64,000 nt of DNA from Actinomycetospora succinea (GTDB taxonomy: Bacteria > Actinomycetota > Actinomycetes > Mycobacteriales > Pseudonocardiaceae). The position numbers and the translations under genes were made by a program. Location of the stretch: contig NZ_SNYO01000011.1 of NCBI RefSeq assembly GCF_004363095.1, positions 1-64,000 of the forward strand, read 5' to 3'. Positions 1 to 64,000 of the stretch are shown here, piece after piece (position 1 is the stretch's first letter; every line of letters begins with the position of its first letter). A model generated the notes under the pieces. The model ran no database searches and had not been told where the DNA came from. It worked only from the letters and a program-made list of their open reading frames with translations.

Positions 1-95
1 CGGGCGGCGTCAGACACCCCCACCTCGCCCGAAGGGCCTTCCTCGTTCAATCAGCCACGCCGACCGTCACCAACGTCCTGGCCGAGTACAGCTAG
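1..95 (+). CDS. possible 3' end of an upstream gene (partial)
   Basis: An open plus-strand frame enters from the left edge and stops at TAG 93-95, its last residues reading TPTVTNVLAEYS. No start lies inside the window and I recognise no family. It is compatible with the tail of an upstream gene that converges on the small minus-strand gene starting at 107, but 30 codons are too few to prove coding. Confidence 0.25.
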   Translation, partial: GGVRHPHLARRAFLVQSATPTVTNVLAEYS

Positions 96-106
96 TCGCG
101 ACGGAG

Positions 107-355
107 CTAATCGAGACGGCGTTCCGACGGCGCCTCGGCACGGTCGTGCGCGCCGTCGCGCGGCGACGGGAGGTCGGTGGCGCACCGCGGGTCGTCCGGC
201 GCCGTCTCCGGCTCGTCGACGATCCCGCGGGCGCGCAGGACGTCGAGCGTGTCCGGGCGGTTCCTGCGCACGAGATGGGCGAGCACCAGCGCGCCCACGA
301 CCGCCACGACCAGCCACGCCCCCAGGCCGATCAGCACCCACTGCAGCAACGACAC
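107..355 (-). CDS. small single-pass membrane protein
   Basis: An 82-residue protein of unknown function. It starts with GTG at 355, four bases after a G5 tract (360-364 on the complement) that would act as ribosome binding site. The N-terminus (VSLLQWVLIGLGAWLVVAVV) is one hydrophobic segment, followed by a short basic stretch (LVRRN) and an acidic, proline-rich tail expected in the cytoplasm. It resembles the 78-residue protein at 5704-5940: same start type, QWVL(I/V)G core and charged tail. Each copy is divergent from the next gene, here the LAL regulator at 647. A longer start at 412 is possible but adds an Arg-rich leader and lacks the G tract. No family name can be given. Confidence 0.6.
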   Translation of the reverse strand: MSLLQWVLIGLGAWLVVAVVGALVLAHLVRRNRPDTLDVLRARGIVDEPETAPDDPRCATDLPSPRDGAHDRAEAPSERRLD

Positions 356-412
356 GGCGCCCCCACGCCCGAACCGGGCGGCCCTTTCGGCCGCCCGCCC
401 CCTCGTGACCAC

Positions 413-646
413 CAGCAGTGATCAACCTGTCCAGCGTAGGGCGAGGCCGCGCCCGCGCGGAGCAGCGACCGTCACGATCGGGCCACAGTCGGCGCTCCTC
501 TCCGCGGTCGCTCGATCACGCTCGGCGAGCAGGAGCCGGCTCTTGGTCCAATCGGACCAACACGGGCCCCGACACTCCGCCGTTCGGACCCTCACGATGA
601 TCTGTCCCGGCCGGAGAATGGGTGCACCGGAGGAGGTGCCCGTCGC
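413..646. promoter_or_regulatory. divergent intergenic region upstream of the LAL regulator
   Basis: About 230 bases without a convincing gene separate two divergent starts, at 355 (minus) and 647 (plus). The stretch must carry at least one promoter. The only element I can place firmly is a strong ribosome binding site, GGAGGAGGTG at 629-638, which fixes the GTG start at 647. I see no clear -35/-10 pair. Confidence 0.35.
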
Positions 647-3409
647 GTGTCCGATCGCCCACCCACCACGCCGCAGGTGATCGGCCGTGCCCGCGAGCGG
701 GAGCAGCTCGCCGCGGCGGTGGACCCGGCGCGTCGCGACGGCACGGTCACCGTCCTGCGCGGCGAGCCGGGCGCCGGCAAGACGACGCTGCTCGACGAGG
801 TCGCCGCGGCATCGCTGCGCCTGGTGCTGCGCACGGCCGGCGTGGAGGGCGAGGCGGTCCTGCCGTTCGCGGCGGTCGCGGACCTGCTGCTGCCGATCCT
901 CAAGCACGCCGAGGAGCTGCCCGACGTCCAGCGCGAGGCGCTCGAGATCGCCCTCGCCCTGCGCGCCGGCGACGTCGGGAGCCCGCTCGCCGTCTCCGCG
1001 GCCACCCTCGGGGTGCTCGCGGCCGCCGCCGACGTGCGTCCCCTGCTCCTGATCGTCGACGACTTCCCCTGGATCGATCCCCCCTCCCAGCAGGTGCTGA
1101 TGTTCGTCGCCCGGCGTCTCGCGTCGGAACGGATCGCGCTGCTCCTCGGGGTGCGCGACGAGGTGCCGGTCGACCCCGCGGTCTGGCGCCTGCCGACGAT
1201 CGCGCTCGGCCCGCTCTCCGCCGACGAGAGCCGCGAGCTCGTCCGCACGCTGCCGGTCCGCACGTCGCCCGCGGTGCTCGAGACGATCGTCGAGCGCTGC
1301 GGCGGCAATCCCCTCGCCGTCGTCGAGACGGCCCGGGTCGCCGGCCCCGACCTCCTCGACGCCGCCGCGACCCTGCCGCCGGGCTCGACGCTCGAGCGCG
1401 CCTGGTCCGCGGCCATCGACGGGCTCCCGACGACCACCCGCTCGGCGCTGGCGGTGCTCGCGCTGAGCCACTCGACCCGCCGCGACGAGCTCGAGCCCGT
1501 CCTCGCCGACCTCGGCCTCGGCGCCGACGACCTGCTCCCCGCCGAGCGCCGCCGGCTCGTCGCGCGCGACGACGAGCACATGAGCCTGCGCCACGACCTC
1601 CTGCGCCCCCTCGTCACCGCGCGCACGGCCCGTGACCTGCGTCGACGGGTCCTCCAGGGACTCGCACACCACGCCCCGCGCGACGTCGCCGTCTGGTATC
1701 TCGCCGAGTCCACCGAGGCGCCCGACGACGAGGTCGCCGAGCGTCTCGTCGAGGCCGCCGTCACCGCCCGGCGACGCTCCGCCCTCCAGGCCGCCGCGCG
1801 CGCCTGGGCCCGCGCCGCCGACTTCACCGCCGACCCGGCCACCCGCGCCGACCGCCTCCTCACCGCCGCCACCGACGCCGCCATCGCCGGCAGCTCTACC
1901 CTCGCCGCGACCTGGTGCGAGGAGGCGCTGGCCCTGCGCCACGACCCGACCTTCGCCGCCGACGTCGAGCTCGTCCGGACCCGCGCGCTCACCTGGCTCG
2001 ACCCGGCGCGCGCCATCGACGGTGCCGTGCGCGCCGCCGACGCGGTGCTCCCCCTGGACCCCGCGCGCGCCGGTCGGCTCTACGTCGAGGCCGCGGCGCC
2101 GCTGACGATGACCGGGCGGCTGCGCGAGACCCAGGACGTCGCCGACCGCGCCCGCGACGCCGACGGGCGGACCCTCCCGGCGCTCGCCGGGCTCGGCCAC
2201 GCCTACGCGCTGACCGGGCGCGTGGACGAGGCGCAGCCGCTGCTCGACGAGCTCGTCGCCCGCGCCGGCGACGCGAACCCGCTGTGGGATGCCCCGCCGC
2301 TGGTCATCGGAGGCCAGGCCGCCTGCTTCCTCGAGCGGTTCGACGACGCCCGCCGTCTCCTCGCCCCGGTGACGGCGAGCGCGCGGCAGGTCGGCGTGCC
2401 GCTCGTGCTCGCGTTCGCGCTGGGCGCCCACGCGGAGGTCGACTGGTGGGCCGGGCGGTGGCACGCCGCCTACGCCGACGCGAGCGAGGGCGTCGCGTGG
2501 GCCGACGAGCTGGGCCAGGCCGGCAGCCGCGCGTTCGGGGAGACGCTGCTCGCCCGGCTCGAAGGGGTGCGCGGCGACGCGGCGTCGTGCCGGGCCCGCG
2601 CGGAGGCGGCGCTGGCGGCGGCCGGGCCGCTGGGCATCGAGAGCATCCGGGTCTACGCGGCCGCGGCGCTCGGCGCGGGCGCGCTCGCCGCCGGCGAGCC
2701 GGTGACCGCCGCCGCCCACCTCGAGCGCGCCCGCGCGGCGTCCGAGCAGATGGGCACCGCGTGCATGGGCTCGGTGCCGTTCGCCGGCGACCTCGTCGAC
2801 GCGACGGTCCGGGCCGGCGACCGGACCGCGGCCGTGTCGGCGGTGGCGTGGGTGGGCCGGCTCGCCGAGCGCACGGGGTCGGCGTACGCGGAGGCGATGG
2901 CCGCGCGCGGGAAGGGTCTGCTCGCCGACGACCACGACGACGCCGAGCACTGGTTCGCCGTCGCCCACGCCGCGCACGCGCGATTGGCCGCGCCGTACGA
3001 GCGCGCGCGGACCGTCCTCGCCCACGCCGAGGTCCGCCGGCGGTGGCGGCGCCCCGGCACTGCACGGGCGTTGCTGCTCGACGCCGAGGCGACGTTCTCC
3101 GGGGTGGGCGCGCGCCCGTGGGTCGAGCGCGCCCGCCACGAGCTCGCCGCGACCGGGCACCGGGCGTCCGGCGAGCCTGCCGACGAGGACCCGGTCTCGC
3201 TCGAGGTGCTGACGCCGCAGGAGTTCCAGATCGCCCGGGGCATCGCCGACGGCCAGAGCAACGTCGAGGTCGCGGCCGCGCTGTTCGTCTCACGCAAGAC
3301 GGTGGAGGCGCACCTGACCCGCATCTACCGCAAGCTCGGCGTCCGTTCGCGCACCGAGCTCGCTACCGAATTCACGCGCCGTCGCCGACTCCCCGAGGGA
3401 ACTCCCTAG
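647..3409 (+). CDS. LuxR-family transcriptional regulator of the LAL (large ATP-binding) type
   Basis: A 920-residue cytoplasmic regulator. The N-terminus is a STAND/AAA ATPase: Walker A GEPGAGKTT near residues 40-50, and a Walker B-like LLLIVDDFPWIDP near 140. A long helical TPR-like middle follows (about 300-840). The C-terminus is a LuxR-type helix-turn-helix, LTPQEFQIARGIADGQS then VEVAAALFVSRKTVEAHLTR (about 855-915). LAL proteins couple ligand sensing and ATP binding to DNA binding, often controlling polysaccharide use or secondary metabolism (family knowledge). The GTG start at 647 is supported by GGAGGAGGTG nine bases upstream. It lies 3 kb from the NodB-GT2/chitosanase genes and could regulate them, but nothing in the sequence proves the target. 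Confidence 0.9.
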   Translation: MSDRPPTTPQVIGRAREREQLAAAVDPARRDGTVTVLRGEPGAGKTTLLDEVAAASLRLVLRTAGVEGEAVLPFAAVADLLLPILKHAEELPDVQREALEIALALRAGDVGSPLAVSAATLGVLAAAADVRPLLLIVDDFPWIDPPSQQVLMFVARRLASERIALLLGVRDEVPVDPAVWRLPTIALGPLSADESRELVRTLPVRTSPAVLETIVERCGGNPLAVVETARVAGPDLLDAAATLPPGSTLERAWSAAIDGLPTTTRSALAVLALSHSTRRDELEPVLADLGLGADDLLPAERRRLVARDDEHMSLRHDLLRPLVTARTARDLRRRVLQGLAHHAPRDVAVWYLAESTEAPDDEVAERLVEAAVTARRRSALQAAARAWARAADFTADPATRADRLLTAATDAAIAGSSTLAATWCEEALALRHDPTFAADVELVRTRALTWLDPARAIDGAVRAADAVLPLDPARAGRLYVEAAAPLTMTGRLRETQDVADRARDADGRTLPALAGLGHAYALTGRVDEAQPLLDELVARAGDANPLWDAPPLVIGGQAACFLERFDDARRLLAPVTASARQVGVPLVLAFALGAHAEVDWWAGRWHAAYADASEGVAWADELGQAGSRAFGETLLARLEGVRGDAASCRARAEAALAAAGPLGIESIRVYAAAALGAGALAAGEPVTAAAHLERARAASEQMGTACMGSVPFAGDLVDATVRAGDRTAAVSAVAWVGRLAERTGSAYAEAMAARGKGLLADDHDDAEHWFAVAHAAHARLAAPYERARTVLAHAEVRRRWRRPGTARALLLDAEATFSGVGARPWVERARHELAATGHRASGEPADEDPVSLEVLTPQEFQIARGIADGQSNVEVAAALFVSRKTVEAHLTRIYRKLGVRSRTELATEFTRRRRLPEGTP

Positions 3410-3436
3410 TACCGCCGCGCCGTGTCACCCGACAGG

Positions 3437-3457
3437 CTGATCGCCGAACACGATCAG
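3437..3457. promoter_or_regulatory. 21-bp perfect inverted repeat, candidate operator
   Basis: CTGATCG (3437-3443), a 7-base spacer, then CGATCAG (3451-3457). It sits between the stop of the LAL regulator and the ribosome binding site of the VOC gene, 22 bases before its ATG. The symmetry and position suit a dimeric repressor or activator. It is too short and AT-rich for a terminator. Confidence 0.45.
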
Positions 3458-3479
3458 TACGCACAGCGCGGGAGGTGGG

Positions 3480-3884
3480 ATGACGGCGACGGCGGTCGAG
3501 AGGCCCGGCTTCACGGGGTTCCACCACTTCGCGTCGACGGTCAGCGACATCTCGCGCAGTGCCGCCTGGTATGAGCGCGTGCTGGGGCTGACCCCGGCGT
3601 CCACGCTCTGCCCGGACGACGGCACCACCGACGGCGTCCTGCTGAGCGACCCCGAGTCCGGGATCGCCATCCGCCTGCACGGCGCCGGCGGCGCCGAGCC
3701 GCGCGGCCACGCGGCGCTGTCGGTGTCCAGCCGCGCGCAGCTCGACACCTGGGCGGGCTGGTTCGACGGGCTCGGCGTGCTCCACAGCGGGGTCGTCGAC
3801 GTCGGCGGCCCGGAGCCGTACGCGTACCTCGTGTTCCGTGATCCGGACGATCTCCCGCTCGTGCTGGTGCACGTCGTGGAGTGA
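3480..3884 (+). CDS. VOC-superfamily (glyoxalase/bleomycin-resistance-like) protein
   Basis: A 134-residue protein covering the two-module βαβββ VOC fold once. The first metal-ligand-type His is in FHHFASTVSD (about residue 15), a central GHAALSVS carries another, and the end FRDPDDLPLVLVH matches the usual F-x-DP-x-G-N-x-x-E-L motif but lacks the final Glu. Metal binding may therefore be altered or absent. The ATG at 3480 follows GGGAGGTGG directly. VOC proteins of this size are dioxygenases, glyoxalases, isomerases or drug-binding proteins; the substrate cannot be told. A palindrome just upstream suggests dedicated regulation. Confidence 0.85.
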   Translation: MTATAVERPGFTGFHHFASTVSDISRSAAWYERVLGLTPASTLCPDDGTTDGVLLSDPESGIAIRLHGAGGAEPRGHAALSVSSRAQLDTWAGWFDGLGVLHSGVVDVGGPEPYAYLVFRDPDDLPLVLVHVVE

Positions 3885-4088
3885 GTCCAGCCAGGCCGCG
3901 GAGCGCGGTGAGCACACGTCGGGCGAGTACAGGGGGCGACGTGTGGGGGGACGGCGCGGGGGGCGTCGTGCACCGTGCTCCGCGACCCGGTCCCGGCGGC
4001 GGGGGGCGCCGCCGGGGCCGGGGCCGACTTCTGCGCTTTCGGGTGGCCGGTGGTGACCGGCGCGCCGTGGGTCGGCAAGCTGCGCGCG

Positions 4089-4535
4089 ATGACGCGGACA
4101 GTGCGGGCGAGCCCCGTGAACCGCCAGGCCCTGGGCCTCGGCGGCGGTGCTGTCGTGCTCGGCGTCGTCCTCGGCCTCGCGGTGCTCGCGCTCTACCCGA
4201 CCCTCGACCCCGAGAACGTCGGGCGCGGCTTCGTCCTCGTCGGCGGCCTCGTCACCGCGATCCTCGTGAGCGCCGGCGGCCAGCGCGTCCGCTCGCTGCA
4301 CCGGCCGTCCGGCGACGTGCGCCGCGTCGTCCGGACGCTCGTCGTCTACGGCGTGATCAGCACGATCGTCGGCGTGGTCGTCGTACCGCTGGCGCACGGC
4401 GGCTGGACGCCGGTCCTCGTCCTCACGATCGTCGGGAGCCTCGCCCTCGGCGCGCTGGCCGTCGTCGTCGACCAGTGGGTCACCGCGCCGTCCCGTGGAG
4501 CGGCCGATCAGCCGCCGTCGCAGATGTCGTCGTAG
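4089..4535 (+). CDS. four-helix membrane protein of unknown function
   Basis: A 148-residue integral membrane protein. Four hydrophobic segments are visible: GGGAVVLGVVLGLAVLAL, FVLVGGLVTAILVSA, LVVYGVISTIVGVVVVPLA and VLVLTIVGSLALGALAVVV. A basic loop (RVRSLHRPSGDVRRVVR) lies between the second and third. I chose ATG 4089 because the longer frame from 3975 adds an Ala/Gly-rich leader with no membrane or domain character; the ribosome binding site is weak at both. The 3' end overlaps the convergent gene at 4508 by 28 bases. No family is recognised. Confidence 0.55.
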   Translation: MTRTVRASPVNRQALGLGGGAVVLGVVLGLAVLALYPTLDPENVGRGFVLVGGLVTAILVSAGGQRVRSLHRPSGDVRRVVRTLVVYGVISTIVGVVVVPLAHGGWTPVLVLTIVGSLALGALAVVVDQWVTAPSRGAADQPPSQMSS

Positions 4536-5524
4536 CCACCGTTCACGGCCGTCTCGCCCTCCGTCGGGAAGTACCAGCCGACGCTGCGGTAGGCGAGCCG
4601 CCCGTGGCAGTCGCCGAGGTTCGACGCGACGACCACGACCGGCTTCTGCACGCCGTCGGCGGTCGCGACCCCGTCGGGGACCCAGAGACCGGTACCGCGC
4701 CCCGTGGCCTGCGCACCGCCCCACGACTCCCAGGTCACGTCGGTGACCTGCCCGGTCCCGCTACCGCCGGCGTAGATCTCGTTCGGTCGGACGTCGCCGA
4801 ACCCGGTCTGGTTCGACGACCAGACGGCGCCGAGGGTCGGTGACGCGCTCGCGGCCGCCCCTCCGCCCCCGGTCCGCAGCGCGGTGTTCTCCGCGTACCC
4901 GCCGGTCCGCGAGAGGCGCTTGGCGTAGCAGTCGTCCGACCCGATCCCGGCCTGCGCGCACCAGGCGTTCGCCGCGTCGCCGGTCGGGAACGAGCGGTTC
5001 ACGACGGTGACCCAGAAGTCCTGCCCCCGGAAGCTCGACCAGTCCCCCGACCACACGAGGACGGCGTCGGGGTACGTCTGCCGGAGCTGCTGGTGGTCGG
5101 CGAGGACGGCAGCGTAGTCGTAGGTCCGCCCGTCGACGGTCATGCCGACCTTCTTCGCCGAGAGCTGCGGCACCCAGGTCCCGGCGAGCGCCTCGGTCGC
5201 GCCCGCGTCGCTGCGCTGCTGCGCCCGGAGGGCCTCGGAAGGGTCAGTGGGCGGCGAGGTCGGAGCCGGCGCTGCGGCTACCGGCGGGCCCGCCACCGCG
5301 GACCACGGCTGTCCCACGACGAGGAAGCCGGCCAGGCCCGCGGCGAGGACGGCAAGCACGCAGACGAGGACGACCAGCCAGCGCGACGACCGCGGCGGTG
5401 GCACCGGCTGCACCCACGGTCCGGACAGCGGCTCCGGCCGCCGGGGCAGGGGCACGATCGCGATCGGCGCCGTGTCCGGATCGGACGTCCCCGCGGCGCC
5501 GTGGTTGGCGTCGACACTCGTCAT
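4508..5524 (-). CDS. membrane-anchored extracellular protein with Cys-containing domain
   Basis: A 338-residue protein. A proline-rich cytoplasmic N-terminus (about 1-47) precedes one transmembrane helix (WLVVLVCVLAVLAAGLAGFLV), a Pro/Ala linker, and an extracellular domain with GTWVPQLSAKK, VLVWSGDWSSFRGQDFWVTV and Cys pairs in AWCAQAGIGSDDCYAKR. This ectodomain type is often fused to actinobacterial Ser/Thr kinases as a sensor (family knowledge); no kinase is present here. A second stretch ends in YDDICDGG. The ATG at 5524 is preceded by a G6 tract (5532-5537 on the complement). Function unknown; a cell-wall or solute sensor is an inference. Confidence 0.7.
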   Translation of the reverse strand: MTSVDANHGAAGTSDPDTAPIAIVPLPRRPEPLSGPWVQPVPPPRSSRWLVVLVCVLAVLAAGLAGFLVVGQPWSAVAGPPVAAAPAPTSPPTDPSEALRAQQRSDAGATEALAGTWVPQLSAKKVGMTVDGRTYDYAAVLADHQQLRQTYPDAVLVWSGDWSSFRGQDFWVTVVNRSFPTGDAANAWCAQAGIGSDDCYAKRLSRTGGYAENTALRTGGGGAAASASPTLGAVWSSNQTGFGDVRPNEIYAGGSGTGQVTDVTWESWGGAQATGRGTGLWVPDGVATADGVQKPVVVVASNLGDCHGRLAYRSVGWYFPTEGETAVNGGYDDICDGG

Positions 5525-5703
5525 GCTCTGTCCCCCCGAGTCGGTCGCCGGTGCGGCGGACCGTCCACCCGAGGTCGCGGATCTCCGAGGCGTCGTTACG
5601 ACATCCGGCCCAGCATCACCCGATCACGTGTCGATGTGACCCGGTGAGCCGTCACCGACGACCCCGTCGGCAGTGCACGGGCGGTGCGACGAACAGCTCC
5701 GCG

Positions 5704-5940
5704 CTACCGGTGGCGGAGCCAGTGCTCGGCGAGCGTCTCGCCCTCGTCGCCGGTGTCGTCCTCCGAGGCGGCCGGCGGCTGTGCGGTTGCTCGGTCGTCC
5801 TCGCCGGACGACTCGTCCTCGAGGGCGTCGGTGTCGATCACTCGCCGGTCACGCAAGACGCGGCCGAATGCGAATCCCAGTGGCAGCGCGACAGCGAGCC
5901 AGACGCCGAATCCGACGAGAACCCACTGCCAAGCCGTCAC
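5704..5940 (-). CDS. small single-pass membrane protein, paralogue of the one at 107-355
   Basis: A 78-residue protein starting with GTG at 5940, five bases after a G6 tract (5946-5951 on the complement). It has one hydrophobic segment (WQWVLVGFGVWLAVALPLGFAFG), a basic stop-transfer RVLRDRR, and a very acidic tail rich in Asp/Glu (EDESSGEDDR, SEDDTGDEGE). N-terminus and layout match the 82-residue protein at 107-355. It is divergent from the sugar-transferase-like gene at 6255. Upstream in-frame starts as far as 6192 exist but give an Arg-rich, non-membrane leader. Function unknown. Confidence 0.55.
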   Translation of the reverse strand: MTAWQWVLVGFGVWLAVALPLGFAFGRVLRDRRVIDTDALEDESSGEDDRATAQPPAASEDDTGDEGETLAEHWLRHR

Positions 5941-6254
5941 AGCTGCCCCCCAGCGCCCGACCGGAATCCAGGAAACGGGCGATACTCGCACTGCGCACCT
6001 TAGAGGGTCGACAGCCTCAGTCATAGGTGCTTCGAGACAGTGGACGAGCCACCTGTTCATCGCGAACGCTTCGACGAGATCCTCAGGCCGTCGACGATCG
6101 GGCCGCACTACGCACTTCCGCTGCTCATTGCTTCTCGGTAGCGTGCGATTCACACGATCGGGTGGTGATAGGTACACGGCGCGGGGGGCCACACCCGTTC
6201 ACGAGACCGACCGCGATACAGCGCGGTCGGGGCATCGGTGTCCGGGGGAAAGCC
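5941..6254. promoter_or_regulatory. divergent intergenic region before the sugar-transferase-like gene
   Basis: Roughly 310 bases between divergent GTG starts at 5940 and 6255. Overlapping frames exist in several phases but none has a ribosome binding site or recognisable protein. The region carries the G6 and G5 ribosome-binding tracts of the two flanking genes and presumably two promoters. No convincing -35/-10 pair is visible. Confidence 0.35.
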
Positions 6255-7442
6255 GTGGCGGATGGATGGATCCGGCGCGGGGTGGGCGAGCGCGCGCTCC
6301 GTGTCCGTGGTGTCGGTGGCACGCATTGGAGAGGTCGGTCGCTGTCCGTGGGGGCCGCCGATCCGCACAGACACGTCGTGACCGTCCTCCTCGTCACTGC
6401 CGATCTTGTGGCTACGGCGGTGGCGTTCTCCTGGACGGGGCAGCTCCGCTCGGTCGCCTGGGCCTTGGCCGGCGTCCTCGCCGTCCGCGTCGCTTCCGGG
6501 CTATACCGGACCCGGCTCCGCTTTTCTTACGCCCACGACCTGGGTCGCGCGTTCGCCTCCGTCGCGGCAGGGTTCGCGGTCGCCGTCGCCGGGGCGACCG
6601 TTCTCGGCACGCCGCACACCCGCGAGATCGCCATCGGCATGCTCGTGTTCCTGACCGTCAGCGAGATCGGACGCGGCTTAGTTCTCACCCTGGTCCGGCA
6701 CGCGAGACGGGACCTGGGGCACGGCCTCCGGACCGTTGTCGTCGGCTCCCGGGACGTCGGCCTCGACGTGTTCTCGACGATGCGGTCACACCCCGAACTC
6801 GGACTGCTCCCGGTGGCCGTCGCCGACCCCGCTCGGTCCGGCGAAGGGCGCACGGCCGCAGTGGCGGCCCGAGGACCGCTCGCCGACGTCATCGAGGAGC
6901 ACCATGCGCAGGCCGTCCTGCTGGCCCAGGACGACGCGTGCTCCGTGCCGCTCGCGACCTCGGCGACGATCGCCGACGGTCTCGGGTGCTCGGTGTTGTA
7001 CCTGCGGCGCGCCTCCGGGTCCCGTGACGGCTCCGACGTCGAGCGTCTTCGCGCTCTCCCTGTCGGTCGGCACAGGGACGGCGCCGCGCAGTCACCGAGT
7101 CGGCGAGCCACGCGCGCGTTCGACCTGATCGTGTCCACCGGGGCCCTCGTGTTCCTCCTGCCGCTCATCGCGATCGTGGCGCTCGCCGTGCGCCTCGAAT
7201 GCGGGAGCCCCGTCATCGCCCGCCGTTGGCGCGTCGGTCGCGCCGGCGAACCGTTCCGGCTCCTGACGTTCACGAGCACCGTCGACGACGGAACCATCGG
7301 GCCGGTCGGGCGCGTGATCCGCGGGACGTGGTTGGACGAGCTACCTCAGCTGTGGAACGTGCTGTGCGGGGACATGAGCCTCCTCGGGCCGCGCCCCGGA
7401 CGCTCGGCCGATGCGCAGGCATCGTCCGCCGATCGCGGTTGA
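6255..7442 (+). CDS. degenerate polyprenyl glycosyl-1-phosphate transferase (lacks C-terminus)
   Basis: A 395-residue relative of the initiating sugar-phosphate transferases that load undecaprenyl phosphate (compare 50252-51673). The N-terminal membrane helices, the Rossmann-like middle (RTVVVGSRDVGLDVF) and the entry helix of the catalytic domain (RAFDLIVSTGALVFLLPLIA) are recognisable. The Asp-Glu dyad survives in WLDELPQLWNVL, followed by GDMSLLGPRP. Then the frame ends, so the usual 60-80 residues after GPRP, with the PGLTG-AQVSG segment, are missing. The KFRS motif reads TFTST, and the loop before the dyad is shortened. The GTG at 6255 has GGGGGAAA upstream. Out-of-frame residues at 7411-7470 (RRHRPPIAVEAGL) may be a relic of the lost end. 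Probably inactive. Confidence 0.65.
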   Translation: MADGWIRRGVGERALRVRGVGGTHWRGRSLSVGAADPHRHVVTVLLVTADLVATAVAFSWTGQLRSVAWALAGVLAVRVASGLYRTRLRFSYAHDLGRAFASVAAGFAVAVAGATVLGTPHTREIAIGMLVFLTVSEIGRGLVLTLVRHARRDLGHGLRTVVVGSRDVGLDVFSTMRSHPELGLLPVAVADPARSGEGRTAAVAARGPLADVIEEHHAQAVLLAQDDACSVPLATSATIADGLGCSVLYLRRASGSRDGSDVERLRALPVGRHRDGAAQSPSRRATRAFDLIVSTGALVFLLPLIAIVALAVRLECGSPVIARRWRVGRAGEPFRLLTFTSTVDDGTIGPVGRVIRGTWLDELPQLWNVLCGDMSLLGPRPGRSADAQASSADRG

Positions 7443-7548
7443 GGCCGGACTGGTCCGTACGGGTCGACCCGATCGGGTGTACCGGGCGACGGCCGCCGCG
7501 AGCATGGTCATATCGTCGTCCGGTGACGCCGACGGCCTGGGAGCGACG

Positions 7549-8376
7549 ATGAACCGGCGCTCCTTCCTCGCTCTCGGCGCCGCGGTGGCCGGATGGACCG
7601 CGCTCGGCGCCTGCAGCGCGCCGTCGATCGCCGCAGACCCCCGCGCTCCCGGCCTTCTCGACCCGACCCGCAAGCACACCGCCGAAGCCGTCATCAGCAC
7701 GTTCGAGAACTCGACGACCGAGCTCCCCTACGCCGCGGCGCAGCGGCTCGGCGACGGCCGCGGGATCACCGCGGGCCGTGCCGGGTTCACCAGCGGCACC
7801 CACGACCTCCTGCTCGTCGTCCGCCGCTACGAGCAGATCGCCGGCCCCCAGAACCCTCTGCACCGCTACCTCCAGCCCCTGACCCGGATCGACAGCCAGG
7901 TCGCCGACGGCGGTGACGGCGACAGCACCAAGGGCCTCGACGGCTTCGAGGACGCCTGGCGCCGGGCGTCGCAGACCGACCCGCGGCTCAACCAGGCCCA
8001 GGACGCCGTCTACGACGACCTCTACTTCCGCCCCGCGATGGACCGCGCCCGAGCTATAGGCATCACGAACGCCCTCGGCCAGCTCGCCCTGCTCGACACC
8101 GGCATCCAGCACGGCATCGGCTCGGGCCCCGACGACCTCCCGGCGCTGATTACCGAGACCGGCCCGCCCGCCGGCGACGACCCCGCCTGGTTGCGTCGCT
8201 TCCTCGAGGTCCGCCGCGAGCACCTCGAGCACCCGGCCTACGAGGAGACCACGGACGTCTGGCGCGAGTCGCTCCCCCGCGTCGACACCCTCGAGAGCTT
8301 CATCGACCAGCGTCAGTTCGACCTCGCGACTCCGCTGTCGTGGACCTTCGCCGGCTCCCGCTTCAACGTCGGCTGA
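7549..8376 (+). CDS. GH46 endo-chitosanase, Tat-exported lipoprotein
   Basis: A 275-residue chitosanase that should hydrolyse β-1,4 bonds in glucosamine-rich chitosan. The signal peptide has twin arginines (MNRRSFLALGAAVAG) and a lipobox ending at Cys22 (ALGAC), predicting a Tat-exported, membrane-anchored enzyme outside the cell. The mature part matches GH46: KHTAEAVISTFENST carries the general acid Glu53, and RLGDGRGITAGRAGFTSGT the second catalytic carboxylate Asp69, equivalent to Glu22 and Asp40 of Streptomyces N174 chitosanase. LNQAQDAVYDDLYFRPA and the C-terminal DLATPLSWTFAGSRF also fit the family. ATG 7549 is chosen because the signal peptide begins there. It lies 106 bases after the degenerate transferase and 0.85 kb from the convergent deacetylase-synthase gene, which suggests it trims that polymer. 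Confidence 0.88.
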   Translation: MNRRSFLALGAAVAGWTALGACSAPSIAADPRAPGLLDPTRKHTAEAVISTFENSTTELPYAAAQRLGDGRGITAGRAGFTSGTHDLLLVVRRYEQIAGPQNPLHRYLQPLTRIDSQVADGGDGDSTKGLDGFEDAWRRASQTDPRLNQAQDAVYDDLYFRPAMDRARAIGITNALGQLALLDTGIQHGIGSGPDDLPALITETGPPAGDDPAWLRRFLEVRREHLEHPAYEETTDVWRESLPRVDTLESFIDQRQFDLATPLSWTFAGSRFNVG

Positions 8377-8516
8377 GCGCCCGGAGATCCAAAGTAGCCA
8401 TCTGGACCGGTACGAACCCTGGCCATCGCGAATGGCGGATCCGTCGCCGACAGGTGGTCACACCATCTGGTGGACCGCTCCTGCGCGCAGCACCATCCGC
8501 TCTACCGTCGTGCGCT

Positions 8517-9191
8517 GTGGGGGCGACGCCGGAATGGCTGATCAAGGTCGCGAAGGGCTCCGAGGAGCATCGTGACTGGTGCACGCGGGCTCTGACGACG
8601 TACTTCGACGAGCCGGCTCCCGGCAGACCGAACTTCTCCGGCGCCTCCTTCGACGTCCTCGGCGAAAACCCGCCTGACCGGATCGTCCCTGATGACCTCG
8701 TGGCGGTCTCGCTGCTCAGCGTCAGGGTCCCGAAGCATGCGGCGCTCCGGGTCCTCGGTCCCGACGCAGATCGGATCTCCGGCCTACTCGAAGGCATCCC
8801 GGCCGATCGAGATCTCCACGACGCCACCCCGGGTGCGATCGCGGACGGGGAATGTGCCGATCAGCTCTGGTGGGTTCTGGCCGAACGCCGTCCGGGCCGC
8901 CCGCGCGCCGACGTCGACGGCTTCGGCGACGTGACGATCTCGAAGATCCTCGCCCGCAAGCGGCCCCGCCTGCTGCCGGTGTGGGACAGCGTCGTCGGCA
9001 AGCAGCTCGGGTTGCGCCGTCCGCGCGATCACTGGACCTGCGTCCAAGAGCTCCTCCACCGCGACCCTGCCTACGTCGAGGTCCTGCGCGCCGCGCATCA
9101 AGCCGCCGGCCTGTCGGACCGCGTCAGCGTCCTGCGAACCCTGGACGTCCTCCTGTGGATGGACGGAACCGGTCACTGCCCCGCCCCGTGA
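8517..9191 (+). CDS. DUF6308-like protein of unknown function
   Basis: A soluble protein of 224 residues from the GTG at 8517 (VGATPEWLIKVAKG). The body has DRIVPDDLVAVSLLSVRVP, a helical middle, DVDGFGDVTISKILARKRPRLLPVWDSVV and a C-terminal YVEVLRAAHQ-type helix ending LRTLDVLLWM. This pattern, with ARKRPRLLPVWDSVV, resembles actinobacterial DUF6308-type proteins, which have no established function. The start is uncertain: no good ribosome binding site is visible at 8517, and the frame is open back to 8340. Nothing obvious links it to the polysaccharide genes beside it. Confidence 0.6.
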   Translation: MGATPEWLIKVAKGSEEHRDWCTRALTTYFDEPAPGRPNFSGASFDVLGENPPDRIVPDDLVAVSLLSVRVPKHAALRVLGPDADRISGLLEGIPADRDLHDATPGAIADGECADQLWWVLAERRPGRPRADVDGFGDVTISKILARKRPRLLPVWDSVVGKQLGLRRPRDHWTCVQELLHRDPAYVEVLRAAHQAAGLSDRVSVLRTLDVLLWMDGTGHCPAP

Positions 9192-9220
9192 CGCAGCTGC
9201 GAGGGTCGTCGGCTAACGCT

Positions 9221-9238
9221 GCTCAGCGTCGGCTGAGC
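9221..9238. terminator. hairpin between convergent genes
   Basis: GCTCAGC (9221-9227), loop GTCG, then GCTGAGC (9232-9238): a perfect 7-bp stem between the end of the DUF6308-like gene and the end of the deacetylase-synthase, overlapping the latter's stop codon. No U-tract follows on either strand, so it would be a weak or factor-dependent bidirectional terminator. Confidence 0.4.
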
Positions 9239-11445
9239 ACCACCAGCCGCGTCGAGGCCCGTGACGGCGGCGCCTCGGGCGCGTCGGGCGGCGTCGGGAA
9301 CACCGCCGGTTCCTGCAAGTGCACCTCCAGCCCACCCACGCGCCGCAGCTTCTGCCACCCCAGCCGGATGCCGCCGACCGCGGTGACCATCGAGCGGATC
9401 AGCACCGCGTACATGAGCTGCCGGTAGACGATCTGCTGCAGCGGCAGGAGCCACAGCACCCCGATCGGCTCGCGCTCCAGCCGGAACGCGATCACCGCGG
9501 CGACGAGCTGGACCGCCTGCACCGTCGACCACGCCACCAGCGTCGTCACGGGGTCGAGGAACAGCAGTCCGTAGACCAGGAAGATGTCGACCAGCGGCGC
9601 CAGCAACGGCAGCAGCACCTGGAACACCGCGAGGTGCGCCAGCCCCAGCCGCCCGAAGCGGCCCGACGCCCCCGACTCGAGCACCGCGCGGCGGTGCTTC
9701 CACATCGACTGCATCGTCCCGTAGCTCCAGCGGTACCGCTGGCGCCACAGCTGCGGCAGCGTCGCCGGCGCCTCGGTCCAGGCCCGCGCCGACTCCTCGT
9801 AGACCACGCGCCAGCCGCTGCGGCAGATCGCCATGGTGAGGTCGGTGTCCTCGGCCAGGGTGTCGTCGCTGACCCCGCCGACCGCGAGCAGCACCCGCCG
9901 CCGGAACGCCCCGATCGCGCCCGGGACCGTCGGCATGCAGCGCAGGACGTCGTACACGCGGCGGTCGACGTTGAAGCCCATGACGTACTCGATGTGCTGC
10001 CAGCGCGCGATCAGACCCCGCCGGCTCGCGACCTTGGCGTTGCCCGCGACGGCGCCCACCGACGGGTCCGCGAACGGCTGCACCAGCCGTCCGACGGTCG
10101 ACGGCTCGAACACCGTGTCCCCGTCGATCATGACGATGAGCTCGTGGCGGGCGTGCGCGATGCCGGTGTTCAGCGCCGCGGGCTTGCCGCCGTTGACCTG
10201 CCGCACCACTCGCACGCGCGGCAGCCGCAGCGCCTCGACGATGTCGGCGGTGCCGTCGGTGCTGCCGTCGTCGACGACGATCACCTCGACGGGGTGCTCG
10301 CTGGCCACCAGCGAGCGCACGGTGGCCGAGATGTTCTCCTTCTCGTTGTAGGCCGGGACGATCACCGAGACCGGCTCGGTCACCGGCGGGCCCCACGAGA
10401 ACCCGGGGCGGTGCCGCTGCCGGTGGTGCCGGACGGCGACGACGAGCATCAGCACCAGCCGCAGCACGACGAGCACGCCGACCACCAGCAGCAACCAGGT
10501 CAGGACGTCGACGACGACCCCGGCCACCGCGACCAGGCCGATCGCGACGCTGCCGGCGAGGTGGTCGGCCGCCGCGACCGGACGGTTGTCGGCGGGCAGC
10601 CCGACCGCGACCTCCGGGGTCGTGAACCGGTACCCCTGCGCCTGCAGCTCGGGGATCAGGCGGTCGAGCGCGGCAACGGTCTGGGACCGGTCGCCCCCGG
10701 CGTCGTGCAGCAGGACCACGCCGCCCGACCCGTTCGCCGGCTGGGCGTTGCGGACGATCGCGTCGACGCCCGGGCGCTCCCAGTCGCGGCTGTCGGTGTC
10801 GGAGAGGACGGTGACGTACCCGTCGCGGCCGGCGGTGGTGAACGAGCGCAGCGCGTCGCCGGTGACCGCGTCCGCGGTCGACGAGTACGGCGGGCGCAGC
10901 AGGTAGCTCGACTCCCCCAGCGCTCCCTCGATCACCAGCTGGGTCTCGGTGAGCTCTCGGTCGATGCGGTAGTCCGACGCCTGCGAGAGGTCGGGGTGGG
11001 TGAACGTGTGCAGCCCGACCTCCGAGCCCGCCGCGCGGATCTCGCGCAGCAGCTCGGGGTTGCGGGCGGCGTTCGACCCGACCACGAAGAACGTCGCGGG
11101 CACCTGGTGGCGGCGCAGCACCTCGAGGACCTGCGGGGTCCAGGTCGGGTCCGGACCGTCGTCGAAGGTCAGCGCGATCGTCTTCGCCGGCATCCGCGCG
11201 CTCGCCGGCGCGGCGCCGCGGGCGTCGATCACGGGACCGCCGTCGGTGATCGCCGGCGGCACCCCGTCGGTGGCGTCGGGCGAGGTGTCCTGCGCGACGG
11301 CGTCGACCCCGACCTGCGAGCGCGCGAGCCCGTCCACGACGAGCAGGCAGCTGAACATCGTCAGCGCGACCACGACGAACAGCACCCCGGCGCGCGGCAG
11401 CAGACGGCGCCGGCGCCTCGGGGTCCGGTGGCGGGGCGCGGTCAC
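9223..11445 (-). CDS. bifunctional NodB-type polysaccharide deacetylase / processive GT2 synthase
   Basis: A 740-residue membrane protein that should both polymerise and deacetylate an amino-sugar chain. After one transmembrane helix (about 20-38) comes an extracellular NodB domain (88-285) with TFDDGPD (93-99), HTFTH (146-150), RPPYSS (184-189), a DSRDW region (218-222) and LLHDAG (245-250), all five metal/catalytic motifs. Two helices (about 300-338) lead to a cytoplasmic GT2 domain with VDDGSTDG (391-398), DGD (441-443), AEDTD (531-535) and QRYRW (569-573), the D,D,D,QxxRW signature of chitin, hyaluronan and PNAG synthases. Four more helices close it. GTG 11445 overlaps the stop of the upstream His-rich gene (GTGA). 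The order resembles deacetylase-synthase fusions linked to streptomycete PNAG, but a GH46 chitosanase nearby argues for β-1,4 glucosamine. Confidence 0.9.
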   Translation of the reverse strand: MTAPRHRTPRRRRRLLPRAGVLFVVVALTMFSCLLVVDGLARSQVGVDAVAQDTSPDATDGVPPAITDGGPVIDARGAAPASARMPAKTIALTFDDGPDPTWTPQVLEVLRRHQVPATFFVVGSNAARNPELLREIRAAGSEVGLHTFTHPDLSQASDYRIDRELTETQLVIEGALGESSYLLRPPYSSTADAVTGDALRSFTTAGRDGYVTVLSDTDSRDWERPGVDAIVRNAQPANGSGGVVLLHDAGGDRSQTVAALDRLIPELQAQGYRFTTPEVAVGLPADNRPVAAADHLAGSVAIGLVAVAGVVVDVLTWLLLVVGVLVVLRLVLMLVVAVRHHRQRHRPGFSWGPPVTEPVSVIVPAYNEKENISATVRSLVASEHPVEVIVVDDGSTDGTADIVEALRLPRVRVVRQVNGGKPAALNTGIAHARHELIVMIDGDTVFEPSTVGRLVQPFADPSVGAVAGNAKVASRRGLIARWQHIEYVMGFNVDRRVYDVLRCMPTVPGAIGAFRRRVLLAVGGVSDDTLAEDTDLTMAICRSGWRVVYEESARAWTEAPATLPQLWRQRYRWSYGTMQSMWKHRRAVLESGASGRFGRLGLAHLAVFQVLLPLLAPLVDIFLVYGLLFLDPVTTLVAWSTVQAVQLVAAVIAFRLEREPIGVLWLLPLQQIVYRQLMYAVLIRSMVTAVGGIRLGWQKLRRVGGLEVHLQEPAVFPTPPDAPEAPPSRASTRLVVLSRR

Positions 11446-12053
11446 GCCTGGCTCACCGTGTTCAGGACGTCGGCGGTCGCCGCGTCGGTGGTCGTGTGCC
11501 CGTGCGCGTGGCTCGACGCCCCGTGCGTGTGGTGGTGGTGCTTCGTCTCCTGGTGGTGGCGCTGCTGGTGGCGCGGGGTTTCGCGGGTGGTGACGGTCGT
11601 GGTCGTGGTGTGCGTGACGGCGGTGTGGACGATCGCCTTCGGCTCGCGGACCACCCGCAGCGGCACCAGCCGGGCCGGCTGCTTGCGGGGTGCGGCGACG
11701 TGGCGCTGGTGGGTGCGCTCGTGCCGGTCGGCGGTCCGCTCGTGGCGTGCCGACGAGGCGTGGTGCGTCGCCGCCGTGGCGACGGGCGACGCCGCGGGCA
11801 CGACCTCGGGCTCGTCGTCGTCGGCGTCGTCCCCCTCATCGTCCGGCGTCGCCGGGCTCGGCGTGAGCGTCGCGCCCACCGGCTGCAGCGACACCGTCTG
11901 CGTGCCCACCGTCAGCCCGAACGCAGCGAGGTAGGCCGCGGCGGCCGAGGCCCCGAGGTACCCCAGCACCGACACCCCGCGCCGCCGACGCCCGCTGGCG
12001 TCGACGAACACCGGCGTGTGGTCGCCCGGTTCCTGTGACTCCGTCGTGCTCAT
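11442..12053 (-). CDS. membrane protein with His-rich C-terminal tail
   Basis: A 203-residue protein with a hydrophilic start, one transmembrane helix (VLGYLGASAAAAYLAAFGLTV, about 30-52), an acidic Pro/Asp linker (DDEGDDADDDEPEVV), then a long Arg/Thr/His-rich tail. The last 60 residues carry dense His clusters such as HHQETKHHHHTHG and SSHAHGH. ATG 12053 is chosen because a G6 tract (12061-12066 on the complement) lies seven bases upstream. Its stop overlaps the start of the deacetylase-synthase by GTGA, so the two should be translated together. The tail would lie outside the membrane and could bind Zn or other divalent metal for the metal-dependent deacetylase; this is inference. No family recognised. 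Confidence 0.7.
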   Translation of the reverse strand: MSTTESQEPGDHTPVFVDASGRRRRGVSVLGYLGASAAAAYLAAFGLTVGTQTVSLQPVGATLTPSPATPDDEGDDADDDEPEVVPAASPVATAATHHASSARHERTADRHERTHQRHVAAPRKQPARLVPLRVVREPKAIVHTAVTHTTTTTVTTRETPRHQQRHHQETKHHHHTHGASSHAHGHTTTDAATADVLNTVSQA

Positions 12054-12315
12054 GGCCTGACCCCCCGGTCTCGCCGATCTGTCCCTCACCGGGGGTCCGA
12101 CGGATCCCCGTTGACTACAGATCGTTGTTCCGGTGCGTGATTGCTACAGCGATCGATTCACCCGTCCGCGTGAACCTGCTCCAACGGAGGACGGCACCCG
12201 CGGCAGGTTTCGACGCCTCGTAACAGCTCCGTCCGAGCGAGCGACACGCTCCGTGACGCCGCCCGATCGGCGGCGCGTCGCAGCCTCCGTCCACACCCCG
12301 AGCCCGAGGTGACCC

Positions 12316-12696
12316 ATGACCGTCGACGTCCAGGACCGCCCCGCTACCCGCCTCGCCGCCGTCTCCGCACGGCGCCGGCGGCTCGAGGAGCAGGTCGCCA
12401 CCCTGCGCTCCTTCGAGGGACGGCTCACCGACGAGGTCCGGGCCGCCCGCAAAGCCGCCGGCCGCGCCGACCGGGTGCGCGAGCTCCTCTCCCGCCTCGT
12501 CGGCGTCCGGGCTCGGCTCCAGGAGACCGAGGTCGCAGTCGCGGTCGCCACGACCGACGAGGACGGCCTGCGCGACGACGCCCACGCCGACGCGGCCGCG
12601 CTCGACGAGGCGCGCCGCGAGGCCGAGGAGCGCGAGGCGTTCCACCGCGCCTGCCTCGAGGCGCCGATGGTCCGGCTGGCCCGTCCGGAGGTCTGA
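12316..12696 (+). CDS. small coiled-coil protein
   Basis: A 126-residue, highly charged, almost entirely helical protein: ARRRRLEEQVATLRSFEGRL, RELLSRLVGVRARLQETEVA and LDEARREAEEREAFHR have heptad-like spacing. No signal peptide or membrane segment. ATG 12316 follows GAGGTGA by four bases. It opens a plus-strand group with the WXG100-like genes at 12757 and 13070, so it may be a scaffold or chaperone for them, which is inference from position. No family recognised. Confidence 0.6.
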   Translation: MTVDVQDRPATRLAAVSARRRRLEEQVATLRSFEGRLTDEVRAARKAAGRADRVRELLSRLVGVRARLQETEVAVAVATTDEDGLRDDAHADAAALDEARREAEEREAFHRACLEAPMVRLARPEV

Positions 12697-12756
12697 GCCG
12701 GCCGGAAATGTTCATTCGGCCCCGCCGGGGACCGTCGTCGTGCGACCGTGCCCTAC

Positions 12757-13080
12757 ATGAGCGCACCGGGGGCGGGCCAGGGGTTCGAGGTCAACCTGGC
12801 CGATCTCGAGCGCTGCGCGAACCAGTCGGTACAGCAGATGATCGCGGCGCTCGACCAGGTGCTGGCGGCGTGGCCGTCGGACCCGGTCCCGATGATCGAG
12901 GCGCCCGGCACGGCGGCGGGGAGCGATCTCGTGATCGCGGTGCAGGGTCTCAACGGTCGGCTGCTCGAACGCCAGCGGCACGGTCGGGAGGCCACCGCCG
13001 CCACCCGGCAGGCGCTGCTCGACATCCACGACGTCTACCGCCGCGCCGACCAGCAGACCGGCGCCTCCTATGGCGGGTGA
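12757..13080 (+). CDS. small WXG100-like / ESX-associated helical protein
   Basis: A 107-residue helical protein without signal peptide. It begins GFEVNLADLERCANQSVQQM, like the first helix of WXG100-type proteins, and continues with a second long helix (GLNGRLLERQRHGREA, TRQALLDIHDVYRRADQQ). The central turn has a Trp (AAWPSDP) but no true W-x-G. The stop overlaps the following gene by 11 bases, so the two are a unit. Start uncertain between ATG 12757 and GTG 12748. A partner of the 329-residue protein next to it in type VII secretion is plausible, not shown. Confidence 0.6.
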   Translation: MSAPGAGQGFEVNLADLERCANQSVQQMIAALDQVLAAWPSDPVPMIEAPGTAAGSDLVIAVQGLNGRLLERQRHGREATAATRQALLDIHDVYRRADQQTGASYGG

Positions 13081-14059
13081 CGTCCCGGGCGACGCCGAGG
13101 TCATCGGCGCCGTCCACGCGTTCGCCGACGCCTACGCGTTCGTGCTCCAGCGCGTCTACCTGCCGCCCTTCGCCAGTCCGATCGACCTCGTGCGGGGCTT
13201 CTCGATGCCCGCCGTCGAGGACGTCCGCCGCGAGATGCTCGACGCCCTCCGAACGGTCATCGAGCTCCGCCCGGAGGGCTTCCACCAGGTCGCCACCGGG
13301 ATCGTCGACGCCCTCGAGTTCCTCGACGAGGGCTCCCCGCGGTCCGGGCGCTTCTCCGAGAACCAGGCCGCGGCGATCCGGCAGCTGGGCTCGTGGCAGG
13401 GCGCGGGCGCCGACGCGTTCCGCACGCAGTTCGACCGCGTCCGGCACTTCGCCGCCGAGCAGGCCGAGGCCATGACCGACCTGGGCGGCTACCTGCTCAC
13501 CGCCTACAAGGTCGCCGGCCTGGCCCGCCGCGACACCGTCGCGCTCCTGCGCGCCGGCACCGCGGCCTGCCACGCCCTGGTCGAAGCCGACGACACCGCC
13601 CAGATGCGCGCCGACATCGCCCTGTCGACCGGCGTCGCGCAGTCGGCGATGACGGCCCTCGCCTCCACCAGCGCGCTCGGTGCCGCCCTGGGCGTGGGGA
13701 TCATCGCCATCGGCACCACCGCCTCGCTCGCCACCCTCGACCTCACCGCCACCTTCCCCGACACCGTGGTCGACCGTGTGAGGCAGGAGCACGCCGGCCT
13801 GGTCGGGCGGATGAACGCTGAGTTCGACGAGGTCGTGCAGCGCAGTCGCCGGACCTTCACCAAGTACGCGGAGATCAACACGTTGCTCCTGCACGAACCG
13901 CTGCCACCGTCCACCGACGTCGACGGCCCGTCCTTCCGCTACGACGACTTCGCCTCGCCCTCGCGCACCGCGTCGGACTTCGCGCCCGATGTCGCGGAGG
14001 CCGCGAGAGAACCGGCCGACCAGCCCGGGGTGAGCCGCATCCGCAGCGCTCTCGGCTGA
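13070..14059 (+). CDS. WXG100-containing, possibly type VII secreted protein
   Basis: A 329-residue helical protein without signal peptide. Residues 85-150 contain NQAAAIRQLGSWQGAGADAF followed by RTQFDRVRHF, a W-x-G helix-turn-helix typical of WXG100/ESX substrates. A hydrophobic stretch (ALGAALGVGIIAIGTTASLA, about 205-225) resembles the membrane or oligomerisation segment seen in PPE- and EspB-like proteins. A second helical part and an acidic Pro/Ser-rich tail follow. The start overlaps the stop of the 107-residue partner. No toxin domain is recognised at the C-terminus. A DUF3558-like lipoprotein faces it. I infer a secreted or surface protein; the secretion machinery itself is not in the window. 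Confidence 0.65.
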   Translation: MAGDVPGDAEVIGAVHAFADAYAFVLQRVYLPPFASPIDLVRGFSMPAVEDVRREMLDALRTVIELRPEGFHQVATGIVDALEFLDEGSPRSGRFSENQAAAIRQLGSWQGAGADAFRTQFDRVRHFAAEQAEAMTDLGGYLLTAYKVAGLARRDTVALLRAGTAACHALVEADDTAQMRADIALSTGVAQSAMTALASTSALGAALGVGIIAIGTTASLATLDLTATFPDTVVDRVRQEHAGLVGRMNAEFDEVVQRSRRTFTKYAEINTLLLHEPLPPSTDVDGPSFRYDDFASPSRTASDFAPDVAEAAREPADQPGVSRIRSALG

Positions 14060-14062
14060 GAC

Positions 14063-14671
14063 CTAACCGCTGCGCGGCACGAAGGCGAGCAAGGAGCCGG
14101 CGATCCGCAACACGACGTCACACGGCGAACCGGCCTCGGGAGGGGCCGGGTCGTACCGGACGAGATCGACCAGCAGCCCCTGGTCCGGGGCGGTGCGGAC
14201 GTAGACGGAGCAGTCGTCGCCCGAGCTCCGCACCCCGGCCGGGAGCCCAACCACCGGCGGAGCGGCCGTCAGCCCGGTGCGCCTCGCCTCCTCCTCGGCC
14301 ACGACGTCCCGCTCGTACGGGGCGATGGTGACGTCGTCCTCGGCAGCTGCCGGGTCGACGCGCGCGATCTGGACCTTGCAATGCGCGACGTCGCCGGGGG
14401 ACGCGGGGTCTGGCGGCGCCGGCCGAATTTCCCGCAGGCTGAAGTCGTCGACGACCGCCGGGGGGAGGAGGTTGCAGGGGAACGTCAGGAACGGCCGCAC
14501 GTCCCGCTGCTCGGACGGTGCCGGCTGCCCGACGACGGTCGGACGGGTGGGCTGCGACGCAGGCGGATCGATCGGCGCGCACGACGCAGCAGCCAACACC
14601 CCGAGCATCGCGATCTGTCGGCTCCACGCGCGCCGAGACTGCCCGACGATCACATGAGCACGATCCCACAT
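14063..14671 (-). CDS. DUF3558-like lipoprotein
   Basis: A 202-residue secreted lipoprotein. The signal peptide ends at a lipobox (MLGVLAAASC, Cys about residue 31), after a basic N-region (VGQSRRAWSRQ). The mature domain has LTFPCNLLPPAVVDDFSL near its start and further Cys in DVAHCKVQI, GDDCSVYVRT and SPCDVVLRI, matching the disulfide-bonded DUF3558-like lipoproteins common in mycobacteria and Pseudonocardiales. The family has no assigned reaction. It ends three bases from the convergent WXG100-like gene. Start 14671 is chosen for the basic N-region; ATG at MLGVLAAAS is an alternative. Confidence 0.65.
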   Translation of the reverse strand: MWDRAHVIVGQSRRAWSRQIAMLGVLAAASCAPIDPPASQPTRPTVVGQPAPSEQRDVRPFLTFPCNLLPPAVVDDFSLREIRPAPPDPASPGDVAHCKVQIARVDPAAAEDDVTIAPYERDVVAEEEARRTGLTAAPPVVGLPAGVRSSGDDCSVYVRTAPDQGLLVDLVRYDPAPPEAGSPCDVVLRIAGSLLAFVPRSG

Positions 14672-15024
14672 CTACCTGGCCTGGCGGACGCAAGACGAAG
14701 TAGGCCTCTACGTCCGCAGCATCGTTGGGACGCCGAGTTCCGAAAGATCTCTTTGTTAGTTCATTCGGACTAGTCTATAGGATCTTCAGAGGCACGGAGC
14801 GTGATAAGTAGTTCTGCAACTGGCTATCTCATGCGCTTGGTGGCCCATTGAAAAGCGCGGTACGGCCATTCGTGTCTGCGTGCTCGTGTGGCAACCGACG
14901 AATGAAGATCTGCTTCTGACCACGGTGAGTTGGTTCACAGCTCAAGCTCACCCATTTAGCCTAGCAACTTCCGGGATACGCGGTAACGCTTCGCTCCCTC
15001 CGACCGACGGACAGCCCGAAGGTC
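14672..15024. promoter_or_regulatory. AT-richer divergent intergenic region before the GT26 gene
   Basis: About 350 bases with no gene. Composition changes here from very GC-rich to visibly AT-richer, marking the left edge of cluster I. It holds the promoter at 14753-14781 and, nearer the gene, an inverted repeat GGTGAG (14924-14929) / CTCACC (14947-14952) with a 17-base loop. The leader from the predicted promoter to the GT26 start would be about 235 bases. Confidence 0.4.
14753..14781 (+). promoter_or_regulatory. predicted sigma-70-type promoter for the GT26 gene
   Basis: TTGTTA (14753-14758), exactly 17 bases, then TATAGG (14776-14781). This is the best -35/-10 pair I found in the window and points toward the GT26 gene at 15025. 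It is a visual match only. Confidence 0.45.
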
Positions 15025-15972
15025 TTGATGGTTCTGCGACTAGCTACGACTTCCCCCGGGAGACTTGCCGTGACGTCAGCGATGGAGAACCCCCGCCTTT
15101 CTCAGCCGGCGAAGGAATCCGTCTTCTGGTCGTCCGCCCGCGACGAGAAGAGCGTCGACTTAGAGCGTCCGACCGACTCTGACGTTTCCACCGAGGCGCT
15201 TGTAGCTGGAGGGATTCGCCTCACCCCCATGACGGCCGGGCAGATCGTCAACGAGATCGTCCTTCGCGCCATGACGGGGAACCGTTTACTGCTCGCCAAC
15301 CACAACCTCCACAGCCTCTACCTCTGGCAGCGCAACGCCGACGTGAGGAAGTTCTACGAACTTGCCGAGTCGGTCGTCATTGATGGAGCGCCGATCCTCT
15401 GGTTGGCGCAGAACCGGCGAGACAACCTCGGAAGCCAGCACCGTGTCGGGAGCACCGACTGGCTGGTCCGACTTCTCCCGGTCGCTGAGGAGGCCGGCCT
15501 GAAGATCGCATTCCTTGGAGGCGCTCCGGGCGTCGGTGAGCGGGCGGCGATCGAGATCATGGCGCGTCATCCGCGTCTTGAGATCAGCGTACGGGATGGG
15601 TACTTCGATACCGCTAGCGGATCGGTCGAGAATGAGGCCGTTCTTTCGTGGCTCGACGAGGTCAAGCCGGATATTCTCCTCGTCGGCATGGGCATGCCGC
15701 TTCAGGAGGCGTGGATTGCCCAGAACTACTCCCGGCTCTCTGCGACGGTGGTCTGCACCGTCGGCGGCTGCATGGACTACGTGGCCGGTAAGCAGGAGCT
15801 CGCCCCGCGGTGGATGGGGAGGCTCGGGGTCGAATGGGCGTTCCGACTGACTTGCGACCCTGCACGCCTGTGGCGCCGGTACATGCTAGAGCCACCGGTC
15901 GTCGCCGCCGCCCTCGCGCGACGTCGCGCTCGGCGGACGCGGGCTTCTTGGTCGACTGCAATCGCTGGCTGA
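15025..15972 (+). CDS. WecG/TagA/CpsF-family glycosyltransferase (GT26)
   Basis: A 315-residue cytoplasmic or membrane-associated transferase that adds a second sugar, typically N-acetylmannosamine(uronate), to an undecaprenyl-linked sugar. Family signatures: NRLLLANHNLHSLYLWQRN, FYELAESVVIDGAPILWLA (the conserved D-G in the acceptor site), IAFLGGAPGVGERAA, KPDILLVGMGMPLQEAW and CTVGGCMDYVAGKQELAP, ending with the RLGVEWAFRL region. Usual family length is about 240-260, so about 65 N-terminal residues are extra. ATG 15025 has AAGG upstream; ATG 15082 is an alternative. It converges on the decayed methyltransferase and lies beside cluster I, whose initiating transferase would supply its acceptor. 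Confidence 0.9.
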   Translation: MMVLRLATTSPGRLAVTSAMENPRLSQPAKESVFWSSARDEKSVDLERPTDSDVSTEALVAGGIRLTPMTAGQIVNEIVLRAMTGNRLLLANHNLHSLYLWQRNADVRKFYELAESVVIDGAPILWLAQNRRDNLGSQHRVGSTDWLVRLLPVAEEAGLKIAFLGGAPGVGERAAIEIMARHPRLEISVRDGYFDTASGSVENEAVLSWLDEVKPDILLVGMGMPLQEAWIAQNYSRLSATVVCTVGGCMDYVAGKQELAPRWMGRLGVEWAFRLTCDPARLWRRYMLEPPVVAAALARRRARRTRASWSTAIAG

Positions 15973-16038
15973 GTCACTGATCTGTCGGTCAACGATTCGT
16001 CGTCGCGCCGAGTATGATCAAGAATCTCGCGCGGCAGG

Positions 16039-16820
16039 TCAGCCACCGGCCATCGTCGCGTGGGTGTCGTAACCCTGGCACCGGGCGTCGGCAGATCCGA
16101 GATACCACCCGTCCGAAGGACGAATCCTCCGGGCACGCGCTGCAGGAACGAATGATCACCGAGCAGCTTCTAGCTACTGGGACTCGGCGATGCTCGCGCA
16201 ACGTCTGCTCCCTCGTCACTTAGTCAGCGATGTCCTCGCCGAATACGCCCGAGAAGTGCTCCTCGAAAACGAGGTTCGATCCAACGCCTGTCAACGTCGA
16301 TCGCCTGGTGCATGTGGCTTGCCGATGAGCGCGCTCTCGCTGGCGCACAGCGAATCGGTCATCCCCGAGCCTAGCCGGCAGGTCGATCTCATCGACAAGC
16401 CTCGACCAGTCGACCTTCTCAGACTCGAAGCTCACGAACACAGGCCGTTCGGCGAACGGAAGTGGCGACTCCCGCCAGCCAGGGTCGGTCGGCACCTTCG
16501 GTATCGATTTCATGTGGCATCGGGGCACTCTGTCCCGCGGGTGGCGCTGAGCTCTACCCATCGCTCGTCAGTAGTCCCCCACACCGACTTAGTCGGATTG
16601 CGGTTAACGACAACCCCCTGGACCGGGTTCTCGGTGATAGCACCCCAGACAAGGGTGAGGAGGCCTGAGCCAACGGCAGACCTGAACCGGTTGGACAGAC
16701 CCTCCATGAAGTCGCAGTTGACCTCGAACGCAACGACCCGGTAACCCTTCCTCAGGTAGTACGCGGTGTCCTCACTAAGATGGCACCCCACGTCGAAACG
16801 AGATCGCGCGCCTGACGCAT
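16039..16820 (-). pseudogene. decayed FkbM-family methyltransferase
   Basis: Pieces of one SAM-dependent methyltransferase appear in order in different frames. A start (MRQARDLV from ATG 16820) runs into FDVGCHLSEDTAYYLRKGYR only after a one-base shift in an A3 run (16796-16798). The frame continues through NPTKSVWGTTDERW and stops near 16510. The next piece has FVSFESEKVDWSRLVDEIDL and RLGDDRFAV and ends with FGEDIAD then TAA at 16220. Past that stop come LREHRR-type residues and, in a third frame, GYDTHA, ending near 16039. The segment between GTTDERW and VSFESEK, which should hold the YLKIDIEG region, is mostly missing. It follows the GT4 gene by 20 bases, so it was the last gene of the minus-strand operon. 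Non-functional. Confidence 0.8.
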
Positions 16821-16840
16821 GCCCCGGACCAGATCAGCGA

Positions 16841-17965
16841 TCATCGATTACCCTCCCCCACTTCCAGCCGCTTACCCCTGAGGGCGATCTCGTACTGGTC
16901 GACGACCCGCTGGGTCATGATTTCCAAGCTGCAATTCTCGACGAAGTACTTCCTCGCCGCTGGACCTAGCGCTGCGAGGTCGCCGGTCGCATAAACGGCC
17001 GCAACCTTTGCAGCGATCTCGCTGGCGGACAGACTCGGGTCGTACAACACTCCCGTCTCGCCATCGATTATCACGTCGCGGCAGCTGCCCACGTCGGGCG
17101 TGACCACAGCCCGTCCGACGCCCATGCCCTCGAGGATGGTGAGAGGAAGCCCCTCGCGCTTACTGGTTAGCAGGACCACATCCGCAGCGGCGATCTCCGA
17201 CGCGACCTTGGTCGACACACCAGGGAAAGACACGTGGTGCTCGGGTCCTGCTGATCGCACGAACTCTTCGACGTCGGCCCGCAGAGGGCCGTCACCGAAC
17301 CACCGAGCCGAGCAGGCAATGCCCAACCGCCGAAGCGCGGCCACGACATCGACGAAGCGGAACGGATCTTTCTCCTCTGACAGCCGGCCGATGCCCACGA
17401 TCCGAAGTTCTGGTTCGCCGACTCCGGAGCGTGCACGCTCACGTTCGCCAGGATCGACGACAGCGTTCGTGACCACACTGATGCGGTCGGGCCGCCGTCC
17501 GAACCCTTCCTCCAGCATCGCGCGCACTTGCGAGCCGCAAGCGATGAGCCGATCTCCACGAAACGACGCCATGCGAGCGACCGGCGTCGGCTCGAAAAGA
17601 CTGTGAACGTGCTCAACGACAGGCACTCCCGAACCCACCAAAGCGAGCCGGGCGAGTATCGACAGCGCACGTTGGTGCACGTGCACCACTTGCCACGAGC
17701 CGTCTCGAACTGCTCGCCTGATCGCGCTGACCCACCGAAGGTTGCCCACCAATCCGCCGCGAGGCTCTAGCTCGAACCGGCGCACGCCATCCGGGACGTC
17801 CCCCCACAGGGCTCCACCGAGTTCGGCCATGACGCCTACCCGATGGCCCCTGCTGTGGAGGTCGACAGCAAGGTTGACGACGACGCGTTCCACACCGCCG
17901 ACCACCAGATCGTCGTTGATCTGCAGCACGCCCGAACGCGGCGCCGAACCGGAAGCTGAGCTCAT
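16841..17965 (-). CDS. GT4-type (GT-B) glycosyltransferase
   Basis: A 374-residue retaining glycosyltransferase of the GT-B fold, probably adding one sugar to the lipid-linked repeat unit on the inner face of the membrane. The N-terminal domain begins VLQINDDLVVGGVERVVVNL (glycine-rich acceptor-side loop) and has VVHVHQRALSILARLAL. The donor domain shows LRIVGIGRLSEEKDPFRFVD, then VVLLTSKREGLPLTILEGMG, whose E-x(7)-E carries the nucleotide-sugar contacts. Donor and linkage cannot be read from sequence. Its start overlaps the Wzy stop by four bases. Confidence 0.88.
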   Translation of the reverse strand: MSSASGSAPRSGVLQINDDLVVGGVERVVVNLAVDLHSRGHRVGVMAELGGALWGDVPDGVRRFELEPRGGLVGNLRWVSAIRRAVRDGSWQVVHVHQRALSILARLALVGSGVPVVEHVHSLFEPTPVARMASFRGDRLIACGSQVRAMLEEGFGRRPDRISVVTNAVVDPGERERARSGVGEPELRIVGIGRLSEEKDPFRFVDVVAALRRLGIACSARWFGDGPLRADVEEFVRSAGPEHHVSFPGVSTKVASEIAAADVVLLTSKREGLPLTILEGMGVGRAVVTPDVGSCRDVIIDGETGVLYDPSLSASEIAAKVAAVYATGDLAALGPAARKYFVENCSLEIMTQRVVDQYEIALRGKRLEVGEGNR

Positions 17966-19209
17966 GAGGCGGTCCCCACGAGCCGTCGAGACGGCCGCAC
18001 GCTGCCCAGGTCCGACACCAACTGGCGCTCAGTCGCGAAGAGGAGCGCCGCCCCAAGCACAAAGAATCCAAAGAAGTTGGTTGACGGCGACTCCGTGAGA
18101 TTCACGAGCACCAACGCCATCGCCACTGCGACACTCCATGCCGAGAGCTGGATGCGATCTCGAACGAAGGCCCGGACGGCCAGGACGATCGCGCCGAGCA
18201 ACGCAATCACCAGCAACACGAGTCCAACCAACCCAAGCTGCAGCATCATGTCGAGATACCCGTCATGCGAGTGGTACATCTTGAATCCTGCTGCACGCCA
18301 CATGCGTTGCGTATCAGGCAAGCCCTCTCTCCACGCAGCATTCCAGCCGAGCCCCAGCAGTGGGCTTCGCTCGATTTGTTCGAGAACCGCCGGCCAGACG
18401 TCCGTCCGACCCGTGAGCGTCGAATCGCGGCCGAGGCCGCTGACGATCTCAGCGAACGAGAAGATTGCCATGTAGACGAGTGTCAAGATCGACGCCAACG
18501 AAAGAGTTCCGATGATGACGCGTGAGAACCCTGTGAACCGACGGACCCACCGAAGAACAACGATGACGAGAGCCGTTCCCAACGCCGCCACTAACACCGT
18601 TTGCGATTGAGCAGCGAGAAGACACGCCACGCTGAGGACCGTGTCCATCACGGTCACCCGCCGAGAGCGAATCTTCCGCAACGCTACGAAGGTCGCCAAC
18701 GCGATCAACGCCATGAATGCCAGCAAGTTTCGATGGACAAACAAGCCTTTGAGCGCCCCGGTCTGATAGTTCTCATCGACCAGACCGACAGACGGAACTA
18801 CGATCGCAGTGAGAATGGACACCAAGAGGACGACCCTGAAAGCGACGGCAACAACTTCAAGAAACTCTTGCTGAGACATCACCCGGCGCACCAAAGTCGT
18901 CGCAGTAATGAGTAGCACGATCGCTGTAGCAGCTGGTAATGTCGAGAAAGGTGCGACCGACCATATTGTGCTCAAGATACAGGTCCCACCGAGAGTGGCC
19001 AGAACGGCTGCCCGGAGACCGGCCTCGTAACGTGGGGCAGACATAAGCGCGAGTAACGAAACGGTCGCTGCGGCGAAGATGATGGCGATGTCCGCCCCCT
19101 CGTAGGGCGCGACACTGGCCAGACACACCATTACGATGATGAGAAGATGAAGAAATCTGCGACTCGGTATCGAGCCTGCCGTATCCTTTGCACTGGCGAG
19201 AGGCTTCAT
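17962..19209 (-). CDS. O-antigen polymerase/ligase-like membrane protein (Wzy)
   Basis: A 415-residue polytopic protein with about 11-12 hydrophobic segments and one large extracytoplasmic loop late in the sequence (RTDVWPAVLEQIERSPLLGL, then KMYHSHDGYLDMMLQLGLVG). The loop plus the H-S-H motif is the Wzy_C/O-antigen ligase pattern. It should join lipid-linked repeat units into a polymer outside the membrane. The start overlaps the flippase stop (ATGA) and its own stop overlaps the GT4 start. Polymerase rather than ligase is inferred from its place among repeat-unit genes. Confidence 0.85.
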   Translation of the reverse strand: MKPLASAKDTAGSIPSRRFLHLLIIVMVCLASVAPYEGADIAIIFAAATVSLLALMSAPRYEAGLRAAVLATLGGTCILSTIWSVAPFSTLPAATAIVLLITATTLVRRVMSQQEFLEVVAVAFRVVLLVSILTAIVVPSVGLVDENYQTGALKGLFVHRNLLAFMALIALATFVALRKIRSRRVTVMDTVLSVACLLAAQSQTVLVAALGTALVIVVLRWVRRFTGFSRVIIGTLSLASILTLVYMAIFSFAEIVSGLGRDSTLTGRTDVWPAVLEQIERSPLLGLGWNAAWREGLPDTQRMWRAAGFKMYHSHDGYLDMMLQLGLVGLVLLVIALLGAIVLAVRAFVRDRIQLSAWSVAVAMALVLVNLTESPSTNFFGFFVLGAALLFATERQLVSDLGSVRPSRRLVGTAS

Positions 19210-20459
19210 GAAGCCAGCCTTGACGACTCACGCGCGAGCGACTGACGGGCCCGAACCGCGAGCGGTATCGAAAAGAACGCCGCCCCGAACGCAAGGCCTG
19301 CAGCACCGCCAGGAGCACCCCAGACGGCCGCGCCCAGCAGCACTGCGGCGAGGCTAATAGGACTTGCGATCAGTTTCCATCGTACCTCGAACCCTAGCAT
19401 TCCTGCAGCCCGGAGGTACGGGCCGAATGACGCTCCGATCAGTGACCCGAGCATCGCGGCGCCGGATATAGGCACCAAAGCCCACGCAGCGGGCCATGAA
19501 TCACCGATCACGCCCGACATGAACTCGACGGGGACAGCCAGGACGAGCGCGGTGAGAACGAGAGTTGCGAGAGCGAGAATCGCGCAGACCTTGATGCCGA
19601 GGGCATACGCAGAGCGCTGCTGCCCATCTCGAACCCGAACCACCATAGCGGGCTGAACAAGCGCGATACTCCCCATGACCAGGACTTGGACCGGGGCGAG
19701 CGGCAACTGCGCAAGACGGACTAAGCCGAAGGCCGCGGGTCCCGCGACGGCCGCGACCACGAGTCCACCACCCATGCTCACCGATTGCGTCAGCGCGAAA
19801 TCGATCGAGCTCTTCGAACCGATGGCTCGGGCGTCTTTCCACCACGCCGTAGCCCCGCGGACGTGCGGCCACGCGTGACTTCGCCACATCGCTGTGAGCG
19901 CGCCGAGACCGGCGAAGAACGCCCATACCACGATGAGGGACAGCAGCGAAACAGCGTCGAAAGCGACGAGAAATGCGCACCCGGCCCACACTCCGCCGGT
20001 CCAGATCGCCGTGCTGATGAGCGCAAGGCTCTCGTCAGCGTTGGCGTAACACAGCCAACGAAGCGCGTCCTGCACCAAGATGGGAATCAGGAGCAGTCCG
20101 AGCGCGGCGAGACCTCTGGGGAGATCGAGGAACACCGACGATGCCATGCCGGCCAAGGCAAGTAGCACCGAACCCGCTACGGCGAGGACCAGGACTGCAC
20201 CGAGAGCCTGCCGGGTGGCCGGGCTGTGTCGGCGCATGTCCGATGTCGAGTGCTGCAGCGTATAACCATCGATGAGGGCGGCCTTGGAGAGGCCAGCGGC
20301 GATCAGGCCGATGAACATGGCCGTAGAAAGAACGCCGAACTGCGGGAGGTCGAGGGTGCGGGCGCCGATCCAGGACAACGAGAGATTGCCGAGACTCGAC
20401 AATCCTGCGTCCGCGATCCCGATCGTCGCTCGGCGGGACCCTCGCCTGCCGATCGTCAT
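19206..20459 (-). CDS. Wzx-type polysaccharide flippase
   Basis: A 417-residue protein with about 12 transmembrane segments and short loops, of the MOP/polysaccharide-exporter superfamily. It begins TIGIADAGLSSLGNLSLSWI and has a central FALTQSVSMGGGLVVAAVAG and a PLAPVQVLVMGSIALVQPAM region typical of Wzx. Role: moving undecaprenyl-linked repeat units across the membrane. ATG 20459 is chosen because it overlaps the stop of the upstream GT2 gene (ATGA); a longer start at 20525 would overlap that gene by 70 bases. Sequence in Wzx proteins is poorly conserved, so topology and context carry the call. Confidence 0.82.
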   Translation of the reverse strand: MTIGRRGSRRATIGIADAGLSSLGNLSLSWIGARTLDLPQFGVLSTAMFIGLIAAGLSKAALIDGYTLQHSTSDMRRHSPATRQALGAVLVLAVAGSVLLALAGMASSVFLDLPRGLAALGLLLIPILVQDALRWLCYANADESLALISTAIWTGGVWAGCAFLVAFDAVSLLSLIVVWAFFAGLGALTAMWRSHAWPHVRGATAWWKDARAIGSKSSIDFALTQSVSMGGGLVVAAVAGPAAFGLVRLAQLPLAPVQVLVMGSIALVQPAMVVRVRDGQQRSAYALGIKVCAILALATLVLTALVLAVPVEFMSGVIGDSWPAAWALVPISGAAMLGSLIGASFGPYLRAAGMLGFEVRWKLIASPISLAAVLLGAAVWGAPGGAAGLAFGAAFFSIPLAVRARQSLARESSRLAS

Positions 20460-21415
20460 CCCCTTCTCACTGCAGCCGACCGCACGCCGTTCAAGAATCG
20501 CCTGACTCGGTCGGGGACCAGCCACGTCGCGAGGAACTGAGTCACGTCGATCGCCCGCGGCTTGCCAGACAGTCCATTACGGGCGATTTTCGCGAAGGCC
20601 CGCAGCGACGGTCGGCGGCGCGCGATACGCGACACCTCGGTCAAGCAGAACGCACTAAAGGCCCGCTCGCCGAGCACCGTTCGACGATCACATGCCCACG
20701 CCAAGGAATCTGGCCAACGTGCGGAATTGCTCAACGAGATACCCTCGGCGACATGGACGACCGCAAGAGTTTCGGGAACGACGACAAATCGCGCTCCGCG
20801 CGCCTCGAGCCTCAACATCCAGTCGAGGTCCTCGTGCTGGCGAAGGCTCGTGTCAAAGGGCGTGTCGATGGCGATGGCTCGGGGCACCATGAGGGTCGGC
20901 GTTGGCAGCCAGCCCTCTCCGGGTGAGCTCCTCAGAAAGAGGTAGTCGGCAACCCGCTCATCGGGACGTATGGGTCGAGTCGGCCAGATCGTCGATGTCC
21001 GCGCCGACCGCCGCTCAACCATGCTACTGACGACGATCGCCTGGTGTTCACCAATGGCGCCGGCTTCAGCAAGCTGACGTTCGAGCTTGTTCGGCAACCA
21101 TTCATCGTCATCGTCGAGCAGGGCGACCCAGTGTCCGCCCGCTTCGCGGATGCCGAGATTCCGCGCAGTCGCGCCCGCGTCGTTCGACCCGCCGCCCGTA
21201 CTCAGGATGTGCACACGGGCGTCCTCGAGCTTCCTGACCTCAGCCACGTCGGCCTCGTCCGTACCGTCGAGAACAACGAGCACCTCGTATGGCGCACTGG
21301 TCTGCCGCAAGGCGCTCTGCACAGCGCGAACCACCAACTGAGGCCGGTTGACCGTCGGGATCACGACGCTGACCTCCGCCGATGGCGGGTGCTCCTGACG
21401 GGTCAGCTCGGCCAT
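20456..21415 (-). CDS. GT2-family (GT-A) glycosyltransferase
   Basis: A 319-residue inverting transferase. VSVVIPTVNRPQLVVRAVQS opens the GT-A fold, then VLVVLDGTDEADV, GATARNLGIREA and VALLDDDDEWL, whose D-x-D-type Asp cluster binds metal and nucleotide-sugar. Later, LRQHEDLDWMLRLEARG holds the catalytic-base-type E-D. No membrane helix; probably peripheral. It overlaps the upstream Wzc-like gene by 13 bases. Donor unknown. Confidence 0.88.
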   Translation of the reverse strand: MAELTRQEHPPSAEVSVVIPTVNRPQLVVRAVQSALRQTSAPYEVLVVLDGTDEADVAEVRKLEDARVHILSTGGGSNDAGATARNLGIREAGGHWVALLDDDDEWLPNKLERQLAEAGAIGEHQAIVVSSMVERRSARTSTIWPTRPIRPDERVADYLFLRSSPGEGWLPTPTLMVPRAIAIDTPFDTSLRQHEDLDWMLRLEARGARFVVVPETLAVVHVAEGISLSNSARWPDSLAWACDRRTVLGERAFSAFCLTEVSRIARRRPSLRAFAKIARNGLSGKPRAIDVTQFLATWLVPDRVRRFLNGVRSAAVRRG

Positions 21416-22905
21416 GTACGCGTGACCTCTGTGTCGTCCTCGGTGGGGTTCGTAGGCCGTCGGTGCGCCGGTACCGCAGCAGAACCGCGGGGTCGCGGCG
21501 AGGGATGGCCAGCGATCACCGCTTCGCGGTGCTGGTCGGGCGGCACCTGGAGCCCAGCCGCCGCTGGGGCGGAGTAGCCGCCGTACTCGCCACCCCCTGA
21601 CTCGGGCGCCATAGTCAAGATCGTTCCCAGAGGTTCGACCGACACAGCACGGAGCGCTCCTGCCGACCGCGCGACCTGCCAGGTCTTCGTCGTCTTGAAG
21701 CGGCAGACGAGGAGCGCCCCGTCGGTCGACGGAGCGATAGCCGCAGCGTCTGTGACAGGAAGGAGCGGGGGCGAGTCGACGACGACGAAGTCGTACCGTG
21801 CGCGCGCTTCATCGAGAAGCTGCCTCATCTGGCGACTCGCCAGGAGCTCGCTCGGGTTGGGGGGCTGCGGACCACTCGGGAGGATGTCGAACGAGCGCTG
21901 CCATGTCTGAACAGCTGCTTCCATCCTCATTCGCCCAGCAAGGACGGAGGTGAGACCCACTGCACTCTCTAACCCGGTCGCGTCGGCGAGATGAGGCCGA
22001 CGGAGGTCCGCGTCGATCGCCAGCACGGAGTGACCGGCGGCCGAGAGCGCTAGAGCAAGATCGATCACCGTCGTGGTCTTGCCTTCACTCTGGACCGAAC
22101 TAGTCACCAGGAGTACTCGCCGCGGTCTGTCGACGTCGACGAACTGAAGGTTGGTTCTCAGCTGCCGAAAACTCTCTGCCCTCGCGCTGAAACGCTGGCC
22201 GCTCTGGTCGAACTGTCCGGCAGCAGCGCGAGCGTCGTACGGGATGTCCCCCAGGTTCGGTGCTTCCGACGCGAGCCTCAGCGCCTCACGCGACGAGACG
22301 GACGTGTCCAACGAGTGCCTCGCGACAGCTGCGCCAAGGCCGATGACGAGCCCTGCGGCGAGCCCGAGAAAAATCGTGATCGGGAGGCCCGGCGAAGACG
22401 GCGAGTCTGGGAGCGGAGCCGGTTGGACGAGCCGGACACTCACCGGAGCAGGACTGCCAGGCCCACCCTGTCTCTCGAGGTCGTACACGGCCTCTGCGGT
22501 CACGATTCCGACCGTGTCCGCGATCCGGGCTGCCTGCGCCGGCGAGGGATCCGTCGCCGAGACGTTGATGATGATCGAGTTGAGAGCAGACGTCGCCGTG
22601 AGCTTCTGTGCGAGCTGCTCCGGTCGGTACGGGAGCCCCAGGCGTTCGATCGTCTCCATAGTGACTCGGGGACTCGTCGCGAGCTCTGTGTATGAGGAGA
22701 CACGCTGCTCGGAGAGCTGAGCAGCCTGGAACGCCTCCTGCGTTCCGCCGGTGGCCTGCGCAGACACGTAGAGGGAGGTCTCGGCGGTGTACTGCACGGG
22801 ACGGACGAAGAACACGGCAACGGCCGCAGCCACGCCCAAGACGACCGCCAGGGTCACGAGGACCCAGCGTTCCTTGATCGCGCGCAGGTAGCTCTGCAGA
22901 GTCAT
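21403..22905 (-). CDS. Wzc/CpsCD-like chain-length determinant with BY-type tyrosine kinase
   Basis: A 500-residue co-polymerase. The Wzz domain lies between two membrane helices (about 14-34 and 174-194), with a periplasmic-side helical region between. The cytoplasmic kinase has Walker A SSVQSEGKTTT (269-279), A' IDADLRRP (297-304) and Walker B VVVDSPP (374-380), the bacterial tyrosine kinase set. The tail has Tyr441 and Tyr444 (GGGEYGGYSAP), possible autophosphorylation sites, then a Pro/Arg-rich end. Both halves are in one chain, as in Gram-negative Wzc, unlike the split CpsC/CpsD of Firmicutes. ATG 22905 has a G6 tract (22911-22916 on the complement) five bases away. It should set polymer length with the Wzy at 17962. 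Confidence 0.92.
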   Translation of the reverse strand: MTLQSYLRAIKERWVLVTLAVVLGVAAAVAVFFVRPVQYTAETSLYVSAQATGGTQEAFQAAQLSEQRVSSYTELATSPRVTMETIERLGLPYRPEQLAQKLTATSALNSIIINVSATDPSPAQAARIADTVGIVTAEAVYDLERQGGPGSPAPVSVRLVQPAPLPDSPSSPGLPITIFLGLAAGLVIGLGAAVARHSLDTSVSSREALRLASEAPNLGDIPYDARAAAGQFDQSGQRFSARAESFRQLRTNLQFVDVDRPRRVLLVTSSVQSEGKTTTVIDLALALSAAGHSVLAIDADLRRPHLADATGLESAVGLTSVLAGRMRMEAAVQTWQRSFDILPSGPQPPNPSELLASRQMRQLLDEARARYDFVVVDSPPLLPVTDAAAIAPSTDGALLVCRFKTTKTWQVARSAGALRAVSVEPLGTILTMAPESGGGEYGGYSAPAAAGLQVPPDQHREAVIAGHPSPRPRGSAAVPAHRRPTNPTEDDTEVTRTWPS

Positions 22906-23003
22906 GGTGGCCCCCCGACCGTGCTACGTCCGTTATCTGGTCGTCACCGCAGGGACGGTACCGCACCCACTCGGGCGACCGACTGGCCGTCACTCGTCGG
23001 TGG

Positions 23004-24485
23004 TCAGTAGGCCCCTCGGCCGCGCATCACGGCGCCGACGGTCTTCAAGAGGATCGAGGCGTCGAGGGCCGGCGACCAGTTCTCGACGTAGCGCAGGTCC
23101 AGCCGGACCGACTCCTCCCAGGTGAGGTCCGAGCGGCCGCTGACCTGCCAGAGGCCGGTGAGCCCGGGCCGGACGAGGAACTTGCGGCGGGCGTCGTCGG
23201 CGTAGGTGGCGACCTCGCGCTCGAGCGGCGGGCGCGGCCCGACCAGCGACATCGAGCCGCCGATGACGTTGAACAGCTGCGGGAGCTCGTCGAGCGAGAG
23301 CCGGCGCAGGAAGCCGCCGATTCGGGTGATGCGCGGGTCGCGCTTCATCTTGAACAGCGGGCCCGAGCCCTCGTTGGTCGCGGCGAGCTGGTCGACCAGC
23401 TTGTCGGCGTTGACGACCATTGAGCGGAACTTGATCATCTGGAAGCGCTGGCCGGCGCGGCCGACGCGCTCCTGGCGGTAGAACACCGGGCCGCCGTCCT
23501 GGCGGATCGCGAACGCGAGGAAGAGGAAGACCGGCGCGAGCAGAACCACCAGCGCGATCGCGGCGGTGCGGTCAATGATGTTCTTGGCGATGCGGGCCGG
23601 GCCGCCCCAGCGGGGCTCGGTGAGGCGCAGCAGCGGGAGGCCGTCGACCGGCGCGACGTGCAGGCGGGGCCCGGTGATCTCCATGAGGCCCGGGTCGACC
23701 ACCAGCTCGACGCCCTCGCCCTCGAGGTCCCACGCGAGGCGGTGCAGGCGCTTCGGGCCCCAGCCCGGCGCCGGCGCGACCGCGACGACCTCGATGCCGA
23801 GCTCGCGGACGTGGCGGGCGACGTCGTCGAGGTCGCCGATCACCGGGACGCCGGCGATCTCGGTGGAGCCGGCGGTGCCGGTGGAGGTGCAGGCGGCGAC
23901 GACGGTCCAGCCGTGGTGCGGGACGCGGCGGGTGCGGGCGACGAGGTCGGCGATCGAAGCCTCGGACCCGACAACGAGCACCGAGGACATGCAGCGGGCG
24001 TCGCGGCGGGCGCGGTGCAGGAGGCGGCGGACCGTGTAGCGGCCGAGCAGCAGTGCCGCGCCGGTGGCGGGGATGACCCCGAAAATCCAGGGTCGGACCG
24101 CGTCGACCTTCAGTGCCATCCCGGCGAGCGCGAGGACGATCGCGGCAACCGCGGTGCCGCGCAGGACCCGGTTGAACTCCTCGGAGCCCTGGCCGAGCAC
24201 TCCGCGGTCCCAGGCACGGAAGACCAGGAGGCCGGTGAGGACGAGCGCGGCGGCGACGAGGTTGAACTGGGCGGAGGGCCCGAGGCCCCAGTCGCCGACC
24301 ATCGTGGCGATGCCGGCGACCAGGGCGATGACCGCGAGGTCGGTCGCGACGACGACCCGCGCGAGGCGCTGCTGCCAACGGCGCGAGCTCGTGCGGACGG
24401 TGACGCTCGGTGACATCGTCTCTAGGCCGCGAGGAGCAGGGAGCGCTACCTCGACCGATTCCATCATGTCGCGTCCACCAGCCAC
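23004..24485 (-). CDS. polyprenyl glycosyl-1-phosphate transferase (initiating enzyme, cluster I)
   Basis: A 493-residue PHPT-type enzyme that transfers a sugar-1-phosphate to undecaprenyl phosphate. The N-terminal half has five hydrophobic segments and a CoA_binding_3-like Rossmann domain (SVLVVGSEASIADLVAR). The catalytic domain has GGPVFYRQERVGRAGQRFQM, IKFRSM, LSLDELPQLFNV with the Asp-Glu dyad, GSMSLVGPRPPLEREV and VRPGLTGLWQVSGRSD, all intact. GTG 24485 has a G6 tract (24494-24499 on the complement) eight bases upstream. It heads the minus-strand operon; the gap to the Wzc-like gene is 98 bases. Sugar specificity (glucose, galactose or another hexose) is not readable. Confidence 0.93.
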   Translation of the reverse strand: MAGGRDMMESVEVALPAPRGLETMSPSVTVRTSSRRWQQRLARVVVATDLAVIALVAGIATMVGDWGLGPSAQFNLVAAALVLTGLLVFRAWDRGVLGQGSEEFNRVLRGTAVAAIVLALAGMALKVDAVRPWIFGVIPATGAALLLGRYTVRRLLHRARRDARCMSSVLVVGSEASIADLVARTRRVPHHGWTVVAACTSTGTAGSTEIAGVPVIGDLDDVARHVRELGIEVVAVAPAPGWGPKRLHRLAWDLEGEGVELVVDPGLMEITGPRLHVAPVDGLPLLRLTEPRWGGPARIAKNIIDRTAAIALVVLLAPVFLFLAFAIRQDGGPVFYRQERVGRAGQRFQMIKFRSMVVNADKLVDQLAATNEGSGPLFKMKRDPRITRIGGFLRRLSLDELPQLFNVIGGSMSLVGPRPPLEREVATYADDARRKFLVRPGLTGLWQVSGRSDLTWEESVRLDLRYVENWSPALDASILLKTVGAVMRGRGAY

Positions 24486-25323
24486 TTCGACGTCCCCCCG
24501 AATGGTGACGGATGGCGTGGAGCCACCCGACCGACTGTCTATGCCGGGGAGGCTCTTCGTTGAACTTCGAACCCGGCGTTCTTGTCCCGCTATCGCCTGA
24601 TCTCTGTTGTGTCGTTACACAGCCCGTGTCCAGTCCCGGTGGCGTGTCTTCGCGACACGCCGTTGCATGTGACGCCCCTTCACCCGTTCAGCCCTGTGTG
24701 GTCTACATCGCATTGCCGCTCGGTAACGCTCGGACGATGACGATCCGACCTACGACGACCTTGGAACTATCCCTCGAACGAGGTACTAGTCCGTGTCGCG
24801 CCGATGGGTGCACGAGGGCGCGAGAACGTCGCGACACGCTCGTCCCTTGGGCCGTAAGGGGCGTTGCCATCTGCACGCTCGGCCCATCGGAAGAAGTCAG
24901 TGAACACCAACCAGCTCTTGCAGAGCGTGACCGGCGCGGCCGACCGAACTCTCGCTCCGGAGGACGGGCACGTCCTCGGAACGCAGACCGTCGAGGCGCT
25001 GCGAGGCCACGCGTGACGGCGAGTTGGGCGCGTACCGCCGTGCAGGGGCTCCGTCTGGTTCGCGCGCAGGTCGATCGACCGAACCATCGGCCCACGGTCC
25101 CGTCCCGTCACTAGCCCGTTCGGACTACGCGCAGGACGGAGTCGTCGGAGCGCCGCGAAAGGTGGCTGAAAGCGCGACGGGTTCTGCTTCCGTCACGGGC
25201 CCTGGCCCGACGGTCGGAGGGAGCGAGCCGATGCGCATCGCCTCGCGGGCCCGTCAGGGCAGCCGTCAGTCAGGGTCCGGGGCCACGGGTGAGATCCCGG
25301 TCAGGCCTGGCGAGGGGGGTACG
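24486..25323. promoter_or_regulatory. long intergenic region upstream of cluster I operon
   Basis: About 840 bases with no gene I can support; frames crossing it have no ribosome binding site and no recognisable protein. It separates the operon start (24485) from the end of the BTAD regulator (25324), so it holds the cluster I promoter. It contains three GCGACACG-type elements (24641-24661, 24791-24800, 24830-24839) and a short palindrome CCTCG-AA-CGAGG (24772-24783). Confidence 0.4.
24641..24661. repeat. inverted repeat GGCGTGTC-N5-GACACGCC with two further half-sites nearby
   Basis: GGCGTGTC (24641-24648), TTCGC, GACACGCC (24654-24661). The ten bases CGCGACACGC at 24651-24660 recur exactly at 24830-24839, and CCGTGTCGCG at 24791-24800 is their complement with one mismatch. 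All lie 155-355 bases upstream of the cluster I operon, which suits an operator array. Confidence 0.4.
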
Positions 25324-28300
25324 TCAGGGCGGCGGGAGCAACCCGAGCGGACGGGCGTCCGGCGGCAGGGTGGGGACTCCCGCCGGACGCCCCACCGAAC
25401 CTCCCGTGGGGAGCCCGCGCACGACGCGGGCGAAGGCCCGCGCGGCGTCGGCCCAGGGCGCCCAGCCGAGACCGTCGGCAAGGGCCGCGGCCTGGGCGAG
25501 GAGCTTGCGGGCCTCGGTGCGCTCGCCGAGCACGGCGGCCACGAGGCCCTGGTAGAGCGTGATGGGCCCGAAGGTCGCCGAGCCGATCCCGACCACCACC
25601 ACGGCGTCCGCATCGGGCGGCAGGTCGCGGCGGACGACCTCGGCGGTCGGGACGTCGCCGAGCGCGAAGGCCGCACAGGCGGCGAGGCAGAGACCGGGGC
25701 GGTCGAAGAGCGCGCCCTCGCGTCCCTCGCGCTTGCGGTGCCAGTCGGCGAGGTGGTCGCCGGCCGTGTCGAGGTCCTCGGCGACGGCCGCGTCGACGGC
25801 CGCGGCAGCCGACCAAGCGGCGACCAGCGGGTACATGGCGGCCGCGCCGGCGGGCAGGCCCTGCAGCGAGGGCAGGGTGCCGCTCAGCAGGTGCCGGACG
25901 AGCAGGTGCACGCCGTAGGCGCCGACGGCGTCGGGCAGGCCGAGCTCCTGACCCCGGTGCAGCGCGGCGAGGGCGGCCTCGTCGGCCTCGGCGGTGTCGC
26001 CGCGGGCGAGGGTGAGCCCGGCGTCGAGCAGGGAGACCATCCACATCGTCCGGGGACGGTGGCGGTCGACGGCGAGCGGCTCGAGGTCGCGGCGCGCGGC
26101 GAGGGCCTCGTCCTGGCGCCCGGTGGCGAGCAGGGCGGCGATGCGCAGCTCCTCGGCCTCGAACCACACGGCGTCGTCGCCGGCCTCGGCGGCGAGCCGA
26201 CAGGCCTGGTCGCAGACCGCGAGCCGCTGGGTGGCGGGGACGGGCGCGTCGACGAGGTGGTTGGCCTCGAGGACGCGGACGCCGGCGAGCAGGCGCCGGT
26301 CGCCGAGGCCCTGGGCGGCGAGGGCGAGCAGCTCGGGCAGGGCGGTCGGGTCGCCCACGTCGCCGTGGAGCTGCTCCTCCTCCAGGATGAGACTGCGCAG
26401 CACCTCGGCGCGCTGCCGGTCGGAGAGCGGCAGTGCCCGAGCGCGCCGGAGTCGCCGGGCGCGTCGGGGGCGCCCGGCGACGCTGATCCCCATGGCGTCG
26501 TGCCCGACGGCGGCGACGACGGCGTCGTCGATCTCGCGGACGTTCGGCGTGGCCTCGCTCTGCTCCGTGGCGAGCGCCTGATCGACGACCTCGTCGAGCA
26601 CGTCGTCGGCGTCGTCGTGGCGTCCCAGCGCCTCCAGCACCAGCCCCCGGTACAGCGCGAGGGTGCTCGGCCACGACGTCTCGAGCACCGCGTCCAGCTG
26701 AGCGAGGGCTTCCTCGAGCGCGCCCTGGCGGTACGCGGCCGTGCCCGCCGCGAGCCGGGCGTCGCCGAGCTCGCGGGTCGGGACCAGCGGCCCGGCCCCG
26801 GCGGCGTGGCGCAGCAACGTGAACGGCTCGGCGCGGCCGGCCTCGACGAGGACGCGGTACCGGGCGTCGTGCAGCGTCTGCGCGCTCGCCGGCGGGACGG
26901 CGTCGAGCACGGCGTCACGGGTCAGGGCGTGGCGGAAGGCGAACCCGTCGGCGGTGGCGGCGAGCAGGCCGCGGTCGGCGGCGACGCGCAGCTGCGTCGA
27001 CAAGGTCCGCGGCGTCGCCTCGAGGACGACCCCGAGCGCGGGCAGCGAGAGCGGCGCGAGCACCGCCAGCGCCTCGAGGGCCTCCCGGGCGGCGGGGCCG
27101 AGCCCGGCGAGCTGGTGGTCGAGCAGGGGACGCAGGCGCCCGGGGATGGCGGTGGCGAGCTCGTCGCAGGCCTTCTCCCCGTCGGGCTCGTCGAGGCCGG
27201 AGAGCGACTCGATGAGGGCGGCGACGTGCAGGGCGTGCCCGTGGGTGCGTTCCCACAGGGCGGTCGCGACCCGCTCGGCGCCGTCGGGGGCGAGGCCGGA
27301 GAGGTCCCGGACGACGAGGCCGCGCACGGCGGCGCGGGCGAGCTCGGGCAGACGCAGGTCGGTGACGGCGTCGAGCAGCGAGAGCTCGGCGTGGGTCGCG
27401 CTCCAGGCCGGGTGGGCCTGACTGTCGGGCTCGCGGGCGGCGACGAGCACGACGACGCCGGCGGGCAGCCCGAGGCGGGCGAGGCCGCGCAGGGCCGCGA
27501 GCGTCACGGAGTCGGCGTGGTGGGCGTCGTCGATCGTGACGAGGACGGGGCTCGACAGGCCGGCGAGCCGCTCACGCAGGGCACGGCCGGGCGCGGGCTC
27601 GGCGGAGTCGACGGGGTCGACGCCGAGGTCGGCGAGCGCCTCCGCCCACGCCGTCCACGGCGGCGAGCCGGCGTCGCACGTGCCGCCGCCGACGACCGCC
27701 CCGTCGGCCTGCGCCTCGTCACGGGCGGCGCGCAGGAGAGCGGTCTTGCCGATGCCGGCCTCGCCGGTGACGAGCAGGACGGCGCCGTGGCCGGGGGTGT
27801 CGACGAGGGCGCGGACAGCGCCGAGCTCGTCCTCGCGACCGAGGAGTGTGGCTCTCGGTTGGCGGCTCGGCGCGGGCGCCTGCAGGCGCAGGGCGAGGTC
27901 CTCGATCTCCACGCCGGGCGCGACGGCGTACTCGTCGTGGAGGAAGCGCCGCGTCGCGGCGAGGACGTCGAGGGCCTCGCCGGTGAGGCCCTGGCGGTGC
28001 AGCCCAGAGGCGGCGACGACGGCGAGGCGCTCGCGGGAGCGGTCGGCGGCGAGGTCGCCCAGGACCAGGTCGACGGCCTCGGCGGGCCGGTCGAGGTCGA
28101 GCAGCGTGGCGCCCATGCGCTCGAGCAGGCGCAGGCGGCGGTCGAGGGCGCGGGTGCGCTCGGCGTCGAGGCGCGGGCCGACGGGCGTGCCGGCGAACGG
28201 CTCGCCGCGCCAGGTGGCGAGGGCGGCGGTGCCCTTCTCGAGCACGGTGTCGCGGGTGGCGTCGGCGGCCAGGGCGGCCGCGGCGTCGTCGTGGAAGCGG

Positions 28301-28620
28301 TGGAGGTCGACGGCCTCGCGCGGGAGGTCGAGGCGGTAGGTCTCGCCGATCGGCGGGATCGGGAGCCGCGTGCCCTCGTCGGGAGCCTCGCGGCGCAGCC
28401 GGCTGACGAGCACCTGCAGCGCGCCGTCCGGGCGTTCGGGAAGATCCTCGCCCCAGATCTCGTCGATCAGGGCGGGCACCGCGACGGTGCCCCGGCACGC
28501 GGAGGCGATCAGCGCAAGGAGGGTGCGCAGCCGGCGTCCCGGCCGCGCTACCTCACCGGACGCGCCCTCGATGGCGACCTCGCCCAGCACGCGGATGCGG
28601 ATGCCGTCCGACGATGACAA
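25324..28620 (-). CDS. BTAD/AfsR-type STAND transcriptional regulator
   Basis: A 1098-residue regulator. The N-terminal OmpR-like winged helix (IRIRVLGEVAIEGASGEV, then RPGRRLRTLLALIASACRG and ALIDEIWGEDLPE) is followed by a bacterial transcriptional activation domain (about 95-245, with YRLDLPREAVDLHRFHDDA). A STAND ATPase follows: GREDELGAVRAL, Walker A GEAGIGKTALL near 290, Walker B-like VLVTIDDAHHADSV. The rest is TPR-like helix. This is the AfsR/SARP layout controlling secondary metabolism or polysaccharide loci. TTG 28620 is chosen because GGAGG lies five bases upstream; the longer frame to 28722 has no such site and would overlap the divergent gene. It sits between clusters I and II and may govern either; inference. 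Confidence 0.88.
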   Translation of the reverse strand: MSSSDGIRIRVLGEVAIEGASGEVARPGRRLRTLLALIASACRGTVAVPALIDEIWGEDLPERPDGALQVLVSRLRREAPDEGTRLPIPPIGETYRLDLPREAVDLHRFHDDAAAALAADATRDTVLEKGTAALATWRGEPFAGTPVGPRLDAERTRALDRRLRLLERMGATLLDLDRPAEAVDLVLGDLAADRSRERLAVVAASGLHRQGLTGEALDVLAATRRFLHDEYAVAPGVEIEDLALRLQAPAPSRQPRATLLGREDELGAVRALVDTPGHGAVLLVTGEAGIGKTALLRAARDEAQADGAVVGGGTCDAGSPPWTAWAEALADLGVDPVDSAEPAPGRALRERLAGLSSPVLVTIDDAHHADSVTLAALRGLARLGLPAGVVVLVAAREPDSQAHPAWSATHAELSLLDAVTDLRLPELARAAVRGLVVRDLSGLAPDGAERVATALWERTHGHALHVAALIESLSGLDEPDGEKACDELATAIPGRLRPLLDHQLAGLGPAAREALEALAVLAPLSLPALGVVLEATPRTLSTQLRVAADRGLLAATADGFAFRHALTRDAVLDAVPPASAQTLHDARYRVLVEAGRAEPFTLLRHAAGAGPLVPTRELGDARLAAGTAAYRQGALEEALAQLDAVLETSWPSTLALYRGLVLEALGRHDDADDVLDEVVDQALATEQSEATPNVREIDDAVVAAVGHDAMGISVAGRPRRARRLRRARALPLSDRQRAEVLRSLILEEEQLHGDVGDPTALPELLALAAQGLGDRRLLAGVRVLEANHLVDAPVPATQRLAVCDQACRLAAEAGDDAVWFEAEELRIAALLATGRQDEALAARRDLEPLAVDRHRPRTMWMVSLLDAGLTLARGDTAEADEAALAALHRGQELGLPDAVGAYGVHLLVRHLLSGTLPSLQGLPAGAAAMYPLVAAWSAAAAVDAAVAEDLDTAGDHLADWHRKREGREGALFDRPGLCLAACAAFALGDVPTAEVVRRDLPPDADAVVVVGIGSATFGPITLYQGLVAAVLGERTEARKLLAQAAALADGLGWAPWADAARAFARVVRGLPTGGSVGRPAGVPTLPPDARPLGLLPPP

Positions 28621-28642
28621 CGAGCCTCCAGGGACACACACC

Positions 28643-29605
28643 GTGACCGGAACTGCAGAGCGTACGGCCTTCCGGGGTATCGATCCAGGCGAGGTACGGC
28701 CGGGGGACCTACTCCTGGTCACTCAGATTCCGGGCGAGCCGTTGGGTCAGATGATGGAGGCTCTCGACGGCACGCGCTTCTCGCACTCGGGGATCGCGAC
28801 GCGTATCGACGACGGAACCGGTCCGGCCACCCACCTCGCGAGCGCCCTGGCGACCGAGCTCCCCGACACGGGCTTCGACATCGGCGGCGTGCGATGGGAC
28901 GAGTTCGCGACGTTCTGGGGCAAGCACCGCGACCTCTACTGCATCCCGATGACCGACGAGCTGCGCGCGCGGGCGCTGGCGTACCTGACGCAGTTCGAGC
29001 CGGAGCCCGACAAGGAAGGCAGCTTCTCGTTCCTCAAGCTCGTCACCGTGGCCGCCGGGCTGCGGTCGGTGGAGCTGGAGCCGCGGTGGCCCGACCTGGC
29101 CGAGCGTCTCTTCGGCGCCGCCCGGGACGTGGCGCAGGCCTGGGAGGCGACGAAGGACGACCCGAGCTACTACTGCGCCGAGCTCGCCGCGCACGCCTAC
29201 GGCCGGCCCTTCACCCGCGCCGAGATGGTCCCTGCCGCGACAGGTCTCGGGAACGGGCTGCAGGAGTGGTCGTGGATCGGACGGCTCGTCCGCGCGTGGG
29301 GCGAGCGGGTCGACGACGGCGGCGATCCGACGCGGGCCGAGACCTGGGCTGCTCTGTTCTCGCTCGTCTTCAGTGAGGACTGGGACTTCGTGTCGCGGGC
29401 CGTCGGCGCGTCGACGCGGTCGAGCTTCTACCTGCTCGGCGGGGTGCGGGGCTCGGTGGTGACGCCGCTGCCGCTCGCCGACCCGCCGGCGGACCACCCG
29501 GGACTGGCGCACACGGGCGTCGAGATCCCCGCCGCGCTCGTGACGCCGCGGATGCTGTGGGCGGCGTTCGGACGGGACGCGATCCGACGGGTCGAGAAGT
29601 CGTAG
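28643..29605 (+). CDS. permuted papain-like (YiiX/YebB-type) amidase or peptidase
   Basis: A 320-residue protein. The order of motifs is that of circularly permuted NlpC/P60 enzymes: RPGDLLLVTQIPG near 20-30, the catalytic His48 in TRFSHSGIATRI, and the nucleophile Cys178 in DPSYYCAELAAHAYG, which comes last instead of first. Such enzymes cut amide or ester bonds in peptidoglycan, lipids or proteins. No signal peptide is visible, so the site of action is unclear. GTG 28643 has AGGGA upstream. Its start is 22 bases from the divergent regulator start, too close for separate promoters outside coding sequence. About 110 C-terminal residues beyond the catalytic core are unassigned. Confidence 0.78.
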   Translation: MTGTAERTAFRGIDPGEVRPGDLLLVTQIPGEPLGQMMEALDGTRFSHSGIATRIDDGTGPATHLASALATELPDTGFDIGGVRWDEFATFWGKHRDLYCIPMTDELRARALAYLTQFEPEPDKEGSFSFLKLVTVAAGLRSVELEPRWPDLAERLFGAARDVAQAWEATKDDPSYYCAELAAHAYGRPFTRAEMVPAATGLGNGLQEWSWIGRLVRAWGERVDDGGDPTRAETWAALFSLVFSEDWDFVSRAVGASTRSSFYLLGGVRGSVVTPLPLADPPADHPGLAHTGVEIPAALVTPRMLWAAFGRDAIRRVEKS

Positions 29606-30117
29606 TCCGCCGCTCACCGGGCTCGCCGATCTTCGATGAGGCCCGCGATTCGATCTCTCCGTGTTCGTTCGTACGCTACTGGACTATCCAGGCGAATGAG
29701 TAGTCATTCACTGCGCTTGAAAGCTCTGCGTAAGCAGTGACCATCCTCGTTTCGATCAAGACCTCGAGTCACGACAAGACGGGATCGTCGACAACCGGTC
29801 ACCTGGAGCGTACGGAGCGTCGTTCGAACAACCCTTTCGTCGAATCGCCGCAACGAAACGTAGCGATAGGACAGCGATACGTGACCTCCCGACGACCTCG
29901 CTTTAGGGGCTACCTTGCGTAGTCCGCGACTGCTACCTTCCACATCGGCATCACCCTAACGGGGGCATTCCAAGGAAAGTGTTACCCCTCGTTGCGGGTA
30001 AGGCTGTGTGACGTGATCAATCGTGTCTGTTCGGATGACGTCACGCGGGCGGCAAGGGGGGCCGCGCCACGCGTGTATTCGCTGTGGGTCGGGAGCCGAT
30101 GCGGGAGGGATGAATTC
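29606..30117. promoter_or_regulatory. intergenic region upstream of cluster II operon
   Basis: About 510 bases, AT-richer than both flanks, with no gene I can support. It must contain the promoter of the 24-kb plus-strand operon. The clearest element is an inverted repeat TTACCC (29982-29987), eight bases, GGGTAA (29996-30001). A good ribosome binding site (GGGAGGGA at 30102-30109) precedes the GTG at 30118. No confident -35/-10 pair. Confidence 0.4.
29982..30001. promoter_or_regulatory. inverted repeat TTACCC-N8-GGGTAA, candidate operator
   Basis: Perfect 6-bp arms with an 8-base spacer, about 115 bases before the first gene of cluster II. The spacing would put both half-sites on one DNA face. 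No regulator is assigned. Confidence 0.35.
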
Positions 30118-30981
30118 GTGACGCTTGCCAAGGACTGCCGTGAGGACTTTGCGTCCTCCGTCGTCACGGCGACGGACACCGACGACGACTCGACATCTCG
30201 AGCCACGCGATCGAGTCGTGATCGTTCGCGAGATGCCACACCGAAGCGCGCTGTCGTGCTCGCCGGCGGTGTGGGCGCACGGCTCCGGCCGTACACCGCG
30301 GTCATTCCCAAACCGCTGATGCCGGTGGGTGACCGCCCCATCCTCGACATCGTCATGCGCCAGCTCCGTCGGCACGGGTTCGAACAGGTGACCGTGGCGA
30401 CGGGACACCTCGCGCAGTTGATCGAGACCTTCTTCGGCGACGGCTCGAACTACGGAATGAAGATCGATTACTACCGCGAGGACGAAGCGCTGGGCACGGT
30501 GGGCGCCTTGGCGTTGATCGACGAGCTCGACGTCCCGTTCCTCGTGATGAACGGCGACATCCTCACCGATCTCGACTACGACGAGATCCTGACGAAACAC
30601 CTCGACGGTGGTGCGGCGGCCACGATCGCGGTGACGACGAAGACGATCCAGGTCTCGCTCGGCGTCATGCACTTCGGTGACGAGAGGGATGCTGATCGCG
30701 TCACCGACTACGTCGAGAAGCCGACGCTCGACTACGAGGCATCGATGGGCGTCTACTGCTTCAGCCCTCGGGCCATCCGCTACATCAGGCCGGGAGAACG
30801 CCTCGACTTCCCCGACCTCGTGCTCCGGTTGTTGCGCGCGGGTGAGGTCGTCAACGCATGGCGCCCCGACGCCTACTGGCTCGACATCGGTCGTCACGAC
30901 GACTACGAGCAGGCGATGGAGGAGTTCGAACGGATGCGGCCGCGCCTCCTCCCTGACGACACGGAGGCGCTCCGGCGATGA
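30118..30981 (+). CDS. sugar-1-phosphate nucleotidyltransferase
   Basis: A 287-residue NTP-transferase that would make an NDP-sugar for cluster II. After a Ser/Asp-rich leader (about 1-42) comes the activating signature RAVVLAGGVGARLRPYT then PKPLMPVGDRPI. Next come YYREDEALGTVGAL, FLVMNGDILTDLDYD with the metal Asp, VTDYVEKPTLDYEASMGVY and the product-binding AYWLDIGRHDDYEQA. The last motif is common in mannose-1-phosphate guanylyltransferases and related enzymes, so GDP-mannose is a reasonable guess; glucose-1-phosphate is not excluded. GTG 30118 is preceded by GGGAGGGA. The stop overlaps the next start (ATGA). It opens the operon. Confidence 0.88.
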   Translation: MTLAKDCREDFASSVVTATDTDDDSTSRATRSSRDRSRDATPKRAVVLAGGVGARLRPYTAVIPKPLMPVGDRPILDIVMRQLRRHGFEQVTVATGHLAQLIETFFGDGSNYGMKIDYYREDEALGTVGALALIDELDVPFLVMNGDILTDLDYDEILTKHLDGGAAATIAVTTKTIQVSLGVMHFGDERDADRVTDYVEKPTLDYEASMGVYCFSPRAIRYIRPGERLDFPDLVLRLLRAGEVVNAWRPDAYWLDIGRHDDYEQAMEEFERMRPRLLPDDTEALRR

Positions 30982-33269
30982 GCCCGTCTCCCGCACCCGT
31001 CGTCTGCGTCGGATTCGCGGAATGGGACGCGGAGCTCTGGACCAACCAGCAGCACCTCATGAGCCGGCTGGCGCGAGACCGGCAGGTCCTCTTCGTCGAG
31101 TCGCTGGGGCTGCGGCGACCCCAGATGGCCACGCGAGATCTCGGTCGTCTCGTCCGTCGTCTCGTCCGTGGGCTCCGAGGGCCACAGTGCAGAGACGGTG
31201 TCTGGGTCCTGTCTCCGTTGGTCCTGCCGTTCCACGGCCACCCCGCCGTTCGCGCACTCAATACCGTGCTCCTCCGGACCGCGGTCCGGCGAGCGGCACG
31301 TCGACGGGGTATGACCCGACCGATCCTGTGGACCTACGTGCCCCAGGCCGAGGTCCTCACCACGGTCCTGCGCCCGCGTGCCGTCATCTATCACTGTGTG
31401 GACGACATCGCCGAACAGAAGGGGGTGGACGGCGACGCGTTCCGGCGGGCCGAGGACCGCTTCGTGCCGATCGCCGACGTCGTGCTGGCGAGCGCCCCGA
31501 ACCTCGCCGAGAGACTGCGGGAGCACCACGACCGGGTCGTCCACGTCCCCAACGTCGCTGACACGGCACTGTTCGCGACCGCTCGCTCGGCAGGCCCCAC
31601 AGACGAGGCGCTCGCCGAGCTCCCGCATCCCCGGGTCGTGTTCGTCGGCGCGGTCGTGGCGACGAAGCTCGACGTGGAGCTGATCGTCGCGATGGCTCGG
31701 GCCCGTCGTGAGTGGACGATCGTGCTGGTCGGGCCGGTCGGCCTCGGCGACCCGTCGACCGATGTGGGTGCGTTACGCGCGGAACCGAACGTTCGACTCG
31801 TCGGCGCGCGACCCCATCAGGTGTTGCCCGAGGTGCTGCGCGGAGCCGACATCGGTGTCATCCCGTACGCACTCAACCCTCTGACGGCGTCCATCTCGCC
31901 GATGAAGGTCTACGAGTACCTCGCCGCCGGACTCCCGGTGGTGGCCACGCCTCTGCCGAGCCTGGCCGGCCTCGAGGACGTGACCGTGGCTCACGGTGAC
32001 GAAGGGTTCGTCGCGGCCGTCGAGCGGGAACTGCGCCAGGACGACGAGAGTGCTCGGTCCGCCCGCTCTGTGCGAGCGGCCGATCACTCGTGGACCCGGC
32101 GGATGACCGAGCTCGAGGAAATCCTCGAGGAGATCGAGGGCGCCGGGGCACGGCGGACGGTGCTGGCCACGCCGACGACTCCGAACGTCTCGTCCGGCGC
32201 CGGACGTCGGACGACCGGCATCATCCGCGCGCTCGCCGCCCAGGGGATCGTCGACGTCGTCTACCAGGACACCCGAGGTGGCGAGCCCGTTCTTTTCCGA
32301 GACCTTCCCACGGTCCGGCTCCACCCGGTCCGGCCGAGCCGAGGTCCTCGACGTGTGGCCGCCTATCTCGCGGCCCGCGGACAGGGCGTGCCGAAGGGCT
32401 TCGCACGCGGCGTCTGGCCGGGTCTTGCGGCTCGAGTCGACGCGTTGGACGACGGGCGCTGCCGGGTCGTCGCCGACGGCCCGGTGGCGATGGCCGCGCT
32501 GGCGCGTACCGCGCGCCGTCGGGACACGGTCTACAACGCCCACAACGTCGAGTCGTCGTTCCGCCACCTGATCGGCGACCCCGACGTGGGGTCACGGCGT
32601 GCTCTCGAGGCATTCGAACGCGCGGCCCTGGTCCGGAGCGCCCAGAGCTGGCTCGTCTCCGAGGCGGACATGAAGAGCGCATGGTCGCTCGCCCCGGGGG
32701 CGCGGCTCCTCCGAGTGCCGAACGTCGTGGAGGCCGGACATACCACGAGCCACCCGACGTCGGTGTCCCCCACCGTCGTGTTCGTCGGTGACGCCACCTA
32801 CGAGCCCAACCGCCGTGCGGTTCACCTCCTGCTCGGGGAGATCGCCCCCGCGTTGGAGCGCCTGGTGCCCGCGGCCACCGTGATCGTGGTCGGACGCGGC
32901 ACCTGCGACGTCGACCTCGCACCTCCGCCGAACGTCGAGCTGCGCGGGTTCGTCGAGGATCTCGACCAGCTGTACGCGAACGCGTCGTGCGCGGTGGTCC
33001 CGCTGACCGAGGGTGGTGGCTCGCCGCTGAAGTTCCTCGAGGCGCTCGCTCATGGCGTGCCGGTGGTCGCCACCTCACGAGCGGCTGTCGGACTGGATGG
33101 CCTCGTGCCCGGCGAGCACTTTCTCGAGGCCGAGCCGAAAGGCGATGCCTTCGCCGAGGCGGTACGCGAGGCACTGGAGCCGGCGATCGCGCTGAGGCTC
33201 GCCCGGGCCGGCCGGGAGATCGTCGACCGTGAATACTCCGTGCAAGCGCTGAGCCGGGTGCTCGCATGA
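30978..33269 (+). CDS. two-domain glycosyltransferase: two GT-B units in one chain
   Basis: A 763-residue protein that is two GT4-like enzymes end to end. Domain 1 (about 8-385) starts VVCVGFAEWDAELWTNQQHL and has DIGVIPYALNPLTASISPMK followed by VYEYLAAGLPVVATP (about 307-325). Domain 2 (about 394-763) starts RTVLATPTTPNVSSGAGRRT, has VYNAHNVESSFRHL, and SPLKFLEALAHGVPVVAT near 681. Each has its own donor-site motif, so it may add two sugars in succession. Domain 1 resembles enzymes with the start F-x-x-W-D-x-x-x-W-x-x-x-Q-x; domain 2 resembles sugar transferases with PxxPSSGxxxR. Start and stop overlap the neighbours by four bases. Confidence 0.85.
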   Translation: MSPSPAPVVCVGFAEWDAELWTNQQHLMSRLARDRQVLFVESLGLRRPQMATRDLGRLVRRLVRGLRGPQCRDGVWVLSPLVLPFHGHPAVRALNTVLLRTAVRRAARRRGMTRPILWTYVPQAEVLTTVLRPRAVIYHCVDDIAEQKGVDGDAFRRAEDRFVPIADVVLASAPNLAERLREHHDRVVHVPNVADTALFATARSAGPTDEALAELPHPRVVFVGAVVATKLDVELIVAMARARREWTIVLVGPVGLGDPSTDVGALRAEPNVRLVGARPHQVLPEVLRGADIGVIPYALNPLTASISPMKVYEYLAAGLPVVATPLPSLAGLEDVTVAHGDEGFVAAVERELRQDDESARSARSVRAADHSWTRRMTELEEILEEIEGAGARRTVLATPTTPNVSSGAGRRTTGIIRALAAQGIVDVVYQDTRGGEPVLFRDLPTVRLHPVRPSRGPRRVAAYLAARGQGVPKGFARGVWPGLAARVDALDDGRCRVVADGPVAMAALARTARRRDTVYNAHNVESSFRHLIGDPDVGSRRALEAFERAALVRSAQSWLVSEADMKSAWSLAPGARLLRVPNVVEAGHTTSHPTSVSPTVVFVGDATYEPNRRAVHLLLGEIAPALERLVPAATVIVVGRGTCDVDLAPPPNVELRGFVEDLDQLYANASCAVVPLTEGGGSPLKFLEALAHGVPVVATSRAAVGLDGLVPGEHFLEAEPKGDAFAEAVREALEPAIALRLARAGREIVDREYSVQALSRVLA

Positions 33270-34282
33270 CGGGCACCTTGTCGCTCGACGAGCGACGGAC
33301 CGCACGTCTCATGTTCGGCGCGGAGCTGGCTGCGGGCGACGTCGACGAGCGGACCCTGCTCGAGTCGGAACCCGTACGCGCCGCCGTCCGCGACAGAGGC
33401 GTCCCGTTCCTCCCGTCACGACTCGCCCATGCCGCCCTGCGCCGCAGCGGCCGACGGGACTTCGAGCGCGACGCCACCGCCGCGGCAGCGGGAGCCCGTC
33501 GTGCGGTGCTCGGGAGCAGCGGAGCACGACCCCCGCGGGTGCTGGTGCGCATGGACGAGTACCCGCACTGGCTCGCCGAGCGGGAGGGGCCTCGCTTCGA
33601 CGATGCAGCCTTCGCCCCCTGGCACGAAATCCTCGCCGGTGCCGGGTGCCCCCACCTGATCGCGGTCGTTCCCCGCGTCGCAGACGACCCGGAGACCCGC
33701 GACGGGGCAGCCCGAGACCTCTCCGACGTCGAGGTCCGACGCCTCGCGGCGCTCGCCGACGACGGGGTCGAGTTCGGCCTGCACGGCTACGAGCACCGCA
33801 CACGATTCCGGAATCCCAGGCTCCACACCGAGTTGGGACATCGCCCGCGGCGAGAGGTGGGTGATCTCCTCGATCGAGCCCTGGAGACGCTGCGTGAGCG
33901 AACCGGCCTGCAGCCTCGCGTCCTCGTCCCACCCTTCAACACCTTCGGCGCCCGCCAGTTCCCGGAGTTCGCCACCAGGTTCCGGGTCGTGACCGGTGGT
34001 CCGGAGTCGGTCCTCCGGCTGGGCTTCCACGCCGGGCCGACGTGGCGGGGCGACGCCGTGTACCTACCCGCCTATCCGCCGCTGTACGGCACCGCGGCCG
34101 ACGTGCTGCCCGAGGTCGAGCGACGGATCGAGGACGAGACGGGCTTGTGGACACCCGTGGTCCTGCACTGGGGATGGGAGGCCGAGCGCGGATGGAAGGA
34201 CCTCATCCGCCTCGTCGATGCCGTTGCCCCGTACGCGACTCGCTGGAGCGAGTTCCTCGACGCCGTGGAGATGAGCCGATGA
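33266..34282 (+). CDS. polysaccharide deacetylase-fold (DUF2334/NodB-like) protein
   Basis: A 338-residue protein without signal peptide. The second half is deacetylase-like: RVLVRMDEYPHWL carries the motif-1 Asp, GVEFGLHGYEHRTRF the H-x(3)-H metal pair, and LQPRVLVPPFNTFGARQF the later PF motif; VVLHWGWEAE near the end could supply the last His. The layout is closer to DUF2334 than to classical NodB. Being cytoplasmic, it may deacetylate a nucleotide-sugar or lipid-linked precursor instead of finished polymer; that is inference. The N-terminal ~90 residues (ELAAGDVDERTLLESEPV and on) are unassigned. It overlaps both neighbours by four bases. Confidence 0.72.
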   Translation: MTGTLSLDERRTARLMFGAELAAGDVDERTLLESEPVRAAVRDRGVPFLPSRLAHAALRRSGRRDFERDATAAAAGARRAVLGSSGARPPRVLVRMDEYPHWLAEREGPRFDDAAFAPWHEILAGAGCPHLIAVVPRVADDPETRDGAARDLSDVEVRRLAALADDGVEFGLHGYEHRTRFRNPRLHTELGHRPRREVGDLLDRALETLRERTGLQPRVLVPPFNTFGARQFPEFATRFRVVTGGPESVLRLGFHAGPTWRGDAVYLPAYPPLYGTAADVLPEVERRIEDETGLWTPVVLHWGWEAERGWKDLIRLVDAVAPYATRWSEFLDAVEMSR

Positions 34283-35454
34283 AGGTCGTATCCGTCATGA
34301 CGACCCACGCCGCCGGCGGGGCCGAGTTCGCGTCGATCGAGATGCTCGACGCCCTCGCCGAGGACGGCCACGAGACCGTCGTGCTGACCAATCGTCCTGA
34401 TTTGGGCCGGGGCACGCGGGTCACCGTCCGCTCCGTCGACCTCGGACCGAAGCTGTCGGTCCGATCATGGCGTGCCCTGGTGCTCAAGGCGCCGAAGATC
34501 GTGCTGGAGTTGCGCGAGGCCCTCCGCCGCGAGGCTCCGTTCGACGTCCTCCTCGTGCACTACAAGAAGGAGCAACTCCTCGCGGCGCTGCTGCCGCGCC
34601 GTGTGGCACCGCGGATCGTGTGGGCCGAGTGGGGTCCGGTGCCCTACCCCCTGCGTCGCGGACTCCCCCGGCTCCTCTATCTCGCCGCCGCGCGGCGAGC
34701 CGCAGCCGTGCTGGCCATCTCCGAGGGCACGCGCCAGTCGGTCACCGACGTCGGGGTCCCGGCCGAGAAGGTGACCGTCGTCCCGAACGTCATGCGGACC
34801 GACGAGCTGGGGTTCACGGCCGCGGGGCGCGCGCGGGTCCGACTGGGGTTGGGCATACCTGACGACGCCTTCGTCGTCGGGTGCGTTTCGAGGTTCCACC
34901 CGAAGAAGCGCAACGACGTCGTCGTCGACGCCGTCGCGGCGCTCGACGACCCGCGCGTGCACCTCCTCCTGGCCGGGGACGGCGAGACGGAATTCGATCT
35001 GCGTGCCCGTGGCCGGGTGTTGGGCGAGCGCCTCCACATCGTGCCGACTCCGGGGGACGACGTGGCGGACGTGCTGTCGGCGACGGACGTCTCGGTCTTC
35101 TGCCCGTCACCGACCGAGGGCGCACCCCGCGCCGTGATCCTGGCGATGCTGGCCGGTCGGGCTTGCGTCTCCACCGGGCGCGAGGGCGTGCACGACCTCA
35201 TCCCGCAGGACGGTGGGCGGATCTGCTCGCCCGAGAACGACGTAGAGGCCCTCCGGGGGGTCCTCGCCGAATACCGCGACGACCTGGACCTGCGCGAGCG
35301 CCACGGGGCGAGGGTGGCCGCGATCGCGCACGAGACCTACGAGCGACGCGCGGTCGCGCGTCGCGCCGCGGCCCTGCTGGGCCAGGACCGCGGGCCGCTT
35401 GTCACCACCCGGGCGACCGGATCGAACAACACGGAAGAGGTGCACGGGGGATGA
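34279..35454 (+). CDS. GT4-family glycosyltransferase
   Basis: A 391-residue GT-B retaining transferase. MKVVSVMTTHAAGGAEFASI is the N-terminal glycine-rich loop. VLAISEGTRQSVTDVGVPAE and KVTVVPNVMRTDEL form the inter-domain hinge. VVGCVSRFHPKKRNDVVVDA opens the donor domain, and VSVFCPSPTEGAPRAVILAM is the E-x(n)-E donor site. It should extend the repeat unit in the cytoplasm. ATG 34279 is chosen by the ATGA overlap with the upstream stop; its own stop overlaps the epimerase start. Confidence 0.88.
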   Translation: MKVVSVMTTHAAGGAEFASIEMLDALAEDGHETVVLTNRPDLGRGTRVTVRSVDLGPKLSVRSWRALVLKAPKIVLELREALRREAPFDVLLVHYKKEQLLAALLPRRVAPRIVWAEWGPVPYPLRRGLPRLLYLAAARRAAAVLAISEGTRQSVTDVGVPAEKVTVVPNVMRTDELGFTAAGRARVRLGLGIPDDAFVVGCVSRFHPKKRNDVVVDAVAALDDPRVHLLLAGDGETEFDLRARGRVLGERLHIVPTPGDDVADVLSATDVSVFCPSPTEGAPRAVILAMLAGRACVSTGREGVHDLIPQDGGRICSPENDVEALRGVLAEYRDDLDLRERHGARVAAIAHETYERRAVARRAAALLGQDRGPLVTTRATGSNNTEEVHGG

Positions 35455-36428
35455 GTCGGACGGCGCTGGTGACCGGGGGCGCGGGCTACATCGGGATGGA
35501 GGCATGCGCGGAGCTCGCCGCGTCGGGGCGCCGGGTCCGCGCACTCGATGTGCTGCTGCACGACCAGCAGGAGCGTGCCGAGGAGCTCCGGGCGCGCGGG
35601 GTCGACCTCGTGGTGGGCGACATCCGTGACGTCGATGCGCGTGCCACGGCGCTCGACGGGGTCGACGAGGTGGTGCACCTCGCGGCGATCGTGGGCGATC
35701 CCGCGTGTGCGGTCGACCCCGATCTCTCGCGCGAGGTGAACGTCGAGGGCGCGAGGCAGCTCGTGCGTGACGCCCGCGACCGGGGCGTGGAGCGTCTGGT
35801 GTTCGCGTCCACCTGCTCGAACTACGGTCGGATGGCCGACCCATCGGTGCCGATCACCGAGGACGGCGAGCTCGCGCCGGTCTCGCTCTACGCCGAGCAG
35901 AAGGTCGGGATCGAGCAGGCGCTGCTGTCCGAGGACTGGAGTCCGCTCGAGCCGACCTGTCTGCGCTTCGCGACCGTGTACGGGGTGGCGCCGCGGATGC
36001 GCTTCGACCTCACCGTCAACGAGTTCGCCCGCGATCTGTGGGCCGGACGGCACCTCGAGGTGTTCGGCGAGCAGTTCTGGCGCCCCTACGTCCACGTCCG
36101 CGACGCCGCTCGCGCTGTCCGCCACGTCCTCGACCAGCCTCTCGACAAGGTCAGCCGGCGTGTGTTCAACGTGGGTCGCTCGGGTGAGAACTACCGGAAG
36201 CTCGACCTCGTCGAGGAGATCACGAAGCAGACCGGGCACGGGACCGTCGGGTACGTGGCACGTGCGGAAGACCCGCGCGACTACAAGGTCTCGTTCGACC
36301 GCATCGCGGCCGAGCTCGGCTACGCGACCACGATGACCGTCCCCGACGGGATCACGGAGGTCATCGCGGGACTCGAGGCCGGCCGCTTCGGGGACCCTTT
36401 CGCCCGCGCGCACCGGAACACGGACTGA
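35451..36428 (+). CDS. NAD-dependent sugar epimerase/dehydratase (SDR family)
   Basis: A 325-residue extended SDR enzyme. LVTGGAGYIGMEACAELAAS is the dinucleotide-binding turn, DVDARATALDGVDEVVHLAA the second β-strand region, VFASTCSNYG holds the catalytic Ser/Thr, and SLYAEQKVGIE the Y-x(3)-K pair. ATVYGVAPRMRFDLTVNEF and WRPYVHVRDAARAV are typical of NDP-hexose epimerases and reductases. The substrate is not readable. Its place just before two DegT aminotransferases suggests it supplies or modifies a keto-sugar for them. Starts within a GGGGG-ATGA overlap. Confidence 0.85.
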   Translation: MSRTALVTGGAGYIGMEACAELAASGRRVRALDVLLHDQQERAEELRARGVDLVVGDIRDVDARATALDGVDEVVHLAAIVGDPACAVDPDLSREVNVEGARQLVRDARDRGVERLVFASTCSNYGRMADPSVPITEDGELAPVSLYAEQKVGIEQALLSEDWSPLEPTCLRFATVYGVAPRMRFDLTVNEFARDLWAGRHLEVFGEQFWRPYVHVRDAARAVRHVLDQPLDKVSRRVFNVGRSGENYRKLDLVEEITKQTGHGTVGYVARAEDPRDYKVSFDRIAAELGYATTMTVPDGITEVIAGLEAGRFGDPFARAHRNTD

Positions 36429-36429
36429 C

Positions 36430-37581
36430 ATGGCCTCCGGTAACGACCCCGCCATCCCGCTGTTCGACCTCCGGCTCAGCGCGGCCGACCTCGCGGCCGT
36501 CGAGGCGACGCTGCGATCGGGCTGGCTCACCATGGGTCCCCGGGTCGACGCCTTCGAGAGCGCCTTCGCCGCGGCGCTCGGCGCACGCCACGCCGTCTGC
36601 GTCTCCTCGTGTACCGCCGCGCTGCACCTCGCCTACCTCGGCGCCGGCGTCGGTCCCGGCGACGAGGTCATCGTCCCGTCCGTCACCTTCGCGGCCACCG
36701 CGAACGCAGCTCTGTACTGCGGAGCCACGCCGGTCTTCGCCGACATCCGCGGGCCGCACGACCCCGGGATCGACCCGGTGCAGGTGGCCTCGCTGATCGG
36801 TCCCCGCACTCGAGCGGTCTGCGCCGTGCACTTCGCCGGCTACCCGGCGGCGGTGGACGTGCTCCGCGAGCTCTGCCGGCAGCACGGCATCGCGCTGATC
36901 GAGGACGTCGCACACGCCCCCATGGCGACGCTGGGCGGCCGGTCACTGGGCACCATCGGCCTGGCCGGGGCCTTCTCGTTCTTCTCGAACAAGATTCTCT
37001 CGTGCGGAGAGGGCGGGCTCCTCCTCACCGACGATGACGACGTCGCTGCCCTCGCCCGACGGCTGCGCTCCCAGGGCATGACCAGCGGGACCTGGAGCCG
37101 CCACACGGGAGCGACCGACACGTACGACGCCTCCGGTCTGGGATACAACTACCGCCTCGACGAGCCACGGGCGGCCCTGCTGCACTCCCGACTCGAACGC
37201 CTCCCCGAGGACATCGACCGACGACGCGAGCTGGTGCGGCGATACCGGTCGCTCCTCTGCGGGCTCGACGGCCTGATCGTGCCCTTCCGCGACGAGGACG
37301 TGGCGACGAGCGCCTGCTACGTGATGCCCGTCCTCGTCGCCGACCAGGAGCGTCAGGGGCCCCTGCGCCGCCACCTCCGCGAGAACCGCTCGGTCCAGAC
37401 ATCCCTGTTCTATCCGGCGGTCCACGAGTTCTCCGCCTACGAGAAGCGGTTCGGGGAGCAGTCGCTGCCCGAGTCGGAACGGTGGGCCCGCTCGGAACTG
37501 ACCATTCCGCTCTACCCGCACATGACCGTCGACCAACAGGACCGCGTGGTCGAGGCGATCGCGGAGGGACTGCACCGATGA
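36430..37581 (+). CDS. DegT/DnrJ/EryC1-family sugar aminotransferase (first of a tandem pair)
   Basis: A 383-residue PLP enzyme that transaminates a keto-NDP-sugar, usually with glutamate as donor. Landmarks: GWLTMGPRVDAFESAFAAAL, VSSCTAALHLAYLGAGVGPG, EVIVPSVTFAATANAALYCG, LIEDVAHAPMATLGG with the PLP-ring Asp, FSFFSNKILSCGEGG with the Schiff-base Lys, and the C-terminal GLGYNYRLDEPRAAL. It is a paralogue of the next gene and shares MTSGTW-RH and GYNYRLDEPRAAL. It starts one base after the epimerase stop and overlaps the next gene (ATGA). Confidence 0.9.
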   Translation: MASGNDPAIPLFDLRLSAADLAAVEATLRSGWLTMGPRVDAFESAFAAALGARHAVCVSSCTAALHLAYLGAGVGPGDEVIVPSVTFAATANAALYCGATPVFADIRGPHDPGIDPVQVASLIGPRTRAVCAVHFAGYPAAVDVLRELCRQHGIALIEDVAHAPMATLGGRSLGTIGLAGAFSFFSNKILSCGEGGLLLTDDDDVAALARRLRSQGMTSGTWSRHTGATDTYDASGLGYNYRLDEPRAALLHSRLERLPEDIDRRRELVRRYRSLLCGLDGLIVPFRDEDVATSACYVMPVLVADQERQGPLRRHLRENRSVQTSLFYPAVHEFSAYEKRFGEQSLPESERWARSELTIPLYPHMTVDQQDRVVEAIAEGLHR

Positions 37582-38714
37582 CCTGGACGGTTCCCCTCAC
37601 CGACGTCGTGGTGACGGACGACGACGTGGCGGCCGTGATGGACTGCTACGCCTCCGGCTGGCTGACGATGGGCCCACGGACCCGGGCGTTCGAGGACGCC
37701 GTCGCGCAGTTCACGGGTTCCACCCACGCCGTGGCCGTGTCCAGCGGCACCGCGGCGCTCCACCTGGCCTGCAGGGCTGCCGGGATCGGTCCGGGCGACG
37801 AGGTCATCGTGCCGACGATGACCTTCCTCGCGACGGCACACGCCCCGCGGTACTGCGGGGCGACACCGGTGCTGTGCGATTCGGCGTCGCCGACGGACAT
37901 GAACCTCTCCGTGGAGGACGTCTCCCGGCGCATCACACCGCGGACGAAGGCCGTCATCGCGGTGCACTTCTGCGGTTACACCGCGGACCTCGCGCCGTTG
38001 CGGACCCTGTGCGACGAGAACGGCCTGGTGCTCATCGAGGACATGGCTCAGGCCATCGGCGCGCGGTATGCCGACGGCCGACCGTGCGGGACGGGCGGCG
38101 ACCTCGCGTGCGTGTCGTTCTTCTCCAAGAAGCAGCTCAGCGTCGGCGAGGGCGGAGCGGTGCTGACCGGATCGAGCGGCGCGGCCGACATCGTCCGGTC
38201 CCTGCGATCGCACGCGATGACGTCCGGGACCTGGGACCGGCACCGCGGTCACGAGGACTCCTACGACATCGTCGATCTCGGCTACAACTACCGCCTCGAC
38301 GAGCCTCGCGCCGCGCTCGGCCTCGCGCGGATCCCGCGTCTCGCCGCCGAGATCGATGCACGCCGGGCGGCGGTCCTGCGGTATCGCGAACGCCTCGGCT
38401 TCAGTGAGCGGCTCACGCTGCTGTGGGACGACGAGGCCGTGTCCCGGTCGTCGCACTTCGCGTTTCCCGTGCTGACCGATACGCACGAGCTGCGGGTCCA
38501 CCTGCGCCGCAGCCTCGCAGAAGCCGGCATCCAGACCACCCGGTACCCGGCTCTCCATGTCCTCGAGGAGTACGCGGGTCAAACGGACGCGAGCCTCTCC
38601 GTGGCCGAGGCGACCGCGGACCGGCACCTGTGCCTGCCGCTGTGGGCCGGCATCGACGACGACACGGTGGACCGCGTCTGCGAACGCGTCCTCCACGACG
38701 TGCGAGAGGCGTGA
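37578..38714 (+). CDS. DegT/DnrJ/EryC1-family sugar aminotransferase (second of a tandem pair)
   Basis: A 378-residue PLP enzyme parallel to the gene before it: GWLTMGPRTRAFEDAVAQFT, VSSGTAALHLACRAAGIGPG, EVIVPTMTFLATAHAPRYCG, LIEDMAQAIGARYADG with the cofactor Asp, VSFFSKKQLSVGEGG with the Schiff-base Lys, and DLGYNYRLDEPRAALGLARI. Catalytic residues are intact in both copies, so they may act on different positions, form a heterodimer, or be diverging. ATG 37578 is fixed by the overlap with the upstream stop. Confidence 0.9.
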   Translation: MTWTVPLTDVVVTDDDVAAVMDCYASGWLTMGPRTRAFEDAVAQFTGSTHAVAVSSGTAALHLACRAAGIGPGDEVIVPTMTFLATAHAPRYCGATPVLCDSASPTDMNLSVEDVSRRITPRTKAVIAVHFCGYTADLAPLRTLCDENGLVLIEDMAQAIGARYADGRPCGTGGDLACVSFFSKKQLSVGEGGAVLTGSSGAADIVRSLRSHAMTSGTWDRHRGHEDSYDIVDLGYNYRLDEPRAALGLARIPRLAAEIDARRAAVLRYRERLGFSERLTLLWDDEAVSRSSHFAFPVLTDTHELRVHLRRSLAEAGIQTTRYPALHVLEEYAGQTDASLSVAEATADRHLCLPLWAGIDDDTVDRVCERVLHDVREA

Positions 38715-39631
38715 GCGACATGTCCGTGACGGAGAAGGTCCCTCGCACGGCGACCCGCCTCTCGTTCAAGGATTCACTGAAGAGCGCACTCCCCGTGCAG
38801 TGGCATGCACGGATGAGGTCGCTGGGACGTCTGCGGATGATCACGAAGCTTCGGGTGCTGGCGTACTCGGACGTGACGCTCCGGGACGTCCGGTGGGAGC
38901 ACGTGCGATACGTGCTCTGGGACCCCGAGGTCGAGAGTCACACGTACGACGTCGCCAATGTCGACGAGCTCGCGGAGTTCCTTGCCGACCTGCTGGGTTG
39001 CGACGTCGGTACGGCGCGACGGTATCTCGACGAAGGTGTGCGTGACGTCGAGTTCGACGAGCGCTGGCGGTCCCGTCTGGGCCGGCGCCTCGATCTGAAG
39101 TCCCGCGCGATGCTCGGCAACCGCCTCCTCTGGTGGGGCCTGGTGCGCATCCTCAAGCCGGCCCTCTGCGTGGAGTGCGGCGTCTACAACGGCCTCGGGT
39201 CTCTCGTGCTCCTGCGGGCCCTCGAGCTCAACACCGAGGAGGGCCATCCCGGCGAGCTGATGTCGGTCGACGCCGATCCGGCGTCCGGATGGGTCGTGCC
39301 TCCTCGCCTGGCCGACCGGTGGGAGCTCATCGAGGGAACGACGGCGGACGTCCTCGGTCCCACGCTGCTCGGTCGGCGGGTCGACCTCCTCGTCCACGAC
39401 ACACCTCACACGGCTGAGAACGCCGAGCACGAGTTCGGGCTCGCGCTCTCCCATCGGGCGGCGCGCACGGTGCTGCTCGACTCGTCCGGCGGGCGCACAG
39501 GTGTGCTCCAACGTCTGTGCGAGGAGCAGGGCGGCCGATACGCGCGATTCGTCGACGTCCCGTCGAACCACTTCCGCCGTGGGAGCGGCACCGGTGTCGG
39601 CCTGTTCACCGAGCCGGAGGCGCCGTGCTGA
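38711..39631 (+). CDS. SAM-dependent methyltransferase (class I, Methyltransf_24-like)
   Basis: A 306-residue protein. After a ~130-residue helical N-terminus comes a Rossmann core: LCVECGVYNGLGSLVLLRAL is the SAM-binding motif I, GELMSVDADPASGW motif II with its acidic end, and RVDLLVHDTPHTAENAEHEF resembles the motif of small-sugar methyltransferases such as CmcI/TylF relatives. Likely O-methylates a sugar of the repeat unit. GTG 38711 overlaps the stop before it (GTGA). Target unknown. Confidence 0.78.
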   Translation: MSDMSVTEKVPRTATRLSFKDSLKSALPVQWHARMRSLGRLRMITKLRVLAYSDVTLRDVRWEHVRYVLWDPEVESHTYDVANVDELAEFLADLLGCDVGTARRYLDEGVRDVEFDERWRSRLGRRLDLKSRAMLGNRLLWWGLVRILKPALCVECGVYNGLGSLVLLRALELNTEEGHPGELMSVDADPASGWVVPPRLADRWELIEGTTADVLGPTLLGRRVDLLVHDTPHTAENAEHEFGLALSHRAARTVLLDSSGGRTGVLQRLCEEQGGRYARFVDVPSNHFRRGSGTGVGLFTEPEAPC

Positions 39632-40815
39632 CGCGACCTCGGCGCCCGGTCGCGACCTCAGCCGGCGTGCGGGTGATGATGATCGAACAGGGCGGCCGTG
39701 GCGGAGTGGCGGACTACACGGCCGATCTCGTCGCGGCTCTGGCCGAGCGCGGAGTCGGGGTCGAGGTGGCCACGGCCCGCGATCACGAGGTCGACTACCC
39801 GGCCTCCACGGCGGTGCACCCCGTGTTCACCTACGTCCGACGGCGGTCCTGGGCGCTGACCGTCGCTCGCCGTATGCAGCTGATACGCGCGGTGAACGGG
39901 CTCGCTTACCTGGCCGGTGTCGCTCGGCTCCTACCGGCTGCCCGCCGCACCCGGCTCGTCCACCTCCAGAGCGGTGAGTTCCCACCGCTGCTCGCGGTCG
40001 CGTCCGTCCTGGTCAGGCTCGCGGGAGCACGGATCGTGCTGACCCCGCACAACACCTTCGACCGTGGCCAGAGCTGGGCCCGCTCCCACGCCGTGTGTCA
40101 GCGCCTCGCTGCCCGGGTGGTGGTCCACACGTCCGCCGACATTCCGCGACTGACACGCGCCGGTCGAGAGCGCGCCGTCGTCATTCCGCACGGTGACTAC
40201 GGGTCCCTCGCCGCGCGAGCCACACCCGGAGATCGGGCGACCGTCCGGCACGAGCTGGGCATCCCGAGAGACGCCACCGTCGCTCTCGTCTTCGGGCAGC
40301 TGCGGCTCGACAAGGGCATCGAGGACATCCTGGCCGCGCTCCCGCTCCTCCCGGAGCTCCACGTGATCGTGGCGGGAGCCGACGCCGGCGCCGGCGGCAT
40401 GGTGCGGTGTGCGCAGGCCGAGGTCGGATCAGGCGATCGACTGCACCTCATCGAGGGTCACCAGTCGTGGGACGCCGCCGCCGGGTGGTTCGCGGCCGCC
40501 GACGTGTCGCTCTTCGCCTACCGCATCGCGAGTCAAAGCGGCGTCCTGCTGTTGTCCTACGCCTTCGAGACCCCTGTGATCGTCTATCCCACGGGAGGCC
40601 TGCCCGACGCCGTCGACGACGGCGTGACCGGTTGGGTGACCGCTCGACCCGAAGTCCCCGCACTCGTCGACGCTCTCCTGTCCGCGGTCGAGATCGGCGC
40701 CGACGGCTGCGCCGCTCGCGGTCGTGCGGGCGCCGAGATGGCACGCGCGCGCTTCGGGTGGTCGACCATCGCCGAAGCCACTGCCGGCACGTACCGGGAG
40801 GCGGCGTGTCACTGA
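39625..40815 (+). CDS. GT4-family glycosyltransferase
   Basis: A 396-residue GT-B enzyme. VRVMMIEQGGRGGVADYTAD is the N-terminal loop. RIVLTPHNTFDRGQSWARSH and VVIPHGDYGSLA lie at the domain boundary, and ATVALVFGQLRLDKGIEDIL opens the donor domain. ADVSLFAYRIASQSGVLLLS then FETPVIVYPTGGLPDAVDDG is a donor-site variant in which S-Q-S-G replaces the usual E-G-F-G, common in GT4 proteins with the HGDY motif. GTG 39625 overlaps the methyltransferase stop by seven bases. Confidence 0.86.
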   Translation: MLTRPRRPVATSAGVRVMMIEQGGRGGVADYTADLVAALAERGVGVEVATARDHEVDYPASTAVHPVFTYVRRRSWALTVARRMQLIRAVNGLAYLAGVARLLPAARRTRLVHLQSGEFPPLLAVASVLVRLAGARIVLTPHNTFDRGQSWARSHAVCQRLAARVVVHTSADIPRLTRAGRERAVVIPHGDYGSLAARATPGDRATVRHELGIPRDATVALVFGQLRLDKGIEDILAALPLLPELHVIVAGADAGAGGMVRCAQAEVGSGDRLHLIEGHQSWDAAAGWFAAADVSLFAYRIASQSGVLLLSYAFETPVIVYPTGGLPDAVDDGVTGWVTARPEVPALVDALLSAVEIGADGCAARGRAGAEMARARFGWSTIAEATAGTYREAACH

Positions 40816-42269
40816 GCCTTGTCCGGGCCGCTCGCTCTCGCCGCGATCTCTCGACGGCCCTCGTCATCCAGCTCGCCGTGCGAGTGGTGGGGATCGCGGG
40901 CGGGATCGCGGTCGCAGCGGGGCTCGCCCGCGGGCTCGGCCACGAGCAGTTCGGCCAGTTTTCTCTGATGCTCCTGCTGCTCTCCATCGCGATCAACGTC
41001 GGCGATCTCGGTCTCACCACGACCGTCGTCCGCCAGCTGACCGTCCGGCCCGACGCGGAGGCCTCGATCGTCGGCGCGCTGGTGGTGGCCAGGTCGATGA
41101 CGGGCCTGCTCGGAGCCGCGTTCGTGGCGATCGGGTTCGCTGTCCTCGAACCTGCACCCGACGCGCGGCTGGTCGCCGTCCTCGGTGCCGCGACCCTGTT
41201 GCTGATGCCGCTCTCGTCACTGCAGACCGTGGGTCAGGCCAAGCTGCACGTGCAGGCGCAGAACGCGCTGCTCCTGATGCAGAGCATCCTGTGGACGACG
41301 GCCGTGATCGTCCTCGCGGCGACCCACGCTTCCCTCCTGGCCTTCGGCATCGCGTTCTGTGCCGTCAACGTGGTCCAGTCGGTGGTCACGTGGGCGATGT
41401 TCCGCCGCCTCGCTCCCCCGAGCTTCGCCGCCGTGTGGTCGACGTTGCGCCCCATCCTCATGATCGCCGCGCCCGTCGCGCTCGGCGGCCTGTTCGTCGC
41501 GTCCTACTACCGCGCGGGTGGTGTCGTCCTCTACGCCTTCCGCGGCGCCGGCGAGGCCGCCGACTACTCGGCCGGCGCTCGGGTCCTCGATATCCTCCAG
41601 GTCGTCCCGGCGACCCTCCTGAGTGTCGTTCTGCCCCTCCTGTCGAGTACGTGGCGAGACGACTCACCCGCCGCGAGGGAGCGGCGGTCCCGCCTCTTCG
41701 CCCTCGCGCTCAAGAGCGTCATGCTCGCGGCGGTGCCGATCGCCGTCGGCGGAGCCCTGCTGTCGTCCTCGCTGTCGGTCCTCGTCTACGGGAATGAGTT
41801 CGCGTCGTCCGGGCCGGTTCTCGCCGTACTGCTGCTGAGCTTCCCCGCCATCTGTGCCGGATACGTCGCCACCGGACTCGCCCTGGCCTGCGGTCGAACG
41901 GGCTTGTTCTGCGCGATCGCGGCCTGCGTGGCCGCGGTGACCATCCCTGTGAACCTGCTGGTGGTGCCTGTCGGCGGTGCTTCGGCGACGGCGTGGGTGA
42001 CCGTGATCGCGGAGTACGCCGTCGCGATCGTGACCTTCGCCGCGCTCCGCCGCGGCACCGGCGTCTCCTTCCCCTTCGCCGCGTGGGCTCGCACGCTCGT
42101 CGCGGCGGGTGTCATGGCGCTCGCCGTGTTGCCCCTCCGAGATGCGCCGGTCGTGCTCTCCGTCCTGGTCGGCGCCATCGTCTTCGCCATCGCCGGGCTC
42201 GCGGTCCGCGCCGTGACCCTCGAGGACCTCCGTCTGCTCGCGGACCGACGCGAGAGGGAGTGGGCCTGA
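40806..42269 (+). CDS. Wzx-type polysaccharide flippase (cluster II)
   Basis: A 487-residue polytopic protein with about 14 hydrophobic segments. LVIQLAVRVVGIAGGIAVAA and ARGLGHEQFGQFSLMLLLLS are the characteristic first helices (LARGLGxxxFGxF). DLGLTTTVVRQLTV and YRAGGVVLYAFRGAGEAADY resemble the MOP-superfamily substrate channel region, and VLVYGNEFASSGPVLAVLLL is the late conserved helix. It should flip the cluster II repeat unit. GTG 40806 overlaps the GT4 stop by ten bases. Confidence 0.9.
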   Translation: MSLSLVRAARSRRDLSTALVIQLAVRVVGIAGGIAVAAGLARGLGHEQFGQFSLMLLLLSIAINVGDLGLTTTVVRQLTVRPDAEASIVGALVVARSMTGLLGAAFVAIGFAVLEPAPDARLVAVLGAATLLLMPLSSLQTVGQAKLHVQAQNALLLMQSILWTTAVIVLAATHASLLAFGIAFCAVNVVQSVVTWAMFRRLAPPSFAAVWSTLRPILMIAAPVALGGLFVASYYRAGGVVLYAFRGAGEAADYSAGARVLDILQVVPATLLSVVLPLLSSTWRDDSPAARERRSRLFALALKSVMLAAVPIAVGGALLSSSLSVLVYGNEFASSGPVLAVLLLSFPAICAGYVATGLALACGRTGLFCAIAACVAAVTIPVNLLVVPVGGASATAWVTVIAEYAVAIVTFAALRRGTGVSFPFAAWARTLVAAGVMALAVLPLRDAPVVLSVLVGAIVFAIAGLAVRAVTLEDLRLLADRREREWA

Positions 42270-42270
42270 C

Positions 42271-43572
42271 ATGGCTCTGAGCGATCTGTCCTCCATGCCC
42301 CGCCGGCCCCGCCTCCTCGTGGTCACCAACCTGTACCCGCCGGTGGTGGTCGGCGGCTATGAGGTCGAGTGCCGGGACGTCGTCGAGCACCTCCGCTCCA
42401 CCTACGAGATCGACGTGTTGACGTCGCGAGACGGCCGACGCCGAGCTGCCCCCCGGCCAGACGTCCACCGCATCCTGCCGCGCGCGTCCGAGAACCGCTT
42501 CGGAGTCCTTCTCGCTCCATTCCACACATGGACCGGGGTGCGTCGCGTCGAGCGGTTTCTCGAGGGTCGCGACTACGACCTCGTCTTCGTGTGGAACGCC
42601 GTAGGCCTGCCCCATCTGGCGATCTCGCGGCTCGCGGAGCACATCCCTCGACTGGCGTTCAGGGTCTGCGAGCAATGGTTCAGTGGCCTCTACGAGCGTG
42701 ATCTCTTCCTCCGCTATCTCCGTCCGCAGGACACGCGTGCGGGCCAGTGGTGGTCCGTCCTCGTTCGTCGGGCTCACCGTCTCTGGGGCTTCCGGGCCGT
42801 GGGACCTCGCAGCCAACCCGCCGCCGTCTGCTGGAACAGCGAGTTCCTGCGCGGCACGGTGGCGCCGCCGCCTGCTGTCGAGATCGTCCACGAAGTGGTC
42901 GTCCACCCCGTCAACGCCGCTGCCGATGCGCTGACGACGCTCCGTCGGGAGCCTCCGGCCGGCGACCCGATCGTGGTGTTCGTCGGCCGCGTGGTCGAGG
43001 ACAAGGGGATCGACACCGCCATCGAGGCTCTCTCGGAGCTCCTTCGTCGTCATGGCGTACGAGCACGCCTCAGGGTGATCGGCAACGGTCCCCGCACCTA
43101 CCTGGCTGCTCTCAGACGCCGGGCCGAGGCCGTCGGAGTTGCTGACTTGGTCGACCTCGTCGGGCCTCGGCGGGGTGACACGTTGCGGGACGAGCTCGCG
43201 GCCGCGTCCGCCTGGGTCGTCCCCTCCCGCTGGGAGGAGCCCGCTCCGATGGTGGCGATCGAGGCTTCTCTTGCTCGCATCCCGCTCGTGGCGACCCGTG
43301 TCGGGGGAATCCCGGAACTCGTCCGTGACGGCGAGGAGGCAGTCCTCTTCGAACGCGACGACGCGCTCGGGTGCGCCGCAGCGCTGGCAGAAGTGCTCCA
43401 AGGCGGTCGATCTGTGGCCGATCGGAGCACGCGGGCGTTCCGTCGAGCGCAGGGACTGTCCTTCGGCCCCTACCTCCGACGGGTCGAGGGCTTCATCGAG
43501 ACGGCGCTTGCGTCTCCCCCCGCGGAAGAGCGAACCGATCGGCCATCGCGGGCCGCCACGGCGGAGGGGTGA
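42271..43572 (+). CDS. GT4-family glycosyltransferase
   Basis: A 433-residue GT-B enzyme. RLLVVTNLYPPVVVGGYEVE is the N-terminal signature. The donor half has PIVVFVGRVVEDKGIDTAIE, ARLRVIGNGPRTYLAALRRR, and a strong donor-site motif PSRWEEPAPMVAIEASLARI followed by PLVATRVGGIPELVRDGEEA. An inserted region near 130-190 (YERDLFLRYLRPQDTRAGQW) is unusual. One base after the Wzx stop. Donor and linkage unknown. Confidence 0.88.
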   Translation: MALSDLSSMPRRPRLLVVTNLYPPVVVGGYEVECRDVVEHLRSTYEIDVLTSRDGRRRAAPRPDVHRILPRASENRFGVLLAPFHTWTGVRRVERFLEGRDYDLVFVWNAVGLPHLAISRLAEHIPRLAFRVCEQWFSGLYERDLFLRYLRPQDTRAGQWWSVLVRRAHRLWGFRAVGPRSQPAAVCWNSEFLRGTVAPPPAVEIVHEVVVHPVNAAADALTTLRREPPAGDPIVVFVGRVVEDKGIDTAIEALSELLRRHGVRARLRVIGNGPRTYLAALRRRAEAVGVADLVDLVGPRRGDTLRDELAAASAWVVPSRWEEPAPMVAIEASLARIPLVATRVGGIPELVRDGEEAVLFERDDALGCAAALAEVLQGGRSVADRSTRAFRRAQGLSFGPYLRRVEGFIETALASPPAEERTDRPSRAATAEG

Positions 43573-43578
43573 TCGGCT

Positions 43579-45381
43579 GTGCTCCTCTTTCTCGCCCTCG
43601 TGGCCTCGGCGCCGACCTCGCCGGACCCCGTGACGCGCGCGTGCACCCTCGCCGCCCATTCCTACCCCCAGCTCGCGGCGGCTCGACCCACGACGGCGAT
43701 CTCGAGGTCCGGTCGGACCGTCGTTGCCAGTGTCGGGCACACCGAGGACCAGATCGCCCCGCGTCGCTCTGTCGCGCGGGGCGACGACGTCGTGGTCTGC
43801 CTCGACGGTGTACCGGTCAGCACCAGGACGGGCCCGCGCGCTTGGGATGCCGTCGATCTCCTGTCGCACTGGTACGGGCACGAGGACCTCGAAGGCCAGT
43901 TCGCAGCGATTCGTGTCGACCTCGAGACCGACGAGATCGCCTGTCGCAACGACCCGCTCGGACTCGGACCGCTGTACTGCGCGCCCGTCGAGGGCGGCTG
44001 GGCCGTGGGGAACAGCGTGCGCGCCATCCGCACCCTCGTCCGGGCGAACGACCCGGATCCACTCGGCGTGGCCGGCTTCCTCACGCTCGGGTGGTACGTA
44101 GGCGGACGGACCACGGTCGAGTCGGTCGTGGCCACTCCTCGGGGACACCGGTGCGCCTATCGCGCCGGCGGCGTCGAGGAGATCGCTGACTTCTCCCCTG
44201 CCATCGCGCTCGCGCGTGCGCGTGGCGCGGCCGGTGATCGCTACGCCACGGATCGGCTGAGGAGCGAGTTGATCGAGCTGACCCGAGCTGCGCTGACGCA
44301 GCCCGGGCTCCCGGCCTCGTGCGGGATCACGGCAGGCCGTGACAGCCGGCTGCTCCTCGCCCTCGCGCTCGCGGCGGGCGCCCACCCCCGAACCCTCACC
44401 ATCGGCGACGAGGGCGACACGGACGTCGAGATCGGCCGTCTGCTCGCGGACGCCGCGGATCTCGATCACTCGCGGATCCCTCAGGTGGACCCCACCGAGG
44501 AGAGCCGCGCCGACGTCGAGGTCGCGCAGTCCTTCGTCGAGTTGACGGACGGCTCGTCGAGTCTGCTCCAGCTCCACGACGTCCAGCGACTTCCGAGGGT
44601 CGTGGACCGGGTCGGCATCCAGGCATGGGGTGTCGGTGGCGAGATCGCCCGCGGCGGCACGGGCACCCTCAGTGCCCTGGCCACCTGTGGCCCCCTGGTG
44701 CGCCGCTCCACCGCGGTCCAGGACCTGCTGCTGCAACTCAAGGCTCGCGACCCCGCGAACCTGCTCCGTCGCGAAGCACGCCAGCAGATCGCCGACTACC
44801 TCAGTAGGTTCATCCGGGAGCGCCTCGATGAGGGCTGGCGGCCCTACGAGGTCTCAGAGGCCTTCTACACGTTCGAGCGTGTGGCGTGCTGGGGATCGAC
44901 AGGGATCCGGCGGTCCTCGCCGGCCGACGATCTGTTCTCTCCCTTCACGTCCCGCTCCTTCATCACACACGCCCTCTCCCTGCATCCGTCAGAGCGCTAC
45001 GCGGAGCTCGTTCACCGCCGCCTCCTGCACGCGACGGCGCCCCAGCTCGACCGCATACCCTTCGACGGCCCGTGGCGCGTGCGACATCGCCGCTTGGCGA
45101 CCGCCCACGCGACGATGCGAGGCGCAGCCCTGGCAGCAGGTCGCGTGCGCAGATCGGGCCGGACGGAGGACGACTCCTCGGCACCGTGGTCGATCACCTG
45201 GTTCGTCCGTCACCGGGAGAAGCTCCGTCCGCTCGTCCTCGACGGACCGCTCTCTCTGTGGTCGATCCTCGACCGATCAGCGATCGAGACAGCCCTTGGC
45301 GAGGACCGCGAACCGACGCAAGAAGTAGCCGAGGGCCTCCTCCGAGCGATCACCGTCGCCATCTCCCTGGGAGGTGAGTGA
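43579..45381 (+). CDS. asparagine-synthase-like protein with inactive glutaminase half
   Basis: A 600-residue protein with the two-part AsnB architecture. The N-terminal Ntn-hydrolase-like part (about 40-200; GDDVVVCLDGVPV, EGQFAAIRVDLETDEIACRN, DPLGLGPLYCAPVEGGWAVG) has no Cys2, because the chain begins MLLFLALVAS, so it cannot release ammonia from glutamine. The second part has a PP-loop-type ATP site, ASCGITAGRDSRLLLALALA (classical form SGG-x-DS), so adenylation of a carboxylate may remain. AsnB-like proteins also occur as lasso-peptide cyclases, but no precursor or protease gene is near. Here it lies among polysaccharide genes and may amidate a uronic acid or form an amide with an amino acid; inference. 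GTG 43579 has GGAGGGG upstream. Confidence 0.8.
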   Translation: MLLFLALVASAPTSPDPVTRACTLAAHSYPQLAAARPTTAISRSGRTVVASVGHTEDQIAPRRSVARGDDVVVCLDGVPVSTRTGPRAWDAVDLLSHWYGHEDLEGQFAAIRVDLETDEIACRNDPLGLGPLYCAPVEGGWAVGNSVRAIRTLVRANDPDPLGVAGFLTLGWYVGGRTTVESVVATPRGHRCAYRAGGVEEIADFSPAIALARARGAAGDRYATDRLRSELIELTRAALTQPGLPASCGITAGRDSRLLLALALAAGAHPRTLTIGDEGDTDVEIGRLLADAADLDHSRIPQVDPTEESRADVEVAQSFVELTDGSSSLLQLHDVQRLPRVVDRVGIQAWGVGGEIARGGTGTLSALATCGPLVRRSTAVQDLLLQLKARDPANLLRREARQQIADYLSRFIRERLDEGWRPYEVSEAFYTFERVACWGSTGIRRSSPADDLFSPFTSRSFITHALSLHPSERYAELVHRRLLHATAPQLDRIPFDGPWRVRHRRLATAHATMRGAALAAGRVRRSGRTEDDSSAPWSITWFVRHREKLRPLVLDGPLSLWSILDRSAIETALGEDREPTQEVAEGLLRAITVAISLGGE

Positions 45382-46816
45382 CCTGACCTCGTCGAATTTC
45401 CGCGCGCTGAACCTCCCCAGGACCGTGTCGTCCCGCGACAGGGAACGTTGGCTCAGCGTCCTGGTGACCGCGTTGTGGCTCGTCGCGGCGTCGGCTGTGG
45501 CCGTCGTGCTGGTCGGGGGATTGATCACGGTCGGCGGCGGCCCACGAATGGTGAAGTTGGCACTCCTGGCGGCCGCGGGCGTCCTCGCGCTGCTCGCCCT
45601 CGGTCGACCACAGGTGGGGTTGTACGCAACGGTCGTCCTGGCGGTCGTCGATCGGACGATCGCCGTCGGGAGCGGGGTCGTCGAGCTGTCGGTGATCGCA
45701 CTCGCACTCTTCGCGCCGGCGTTCGTCCTCGCCTGGGCCGGCCGAACAGCACCCGGCGCAGTACGCGGCGGACTGGGTCTGCTCTTGGTCGGTAGCGCGC
45801 TCGCGACGCTCCTCGCCACCGACTCCGCCGGGGCCGCCGTCGGGACGGCGCGCTGGTTCCTCGTGGCCAACGCAGTCCTCGGCGGGGTCGCCATCGCGTC
45901 CCGTGACCGCGCTTTCCTGCACCGCCTCGTGATGGTCCTGCTCGCCATGGGCGTCGTCGCCGCCGGTTTCGCCTATCTCCAGAGCGTCGGCGTCTACGCC
46001 TTCGTCGGAGAGCCCTACGACGAGGTCGTCGACTCGACGTTCGGCTACTACAGCAACTTCGCGAACTTCGAGGCCGTCGTCGTGGTCCTCGCACTCGGTC
46101 TGCTGGGGAACTCCGTGCGCTCCCGGCGTCCCCTCGCGGCACTCCTGCCGGCGGCCGCGCTGGTGGGAGGGGCGTACTCGCTGGCGGTGACACAGTCGCG
46201 AGGAGCCTTGATCCTCGTCGTCGTCGGGGCGACCGCTCTCGTCATCCTCCGGACGCGCAGCCTCGGCTCCCTGATCACAGGCTTGTCGACGGTGGTCGGC
46301 CTCGCCTGGCTCGCCCTCGCGCTGCTGCCCGCCAAGGACGTCGCGGACTACCAGCTCCGGTTCGCCACCGTCCAGGGTGGCGACACGGTCCGGTTCCAAC
46401 TCCAACGAGGCGGGTGGGAGCTGCTGAGCTCCCATCCTGCGGGGATCGGCTTCGACAACTTCCGACTGGCAGCGCGCCAAGGCACGGTCGTCGCGGACGA
46501 GGCCTTAGCGCACTGCCACAACCTGTACGCGCAGCTCGGTCTCGATCTTGGCTGGATCGGCTTGACAGGTTTCGTCGTCCTCGTGGTCGGTGCGCTCGTC
46601 TCCGCATTCGCAGGTCGCGCCGGTCCCTCGCCGCTCCCGGCCGCCTTCGGCGCGACCCTGCTCGGCCTCCTCGCCCAAGGCTGGAACGACTACTTCTTCT
46701 TCGAACCAGGCTCCTTGATCGTCTTCGCTGTGGTCGTCCTGGGCGCGAGCGTGCCGTCTGCGTCGCGTCCGACGTCGAGCCGGCCCACGCCGGAACACAC
46801 GAAGGTGCCGTCGTGA
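45374..46816 (+). CDS. O-antigen polymerase/ligase-like membrane protein (Wzy, cluster II)
   Basis: A 480-residue polytopic protein with about 12 transmembrane segments. The large late extracytoplasmic loop contains GGWELLSSHPAGIGFDNFRL and DEALAHCHNLYAQLGLDLGW, with the conserved His before a Y/L-x-Q-x-x-x-x-x-G helix, as in Wzy_C proteins. YSLAVTQSRGALILVVVGAT is the other family landmark (S-R-G-A). It should polymerise cluster II repeat units. GTG 45374 overlaps the asparagine-synthase-like gene by eight bases. Confidence 0.86.
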   Translation: MSDLTSSNFRALNLPRTVSSRDRERWLSVLVTALWLVAASAVAVVLVGGLITVGGGPRMVKLALLAAAGVLALLALGRPQVGLYATVVLAVVDRTIAVGSGVVELSVIALALFAPAFVLAWAGRTAPGAVRGGLGLLLVGSALATLLATDSAGAAVGTARWFLVANAVLGGVAIASRDRAFLHRLVMVLLAMGVVAAGFAYLQSVGVYAFVGEPYDEVVDSTFGYYSNFANFEAVVVVLALGLLGNSVRSRRPLAALLPAAALVGGAYSLAVTQSRGALILVVVGATALVILRTRSLGSLITGLSTVVGLAWLALALLPAKDVADYQLRFATVQGGDTVRFQLQRGGWELLSSHPAGIGFDNFRLAARQGTVVADEALAHCHNLYAQLGLDLGWIGLTGFVVLVVGALVSAFAGRAGPSPLPAAFGATLLGLLAQGWNDYFFFEPGSLIVFAVVVLGASVPSASRPTSSRPTPEHTKVPS

Positions 46817-47853
46817 TGCGCCATCGAACCGTGCGGACCGCGCTCACCGTGCTGAGCGTCCTCATCCTCGCCGTGACCGTCTCGGCCTGTGACCCACTCA
46901 CCAAGGCTGCAGCCGACGAGCTCTCGAGATCCGGCTCCCCGATGACGCTGGGGCTCGTGGCCGACCTGCGCGGACACGGCTTGGAAGCAGGGCGTGTGGA
47001 CCAGGTCGCGTCCAGCGGCGTCGGGCTCGTGCGGGAGGAATGGGGGCTCGGCGATCTCGACGGCGCGGTCTTCGACGTCGCCGCGAGCCGAGGCCTCTCC
47101 GTCCTCCCCGTGCTCGCGCCCGCTGGCGGACAGAACACATCGGACTGGTCCGCTGCTCGATCTTGGATGACGGAGTTCGCACGACAGTTCGGTCCGGGAG
47201 GTACGTTCTGGGCGGGTCGCTCCGATTCCCGGTTCGCGCCGACCGCCCTGGAACTGCTCAACGAGCCCTATCTCGCTCAGTTCTCCGGCGGTCGCCCCGC
47301 CGCCGACACATACGCAGAGTTCGTCAAGTACGTCGTGCCGTCGATCCGCGAGGCGAACCCGAACGTCCGGGTTCTCCTGTCCGCCGATGTCAGTACCGGG
47401 GTGGATGATCGCGAGGACTGGATCGGCGCTCTCTACCGTGCTGCTCCTGACCTGAACGGCTACTTCGACGCGATCGCGATCCACCCTTACGGCAACGACC
47501 CCGTGGAGGAGTGCGATCCGATGTACCGGTGGAGCTTCTGCCGGATGTCCACCATCAGGTCGCGCTTCGACGAGCACGGGGCACGGGGAAAGCCGTTCTG
47601 GATCACTGAGGTCGGCAACCCGACCAGCGGTGGAGCAGCAGCTCGGTCCGAGGACGAACAGGCCAAGTTCCTCGCCGAGTACATCGGGATCGCGCGCCGT
47701 TCGGGCTACGTGTCAGCGTTCGTCGTCTACCACCTCCGCGATTCGGGATGTACGGACGACCGCGAGTGTTTCTTCGGTATCACCCACGTCGACGGCAGTC
47801 CCAAGCCGGCCTGGCGAACATTGCTCCTCGCCACAGGAAAGGAAGAGTCGTGA
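46816..47853 (+). CDS. secreted lipoprotein glycoside hydrolase (clan A, GH39/GH5-like)
   Basis: A 345-residue lipoprotein: signal peptide with lipobox VSAC, Cys25. The mature part is a TIM-barrel retaining glycosidase. SPMTLGLVADLRGHGLEAGR starts it, VGLVREEWGLGDLDGAVFDV follows, ALELLNEPYL carries the general acid Glu150, AIAIHPYG is the β6-strand motif, and PFWITEVGNPTSGG carries the nucleophile Glu265. VVYHLRDS and GITHVDGSPKPAW are also GH-A landmarks. PslG, the GH39 of the Pseudomonas Psl locus, is a good functional parallel: a glycosidase coded within the polymer locus that trims or releases it. The exact family is uncertain. ATG 46816 or GTG 46813 starts it, overlapping the Wzy stop. 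Confidence 0.82.
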   Translation: MRHRTVRTALTVLSVLILAVTVSACDPLTKAAADELSRSGSPMTLGLVADLRGHGLEAGRVDQVASSGVGLVREEWGLGDLDGAVFDVAASRGLSVLPVLAPAGGQNTSDWSAARSWMTEFARQFGPGGTFWAGRSDSRFAPTALELLNEPYLAQFSGGRPAADTYAEFVKYVVPSIREANPNVRVLLSADVSTGVDDREDWIGALYRAAPDLNGYFDAIAIHPYGNDPVEECDPMYRWSFCRMSTIRSRFDEHGARGKPFWITEVGNPTSGGAAARSEDEQAKFLAEYIGIARRSGYVSAFVVYHLRDSGCTDDRECFFGITHVDGSPKPAWRTLLLATGKEES

Positions 47854-49409
47854 CCGTACAAAGTCTCCTGACCGTCGTTCGGGAGCGGTGGCTGCTGGTC
47901 GTCGTCCCCTTGGTCGTCGCTGTTCTCGCGGCCGGCCTCCTGTGGGCGCTGCGCCCGCCCGAGTACACCGCGACGACCCGGCTGTTCGTCTCGGCAGCCA
48001 ACGACTCGACCAGTGCGGCGTACGAGGGCGCTCAGCTCGCCCGCGAGCGGGTTCCCTCCTATCTCGAGCTCGTCACGAGCACGAAGGTCACGGGCGACGT
48101 CGTCCGGACGCTCGGCCTGCAGGAGTCGCCCGCGGACCTCGCCACCCAGATCACGCCGACCAACGCCGCGGAGTCGGTCCTCATCGACATCGCCGTGACC
48201 GACGGCGACCCGGCGCGGGCAGCAGCGATCGCGAATGCGGTGGGAGCAGCATTCCAGGCCGAGGTCGTGCAGATCGAGAAGCGCGCGGCAGCACAGGGCA
48301 TTCCGCCGGTTTCCGTGTCCGTCGTCCAGCCGGCCGACGTTCCGACAGCACCCTCGTCGACGGGGCTTCCGCTGACGCTCGTGCTCGGCCTCCTCGCCGG
48401 GACGGCGGTCGGCATCGGAGCCGCCTTCACACGACACTCCCTGGACCGGACCGTCCGTTCCACCGACGCCCTTCGGGCCCTGGTCCATGCGCCGTTGCTC
48501 GGTCCTATTCCCTATGACCGCGCCTACGCAGCGCGGCCCCTGCTGACGGATGAGCTCCCCAACTCCCCGCGTACCGAGGCCTTCCGCCAGCTACGGACCA
48601 ACCTCCACTTCGTCGATACCGGGCGACCGTCCAAGGTCTTGCTCGTCACCAGCGCGGCTCCTCTCGAAGGCAAGACCTCGGTGGTGTGCAACCTGGCCAT
48701 CTCCCTGGCGGCCGCGGAGTACCGGGTCCTCGTGGTCGAGGCCGACCTGCGTCGTCCGCAGATCGGGACGTTCCTCGGCCTGGAGGACACGATCGGGCTC
48801 AGCGGGGTGCTCTCTCAGGACATCCCTCCGTCTCGAGCCATCGAGCGCTGGTGGGCCGGGGGGTTCGACGTCCTGGCCGGCGGGTCCGCCGCGGCGACAC
48901 CCGGCGAGGTCCTCGCCATGAAGCGTCTGCCCGAGGTCGTGGCCACCCTCCGACCGCTCTACGACGTGATCCTCCTCGACTCCCCTGCGGTCCTCGCGGT
49001 GTCCGACGCCACCATCGTGTCGCGGGTGGCCGATGGCGCCCTGCTGGTGTGCGCTCGAGGACGCACCCGCCGGGACCAGATCGCCGAAGCCGAGGAGGCG
49101 CTCGCCGCGGTGTCCGCTCCGGTCGTGGGGACCGTGCTGACGATGGACGCGCCCCGCCGTCGCGACGCGGTGGGGCAGTACGCCACGTACTACACCGCGG
49201 AGCCCGTCGGTCACCGGAGTTCCCCGTCGGCGCCCTCGCCGACCATCCCCGAGTCGCTCGCCTCGCCGCGCCGATTCGTTCCGTCTCCGCGACCCCGGAA
49301 GAGGCCCGAGACGAGCGAAGCGGTCACCGGTCCGGCTGACGGCGCTGTCGCCGAGCCGATGGTGGGGCCGGCATCCCGGAACGGCTTCGGACATGGGACG
49401 GACACATGA
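47850..49409 (+). CDS. Wzc/CpsCD-like chain-length determinant with BY-type tyrosine kinase (cluster II)
   Basis: A 519-residue paralogue of the kinase at 21403. The Wzz domain sits between helices at about 13-33 and 173-193. Kinase motifs: Walker A TSAAPLEGKTSVV (267-279), A' VEADLRRP (296-303), and the Walker B strand VILLDSPAV. The second Wzz helix follows VSVVQPADVPTAPSSTGLPL, the usual proline-rich block. The C-terminal tail has a tyrosine cluster, GQYATYYTAEP, then a Pro/Arg-rich end; these are likely autophosphorylation sites. GTG 47850 overlaps the hydrolase stop, with GGAAAGGAAGAG upstream. It should control chain length with the Wzy at 45374. Confidence 0.92.
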   Translation: MTVQSLLTVVRERWLLVVVPLVVAVLAAGLLWALRPPEYTATTRLFVSAANDSTSAAYEGAQLARERVPSYLELVTSTKVTGDVVRTLGLQESPADLATQITPTNAAESVLIDIAVTDGDPARAAAIANAVGAAFQAEVVQIEKRAAAQGIPPVSVSVVQPADVPTAPSSTGLPLTLVLGLLAGTAVGIGAAFTRHSLDRTVRSTDALRALVHAPLLGPIPYDRAYAARPLLTDELPNSPRTEAFRQLRTNLHFVDTGRPSKVLLVTSAAPLEGKTSVVCNLAISLAAAEYRVLVVEADLRRPQIGTFLGLEDTIGLSGVLSQDIPPSRAIERWWAGGFDVLAGGSAAATPGEVLAMKRLPEVVATLRPLYDVILLDSPAVLAVSDATIVSRVADGALLVCARGRTRRDQIAEAEEALAAVSAPVVGTVLTMDAPRRRDAVGQYATYYTAEPVGHRSSPSAPSPTIPESLASPRRFVPSPRPRKRPETSEAVTGPADGAVAEPMVGPASRNGFGHGTDT

Positions 49410-50236
49410 AGACGCGCAACGGCTCGCAGGTGGGCGGCCGGTCCCTGCCTCTCGTCCTGGGGGCACCGCTGCATTGGGGTCACTACCGCACATTGCTCAC
49501 GATGTGCGGTGTATTTCCCCAACCCGTGGATTTCCTGCGCCGGTATCTGACGTCCGCCGGCGATTACCCGTACCACTGTGCGATCTCGACACCGATCGGC
49601 ACGATCGCACCCACGACCTACTCGAGCCACGACGTCCGTACCGTCAACGAGGTGTTCGCGAGGCGGACGTATGCGGCCCGTCGCGACGTCCGCGTCGTGG
49701 TCGATGTCGGCGCGAACATCGGCGTGAGCGCCCTCTACTTCCTCACTCGCAATCACCACGTCCGTGTCCACGCCTTCGAACCCGTTCCTGTGAACCTCGA
49801 ACGGCTCGCCGGAAACACGGCGCCGTTCCGAGAGCGCTGCACGATCCACCCGTTCGCCGTGGCCCTCGAGAACGGGCAGGTCAGTTTCGGGACGGAGCCG
49901 ACCGGCCGTTACGGAGGGATCGGCGTCGAGGGAGAGCTGATCGAGGTCACTTGCAGATCCATCAACGAGGTACTCGACGAGATCCTGAGGACCGAGGACC
50001 GCATCGACATCCTGAAGGTCGATATCGAAGGGCTCGAGGAAGCAGTGGTCGCCGGTATCGCGCCGTCGCTCCTCGACCGGGTGGAGGTCATCTACTACGA
50101 GACGACCGGCCCCCGCCCGTTCCACGCCGATCGTTTCGCGCATCGGTACGAGCTGCAGTCGAACAGGCTCACACGCCGTCGCCGGTCGTTCGAGCGGGAC
50201 GAGCACGACGACCAAGCGACCACGTCTCATCGATGA
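49406..50236 (+). CDS. FkbM-family methyltransferase
   Basis: A 276-residue SAM-dependent O-methyltransferase. VRVVVDVGANIGVSALYFLT is motif I, VRVHAFEPVPVNLERLAGNT carries the acidic ribose-binding Glu, and RIDILKVDIEGLEEAVVAGI is the family hallmark (LK-x-DIEG). VIYYETTG follows. The ~85 N-terminal residues (HWGHYRTLLTMCGVFPQPVD) are a lead region seen in several polysaccharide-locus FkbM proteins. It would methylate a sugar hydroxyl. Intact, unlike the decayed FkbM-type gene in cluster I, which belongs to a different subgroup. ATG 49406 overlaps the kinase stop. Confidence 0.88.
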   Translation: MKTRNGSQVGGRSLPLVLGAPLHWGHYRTLLTMCGVFPQPVDFLRRYLTSAGDYPYHCAISTPIGTIAPTTYSSHDVRTVNEVFARRTYAARRDVRVVVDVGANIGVSALYFLTRNHHVRVHAFEPVPVNLERLAGNTAPFRERCTIHPFAVALENGQVSFGTEPTGRYGGIGVEGELIEVTCRSINEVLDEILRTEDRIDILKVDIEGLEEAVVAGIAPSLLDRVEVIYYETTGPRPFHADRFAHRYELQSNRLTRRRRSFERDEHDDQATTSHR

Positions 50237-50251
50237 TCTGGGGGGAACATC

Positions 50252-51673
50252 GTGACGGGAACCAGATGGGACCCGACCACCGTGGTGAGCGGGATCCCTG
50301 CTCCGCGAGCTCCGGTGGCACCACCTGCGAGACCTCGGCCACGGTGGCGTGGGATGCGCTCGATCCGCGCATGGATGATCGTGCCGCCCGTCGACGCGGT
50401 CATGATCGGGCTGCCGATGCTCTGGGCACCCGAGAACGCTCGCGCCCTGGCTGCGCTGTCCGCGCTGACGGTGCTGCTCCTGACGAACGGACGGTGCTAC
50501 CGAGCTCGCCTGCACCTGAGCGTCCTCGACGAGCTGCCGTGGTTGCTCGCACGCTTCGCCACCGCGGACGCCGTCGTCGGGACCATCAAGGCGCTGCGCT
50601 TCGACACACCTGAGACGGCCTCGTTCCTCGCCGTATCGCTGTGGTCGGCGACCCTGCTCGTCGTCGGACGGGTCATCACGACACAGATCATCCTGCGCGC
50701 CCGTCGCCGGGGTCGGGTCGCACACCGCACCGTGGTCGTCGGGTCCGGTCCACTCGCAGCCGAGATCATCACGGTTCTCGAGAGGTATCCCCAATACGGG
50801 TTGCTCGTGACGGGCTACGTGGACGAGACCTCGGCCGGTGACGTGGCCGGCGTCCCGTTCCTCGGGCGCGCGGAGGACCTCCGGGGTGTCATCGAGGAAC
50901 ACCGCATCGTGGCGGTCCTCGTTGCGGACGGTCCCGGCGAGACAGCAATCCTGGACCTCGTCCAGGTACCCACCCGGCGCCGATGGGAACTGCTGGTCGT
51001 CCCCCGCCTGCACCAGCTGCACACCCAGGTCGGTCTCCCCGACCACGTCGGATCGATCCCCGTGATGCGGATCAACAATCCGGCTCTTCACGGGCCGGCG
51101 TGGGCACTCAAGCGGGGCTTCGACATCGCCGTGAGCGTCGCCTTGCTCGTCCTCCTGCTGCCGCTACTCGCCGTCCTCGCGGTGCTCGTCCGTCTCGAGG
51201 GCGGGCCGGGAGTCCTGTTCCGCCAAGAGCGGGTCGGACGCGACGGGAGGGTCTTCACGTGCCTCAAGTTCCGCACGCTGAGGCCGACGACCGACGAGGA
51301 GGCATCAACACGCTGGTCGGTGGCGAGCGATCGTCGGGTTGGACCTGTCGGGAGGGTGATCCGTCGCCTCTCCCTCGACGAACTCCCGCAACTGTGGAAC
51401 ATCGTCCGCGGGGACATGACCCTGGTCGGGCCGCGCCCGGAGCGTCCCCACTTCGTGGACAAGTTCTCCGTCGAGGTGCCCCTCTACGGCTCTCGGCACC
51501 GGGTGCGTGCCGGCTTGACCGGGTTCGCCCAGGTCAGCGGCCTACGCGGTGACACACCGATCGTCGATCGAGCACGCTTCGACAACTACTACATCGAGAA
51601 CTGGTCGCTCTGGATGGACACCAAGGTGCTCCTGCGGACCGTGGCCGAAGTCCTGCTGGCTCGAGGTCGCTGA
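50252..51673 (+). CDS. polyprenyl glycosyl-1-phosphate transferase (initiating enzyme, cluster II)
   Basis: A 473-residue PHPT-type enzyme that starts the cluster II lipid-linked unit. Four to five N-terminal hydrophobic segments lead to a Rossmann-like domain (RTVVVGSGPLAAEIITVLER), then WALKRGFDIAVSVALLVLLL and the catalytic domain: GPGVLFRQERVGRDGRVF, LKFRTLRP, RLSLDELPQLWNIVRGDMTL with the Asp-Glu dyad, VGPRPERPHFVDKFS, and RAGLTGFAQVSGLRGDTPI. Very close to the gene at 55079, which is on the other strand. GTG 50252 follows a G6 tract (50240-50245) by six bases, a 15-base gap after the FkbM gene. Sugar specificity unknown. Confidence 0.92.
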   Translation: MTGTRWDPTTVVSGIPAPRAPVAPPARPRPRWRGMRSIRAWMIVPPVDAVMIGLPMLWAPENARALAALSALTVLLLTNGRCYRARLHLSVLDELPWLLARFATADAVVGTIKALRFDTPETASFLAVSLWSATLLVVGRVITTQIILRARRRGRVAHRTVVVGSGPLAAEIITVLERYPQYGLLVTGYVDETSAGDVAGVPFLGRAEDLRGVIEEHRIVAVLVADGPGETAILDLVQVPTRRRWELLVVPRLHQLHTQVGLPDHVGSIPVMRINNPALHGPAWALKRGFDIAVSVALLVLLLPLLAVLAVLVRLEGGPGVLFRQERVGRDGRVFTCLKFRTLRPTTDEEASTRWSVASDRRVGPVGRVIRRLSLDELPQLWNIVRGDMTLVGPRPERPHFVDKFSVEVPLYGSRHRVRAGLTGFAQVSGLRGDTPIVDRARFDNYYIENWSLWMDTKVLLRTVAEVLLARGR

Positions 51674-51693
51674 AGGACTCGGAGGGGGCCGAC

Positions 51694-52818
51694 ATGAGGA
51701 TCACCGTCGCGCACGAGTGGCTGACGAACTGGGCGGGTTCTGAGTGTGTCGCGGAGCAGTTGGTGCAGGTTTCGGGCGCGCGCCGTCTCGTGGCCGCCAT
51801 CGTGGACCGGACGCTGGCCTCGGACCGATTTCCACGGACGTCCGTCGAAGCTCTCTGGCCGTCGAGCCTGCCGCACGCGCAGACGAACTGGTCCCGGTAC
51901 GCGCTCCCGATGATGGCAGCGTGGGCGACCACGCGGATCGAGGCGGACGCGCTCCTGATCAGTTCCCACTTCGCTGCCCATGCTGCGGCCAGACGGTTCG
52001 ACGGGCCGTCGATCGTTTATCACCACACGCCGTCCCGGCTCTTGTGGCGACCCGACATCGAGCTGTCGCGGCTACCCGCGATGACGCGGAGGGCGGTCCG
52101 GCACGGGGTGCTGCCGCCGCTGCGCGCATGGGATCGCTACGTGGCGCAACAGGCCACCGTCCTGCTCGCGAACTCCTCGGCGGTCGCACGTCGCATCGAG
52201 ATCGCCCATCGCCGGACCGCGCGCGTCGTGCACCCGCCTGTGGAGGTCGAGCGCTGGCAGACCGTCGAACACCTCGAGGGTTCCCACGTGCTCTGGTTCG
52301 GGAGGCTCGTCGGTTACAAGCGCCCCGAGATCGCCGTCGAGGCAGCGAGGATGTCCGGTCTACCCCTCGTGATCGCCGGAGACGGTCCGGAGCGCGAACG
52401 ACTCGAGGACACCGCCCCGCCCGGCACGCGGTTCATCGGTCGAGCGCCTTGGCCGGTCGTCCGCGAGGCGATGATGCGAGCCCGCGTCCTGGTCTTCCCC
52501 GGCGAGGAGGATTTCGGGATCGCGCCGGTCGAGGCACTGGCAGCGGGGGTCCCCGTCGTGGCGGCCGCGGTCGGGGGTGCGCTCGACTACGTCCACCACG
52601 GCGAGAACGGGCTGCTCGTCGAGGTCGCGGAACGTTCAGAGGACCAGGTGGTCGCGATGGCTGCGGCGCTGCGTCAGGCGTGGGACACGCGTTGGGACCA
52701 CGCCCAGATCCGTCGCACCGCCGAATCGTTCAGCGTCGAGCGGTTTCGGGAGAACATCGCGGAGGTTCTGGACGACACACTCGGCACGGCGTGGCGCCGC
52801 GAGAGGGTCGCGACATGA
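51694..52818 (+). CDS. GT4-family glycosyltransferase (WbaZ-like start)
   Basis: A 374-residue GT-B enzyme. MRITVAHEWLTNWAGSECVA is the WbaZ/mannosyltransferase-type opening (H-E-W-L-x(4)-GSE). SIVYHHTPSRLLW and ANSSAVARRIEIAHRRTARV are the matching hinge region. The donor domain has VLWFGRLVGYKRPEIAVEAA, and FPGEEDFGIAPVEALAAGVP is a strong E-D-F-G-I-x-P-x-E donor motif. A mannose-type donor is a guess from the family. ATG 51694 has GGAGGGGG upstream; 20 bases after the initiating transferase, so it may add the second sugar. Confidence 0.88.
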   Translation: MRITVAHEWLTNWAGSECVAEQLVQVSGARRLVAAIVDRTLASDRFPRTSVEALWPSSLPHAQTNWSRYALPMMAAWATTRIEADALLISSHFAAHAAARRFDGPSIVYHHTPSRLLWRPDIELSRLPAMTRRAVRHGVLPPLRAWDRYVAQQATVLLANSSAVARRIEIAHRRTARVVHPPVEVERWQTVEHLEGSHVLWFGRLVGYKRPEIAVEAARMSGLPLVIAGDGPERERLEDTAPPGTRFIGRAPWPVVREAMMRARVLVFPGEEDFGIAPVEALAAGVPVVAAAVGGALDYVHHGENGLLVEVAERSEDQVVAMAAALRQAWDTRWDHAQIRRTAESFSVERFRENIAEVLDDTLGTAWRRERVAT

Positions 52819-53918
52819 TCGAAATCTCGGATGTCCTCCTCGGCCCGGACGTCGAGGAGTCGGTGCTGTCGGTACTGAGATCCGGCCGACTGACCCAGGG
52901 CCCGAAGGTCAGTGAGCTCGAGGCCGCCTTCGCGAGCATGTGCGGAGTGCGGCACGCCGTCGCGGTGAACAACGGCACGACCGCCCTCGTGGCTGCGTTC
53001 CGCGTCCTCGACATCGGGCCTGGTGACGAGGTCATCGTCCCGGCGTTCACCTTCGTCGCCACCGCCAACGCCGCCCTCGAGACCGGGGCCACCGTCCGTC
53101 TCGTCGACATCGACTCGTCGGACTTCTGCATCGACACGGGCGCGATGTCTGAGGCGGTGACTTCCCGGACCGCTGCCGTCGTGCCGGTCCATCTCTTCGG
53201 TCACCCCGCTGATCTCGGCAAGATCGCGCCGTTCGCGGAGGAGCAGGGGCTGCGGATCGTCGAGGACGCGGCGCAGGCACACGGCGCGTCTTTCGCGGGC
53301 CGACCGGTGGGTGGTTTCGGGACCGGCTGCTTCTCCTTCTACGCCACCAAGAATCTCGCGGCCGGCGAAGGCGGCATCGTGACCACCGATGACGACGAGG
53401 TCGCTGAGCGCCTCCGTGTCCTGCGCAATCAAGGAATGCGCGTGCGCTATGAGTACGAGGTCGTCGGCAACAACTACCGCATGACGGACCTCGCTGCTGC
53501 CGTCGTCCTCCCCCAGCTCGCACGCTACTGCCAGCAGGTGGAGCGCCGGCGGGCGAACGCACGCGTTCTGGCCGAACTCCTCCACGACCTTCCCGAGCTG
53601 GCGCTCCCGACCGTTGCGGCCGAGCGGACACACGTCTGGCACCAGTACACGGTCCGCGTCCTCGCGTCCCTGTCCCGAGACGAGCTGGCCGATCGCCTGC
53701 GGGAGCAGGGAGTGGCGTCCGGCGTCTACTACCCGAAGCCGCTGCAGCAGTACGACTGCTATCGCGAACATCCTCGGGTGATCGCTGATCCGACGCCGAC
53801 AGCCGACGCCGTGGCGTCGACGTGCTTGTCGTTGCCCGTGCACGCAGGCCTCACCAGCACCGATCTCACCGAGATCGCTGCTGCAGTCCGTCGCGCGCTC
53901 AGACCTCCTCGTACGTGA
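52815..53918 (+). CDS. DegT/DnrJ/EryC1-family sugar aminotransferase (third copy)
   Basis: A 367-residue PLP-dependent aminotransferase. Landmarks: SGRLTQGPKVSELEAAFASM, VNNGTTALVAAFRVLDIGPG, EVIVPAFTFVATANAALETG, IVEDAAQAHGASFAGRPV with the cofactor Asp, FSFYATKNLAAGEGG with the Schiff-base Lys, and VGNNYRMTDLAAAVVLPQL. It belongs to the typical WecE/PseC/perosamine-synthase branch and differs from the tandem pair at 36430-38714 (N-N-Y-R-M-T-D against N-Y-R-L-D-E-P). GDP-perosamine synthase uses GDP-4-keto-6-deoxymannose, which the dehydratase at 60058 would make; that link is hypothetical. Starts by ATGA overlap. Confidence 0.9.
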   Translation: MIEISDVLLGPDVEESVLSVLRSGRLTQGPKVSELEAAFASMCGVRHAVAVNNGTTALVAAFRVLDIGPGDEVIVPAFTFVATANAALETGATVRLVDIDSSDFCIDTGAMSEAVTSRTAAVVPVHLFGHPADLGKIAPFAEEQGLRIVEDAAQAHGASFAGRPVGGFGTGCFSFYATKNLAAGEGGIVTTDDDEVAERLRVLRNQGMRVRYEYEVVGNNYRMTDLAAAVVLPQLARYCQQVERRRANARVLAELLHDLPELALPTVAAERTHVWHQYTVRVLASLSRDELADRLREQGVASGVYYPKPLQQYDCYREHPRVIADPTPTADAVASTCLSLPVHAGLTSTDLTEIAAAVRRALRPPRT

Positions 53919-53940
53919 CCGCAGCCGGATAGGGGCCGAT

Positions 53941-55110
53941 ATGAAGCGTTTGGTCGTGTGCTGTGACGGCACGTGGAACTCGCCGGACGAGATGGACGCC
54001 GACGGGCTGCCGGTCCCGACCAACGTCTCGATGATCGCCCGCGCTGTCGCGGAGACCGACGCCGAGGGCCACGGCCAGCGGGTCTTCTACGACAAGGGCG
54101 TCGGCACGGCCGGCCGGCTCGACCGGATCACCGGCGGTGCCTTCGGCGCCGGGGTCTCCCGCAACGTCCTCGCCGCGTACCGCTTCCTCATCGACACCTA
54201 CGAGCCCGGCGATGAGATCTTCTTCTTCGGCTTCAGTCGGGGGGCGTTCACGGCGCGCAGCACCGCGGGCTTCGTCCACAACTGCGGCATCCTGCGCCGC
54301 GAGTACGAGCACCACCTCGACGACGCCTTCGCGCTCTACCGCTCACGCGCCAAGGTGTCCGAGCCTCGCCGACTGGAGTCGGAGCTCTTCCGGCGCTCGT
54401 TCTCCCACGAGCCGCGCATCCGCTTCATTGGCGTGTTCGACACCGTCGGCGCGCTCGGCATCCCGGTCACCGGAGTTGCCTTCGCCCGGCTGGTGAACCG
54501 GCGCTTCCGCTTCCACGACACCGACCTCAGCAGCCGCGTCGACGGGGCTTTCCACGCGCTCGCGATGCACGAGCGGCGCGGGTCGTTCCCGCCGACCCTC
54601 TGGACCCTGCCGAGCAACGCCCCGGCCGATGCCGAGCGCCACCGCCAGGAGCTCGAGCAGGTGTGGTTCACAGGCGTCCACTCCGACGTCGGCGGCGGCT
54701 ACGGCGACCGGGAGCTCGCCGACATCACCCTGCTGTGGATGATCAGCCGCGCCCGCCGCTTCGGCCTGGCCCTGACCGAGGGCAGCGTCGACGACACCGG
54801 CCCGGACGCGCTCGGGCCACGCCACAACTCGCTGCGCGGCATCTACCGGCTCCTGCCCCGCGACGACCGCACGCCCGCCGACGGCCAGCGCGTCGCGTCC
54901 AGCGCTGTGGACCGCCAGACCCTGGAGCACGACGCGCCGTCCGCCTTCGCGGCGATCCTCGACGACCCGACCCGGGTGACCGAGGTCGAGCACATCGTCA
55001 GCGCACCGGCGTCTCTAGCAGCTCCTGCAGGTGACGGTCGATCTGTTCTCGGGACGACGGGTAGATGCGCGGACGTCGTCAGCGTCCGCGCGCGAACAGG
55101 ACCTCGCTGA
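53941..55110 (+). CDS. DUF2235 (Tle1-like) α/β-hydrolase
   Basis: A 389-residue hydrolase of the DUF2235 family, which includes phospholipase effectors. MKRLVVCCDGTWNSPDEMDA is the family opening. GVGTAGRLDRITGGAFGAGV follows, then the nucleophile elbow FFGFSRGAFTARSTAGFV (G-F-S-R-G), HALAMHERRGSFPPTLWTLP, and WFTGVHSDVGGGYGDRELAD with the catalytic Asp. No signal peptide. Substrate unknown: phospholipid or lipid-linked intermediate are both possible. The last ~35 residues (ASLAAPAGDGRSVLG onward) look unlike the family and overlap the convergent transferase gene by 32 bases, so the natural stop may have been lost. Confidence 0.85.
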   Translation: MKRLVVCCDGTWNSPDEMDADGLPVPTNVSMIARAVAETDAEGHGQRVFYDKGVGTAGRLDRITGGAFGAGVSRNVLAAYRFLIDTYEPGDEIFFFGFSRGAFTARSTAGFVHNCGILRREYEHHLDDAFALYRSRAKVSEPRRLESELFRRSFSHEPRIRFIGVFDTVGALGIPVTGVAFARLVNRRFRFHDTDLSSRVDGAFHALAMHERRGSFPPTLWTLPSNAPADAERHRQELEQVWFTGVHSDVGGGYGDRELADITLLWMISRARRFGLALTEGSVDDTGPDALGPRHNSLRGIYRLLPRDDRTPADGQRVASSAVDRQTLEHDAPSAFAAILDDPTRVTEVEHIVSAPASLAAPAGDGRSVLGTTGRCADVVSVRARTGPR

Positions 55111-56530
55111 TCGTGCGGAGAAGAACCTTGGCGTCGAGCCAGAGCGACCAGTTCTCGATGTAGAAGTTGTCGAACCGCGCCCGGTCGGAGATCGGGGTGT
55201 CGGCGCCGCGCAGGCCGCTGACCTGCGCAAGACCCGTGAGCCCCGACGGGACGCGGTGCCGCTGGCCGTAGCGCGGGTGCTCCGAGGAGAACTTCTCGAC
55301 GAAGTGCGGGCGCTCCGGGCGTGGGCCGACCAGCGTCATGTCGCCGCGCAGGATGTTCCACAGCTGCGGCAGTTCGTCGAGCGACGTCCTTCGCAGGAGC
55401 CGCCCGACCGGGCCGACCCGGTCGTCGTCCACGATCGACCACTGCGTGGCCGACTCCTGCTCGTTCGCGGGGCGCATCGAGCGGAACTTCAGGCACTCGA
55501 ACTCGCGCCCGTCGCGCCCGACCCGCGCCTGCCGGAAGATCACGCCGGGACCACCTTCGAGCCGCACCGCCAGCGCGATGAACCCGAGCGCCGGAGCTAG
55601 CACCAGGAGGGACGTTGCACTCACCGCGACGTCGAAGGCCCGCTTGAGTGCCCAGCTGACGCCGTTCAGCGGGGGTGTGCGGATGCGCGTGATCGGCACG
55701 GAGCCGATGTGGTCGCCGGTGCCGGTCTGGGTGACGAACGCGGGCAGCCGCGGCACGATCAGCAGGTCGCAGCCGGCGCACTCGGGGCTGCGGACACGGT
55801 CGAGCAGCTCGGCTTCGTCGAACTCGCCGCCGGCCACGAGCACGACGTCGATGCCGTTGTCCGCGACCACGCGCTCGAGGTCGGACAGGGCGCCGACGTG
55901 CGGCGCGAACGCCGAGGCCGCGGGGTCGCGGCCGTCGTCGAGGAACCCGGCGACCGCGAGGCCGTAACGGGGATGGCGCTGCAGGAGCTCGATGACGTCG
56001 GCGGCCAGCGACCCGCCGCCGACGACGAGGGTGCGGTGCGCGACCACGCCGCGCCGGCGGGCGGCGAGGATGAACCGGGTCGTGGCGATACGACCGAGCA
56101 CCACGAGTCCGAGGCCGGGCAGGACGATCAGCAGGAAGGTCTCGACGCCCTCGCCGTCGTGGCGCAGCGCGAAGACCGAGGCGACGAGCGCGGCCGCGAC
56201 GAGCAGGCGCCCGATGACCATCGGGAGCTCGTCGAGCACGGAGAGGTGCAGCCGTGCTCGGTACCGCCCGCCTCCGGAGAGCAGGGCAAGCGCGATGAGC
56301 GTCATCGCGAGGACGGCCTTGGCGTACTGCGGCAGCCAGAACACCGGCGCCGCAAGCAGCACGGCGTCCACCGGCAGGACGAGCATCCAGGCCTGCCAGT
56401 GCACGGCCGACCGGAAGCCGAGCAGCGGGCGCGCCGGCGCCGGGGCCATCGGGGCCGCGTATCTCACGGTCGGTTGTCCGGGGAGCCGGGTCACCTCGGC
56501 CCGCGGTGTGTCGGTCGATCCGGTCGCCAC
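55079..56530 (-). CDS. polyprenyl glycosyl-1-phosphate transferase (initiating enzyme, cluster III)
   Basis: A 483-residue PHPT-type enzyme and close paralogue of the one at 50252: four to five N-terminal helices (WMLVLPVDAVLLAAPVFWLP), the Rossmann-like RTLVVGGGSLAADVIELLQR, then WALKRAFDVAVSATSLLVLA, GPGVIFRQARVGRDGREF, LKFRSMRP, RTSLDELPQLWNILRGDMTL with the Asp-Glu dyad, VGPRPERPHFVEKFS, and PSGLTGLAQVSGLRGADTPI. All catalytic features are intact. The start is uncertain. GTG 56530 gives VATGSTDTPRAEV; TTG at 56578 is further upstream and GTG at the V of VTRLPGQ further in. None has a strong ribosome binding site. Confidence 0.88.
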   Translation of the reverse strand: MATGSTDTPRAEVTRLPGQPTVRYAAPMAPAPARPLLGFRSAVHWQAWMLVLPVDAVLLAAPVFWLPQYAKAVLAMTLIALALLSGGGRYRARLHLSVLDELPMVIGRLLVAAALVASVFALRHDGEGVETFLLIVLPGLGLVVLGRIATTRFILAARRRGVVAHRTLVVGGGSLAADVIELLQRHPRYGLAVAGFLDDGRDPAASAFAPHVGALSDLERVVADNGIDVVLVAGGEFDEAELLDRVRSPECAGCDLLIVPRLPAFVTQTGTGDHIGSVPITRIRTPPLNGVSWALKRAFDVAVSATSLLVLAPALGFIALAVRLEGGPGVIFRQARVGRDGREFECLKFRSMRPANEQESATQWSIVDDDRVGPVGRLLRRTSLDELPQLWNILRGDMTLVGPRPERPHFVEKFSSEHPRYGQRHRVPSGLTGLAQVSGLRGADTPISDRARFDNFYIENWSLWLDAKVLLRTISEVLFARGR

Positions 56531-56617
56531 CGGTCCCAACGCCTTCGCCCCTCTCGCGGCACACGGGGCGCGTGGCAAATGGGGTATCGCCGAACGTCAC
56601 CCGATCGAGCGAACGGC

Positions 56618-56647
56618 AACCTACGTTGCGATGGGCGTCGAGGTGAA
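56618..56647 (-). promoter_or_regulatory. weak predicted promoter for the cluster III initiating transferase
   Basis: On the minus strand TTCACC (56647-56642), 18 bases, then TAGGTT (56623-56618). The -10 fits TANNNT; the -35 has 4 of 6 TTGACA matches. It lies about 90 bases before the chosen start. Visual match only. Confidence 0.25.
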
Positions 56648-56745
56648 GATCGGTGTCATTTGGGCGACAGCTGTTCGGTCCAAGTCTGTGTGTTCATCCG
56701 GACGCGGTACGTAATGCCCGCAGCTCGTGACGCCGTTGCCCGAGA

Positions 56746-57669
56746 TCAGGCGTGACGATCATCTCGGCACCCTCCGGGAGCCAGGACCCGCGCCGCGAGT
56801 CGATGAGCCCGACCGTCCGGGTCCGACGCCGCCGACATGAGCACGTGGTGCCGCAGCCAGGTCAGCGGCCACCGCGCGAGGCCGCGTGCCGTGTCCTGGC
56901 AACGGACCACGTCTGCGTGGTCGCGACGGAGCCCGCGCACGAACGCCCGCTGGGCCCGCAGGTGGTGCCGACGGTCGGACCCGCTCTCCGAGCCCGACGC
57001 CAGCCGGAACCGCGAGAGCGTCTGGGGCAGCCCGTAGAAGTCCCCGGTGGTCGTGAGGCGCACCGCCAGCGCGACGTCGAGCACGAACGAGTCGTCGTCG
57101 GTCGGGAAGCCGCCTACCTGATCGAACGCCGAGCGCCTGAACAGCATGTTTCCGGGGACGCCGAGCGGATTGCCGCCGTGGCGGACCACGCGGCGCACCA
57201 CGGTCGCCCTGTCCTGGCGCCCGATGAGGTCGGGGGTGCGCAGGGTGCGGTCGCGGGCCACGATCCGGTCCCGGTCGTCGACGAGGTGGTGGCGGCTGGA
57301 GACCACCGCGACGTCCGGCTCGGCGTCCATCACCTCGACCTGACGCTCGAGGGCCTCCGGCTCGACGAGGTCATCGGCGTTGAGAACCTTGACGAGAGGA
57401 GCGCGCGTCGCGGCGACCGCGGCGTTGAAGTTCGCGATCATCGGGACCGTCTCGGTGTGCCGGACGACACGGACCCGCGGGTCGTCGTAGCCGTCGACGA
57501 TCTCGCTCGAGCCGTCGGTACTGGCGTTGTCGAGGACGACCAGCTCGAAGTCGGTGAAGGTCTGCTCCAGCACCGAGTCGATGGTCCGTGCGATGTAGTC
57601 CCGCTTCTGAAAGAGGGGGATGCATACCGACGCGGACGGCGGTGTGATCTCAGCCGAACGCGGTGTCAC
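56746..57669 (-). CDS. GT2-family (GT-A) glycosyltransferase
   Basis: A 307-residue transferase. ASVCIPLFQKRDYIARTIDS opens the GT-A fold; FELVVLDNASTDGSSEIVDG and PLVKVLNADDLVEPEALERQ carry the nucleotide- and metal-binding Asp residues (N-A-D-D in the D-x-D position). NPLGVPGNMLFRRSAFDQVG and FVLDVALAVRLTTTGDFYGL follow. No membrane helix. The start is uncertain; GTG 57669 (VTPRSAEI) is the shortest that keeps the whole domain, and GTG 57708 is possible. It is divergent from the WcaI-type GT4 at 57804, so cluster III is transcribed outward in both directions. Confidence 0.85.
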   Translation of the reverse strand: MTPRSAEITPPSASVCIPLFQKRDYIARTIDSVLEQTFTDFELVVLDNASTDGSSEIVDGYDDPRVRVVRHTETVPMIANFNAAVAATRAPLVKVLNADDLVEPEALERQVEVMDAEPDVAVVSSRHHLVDDRDRIVARDRTLRTPDLIGRQDRATVVRRVVRHGGNPLGVPGNMLFRRSAFDQVGGFPTDDDSFVLDVALAVRLTTTGDFYGLPQTLSRFRLASGSESGSDRRHHLRAQRAFVRGLRRDHADVVRCQDTARGLARWPLTWLRHHVLMSAASDPDGRAHRLAARVLAPGGCRDDRHA

Positions 57670-57803
57670 GCATACGTCATCGCTCTTGACACCGGCCTTG
57701 TGATCCACACAAGTATGGTGCCGACGGTGGTGACAGGGGGTCAAATTTCTCCGCCGTCCGTGTGGACAGAGTAACTCGGGGGGAGTAACCGGAGTGCCGC
57801 AGA
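57670..57803. promoter_or_regulatory. divergent promoter region of cluster III with an inverted repeat
   Basis: About 130 bases between divergent starts. It contains CTTGTG (57697-57702), five bases, CACAAG (57708-57713), a perfect 6-bp inverted repeat suited to a dimeric regulator. TTGACA lies at 57686-57691 and TATGGT at 57714-57719, but 22 bases apart, so their pairing as a promoter is doubtful. A G6 tract (57778-57783) and GGAGTG lie before GTG 57804. Confidence 0.4.
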
Positions 57804-59087
57804 GTGCTGACGCCATCAGGGTCCCGACTCGATCCCGCTGCCCGGCTGGACGTGCTGGTCCTCGGCATGCACTACCCGCCGGAGCACACCGGGAACGCCC
57901 CCTACACCGCCGGGATGGTGTCGGCGCTCGCTGAGGCCGGACATCGCGTCCGGGTGGTCACCGGCTACCCCCACTACCCCCAGTGGTCGGTCCATGAGGG
58001 CTACTTCGGGCTGCGTTACCAGGACGCCGACGGCGGAGTGCCCGTCACGCGGGTGCGGCACCCGGTCCCGCGCGACCCGTCGGCGCTCCGTCGGGTGGTC
58101 ATGGACGCGACGTTCGCCGCGCACGCCGCAGCGGTCGGTCGACAGGGCGCGCGGCGCCCGGACGTCGTCATCGCTGTGAGTCCTGTCCTGCTGACCGTCC
58201 TCGCCGGCCTGCGATGGCGGAAGCCCGGGCTGACGGCGCTCGGCGTCGTCACCCAGGACCTCTACAGCAGGGCGGTCTCCGAGACCGGCATCGCGTCGGC
58301 GGGTGCGGGGCGGGCGGCCGCCAAGCTCGAGGGCTGGTTGCTGAAGCAGGCCGACGGTGTGGCCGTGGTGCACGACCAGTTCGCCGACGGCGTCGCGCGG
58401 CTCGGCGTCGACCGCGACCGCGTCACCGTGATCCGCAACTGGTCGCACGTGGCCTCCGGGGCCGGCGATCGCTCCGCCACACGTCGCGCCCTCGGCTGGC
58501 GGGACGACGAGGTCATCGTGCTGCACGCCGGCAACATGGGGCTCAAGCAAGGACTGGAGAACGTCGTCGACACCGCCCGCCTCGCCGACGAGCGCGGTGC
58601 CGACGTGCGCTTCGTCCTGCTCGGCGACGGCAACCAGCGGTCGGCCCTGGAGGAGCGCGGCGAGGGCGTCGGGCGCCTGCAGTTCCGTGATCCGCTTCCC
58701 GGCGACCACTTCTCCGACGCCCTCGCGGCCGCGGACGTCCTGCTGGTCAACGAGGCGCCGACGGTCGCCGAGATGTCGGTGCCGAGCAAGCTCACGTCGT
58801 ACTTCACCGCCGGTCGGCCCGTCGTCGCGGCAACCTGGGAGCGGAGCGCGGCCTCGGCGGAAATCCGTCGATCGGGGGGTGGCGTGCGCGTCGACCCGGG
58901 CAGCCCCCAGGATCTGCTCGACGCCGTGCGCGGGCTCGCCGGGGACCCCGCCCGCATCGACGCGCTCGCGACCGCCGGGCGCGCCTATGCGGAGGAACAC
59001 CTCGGCGCCGCCGCCGCACACCGTGACTACCAGCGCTGGGTGGAAGACCTCGCCGCCTCCCGCGCATCCGAGGGGGGAACTCCGTGA
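57804..59087 (+). CDS. WcaI-type GT4 glycosyltransferase
   Basis: A 427-residue GT-B enzyme of the WcaI/fucosyltransferase-like branch. [20 protein letters not shown] then [20 protein letters not shown] and [15 protein letters not shown] are the clear landmarks. The donor half has [36 protein letters not shown] and [20 protein letters not shown] then [13 protein letters not shown]. Its partner genes make GDP-L-fucose, so a fucosyltransferase role is plausible but not proved. GTG 57804; stop overlaps the next start (GTGA). Confidence 0.9.
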
Positions 59088-60061
59088 CTGCACCACTCTC
59101 GAGCTGGGAGCCGGGCCGACCGCTGCCGCGGGACGCGCGGGTCTTCGTCGCCGGTTCGTCGGGTCTCGTCGGCTCTGCCGTCGTGCGCCACCTGCGCGCC
59201 GCCGGCTTCACCGACGTCGTCGGCGTGCGCTCGAGCCAGGTCGACCTGCGCGACGTCGCCGCCACGACGCGGTTCCTCGACGAGACCGCGCCGGCGATCG
59301 TCGTCGACGCCGCTGCGCGGGTCGGCGGGATCGCGGCCAACGCGGCCGAGCCCGTCGAGTTCCTGCACGACAACCTGCGCATCCAGGCGAACCTGCTCGA
59401 CGCCGCCCACCGCGCCGACGTTCCGCGCCTGCTGCTGCTCGGCTCGTCGTGCATCTACCCGAAGTTCGCCGAGCAGCCCATCCGCGAGGACTCCCTGCTC
59501 ACCGGAGCGCTCGAGCCCACCAACGACGCCTACGCGATCGCGAAGATCGCCGGGATCATGGGCGTGCAGTCCTACCGCCGCGAGTACGGGCGCTCGTGGA
59601 TCTCCGCGATGCCGACCAACCTCTACGGGCCCGGCGACAACTTCGACCTCGAGAAGTCGCACGTCCTGCCGGCGCTGATCCGGAAGTTCCACGAGGCGCG
59701 CGTTTCCGGAGCGCCGACCGTGACGGTCTGGGGCACCGGGACGCCGCGGCGCGAGTTCCTGCACGTCGACGACCTCGCGGCCGCCTGCCTGCACCTGCTC
59801 GAGACCTACGACGACCCGGCGCCGATCAACGTCGGCGTCGGCGAGGACGTCCCGATCGCGGACCTCGCCTCGCTCGTCGCCGACACCGTCGGCTTCACCG
59901 GCGAGATCGTCTACGACACCTCCCGGCCCGACGGCACGCCGCGCAAGCTGCTCGACGTCTCACGTCTCCAGGCGCTGGGCTGGAAGCCGACCATCGGGCT
60001 CGCCGAGGGTCTGGCCTCGACCTATCAGTGGTTCCTCGAGCAGCAGGGAGCGCAGCGGTGA
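59084..60061 (+). CDS. fcl: GDP-L-fucose synthase
   Basis: A 325-residue bifunctional epimerase-reductase converting GDP-4-keto-6-deoxy-D-mannose to GDP-L-fucose with [25 protein letters not shown] is the cofactor turn, [20 protein letters not shown] and [18 protein letters not shown] (catalytic Ser and Cys) are diagnostic, [12 protein letters not shown] carries Y-x(3)-K, and [20 protein letters not shown] and [16 protein letters not shown] complete the pattern. Length matches the family (about 310-325). It is coupled by GTGA overlaps to the GT4 before it and the dehydratase after it, which makes its substrate. Confidence 0.95.
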
Positions 60062-61035
60062 AGCGGGCGTTGATCACGGGGATCACGGGGCAGGACGGGT
60101 CGTATCTGACCGAGTTGCTGCTGGGCAAGGGCTATGAGGTGCACGGGATCATCCGGCGCTCCTCGACGTTCAACACCGGCCGGATCGATCACCTGTACCA
60201 GGATCCGCACGAGCGTGATCAGCGCCTGGTGCTGCACTACGGCGACCTCACCGACTCCAGCCGTCTGGTGACGTTGATCGAGAAGGTGCGCCCGGACGAG
60301 GTGTATCACCTGGCCGCCCAGTCGCATGTGCGCGTGTCGTTCGACGAGCCGGAGTACACCGGCAACACCACCGGCGTGGGCACCGCCCGGCTGCTGGAGG
60401 CGATCCGGATGGTCGGGGTCGACACCCGCTACTACCAGGCGTCGAGCTCGGAGATGTTCGGGGCGACCCCGCCGCCGCAGAACGAGGACACCCCGTTCTA
60501 CCCGCGCTCCCCGTACGGGGCGGCGAAGGTCTACGGGTACTGGATGGCCCGGAACTACCGCGAGGCCCACGACCTGTTCGCGGTCAACGGGATCCTGTTC
60601 AACCACGAATCCCCCCGCCGCGGGGAGACGTTCGTGACCCGCAAGATCGCCCGCGCCGCGGCGCGGATCAAGGCGGGCCTCGAGCAGCACGTCTACCTGG
60701 GCAATCTGGACGCGGTGCGGGACTGGGGCTACGCGCAGGAGTACGTCGAGGGCATGTGGCGGATGCTCCAAGCTCCCGAGCCCGCCGACTATGTGCTGGC
60801 GACCGGGACCGCGACCACCGTGCGGGAGTTCACCCAGTACTGCTTCGAGCGCGTGGGGCTGGACTGGGAGGAGCACGTGCGGTTCGACGAGACCTACCTG
60901 CGGCCCACCGAGGTCGACGCCCTGATCGGCGACGCGTCCAAAGCCCAGCGCGACCTGGGCTGGAAGGCCCAGACCATGCCCGAACAACTCGCCCACCTCA
61001 TGGTCGACGCCGACCTGGCGGCACTCCAGAAGTGA
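60058..61035 (+). CDS. gmd: GDP-mannose 4,6-dehydratase
   Basis: A 325-residue SDR enzyme turning GDP-D-mannose into GDP-4-keto-6-deoxy-D-mannose. [20 protein letters not shown] is the NADP turn. [38 protein letters not shown] and [20 protein letters not shown] are family-specific. QASSSEMFG has the catalytic Ser/Glu, [14 protein letters not shown] the Y-x(3)-K, and [20 protein letters not shown] and [20 protein letters not shown] are diagnostic. Slightly shorter than the usual 340-370. GTG 60058 overlaps the fcl stop. GDP-mannose might come from the nucleotidyltransferase at 30118. Confidence 0.96.
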
Positions 61036-62264
61036 GAGCACCCGGCGGCGCCCTCGGGCTCCTCCTCGGCCGCATCGGCGGCGTCGCCGGCACGCTGGTC
61101 GCCGGCCAGCTGGTCCTGGGCCTGACCTACGTGGTCGGCGCCCGCTCCATCGACCCGGCCACGCTGGGTCTCATCGCCACCGTCGCCGCGGTGGGACAGA
61201 TCGCGGCGACGGTGTTCGATGCCGGCTTCATCAACTACTCGGTGCGCGAGACCGCGGCGGGGCGCCTGCCGGTGGCCACGGCGCGAGCGCTCGTGCGGGC
61301 GAAGCGACGCTGGTCGCTGCTGCTGCTCGCGGTGGGACTGGCGGTGGCGCTGTGGTTGGCGCCCTCGCTCGCGGCGGCGCTGCTGCTGTCGCTGACCGGT
61401 CCGGCGATGTGGGAGGCGCAGACCGCGCACGGGCTGCTGCGCGTCGCCGAGAAGTTCTCTCAGGCCTCGATCGGCCAGCTCGTCGGACGGGTCGTCGGGC
61501 TGGGCGTGGCGCTCGCGCTCGTGCCGTTCGGGTGGGGCGAGGTGGCGCTGGCGGCGGCGATCCCCGCGAGCTTCGTGGCCGAGGCGCTGCTCGACCGCTG
61601 GTTCCTCGGCGCGCCGCCGGAGCGGGCGCGGGCGTCGCGGGAGCTGGTCTCCCACTCCCGCGAGAGTCTGGGGTTCGGCTTGTCCAACCTCGCCGCCCAG
61701 GCCCAGCAGCTCGACACGCCACTCGTGACGCTCGGCGCCGGCGCGTTCCAGGGCGGCCTCTACGCCGCGGCCGGGCGGCTGATCGGCCCGCTGACGTTCC
61801 TCGCGACGTCGCTGCAGCTCGTCGCCGCGCCCTGGCTCGCGCGCGCCGGCACCGACCCCGACGCCCTGCACGCCGAGGAGCGGCGCGTCATCAAGGTCGG
61901 CGCGGCGCTGGCCGTCGCTCCCCTGCTCGTCGCGCTCGCCGGGCCGCCGCTGATCCCGCTGCTGCTCGGCGAGGAGTACGCACGCTCGGGCACGGTGTTC
62001 GCGATCCTCGCGGTCGGGGCCGCGATCGTGACCCTGAACCAGCCGCCGGCGATCATCGCGCAGACCCGCGGGCACCAGCGCGGCGTCGCCACCGCGATCG
62101 CCGTCGGGCTGGCGTTCGGCCTCGCCGCGACCCTGGTGCTGTCGTCCTTCGGGGGCGCCGTCTGGGCCGCCGCGGGCTACCTCGTCAGCCAGGTCATCAT
62201 CTTCGTCCTGCTCTGCGTCGTGGCCCGCCGCGCCCGCCGAGCACCCCTCCCGGCGTCTATGTGA
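61032..62264 (+). CDS. Wzx-type polysaccharide flippase (cluster III)
   Basis: A 410-residue polytopic protein with about 12 hydrophobic segments, again MOP-like. [40 protein letters not shown] (the D-x-G-F-x-x-Y-x-V-R-E helix typical of Wzx), [20 protein letters not shown] and [20 protein letters not shown] fit the family. GTG 61032 overlaps the dehydratase stop (GTGA). It ends inside a strong hairpin. No polymerase or kinase follows, so this system must use one elsewhere. Confidence 0.88.
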
Positions 62265-62304
62265 GCGCTTTCTGCCCCTATAGGGCCGGAAAGTGCTCAC
62301 ATAG
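62257..62304. terminator. long imperfect hairpin at the end of cluster III
   Basis: CTATGTGAGC (62257-62266) pairs perfectly with GCTCACATAG (62295-62304). Inside, CTTTC pairs with GAAAG and GCCC with GGGC around a CTATA loop. It covers the flippase stop and ends four bases before the GTG of the next gene. No U-tract follows, so it may be an intrinsic terminator of the actinomycete type or an RNA element. Confidence 0.5.
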
Positions 62305-62307
62305 GTC

Positions 62308-63186
62308 GTGGCTCTCTTCCCGGGTTTCGACGTCGTCGACGTGACCGTCGGCGGCACCACGATCCACGGCCGCGTCGGCGGCTCCGGTCCGCCGCTGCTG
62401 CTCCTGCACGGCATCCCGGAGACCCACCTCATGTGGCGCCACGTCGCCCCGGCCCTCGCCGAGCGGTTCACCGTCGTCGCGACCGACCTGCGCGGGTACG
62501 GCCGCAGCGGCGTCGGGACGAGCGACGACCACTCCATGCGCGCGCTGGCCGCCGAGCAGCTCGCCGTGATGCGCGCGCTCGGCCACGACCGGTTCGCCGT
62601 CGCCGGCCACGACCGCGGCGCCCGGTGCGCCTACCGGATGGCGCTCGACCACCCCGACCACGTCGATGCCCTCGCCGTGCTCGACGTCGTGCCGACCGCC
62701 GAGGCGTTCGCCCGCGCCGGCCAGGAGTTCGCGCTGGGCTACTGGGTCTGGTCGTTCCTCGCCGCGGCGGCACCGGTGCCCGAGCAGCTGGTGCTCGGCG
62801 CACCGGGCACGCTCGTCGACCACATGCTCGACTCCTGGTCCGACGACCCCGCCGCCTTCCCGCCGTGGGTCCGCGACCGCTACACCGCGACCTTCCGCGA
62901 CCCGGCCCGCGTGCACGCGGTCTGCGAGCAGTACCGCGCGGCCGCCGAGGTCGACGTCGCCCACGACGAAGCCGACCGCGGCGCCCACCGGATGCGCTGC
63001 CCGGTGCTCGCTCTCTGGAGCGCCACCGGCGCGGTGAACAGCTGGTACGAGCCGCTCGCCGTCTGGCGGGAATGGGCCGACGACGTGCGCGGCGGCGCGC
63101 TCGACGCCGGACACTTCCTGGCGGAGGAGGCGCCCGACGAGATCACGAAGGCGCTGCGCGAGTTCCTGAGCTCAGCGGGGTCATGA
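62308..63186 (+). CDS. α/β-hydrolase, haloacetate/fluoroacetate-dehalogenase-like
   Basis: A 292-residue α/β-hydrolase. LLLLHGIPETHLMWRHVAPA carries the oxyanion HG-x-P, TDLRGYGRSG follows, and AVAGHDRGARCAYRMALDHP has the nucleophile Asp102 in G-H-D-R-G, as in fluoroacetate dehalogenases and epoxide hydrolases. DAGHFLAEEAP near the end has the catalytic His. Fluoroacetate dehalogenase would need the halide-binding H/W/Y set, which I cannot verify, so epoxide hydrolase or another C-X hydrolase is possible. GTG 62308 has no good ribosome binding site because the hairpin lies directly before it. It overlaps the convergent LLM gene by 44 bases. Confidence 0.8.
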   Translation: MALFPGFDVVDVTVGGTTIHGRVGGSGPPLLLLHGIPETHLMWRHVAPALAERFTVVATDLRGYGRSGVGTSDDHSMRALAAEQLAVMRALGHDRFAVAGHDRGARCAYRMALDHPDHVDALAVLDVVPTAEAFARAGQEFALGYWVWSFLAAAAPVPEQLVLGAPGTLVDHMLDSWSDDPAAFPPWVRDRYTATFRDPARVHAVCEQYRAAAEVDVAHDEADRGAHRMRCPVLALWSATGAVNSWYEPLAVWREWADDVRGGALDAGHFLAEEAPDEITKALREFLSSAGS

Positions 63187-64000
63187 CGGCGAGGGTCTCG
63201 TCGACGGACGTGCCCGGCGGGAACTGCAGCAGCACGTGGTCGACGCCGAGCGCCTCGAGGGCGACGAGGTCTGCCGGCCAGCGCTCGGGCGGTCCGGTGA
63301 ACACCTCGCCGGGGGCGTCGGCGGCCGTCGGGTCAGCGGCCACGCGCAGGACGACGGGCATCATCGCGGGATCCCGGCCGGCCTCCTGCGCGTCGGCCCG
63401 CCATTGTTCGAGATCACGAGCCAGGTGGGCGAGGCCGTTGCGGTGGGGGTGCAGGCCGTCCCCGATCCGCGCCGCGCGTCGCAGGCCGGCCGCGGTGTTG
63501 TAGCCGACGAGCAGCGGGATCGCGCCGACCGGCTTCGGCCCGATGTCGGAGCGCGGGATCGGGAAGCGCGTGCCGTCGCGTTCGACGGGGTCGGGCGCCC
63601 ACACCGCCCGCATCGCCGCGAGGTGCTCGTCGAACCCCTCTCCCATGACGCTCGGCGGGACATCGGCGACCGCGAACTCCTCCGCCATCCACCCCGACGT
63701 CACGCCCGCCCGCGCCCGTCCGCTGCTGAGGCGGTCGAGCGTCGCGAGACGCCGGGCCAGCAGGACGGGCGGGTGGTAGAGGACGTTGATCGCGCTCGTC
63801 CCGAGCCCGATCCGGTCGGTGCGGGCGGCGAGGTGGCAGAGCAGGTCGATCGGGTCGTAGACCGACGCGTAGTACTCGGCGGGCATCGTCACGAGCACCG
63901 GCACGCCGGGCATCGCGACCGGTGCGTGGGGCCGCAGCCACCGGTCGACGACCCAGACCGCGTCGAGCCCGATCCGCTCGGCGCCGACCGCCAGCCGCAC
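63143..64000 (-). CDS. LLM-class (F420-dependent type) oxidoreductase, 5' end cut off
   Basis: At least 285 residues of a luciferase-like monooxygenase-family TIM barrel; the frame runs off the right edge, so the N-terminal β-strand and start are missing. RTDRIGLGTSAINVLYHPPV then LLARRLATLDRLSSGRARAG and VTSGWMAEEFAVADV are hallmarks, as are PLLVGYNTAAGLRRAARIGD and HVLLQFPPGTSVDETLAVM. This subgroup usually uses coenzyme F420 in actinomycetes. The substrate is unknown. The gene converges with the hydrolase and overlaps its end. Confidence 0.85.
   Translation of the reverse strand: MRLAVGAERIGLDAVWVVDRWLRPHAPVAMPGVPVLVTMPAEYYASVYDPIDLLCHLAARTDRIGLGTSAINVLYHPPVLLARRLATLDRLSSGRARAGVTSGWMAEEFAVADVPPSVMGEGFDEHLAAMRAVWAPDPVERDGTRFPIPRSDIGPKPVGAIPLLVGYNTAAGLRRAARIGDGLHPHRNGLAHLARDLEQWRADAQEAGRDPAMMPVVLRVAADPTAADAPGEVFTGPPERWPADLVALEALGVDHVLLQFPPGTSVDETLAVMTPLSSGTRAAPS

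Follow-up and report, generated by a model that had tools for sequence, protein, structure and literature searches.

The window analysed here, 64,000 nucleotides of an Actinomycetospora succinea contig, carries the gene for a deacetylase-synthase fusion near the gene for a chitosanase-family lipoprotein (Table 1). Actinomycetospora is a soil actinobacterium.

Table 1. Genes of the synthase-chitosanase locus in the window
Feature	Position	Strand	Remarks
GH46 chitosanase-family lipoprotein (predicted)	7549..8376	+	ATG at 7549; 275 aa; PF01374
DUF6308 gene between GH46 and fusion	8517..9191	+	PF19827, 1.7e-51 for the longer frame 8340-9191
CE4-GT2 fusion, MatB-type	9223..11445	-	740 aa; GTG start; motifs and Pfam
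MatA-like partner gene (by position)	11442..12053	-	N-terminal motif PVFVDASGRRRR, then low-complexity His-rich tail

The fusion protein features NodB motifs (TFDDGPD at residue 93, HTFTHPD at 146, RPPYSS at 184 and LHDAGG at 246) and, in the same chain, those of a GT2 glycosyltransferase (DDGSTD at 392, DGDT at 441, AEDTD at 531 and QRYRW at 569). The NodB/CE4 domain spans approximately residues 84–278 (PF01522, 1.1e-35) and the GT2 domain approximately residues 358–576 (PF13641, 8.1e-37), in agreement with an earlier note on this DNA that had read full NodB and processive GT2 signatures in a single protein. CE4 and GT2 domains with intact motifs thus coexist in one chain, as in MatB-type fusions. 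Simple hydropathy places membrane helices near residues 19–37, 290–336 and 597–654. The protein may therefore consist of an N-terminal helix, an outward NodB/CE4 domain, further helices, a cytoplasmic GT2 domain and C-terminal helices; given the helix positions, NodB would lie outside and GT2 inside the cell, as described for MatB in the available part of the MatAB report (PMC5972031). The dN/dS ratio of the fusion is 0.18 in the one pair compared.

The stop codon of the partner gene overlaps the start of the fusion gene by 4 bp (GTGA), in line with the translational coupling proposed earlier. The other attributes then assigned to the partner, a His-rich membrane protein, fared less well. The window copy contains 20 histidines in 203 residues, but this richness is not conserved: the VFVDxSGRRRR start recurs upstream of many fusions, while the tail is variable, and Ser/Thr/Pro/Gly-rich in the relatives read. 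No stretch exceeding 1.6 was found in a simple hydropathy scan of the window copy, for which the label of membrane protein is weakly supported. A metal-binding role for a His-rich partner was rejected in view of the tail composition in relatives, the recurrence of the N-terminal start only, and a dN/dS of 0.64 between the window and A. lutea genes.

The GH46 protein matches PF01374 (5.2e-49; 167 bits, cut-off 27) and solved chitosanases (best match 2.5e-48). Its N-terminus features twin arginines at residues 3-4, as in Tat signals, and a lipobox cysteine at residue 22. The predicted catalytic residues Glu53 and Asp69 are present, with Arg71 beside Asp69. Family domain and catalytic residues place the protein in the GH46 chitosanase family, the hydrolysis of β-1,4 chitosan being its predicted activity. 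The CsnN174 residues that can be mapped by motif are kept in the window protein (Glu53, Asp69, Arg71, Thr74 and Asp86). Asp57 of CsnN174 reportedly has a role as well, to judge from a reference title. Roles of Glu22, Asp40, Arg42 and Thr45 of CsnN174 are described in the accessible portion of PMC3848431.

Alignment of ten GH46 proteins linked to fusions, nine from the genus and one from Amycolatopsis acididurans, revealed that Glu53, Asp69, Arg71 and the twin arginine are invariant. A lipobox is recognised by pattern in nine of them, the A. lutea copy having PAC, a less typical form. As far as such patterns tell, the linked GH46 proteins appear to be cell-anchored; elsewhere in the family, some GH46 copies are devoid of the Tat and lipobox patterns. 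dN/dS ratios range from 0.12 to 0.40 in five pairs of GH46 genes. The score of the A. acididurans protein, 307.9 bits, is that of an ordinary family member.

The stop codons of the GH46 and fusion genes are 846 bp apart, and the Tat-exported lipoprotein proposed at 0.85 kb from the synthase is confirmed in its signal, lipobox, catalytic residues and distance. The two genes converge and hence do not form one operon in the window. This convergence, and the DUF6308 gene lying between them, are details missing from the earlier note. No counterpart of the DUF6308 gene was found among the first 30 fusion loci fetched; it is a window-specific insertion, outside the module. The GH46-fusion interval varies by species, being occupied by DUF6308 in the window, by two large genes in A. 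lutea and by other genes elsewhere.

Fusions at least 69% identical to that of the window, hereafter type A, occupy 12 places in 10 of the 18 genomes of the genus. Genome G011, which is only 59% complete, has in addition a type-A fragment at the end of a contig (71% identity over residues 2-157), not included in these 12. GH46 genes are found in 12 of the 18 genomes. All nine low-scoring copies (149–176 bits, seven genomes) have a type-A fusion within 7 kb, whereas none of the genomes with the five high-scoring copies (281–300 bits) has type A. Three of the type-A genomes are devoid of GH46: G004 features only a GH18 gene (see below) at the locus, and G006 and G010, two of the ten type-A species, have neither hydrolase there.

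In 297 genomes of the family, we identified 115 fusion places in 92 genomes; 11 of the places have GH46 within 7 kb. These are the nine of the genus, that of A. acididurans (G263), and that of G154, where a GH46 gene lacking the Tat motif lies 4.3 kb from the fusion. The G154 pair is probably due to chance, and is still counted among the 11. By chance, 0.07 pairs are expected in the genus and 0.11 outside, against nine and two observed. Surroundings were fetched for 96 of the 115 places, window included; the other 19 were compared with GH46 by coordinates, and none is near. The 108 fusion rows referred to below comprise 95 of the 96 fetched places, a broken copy (L106), ten phylum-sample loci (of 13 further places) and two plasmid loci; locus L188 has no fusion by the criteria used and is outside the 108.

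Two wider searches were made. Among 396 genomes of the phylum, fusions at E 1e-120 or better were found in 11 genomes and GH46 in 11, 10 of them over the cut-off; no neighbouring fusion and GH46 genes were detected across these genomes other than the window's own pair. A search of a contig database, seeded with the ten linked proteins (A. acididurans included), returned 68 GH46 loci, eight of which have a fusion in the fetched stretch, some loci ending at contig ends. All seven loci with GH46 at least 59% identical to that of the window adjoin a fusion, as does one of the 61 at 38% or less, that of A. acididurans. Window-like loci belong to A. lutea, A. callitridis, A. chibensis, A. lemnae, A. 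straminea and Actinomycetospora sp. NBRC 106375. All six species were already represented in the survey of the genus, and the linked proteins had served as seeds; the search adds only that no other such GH46 was returned.

The GH46 and GT2 distance matrices are correlated (Mantel r 0.90 for ten loci, 0.70 for the nine of the genus), and none of 20000 permutations gave values as high. Such agreement is expected of neighbouring genes inherited together and is no proof that they act jointly. As the association is largely inherited within the genus, independent linkage events number approximately two. The linkage of GH46 with the fusion is nevertheless real. The earlier note had suggested looking for GH46 near NodB-GT2 fusions in other genomes, and had named the lack of conserved linkage as one of two findings that would together count against its proposal; in this part the proposal came through, as all nine copies of the lineage adjoin type A and a separate locus exists in another genus.

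A second recurrent neighbour of the fusions emerged when the genes of the first 30 loci fetched were mapped. It has no Pfam match to GH18, but its profile matches solved structures of Exochitinase 1 (9buf, 1.8e-77) and of a chitinase (2dsk, 2e-61; presumably from Pyrococcus furiosus). In the five proteins aligned, Asp156 and Glu158 (numbering of the first row) are invariant, and the first Asp of the DxDxE motif is present in four and replaced by Val in one. The profile and these residues identify the neighbour as a predicted GH18 chitinase-type enzyme. In the fetched loci, to which these counts refer, GH18 lies within 7 kb of 23 of the 108 fusion rows and shares the strand of the fusion in 21; 18 of these 21 genes are upstream of the fusion by 0.5–2.2 kb. 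The 26 genomes searched have from zero to four GH18 copies each. No GH18 gene was found near the window locus, the only match in the genome being on another contig. In 76 of the 108 rows, neither GH46 nor GH18 is found within 7 kb. Some loci carry both. For instance, GH18, a MatA-like gene, the fusion and GH46 follow in a row in A. callitridis, and the fusion, GH18 and GH46 are arranged in a row on one strand in A. acididurans, where the GH18 and GH46 frames, as called, are separated by a single base.

The relationships of the synthase were analysed by models, BLAST and trees. Scores against NCBIfam models fall below the cut-offs for PgaC_IcaA (TIGR03937; 185.9 bits, cut-off 422.3), NodC (TIGR04242; 73 bits, cut-off 550) and NodB (151.9 bits, cut-off 240); as controls, E. 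coli PgaC scored 648 bits and a Rhizobium NodC 90 bits with the PgaC_IcaA model. By BLAST, the GT2 domain is 36% identical to E. coli K-12 PgaC (160 bits, 1.5e-48) and 31% identical to the best NodC (83 bits, 6e-21). It features EDxD and QRxRW, as PgaC does, and not the GEDR and QQLRW of NodC. The CE4 domain is 36–39% identical to NodB over approximately 200 residues (E 9e-40 to 3e-44), whereas it matches E. coli K-12 PgaB over a 40-residue stretch only (4e-5). The window fusion is 56–58% identical to fusions in all six named Streptomyces genomes searched, which were picked from the Streptomyces loci of the GH46 contig search. The comparison spans query residues 3-728 or so at most, and one Streptomyces fusion has an internal TGA. 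Judged by whole-chain identity, the window protein is a MatB-type enzyme.

In a tree of 115 GT2 rows, rooted on NodC and with SH-aLRT support only, the window group is part of a wider clade (SH-aLRT 95) that also includes fusions of g53, a genus that we take to be Streptomyces; the second, core fusion of Actinomycetospora is outside this clade. Locus L193, marked as Streptomyces-like in this tree, is from another family of the same order. Because of the rooting on NodC, nearness to PgaC in this tree is partly a root effect. In a tree of 23 rows, with BcsA as outgroup, 14 of 16 fusions are sister to PgaC (87/83), PgaC, NodC and BcsA all being on long branches. The Sulfitobacter fusion and that of G433, from the same phylum as the window, are outside this group. 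Support for all 16 fusions with PgaC is 75/86, and a grouping of all 16 with NodC is not rejected (p-AU 0.35). References in these trees were PgaC, NodC and BcsA, hyaluronan and chitin synthases being absent. The window GT2 thus appears nearer to PgaC than to NodC, as a weakly supported sister on its own lineage, and the tree does not fix the linkage of the polymer. A firm position among PgaC/MatB-type synthases, which the earlier note would have taken, together with a lack of GH46 linkage, as contrary to its proposal, is largely what was found with respect to MatB, and not with respect to PgaC.

Several known systems resemble the locus. Streptomyces MatAB (matA SCO2963, matB SCO2962) similarly combines an extracellular CE4 and an intracellular GT2 domain in one chain with a partner gene without known domains; the identities given above refer to fusions of the six named Streptomyces genomes. 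In contrast to the window, GH46 is absent from the fetched stretch of ten phylum-sample loci, eight of them from g53, and of one Streptomyces plasmid locus, and the GH18 genes at two g53 loci are on the opposite strand. The MatAB matrix is reported as PNAG, since it is stained by the F598 antibody and removed by dispersin B and periodate, and chitinases did not remove it, according to the part of PMC5972031 available. The earlier note had contrasted the window with actinomycete loci linked to β-1,6 PNAG; for the synthase this contrast fails, as the fusion is of the MatB kind by whole-chain identity. The same report places the CE4 domain of MatB closest to deacetylases of 1,4-linked chains (PMC5972031), and the NodB likeness of the window CE4 therefore says little about linkage.

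The rhizobial NodB/NodC pair similarly combines a deacetylase and a GT2 enzyme acting on GlcNAc chains. NodC is a separate protein, from which the window GT2 differs by its score, and makes short β-1,4 oligomers. PgaABCD and IcaADBC share with the window a processive GT2 enzyme and a CE4 deacetylase. The window GT2 differs from PgaC/IcaA in its sub-threshold score and separate lineage, and the CE4 domain is NodB-like rather than like E. coli PgaB, with which it was compared. PgaB combines its deacetylase with a hydrolase domain, whereas GH46 and GH18 are separate proteins in window-type loci. In a survey of biofilm operons, the hydrolase domain is described as exclusive to Gram-negative pga operons (PMC7112194, as far as available).

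In Citrobacter bfpABCD, a PgaC-type synthase is tied to a chitin/chitosan-like product. BfpC is 67% identical to PgaC and is needed for a bioflocculant reportedly degraded by chitinase and chitosanase, the chitosan likeness resting on composition, infrared spectra and enzymes (PMC6414854, in part). This is a precedent for a mismatch between hydrolase and synthase. In contrast to the window, bfpABCD is a Gram-negative pga-type operon, and the available portion of the account contains no GH46 gene (PMC6414854). MatB-type fusions are thus already known, and the linked GH46 and GH18 genes seem to be the new part: no paper on either gene linked to a MatB-type fusion was found in searches limited to openly licensed literature.

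By resemblance, the hydrolases and, less tellingly, the CE4 domain would point to a β-1,4 chain, and the synthase to a β-1,6 chain. We tentatively suggest, at somewhat less than an even chance, that a partly deacetylated poly-glucosamine, which would be chitosan-like at least in part, is both produced and trimmed by the cell itself. The GT2 domain would polymerise GlcNAc from UDP-GlcNAc inside the cell and push the chain out through the membrane helices of the same protein, and the outward NodB domain would remove part of the acetyl groups. The membrane-anchored GH46 enzyme, exported by the Tat route, may then cut deacetylated stretches and, in sister loci, GH18 may cut acetylated ones. Cutting could set the length of the chain or release it, a task that falls to the PgaB hydrolase domain in the PNAG systems of Gram-negatives. 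As GH46 and GH18 are both families of β-1,4-acting enzymes, the polymer of this sub-lineage would be chitosan-like, at least in part. A more specific version, in which Actinomycetospora and A. acididurans possess a dedicated chitosan system, with a MatB-type enzyme making a β-1,4 or mixed chain that is cut by the cell's own anchored GH46 and GH18, is possible with slightly less confidence.

The genus-wide GH46 linkage, the gene rows of A. acididurans and A. callitridis, the recurrence of GH18, the agreement of distances, the dN/dS of GH46, the NodB-like CE4 domain and the Citrobacter precedent argue for a chitosan-like product. The evidence for PNAG in MatAB, the nearness of GT2 to PgaC, the 76 rows without hydrolase, the gaps in G004, G006 and G010, the convergent window genes with a gene in between, and the GH18 protein with Val in DxDxE argue against it. 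The earlier proposal, that a chitosanase beside the synthase indicates a chitosan-like polymer of the cell's own, holds with respect to gene linkage, as the GH46 lineage is found in the genus only beside type A and a separate row with GH46 exists in A. acididurans; with respect to the polymer it is a tentative reading, and its contrast with β-1,6 loci does not extend to the synthase.

GH46 and GH18 are families that degrade external chitosan and chitin. The hydrolases may accordingly attack foreign chitin and chitosan, such as that of fungi, with the synthase providing a matrix for adhesion; both would be called for by contact with fungal walls. We deem this rather unlikely: the anchored look of the linked GH46 proteins and the many fusions without either hydrolase nearby would suit it as well as the family roles do, whereas the tight arrangement of GH18 and GH46 after a fusion, the confinement of the GH46 lineage to fusion loci in the genus, and the occurrence elsewhere of copies without Tat and lipobox patterns fit an enzyme specific for the product better.

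As the fusion is MatB-type, PNAG would be expected by homology alone. The polymer may be ordinary β-1,6 PNAG, as in Streptomyces MatAB, to which GH46 and GH18 have become adapted in its partly deacetylated form; these enzymes would then play, in Gram-positives, the part of the hydrolase domain of PgaB. Whole-chain identity to the Streptomyces fusions, the position of GT2 and the conserved GH46 linkage are consistent with this, and Gram-positive loci would need another trimming enzyme if the PgaB-type domain is exclusive to Gram-negatives, as stated in the accessible part of PMC7112194. In contrast, the GH46 proteins retain the CsnN174-type residues, and the score of the A. acididurans copy is an ordinary one; no sign of retargeting was noticed in kept residues or score, and we regard this explanation as unlikely. 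Mere hitch-hiking of GH46 in a variable spot that takes up other genes, which would make the adjacency meaningless, is very improbable: the interval does differ between species, the G154 pair may well be accidental and the nine genus pairs go back to few events, but the pairs far outnumber those expected and occur in convergent and same-strand forms in two genera.

In a review of GH46 from 2015, natural chitosan is said to occur only in chitin-making organisms (PMC4663542, in part). A locus by which a bacterium produces, deacetylates and trims a chitosan-like chain would, if confirmed, change this view. GH46 would gain a role on the cell's own product, a branch of MatB/PgaC GT2 enzymes would have changed linkage, and bacteria would make chitosan on purpose. 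If the chain is PNAG instead, GH46 would be at work on β-1,6 glucosamine, an activity of which we know no case. The locus would then provide a trimming enzyme for Gram-positive PNAG, the operons of which are described without the PgaB hydrolase domain (PMC7112194, as far as available).

Two minor features of the loci may be added. An Acyl_transf_3 domain or gene is found next to the fusion in all eight g53 loci and in none of the type-A loci nor in the plasmid locus. At the low end of the 6255-12053 region of the window, a sugar-transferase gene ends early relative to its counterpart in A. lutea.

The second, core fusion of Actinomycetospora, a lineage separate from the type-A fusions (those at least 69% identical to the fusion of the window), runs on into an Acyl_transf_3 domain in L101, the copy analysed with Pfam, and forms a NodB-GT2-acyltransferase protein of 1280 residues in a single called frame. 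Other core copies of the genus, assigned by similarity to L101, feature similar open frames. Such a frame would unite three Ica-type functions in one protein. Among the 108 fetched fusion rows, the acyltransferase domain and the MatA-like gene, recognised by its recurrent N-terminal motif, almost never co-occur; L111 is the sole row featuring both. The genome carrying L101 also has neighbouring separate genes that match the NodB part and the GT2 part (L290), and similar pairs are found in several further genomes of the genus.

Features of the fusion loci and of the window

Feature	Location	Strand	Remark
Core fusion of the genus (L101)	G000:C4:246942-249086
Adjacent separate genes matching the NodB and GT2 parts (L290)	G000:C13:11995-14029
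Broken second type-A fusion copy	L106:10261-12683 = G013:C8, about 294.4-296.1 kb		A. sp. NBRC 106375
Exopolysaccharide sugar-transferase gene	window 6027-7442	+	partial PF02397 match
Additional exopolysaccharide cluster	window 15025-24485

The interval listed for the broken type-A copy also takes in a fragment of its partner gene.

In six Actinomycetospora loci (window 677-3884, L089, L091 and L093-L095), the GH46 side is flanked by a large and a small gene. From the look of their sequences, the large one resembles an ATPase-LuxR regulator and the small one is a putative glyoxalase/VOC-like gene. The interval between GH46 and the fusion is a variable insertion spot: gene maps revealed that its content varies by species at the position of the DUF6308 gene (window 8517-9191, +) and at the same spot in L089, L090, L094 and L095.

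The PF02397 match of the sugar-transferase gene covers only positions 2-115 of 179, and the match of its product to the 482-residue A. lutea counterpart stops 68 residues short of the counterpart's end. A second, related sugar transferase is encoded in the additional exopolysaccharide cluster, together with a WecG/TagA-type transferase, a GT4-like transferase and a Wzc-like tyrosine-kinase protein.
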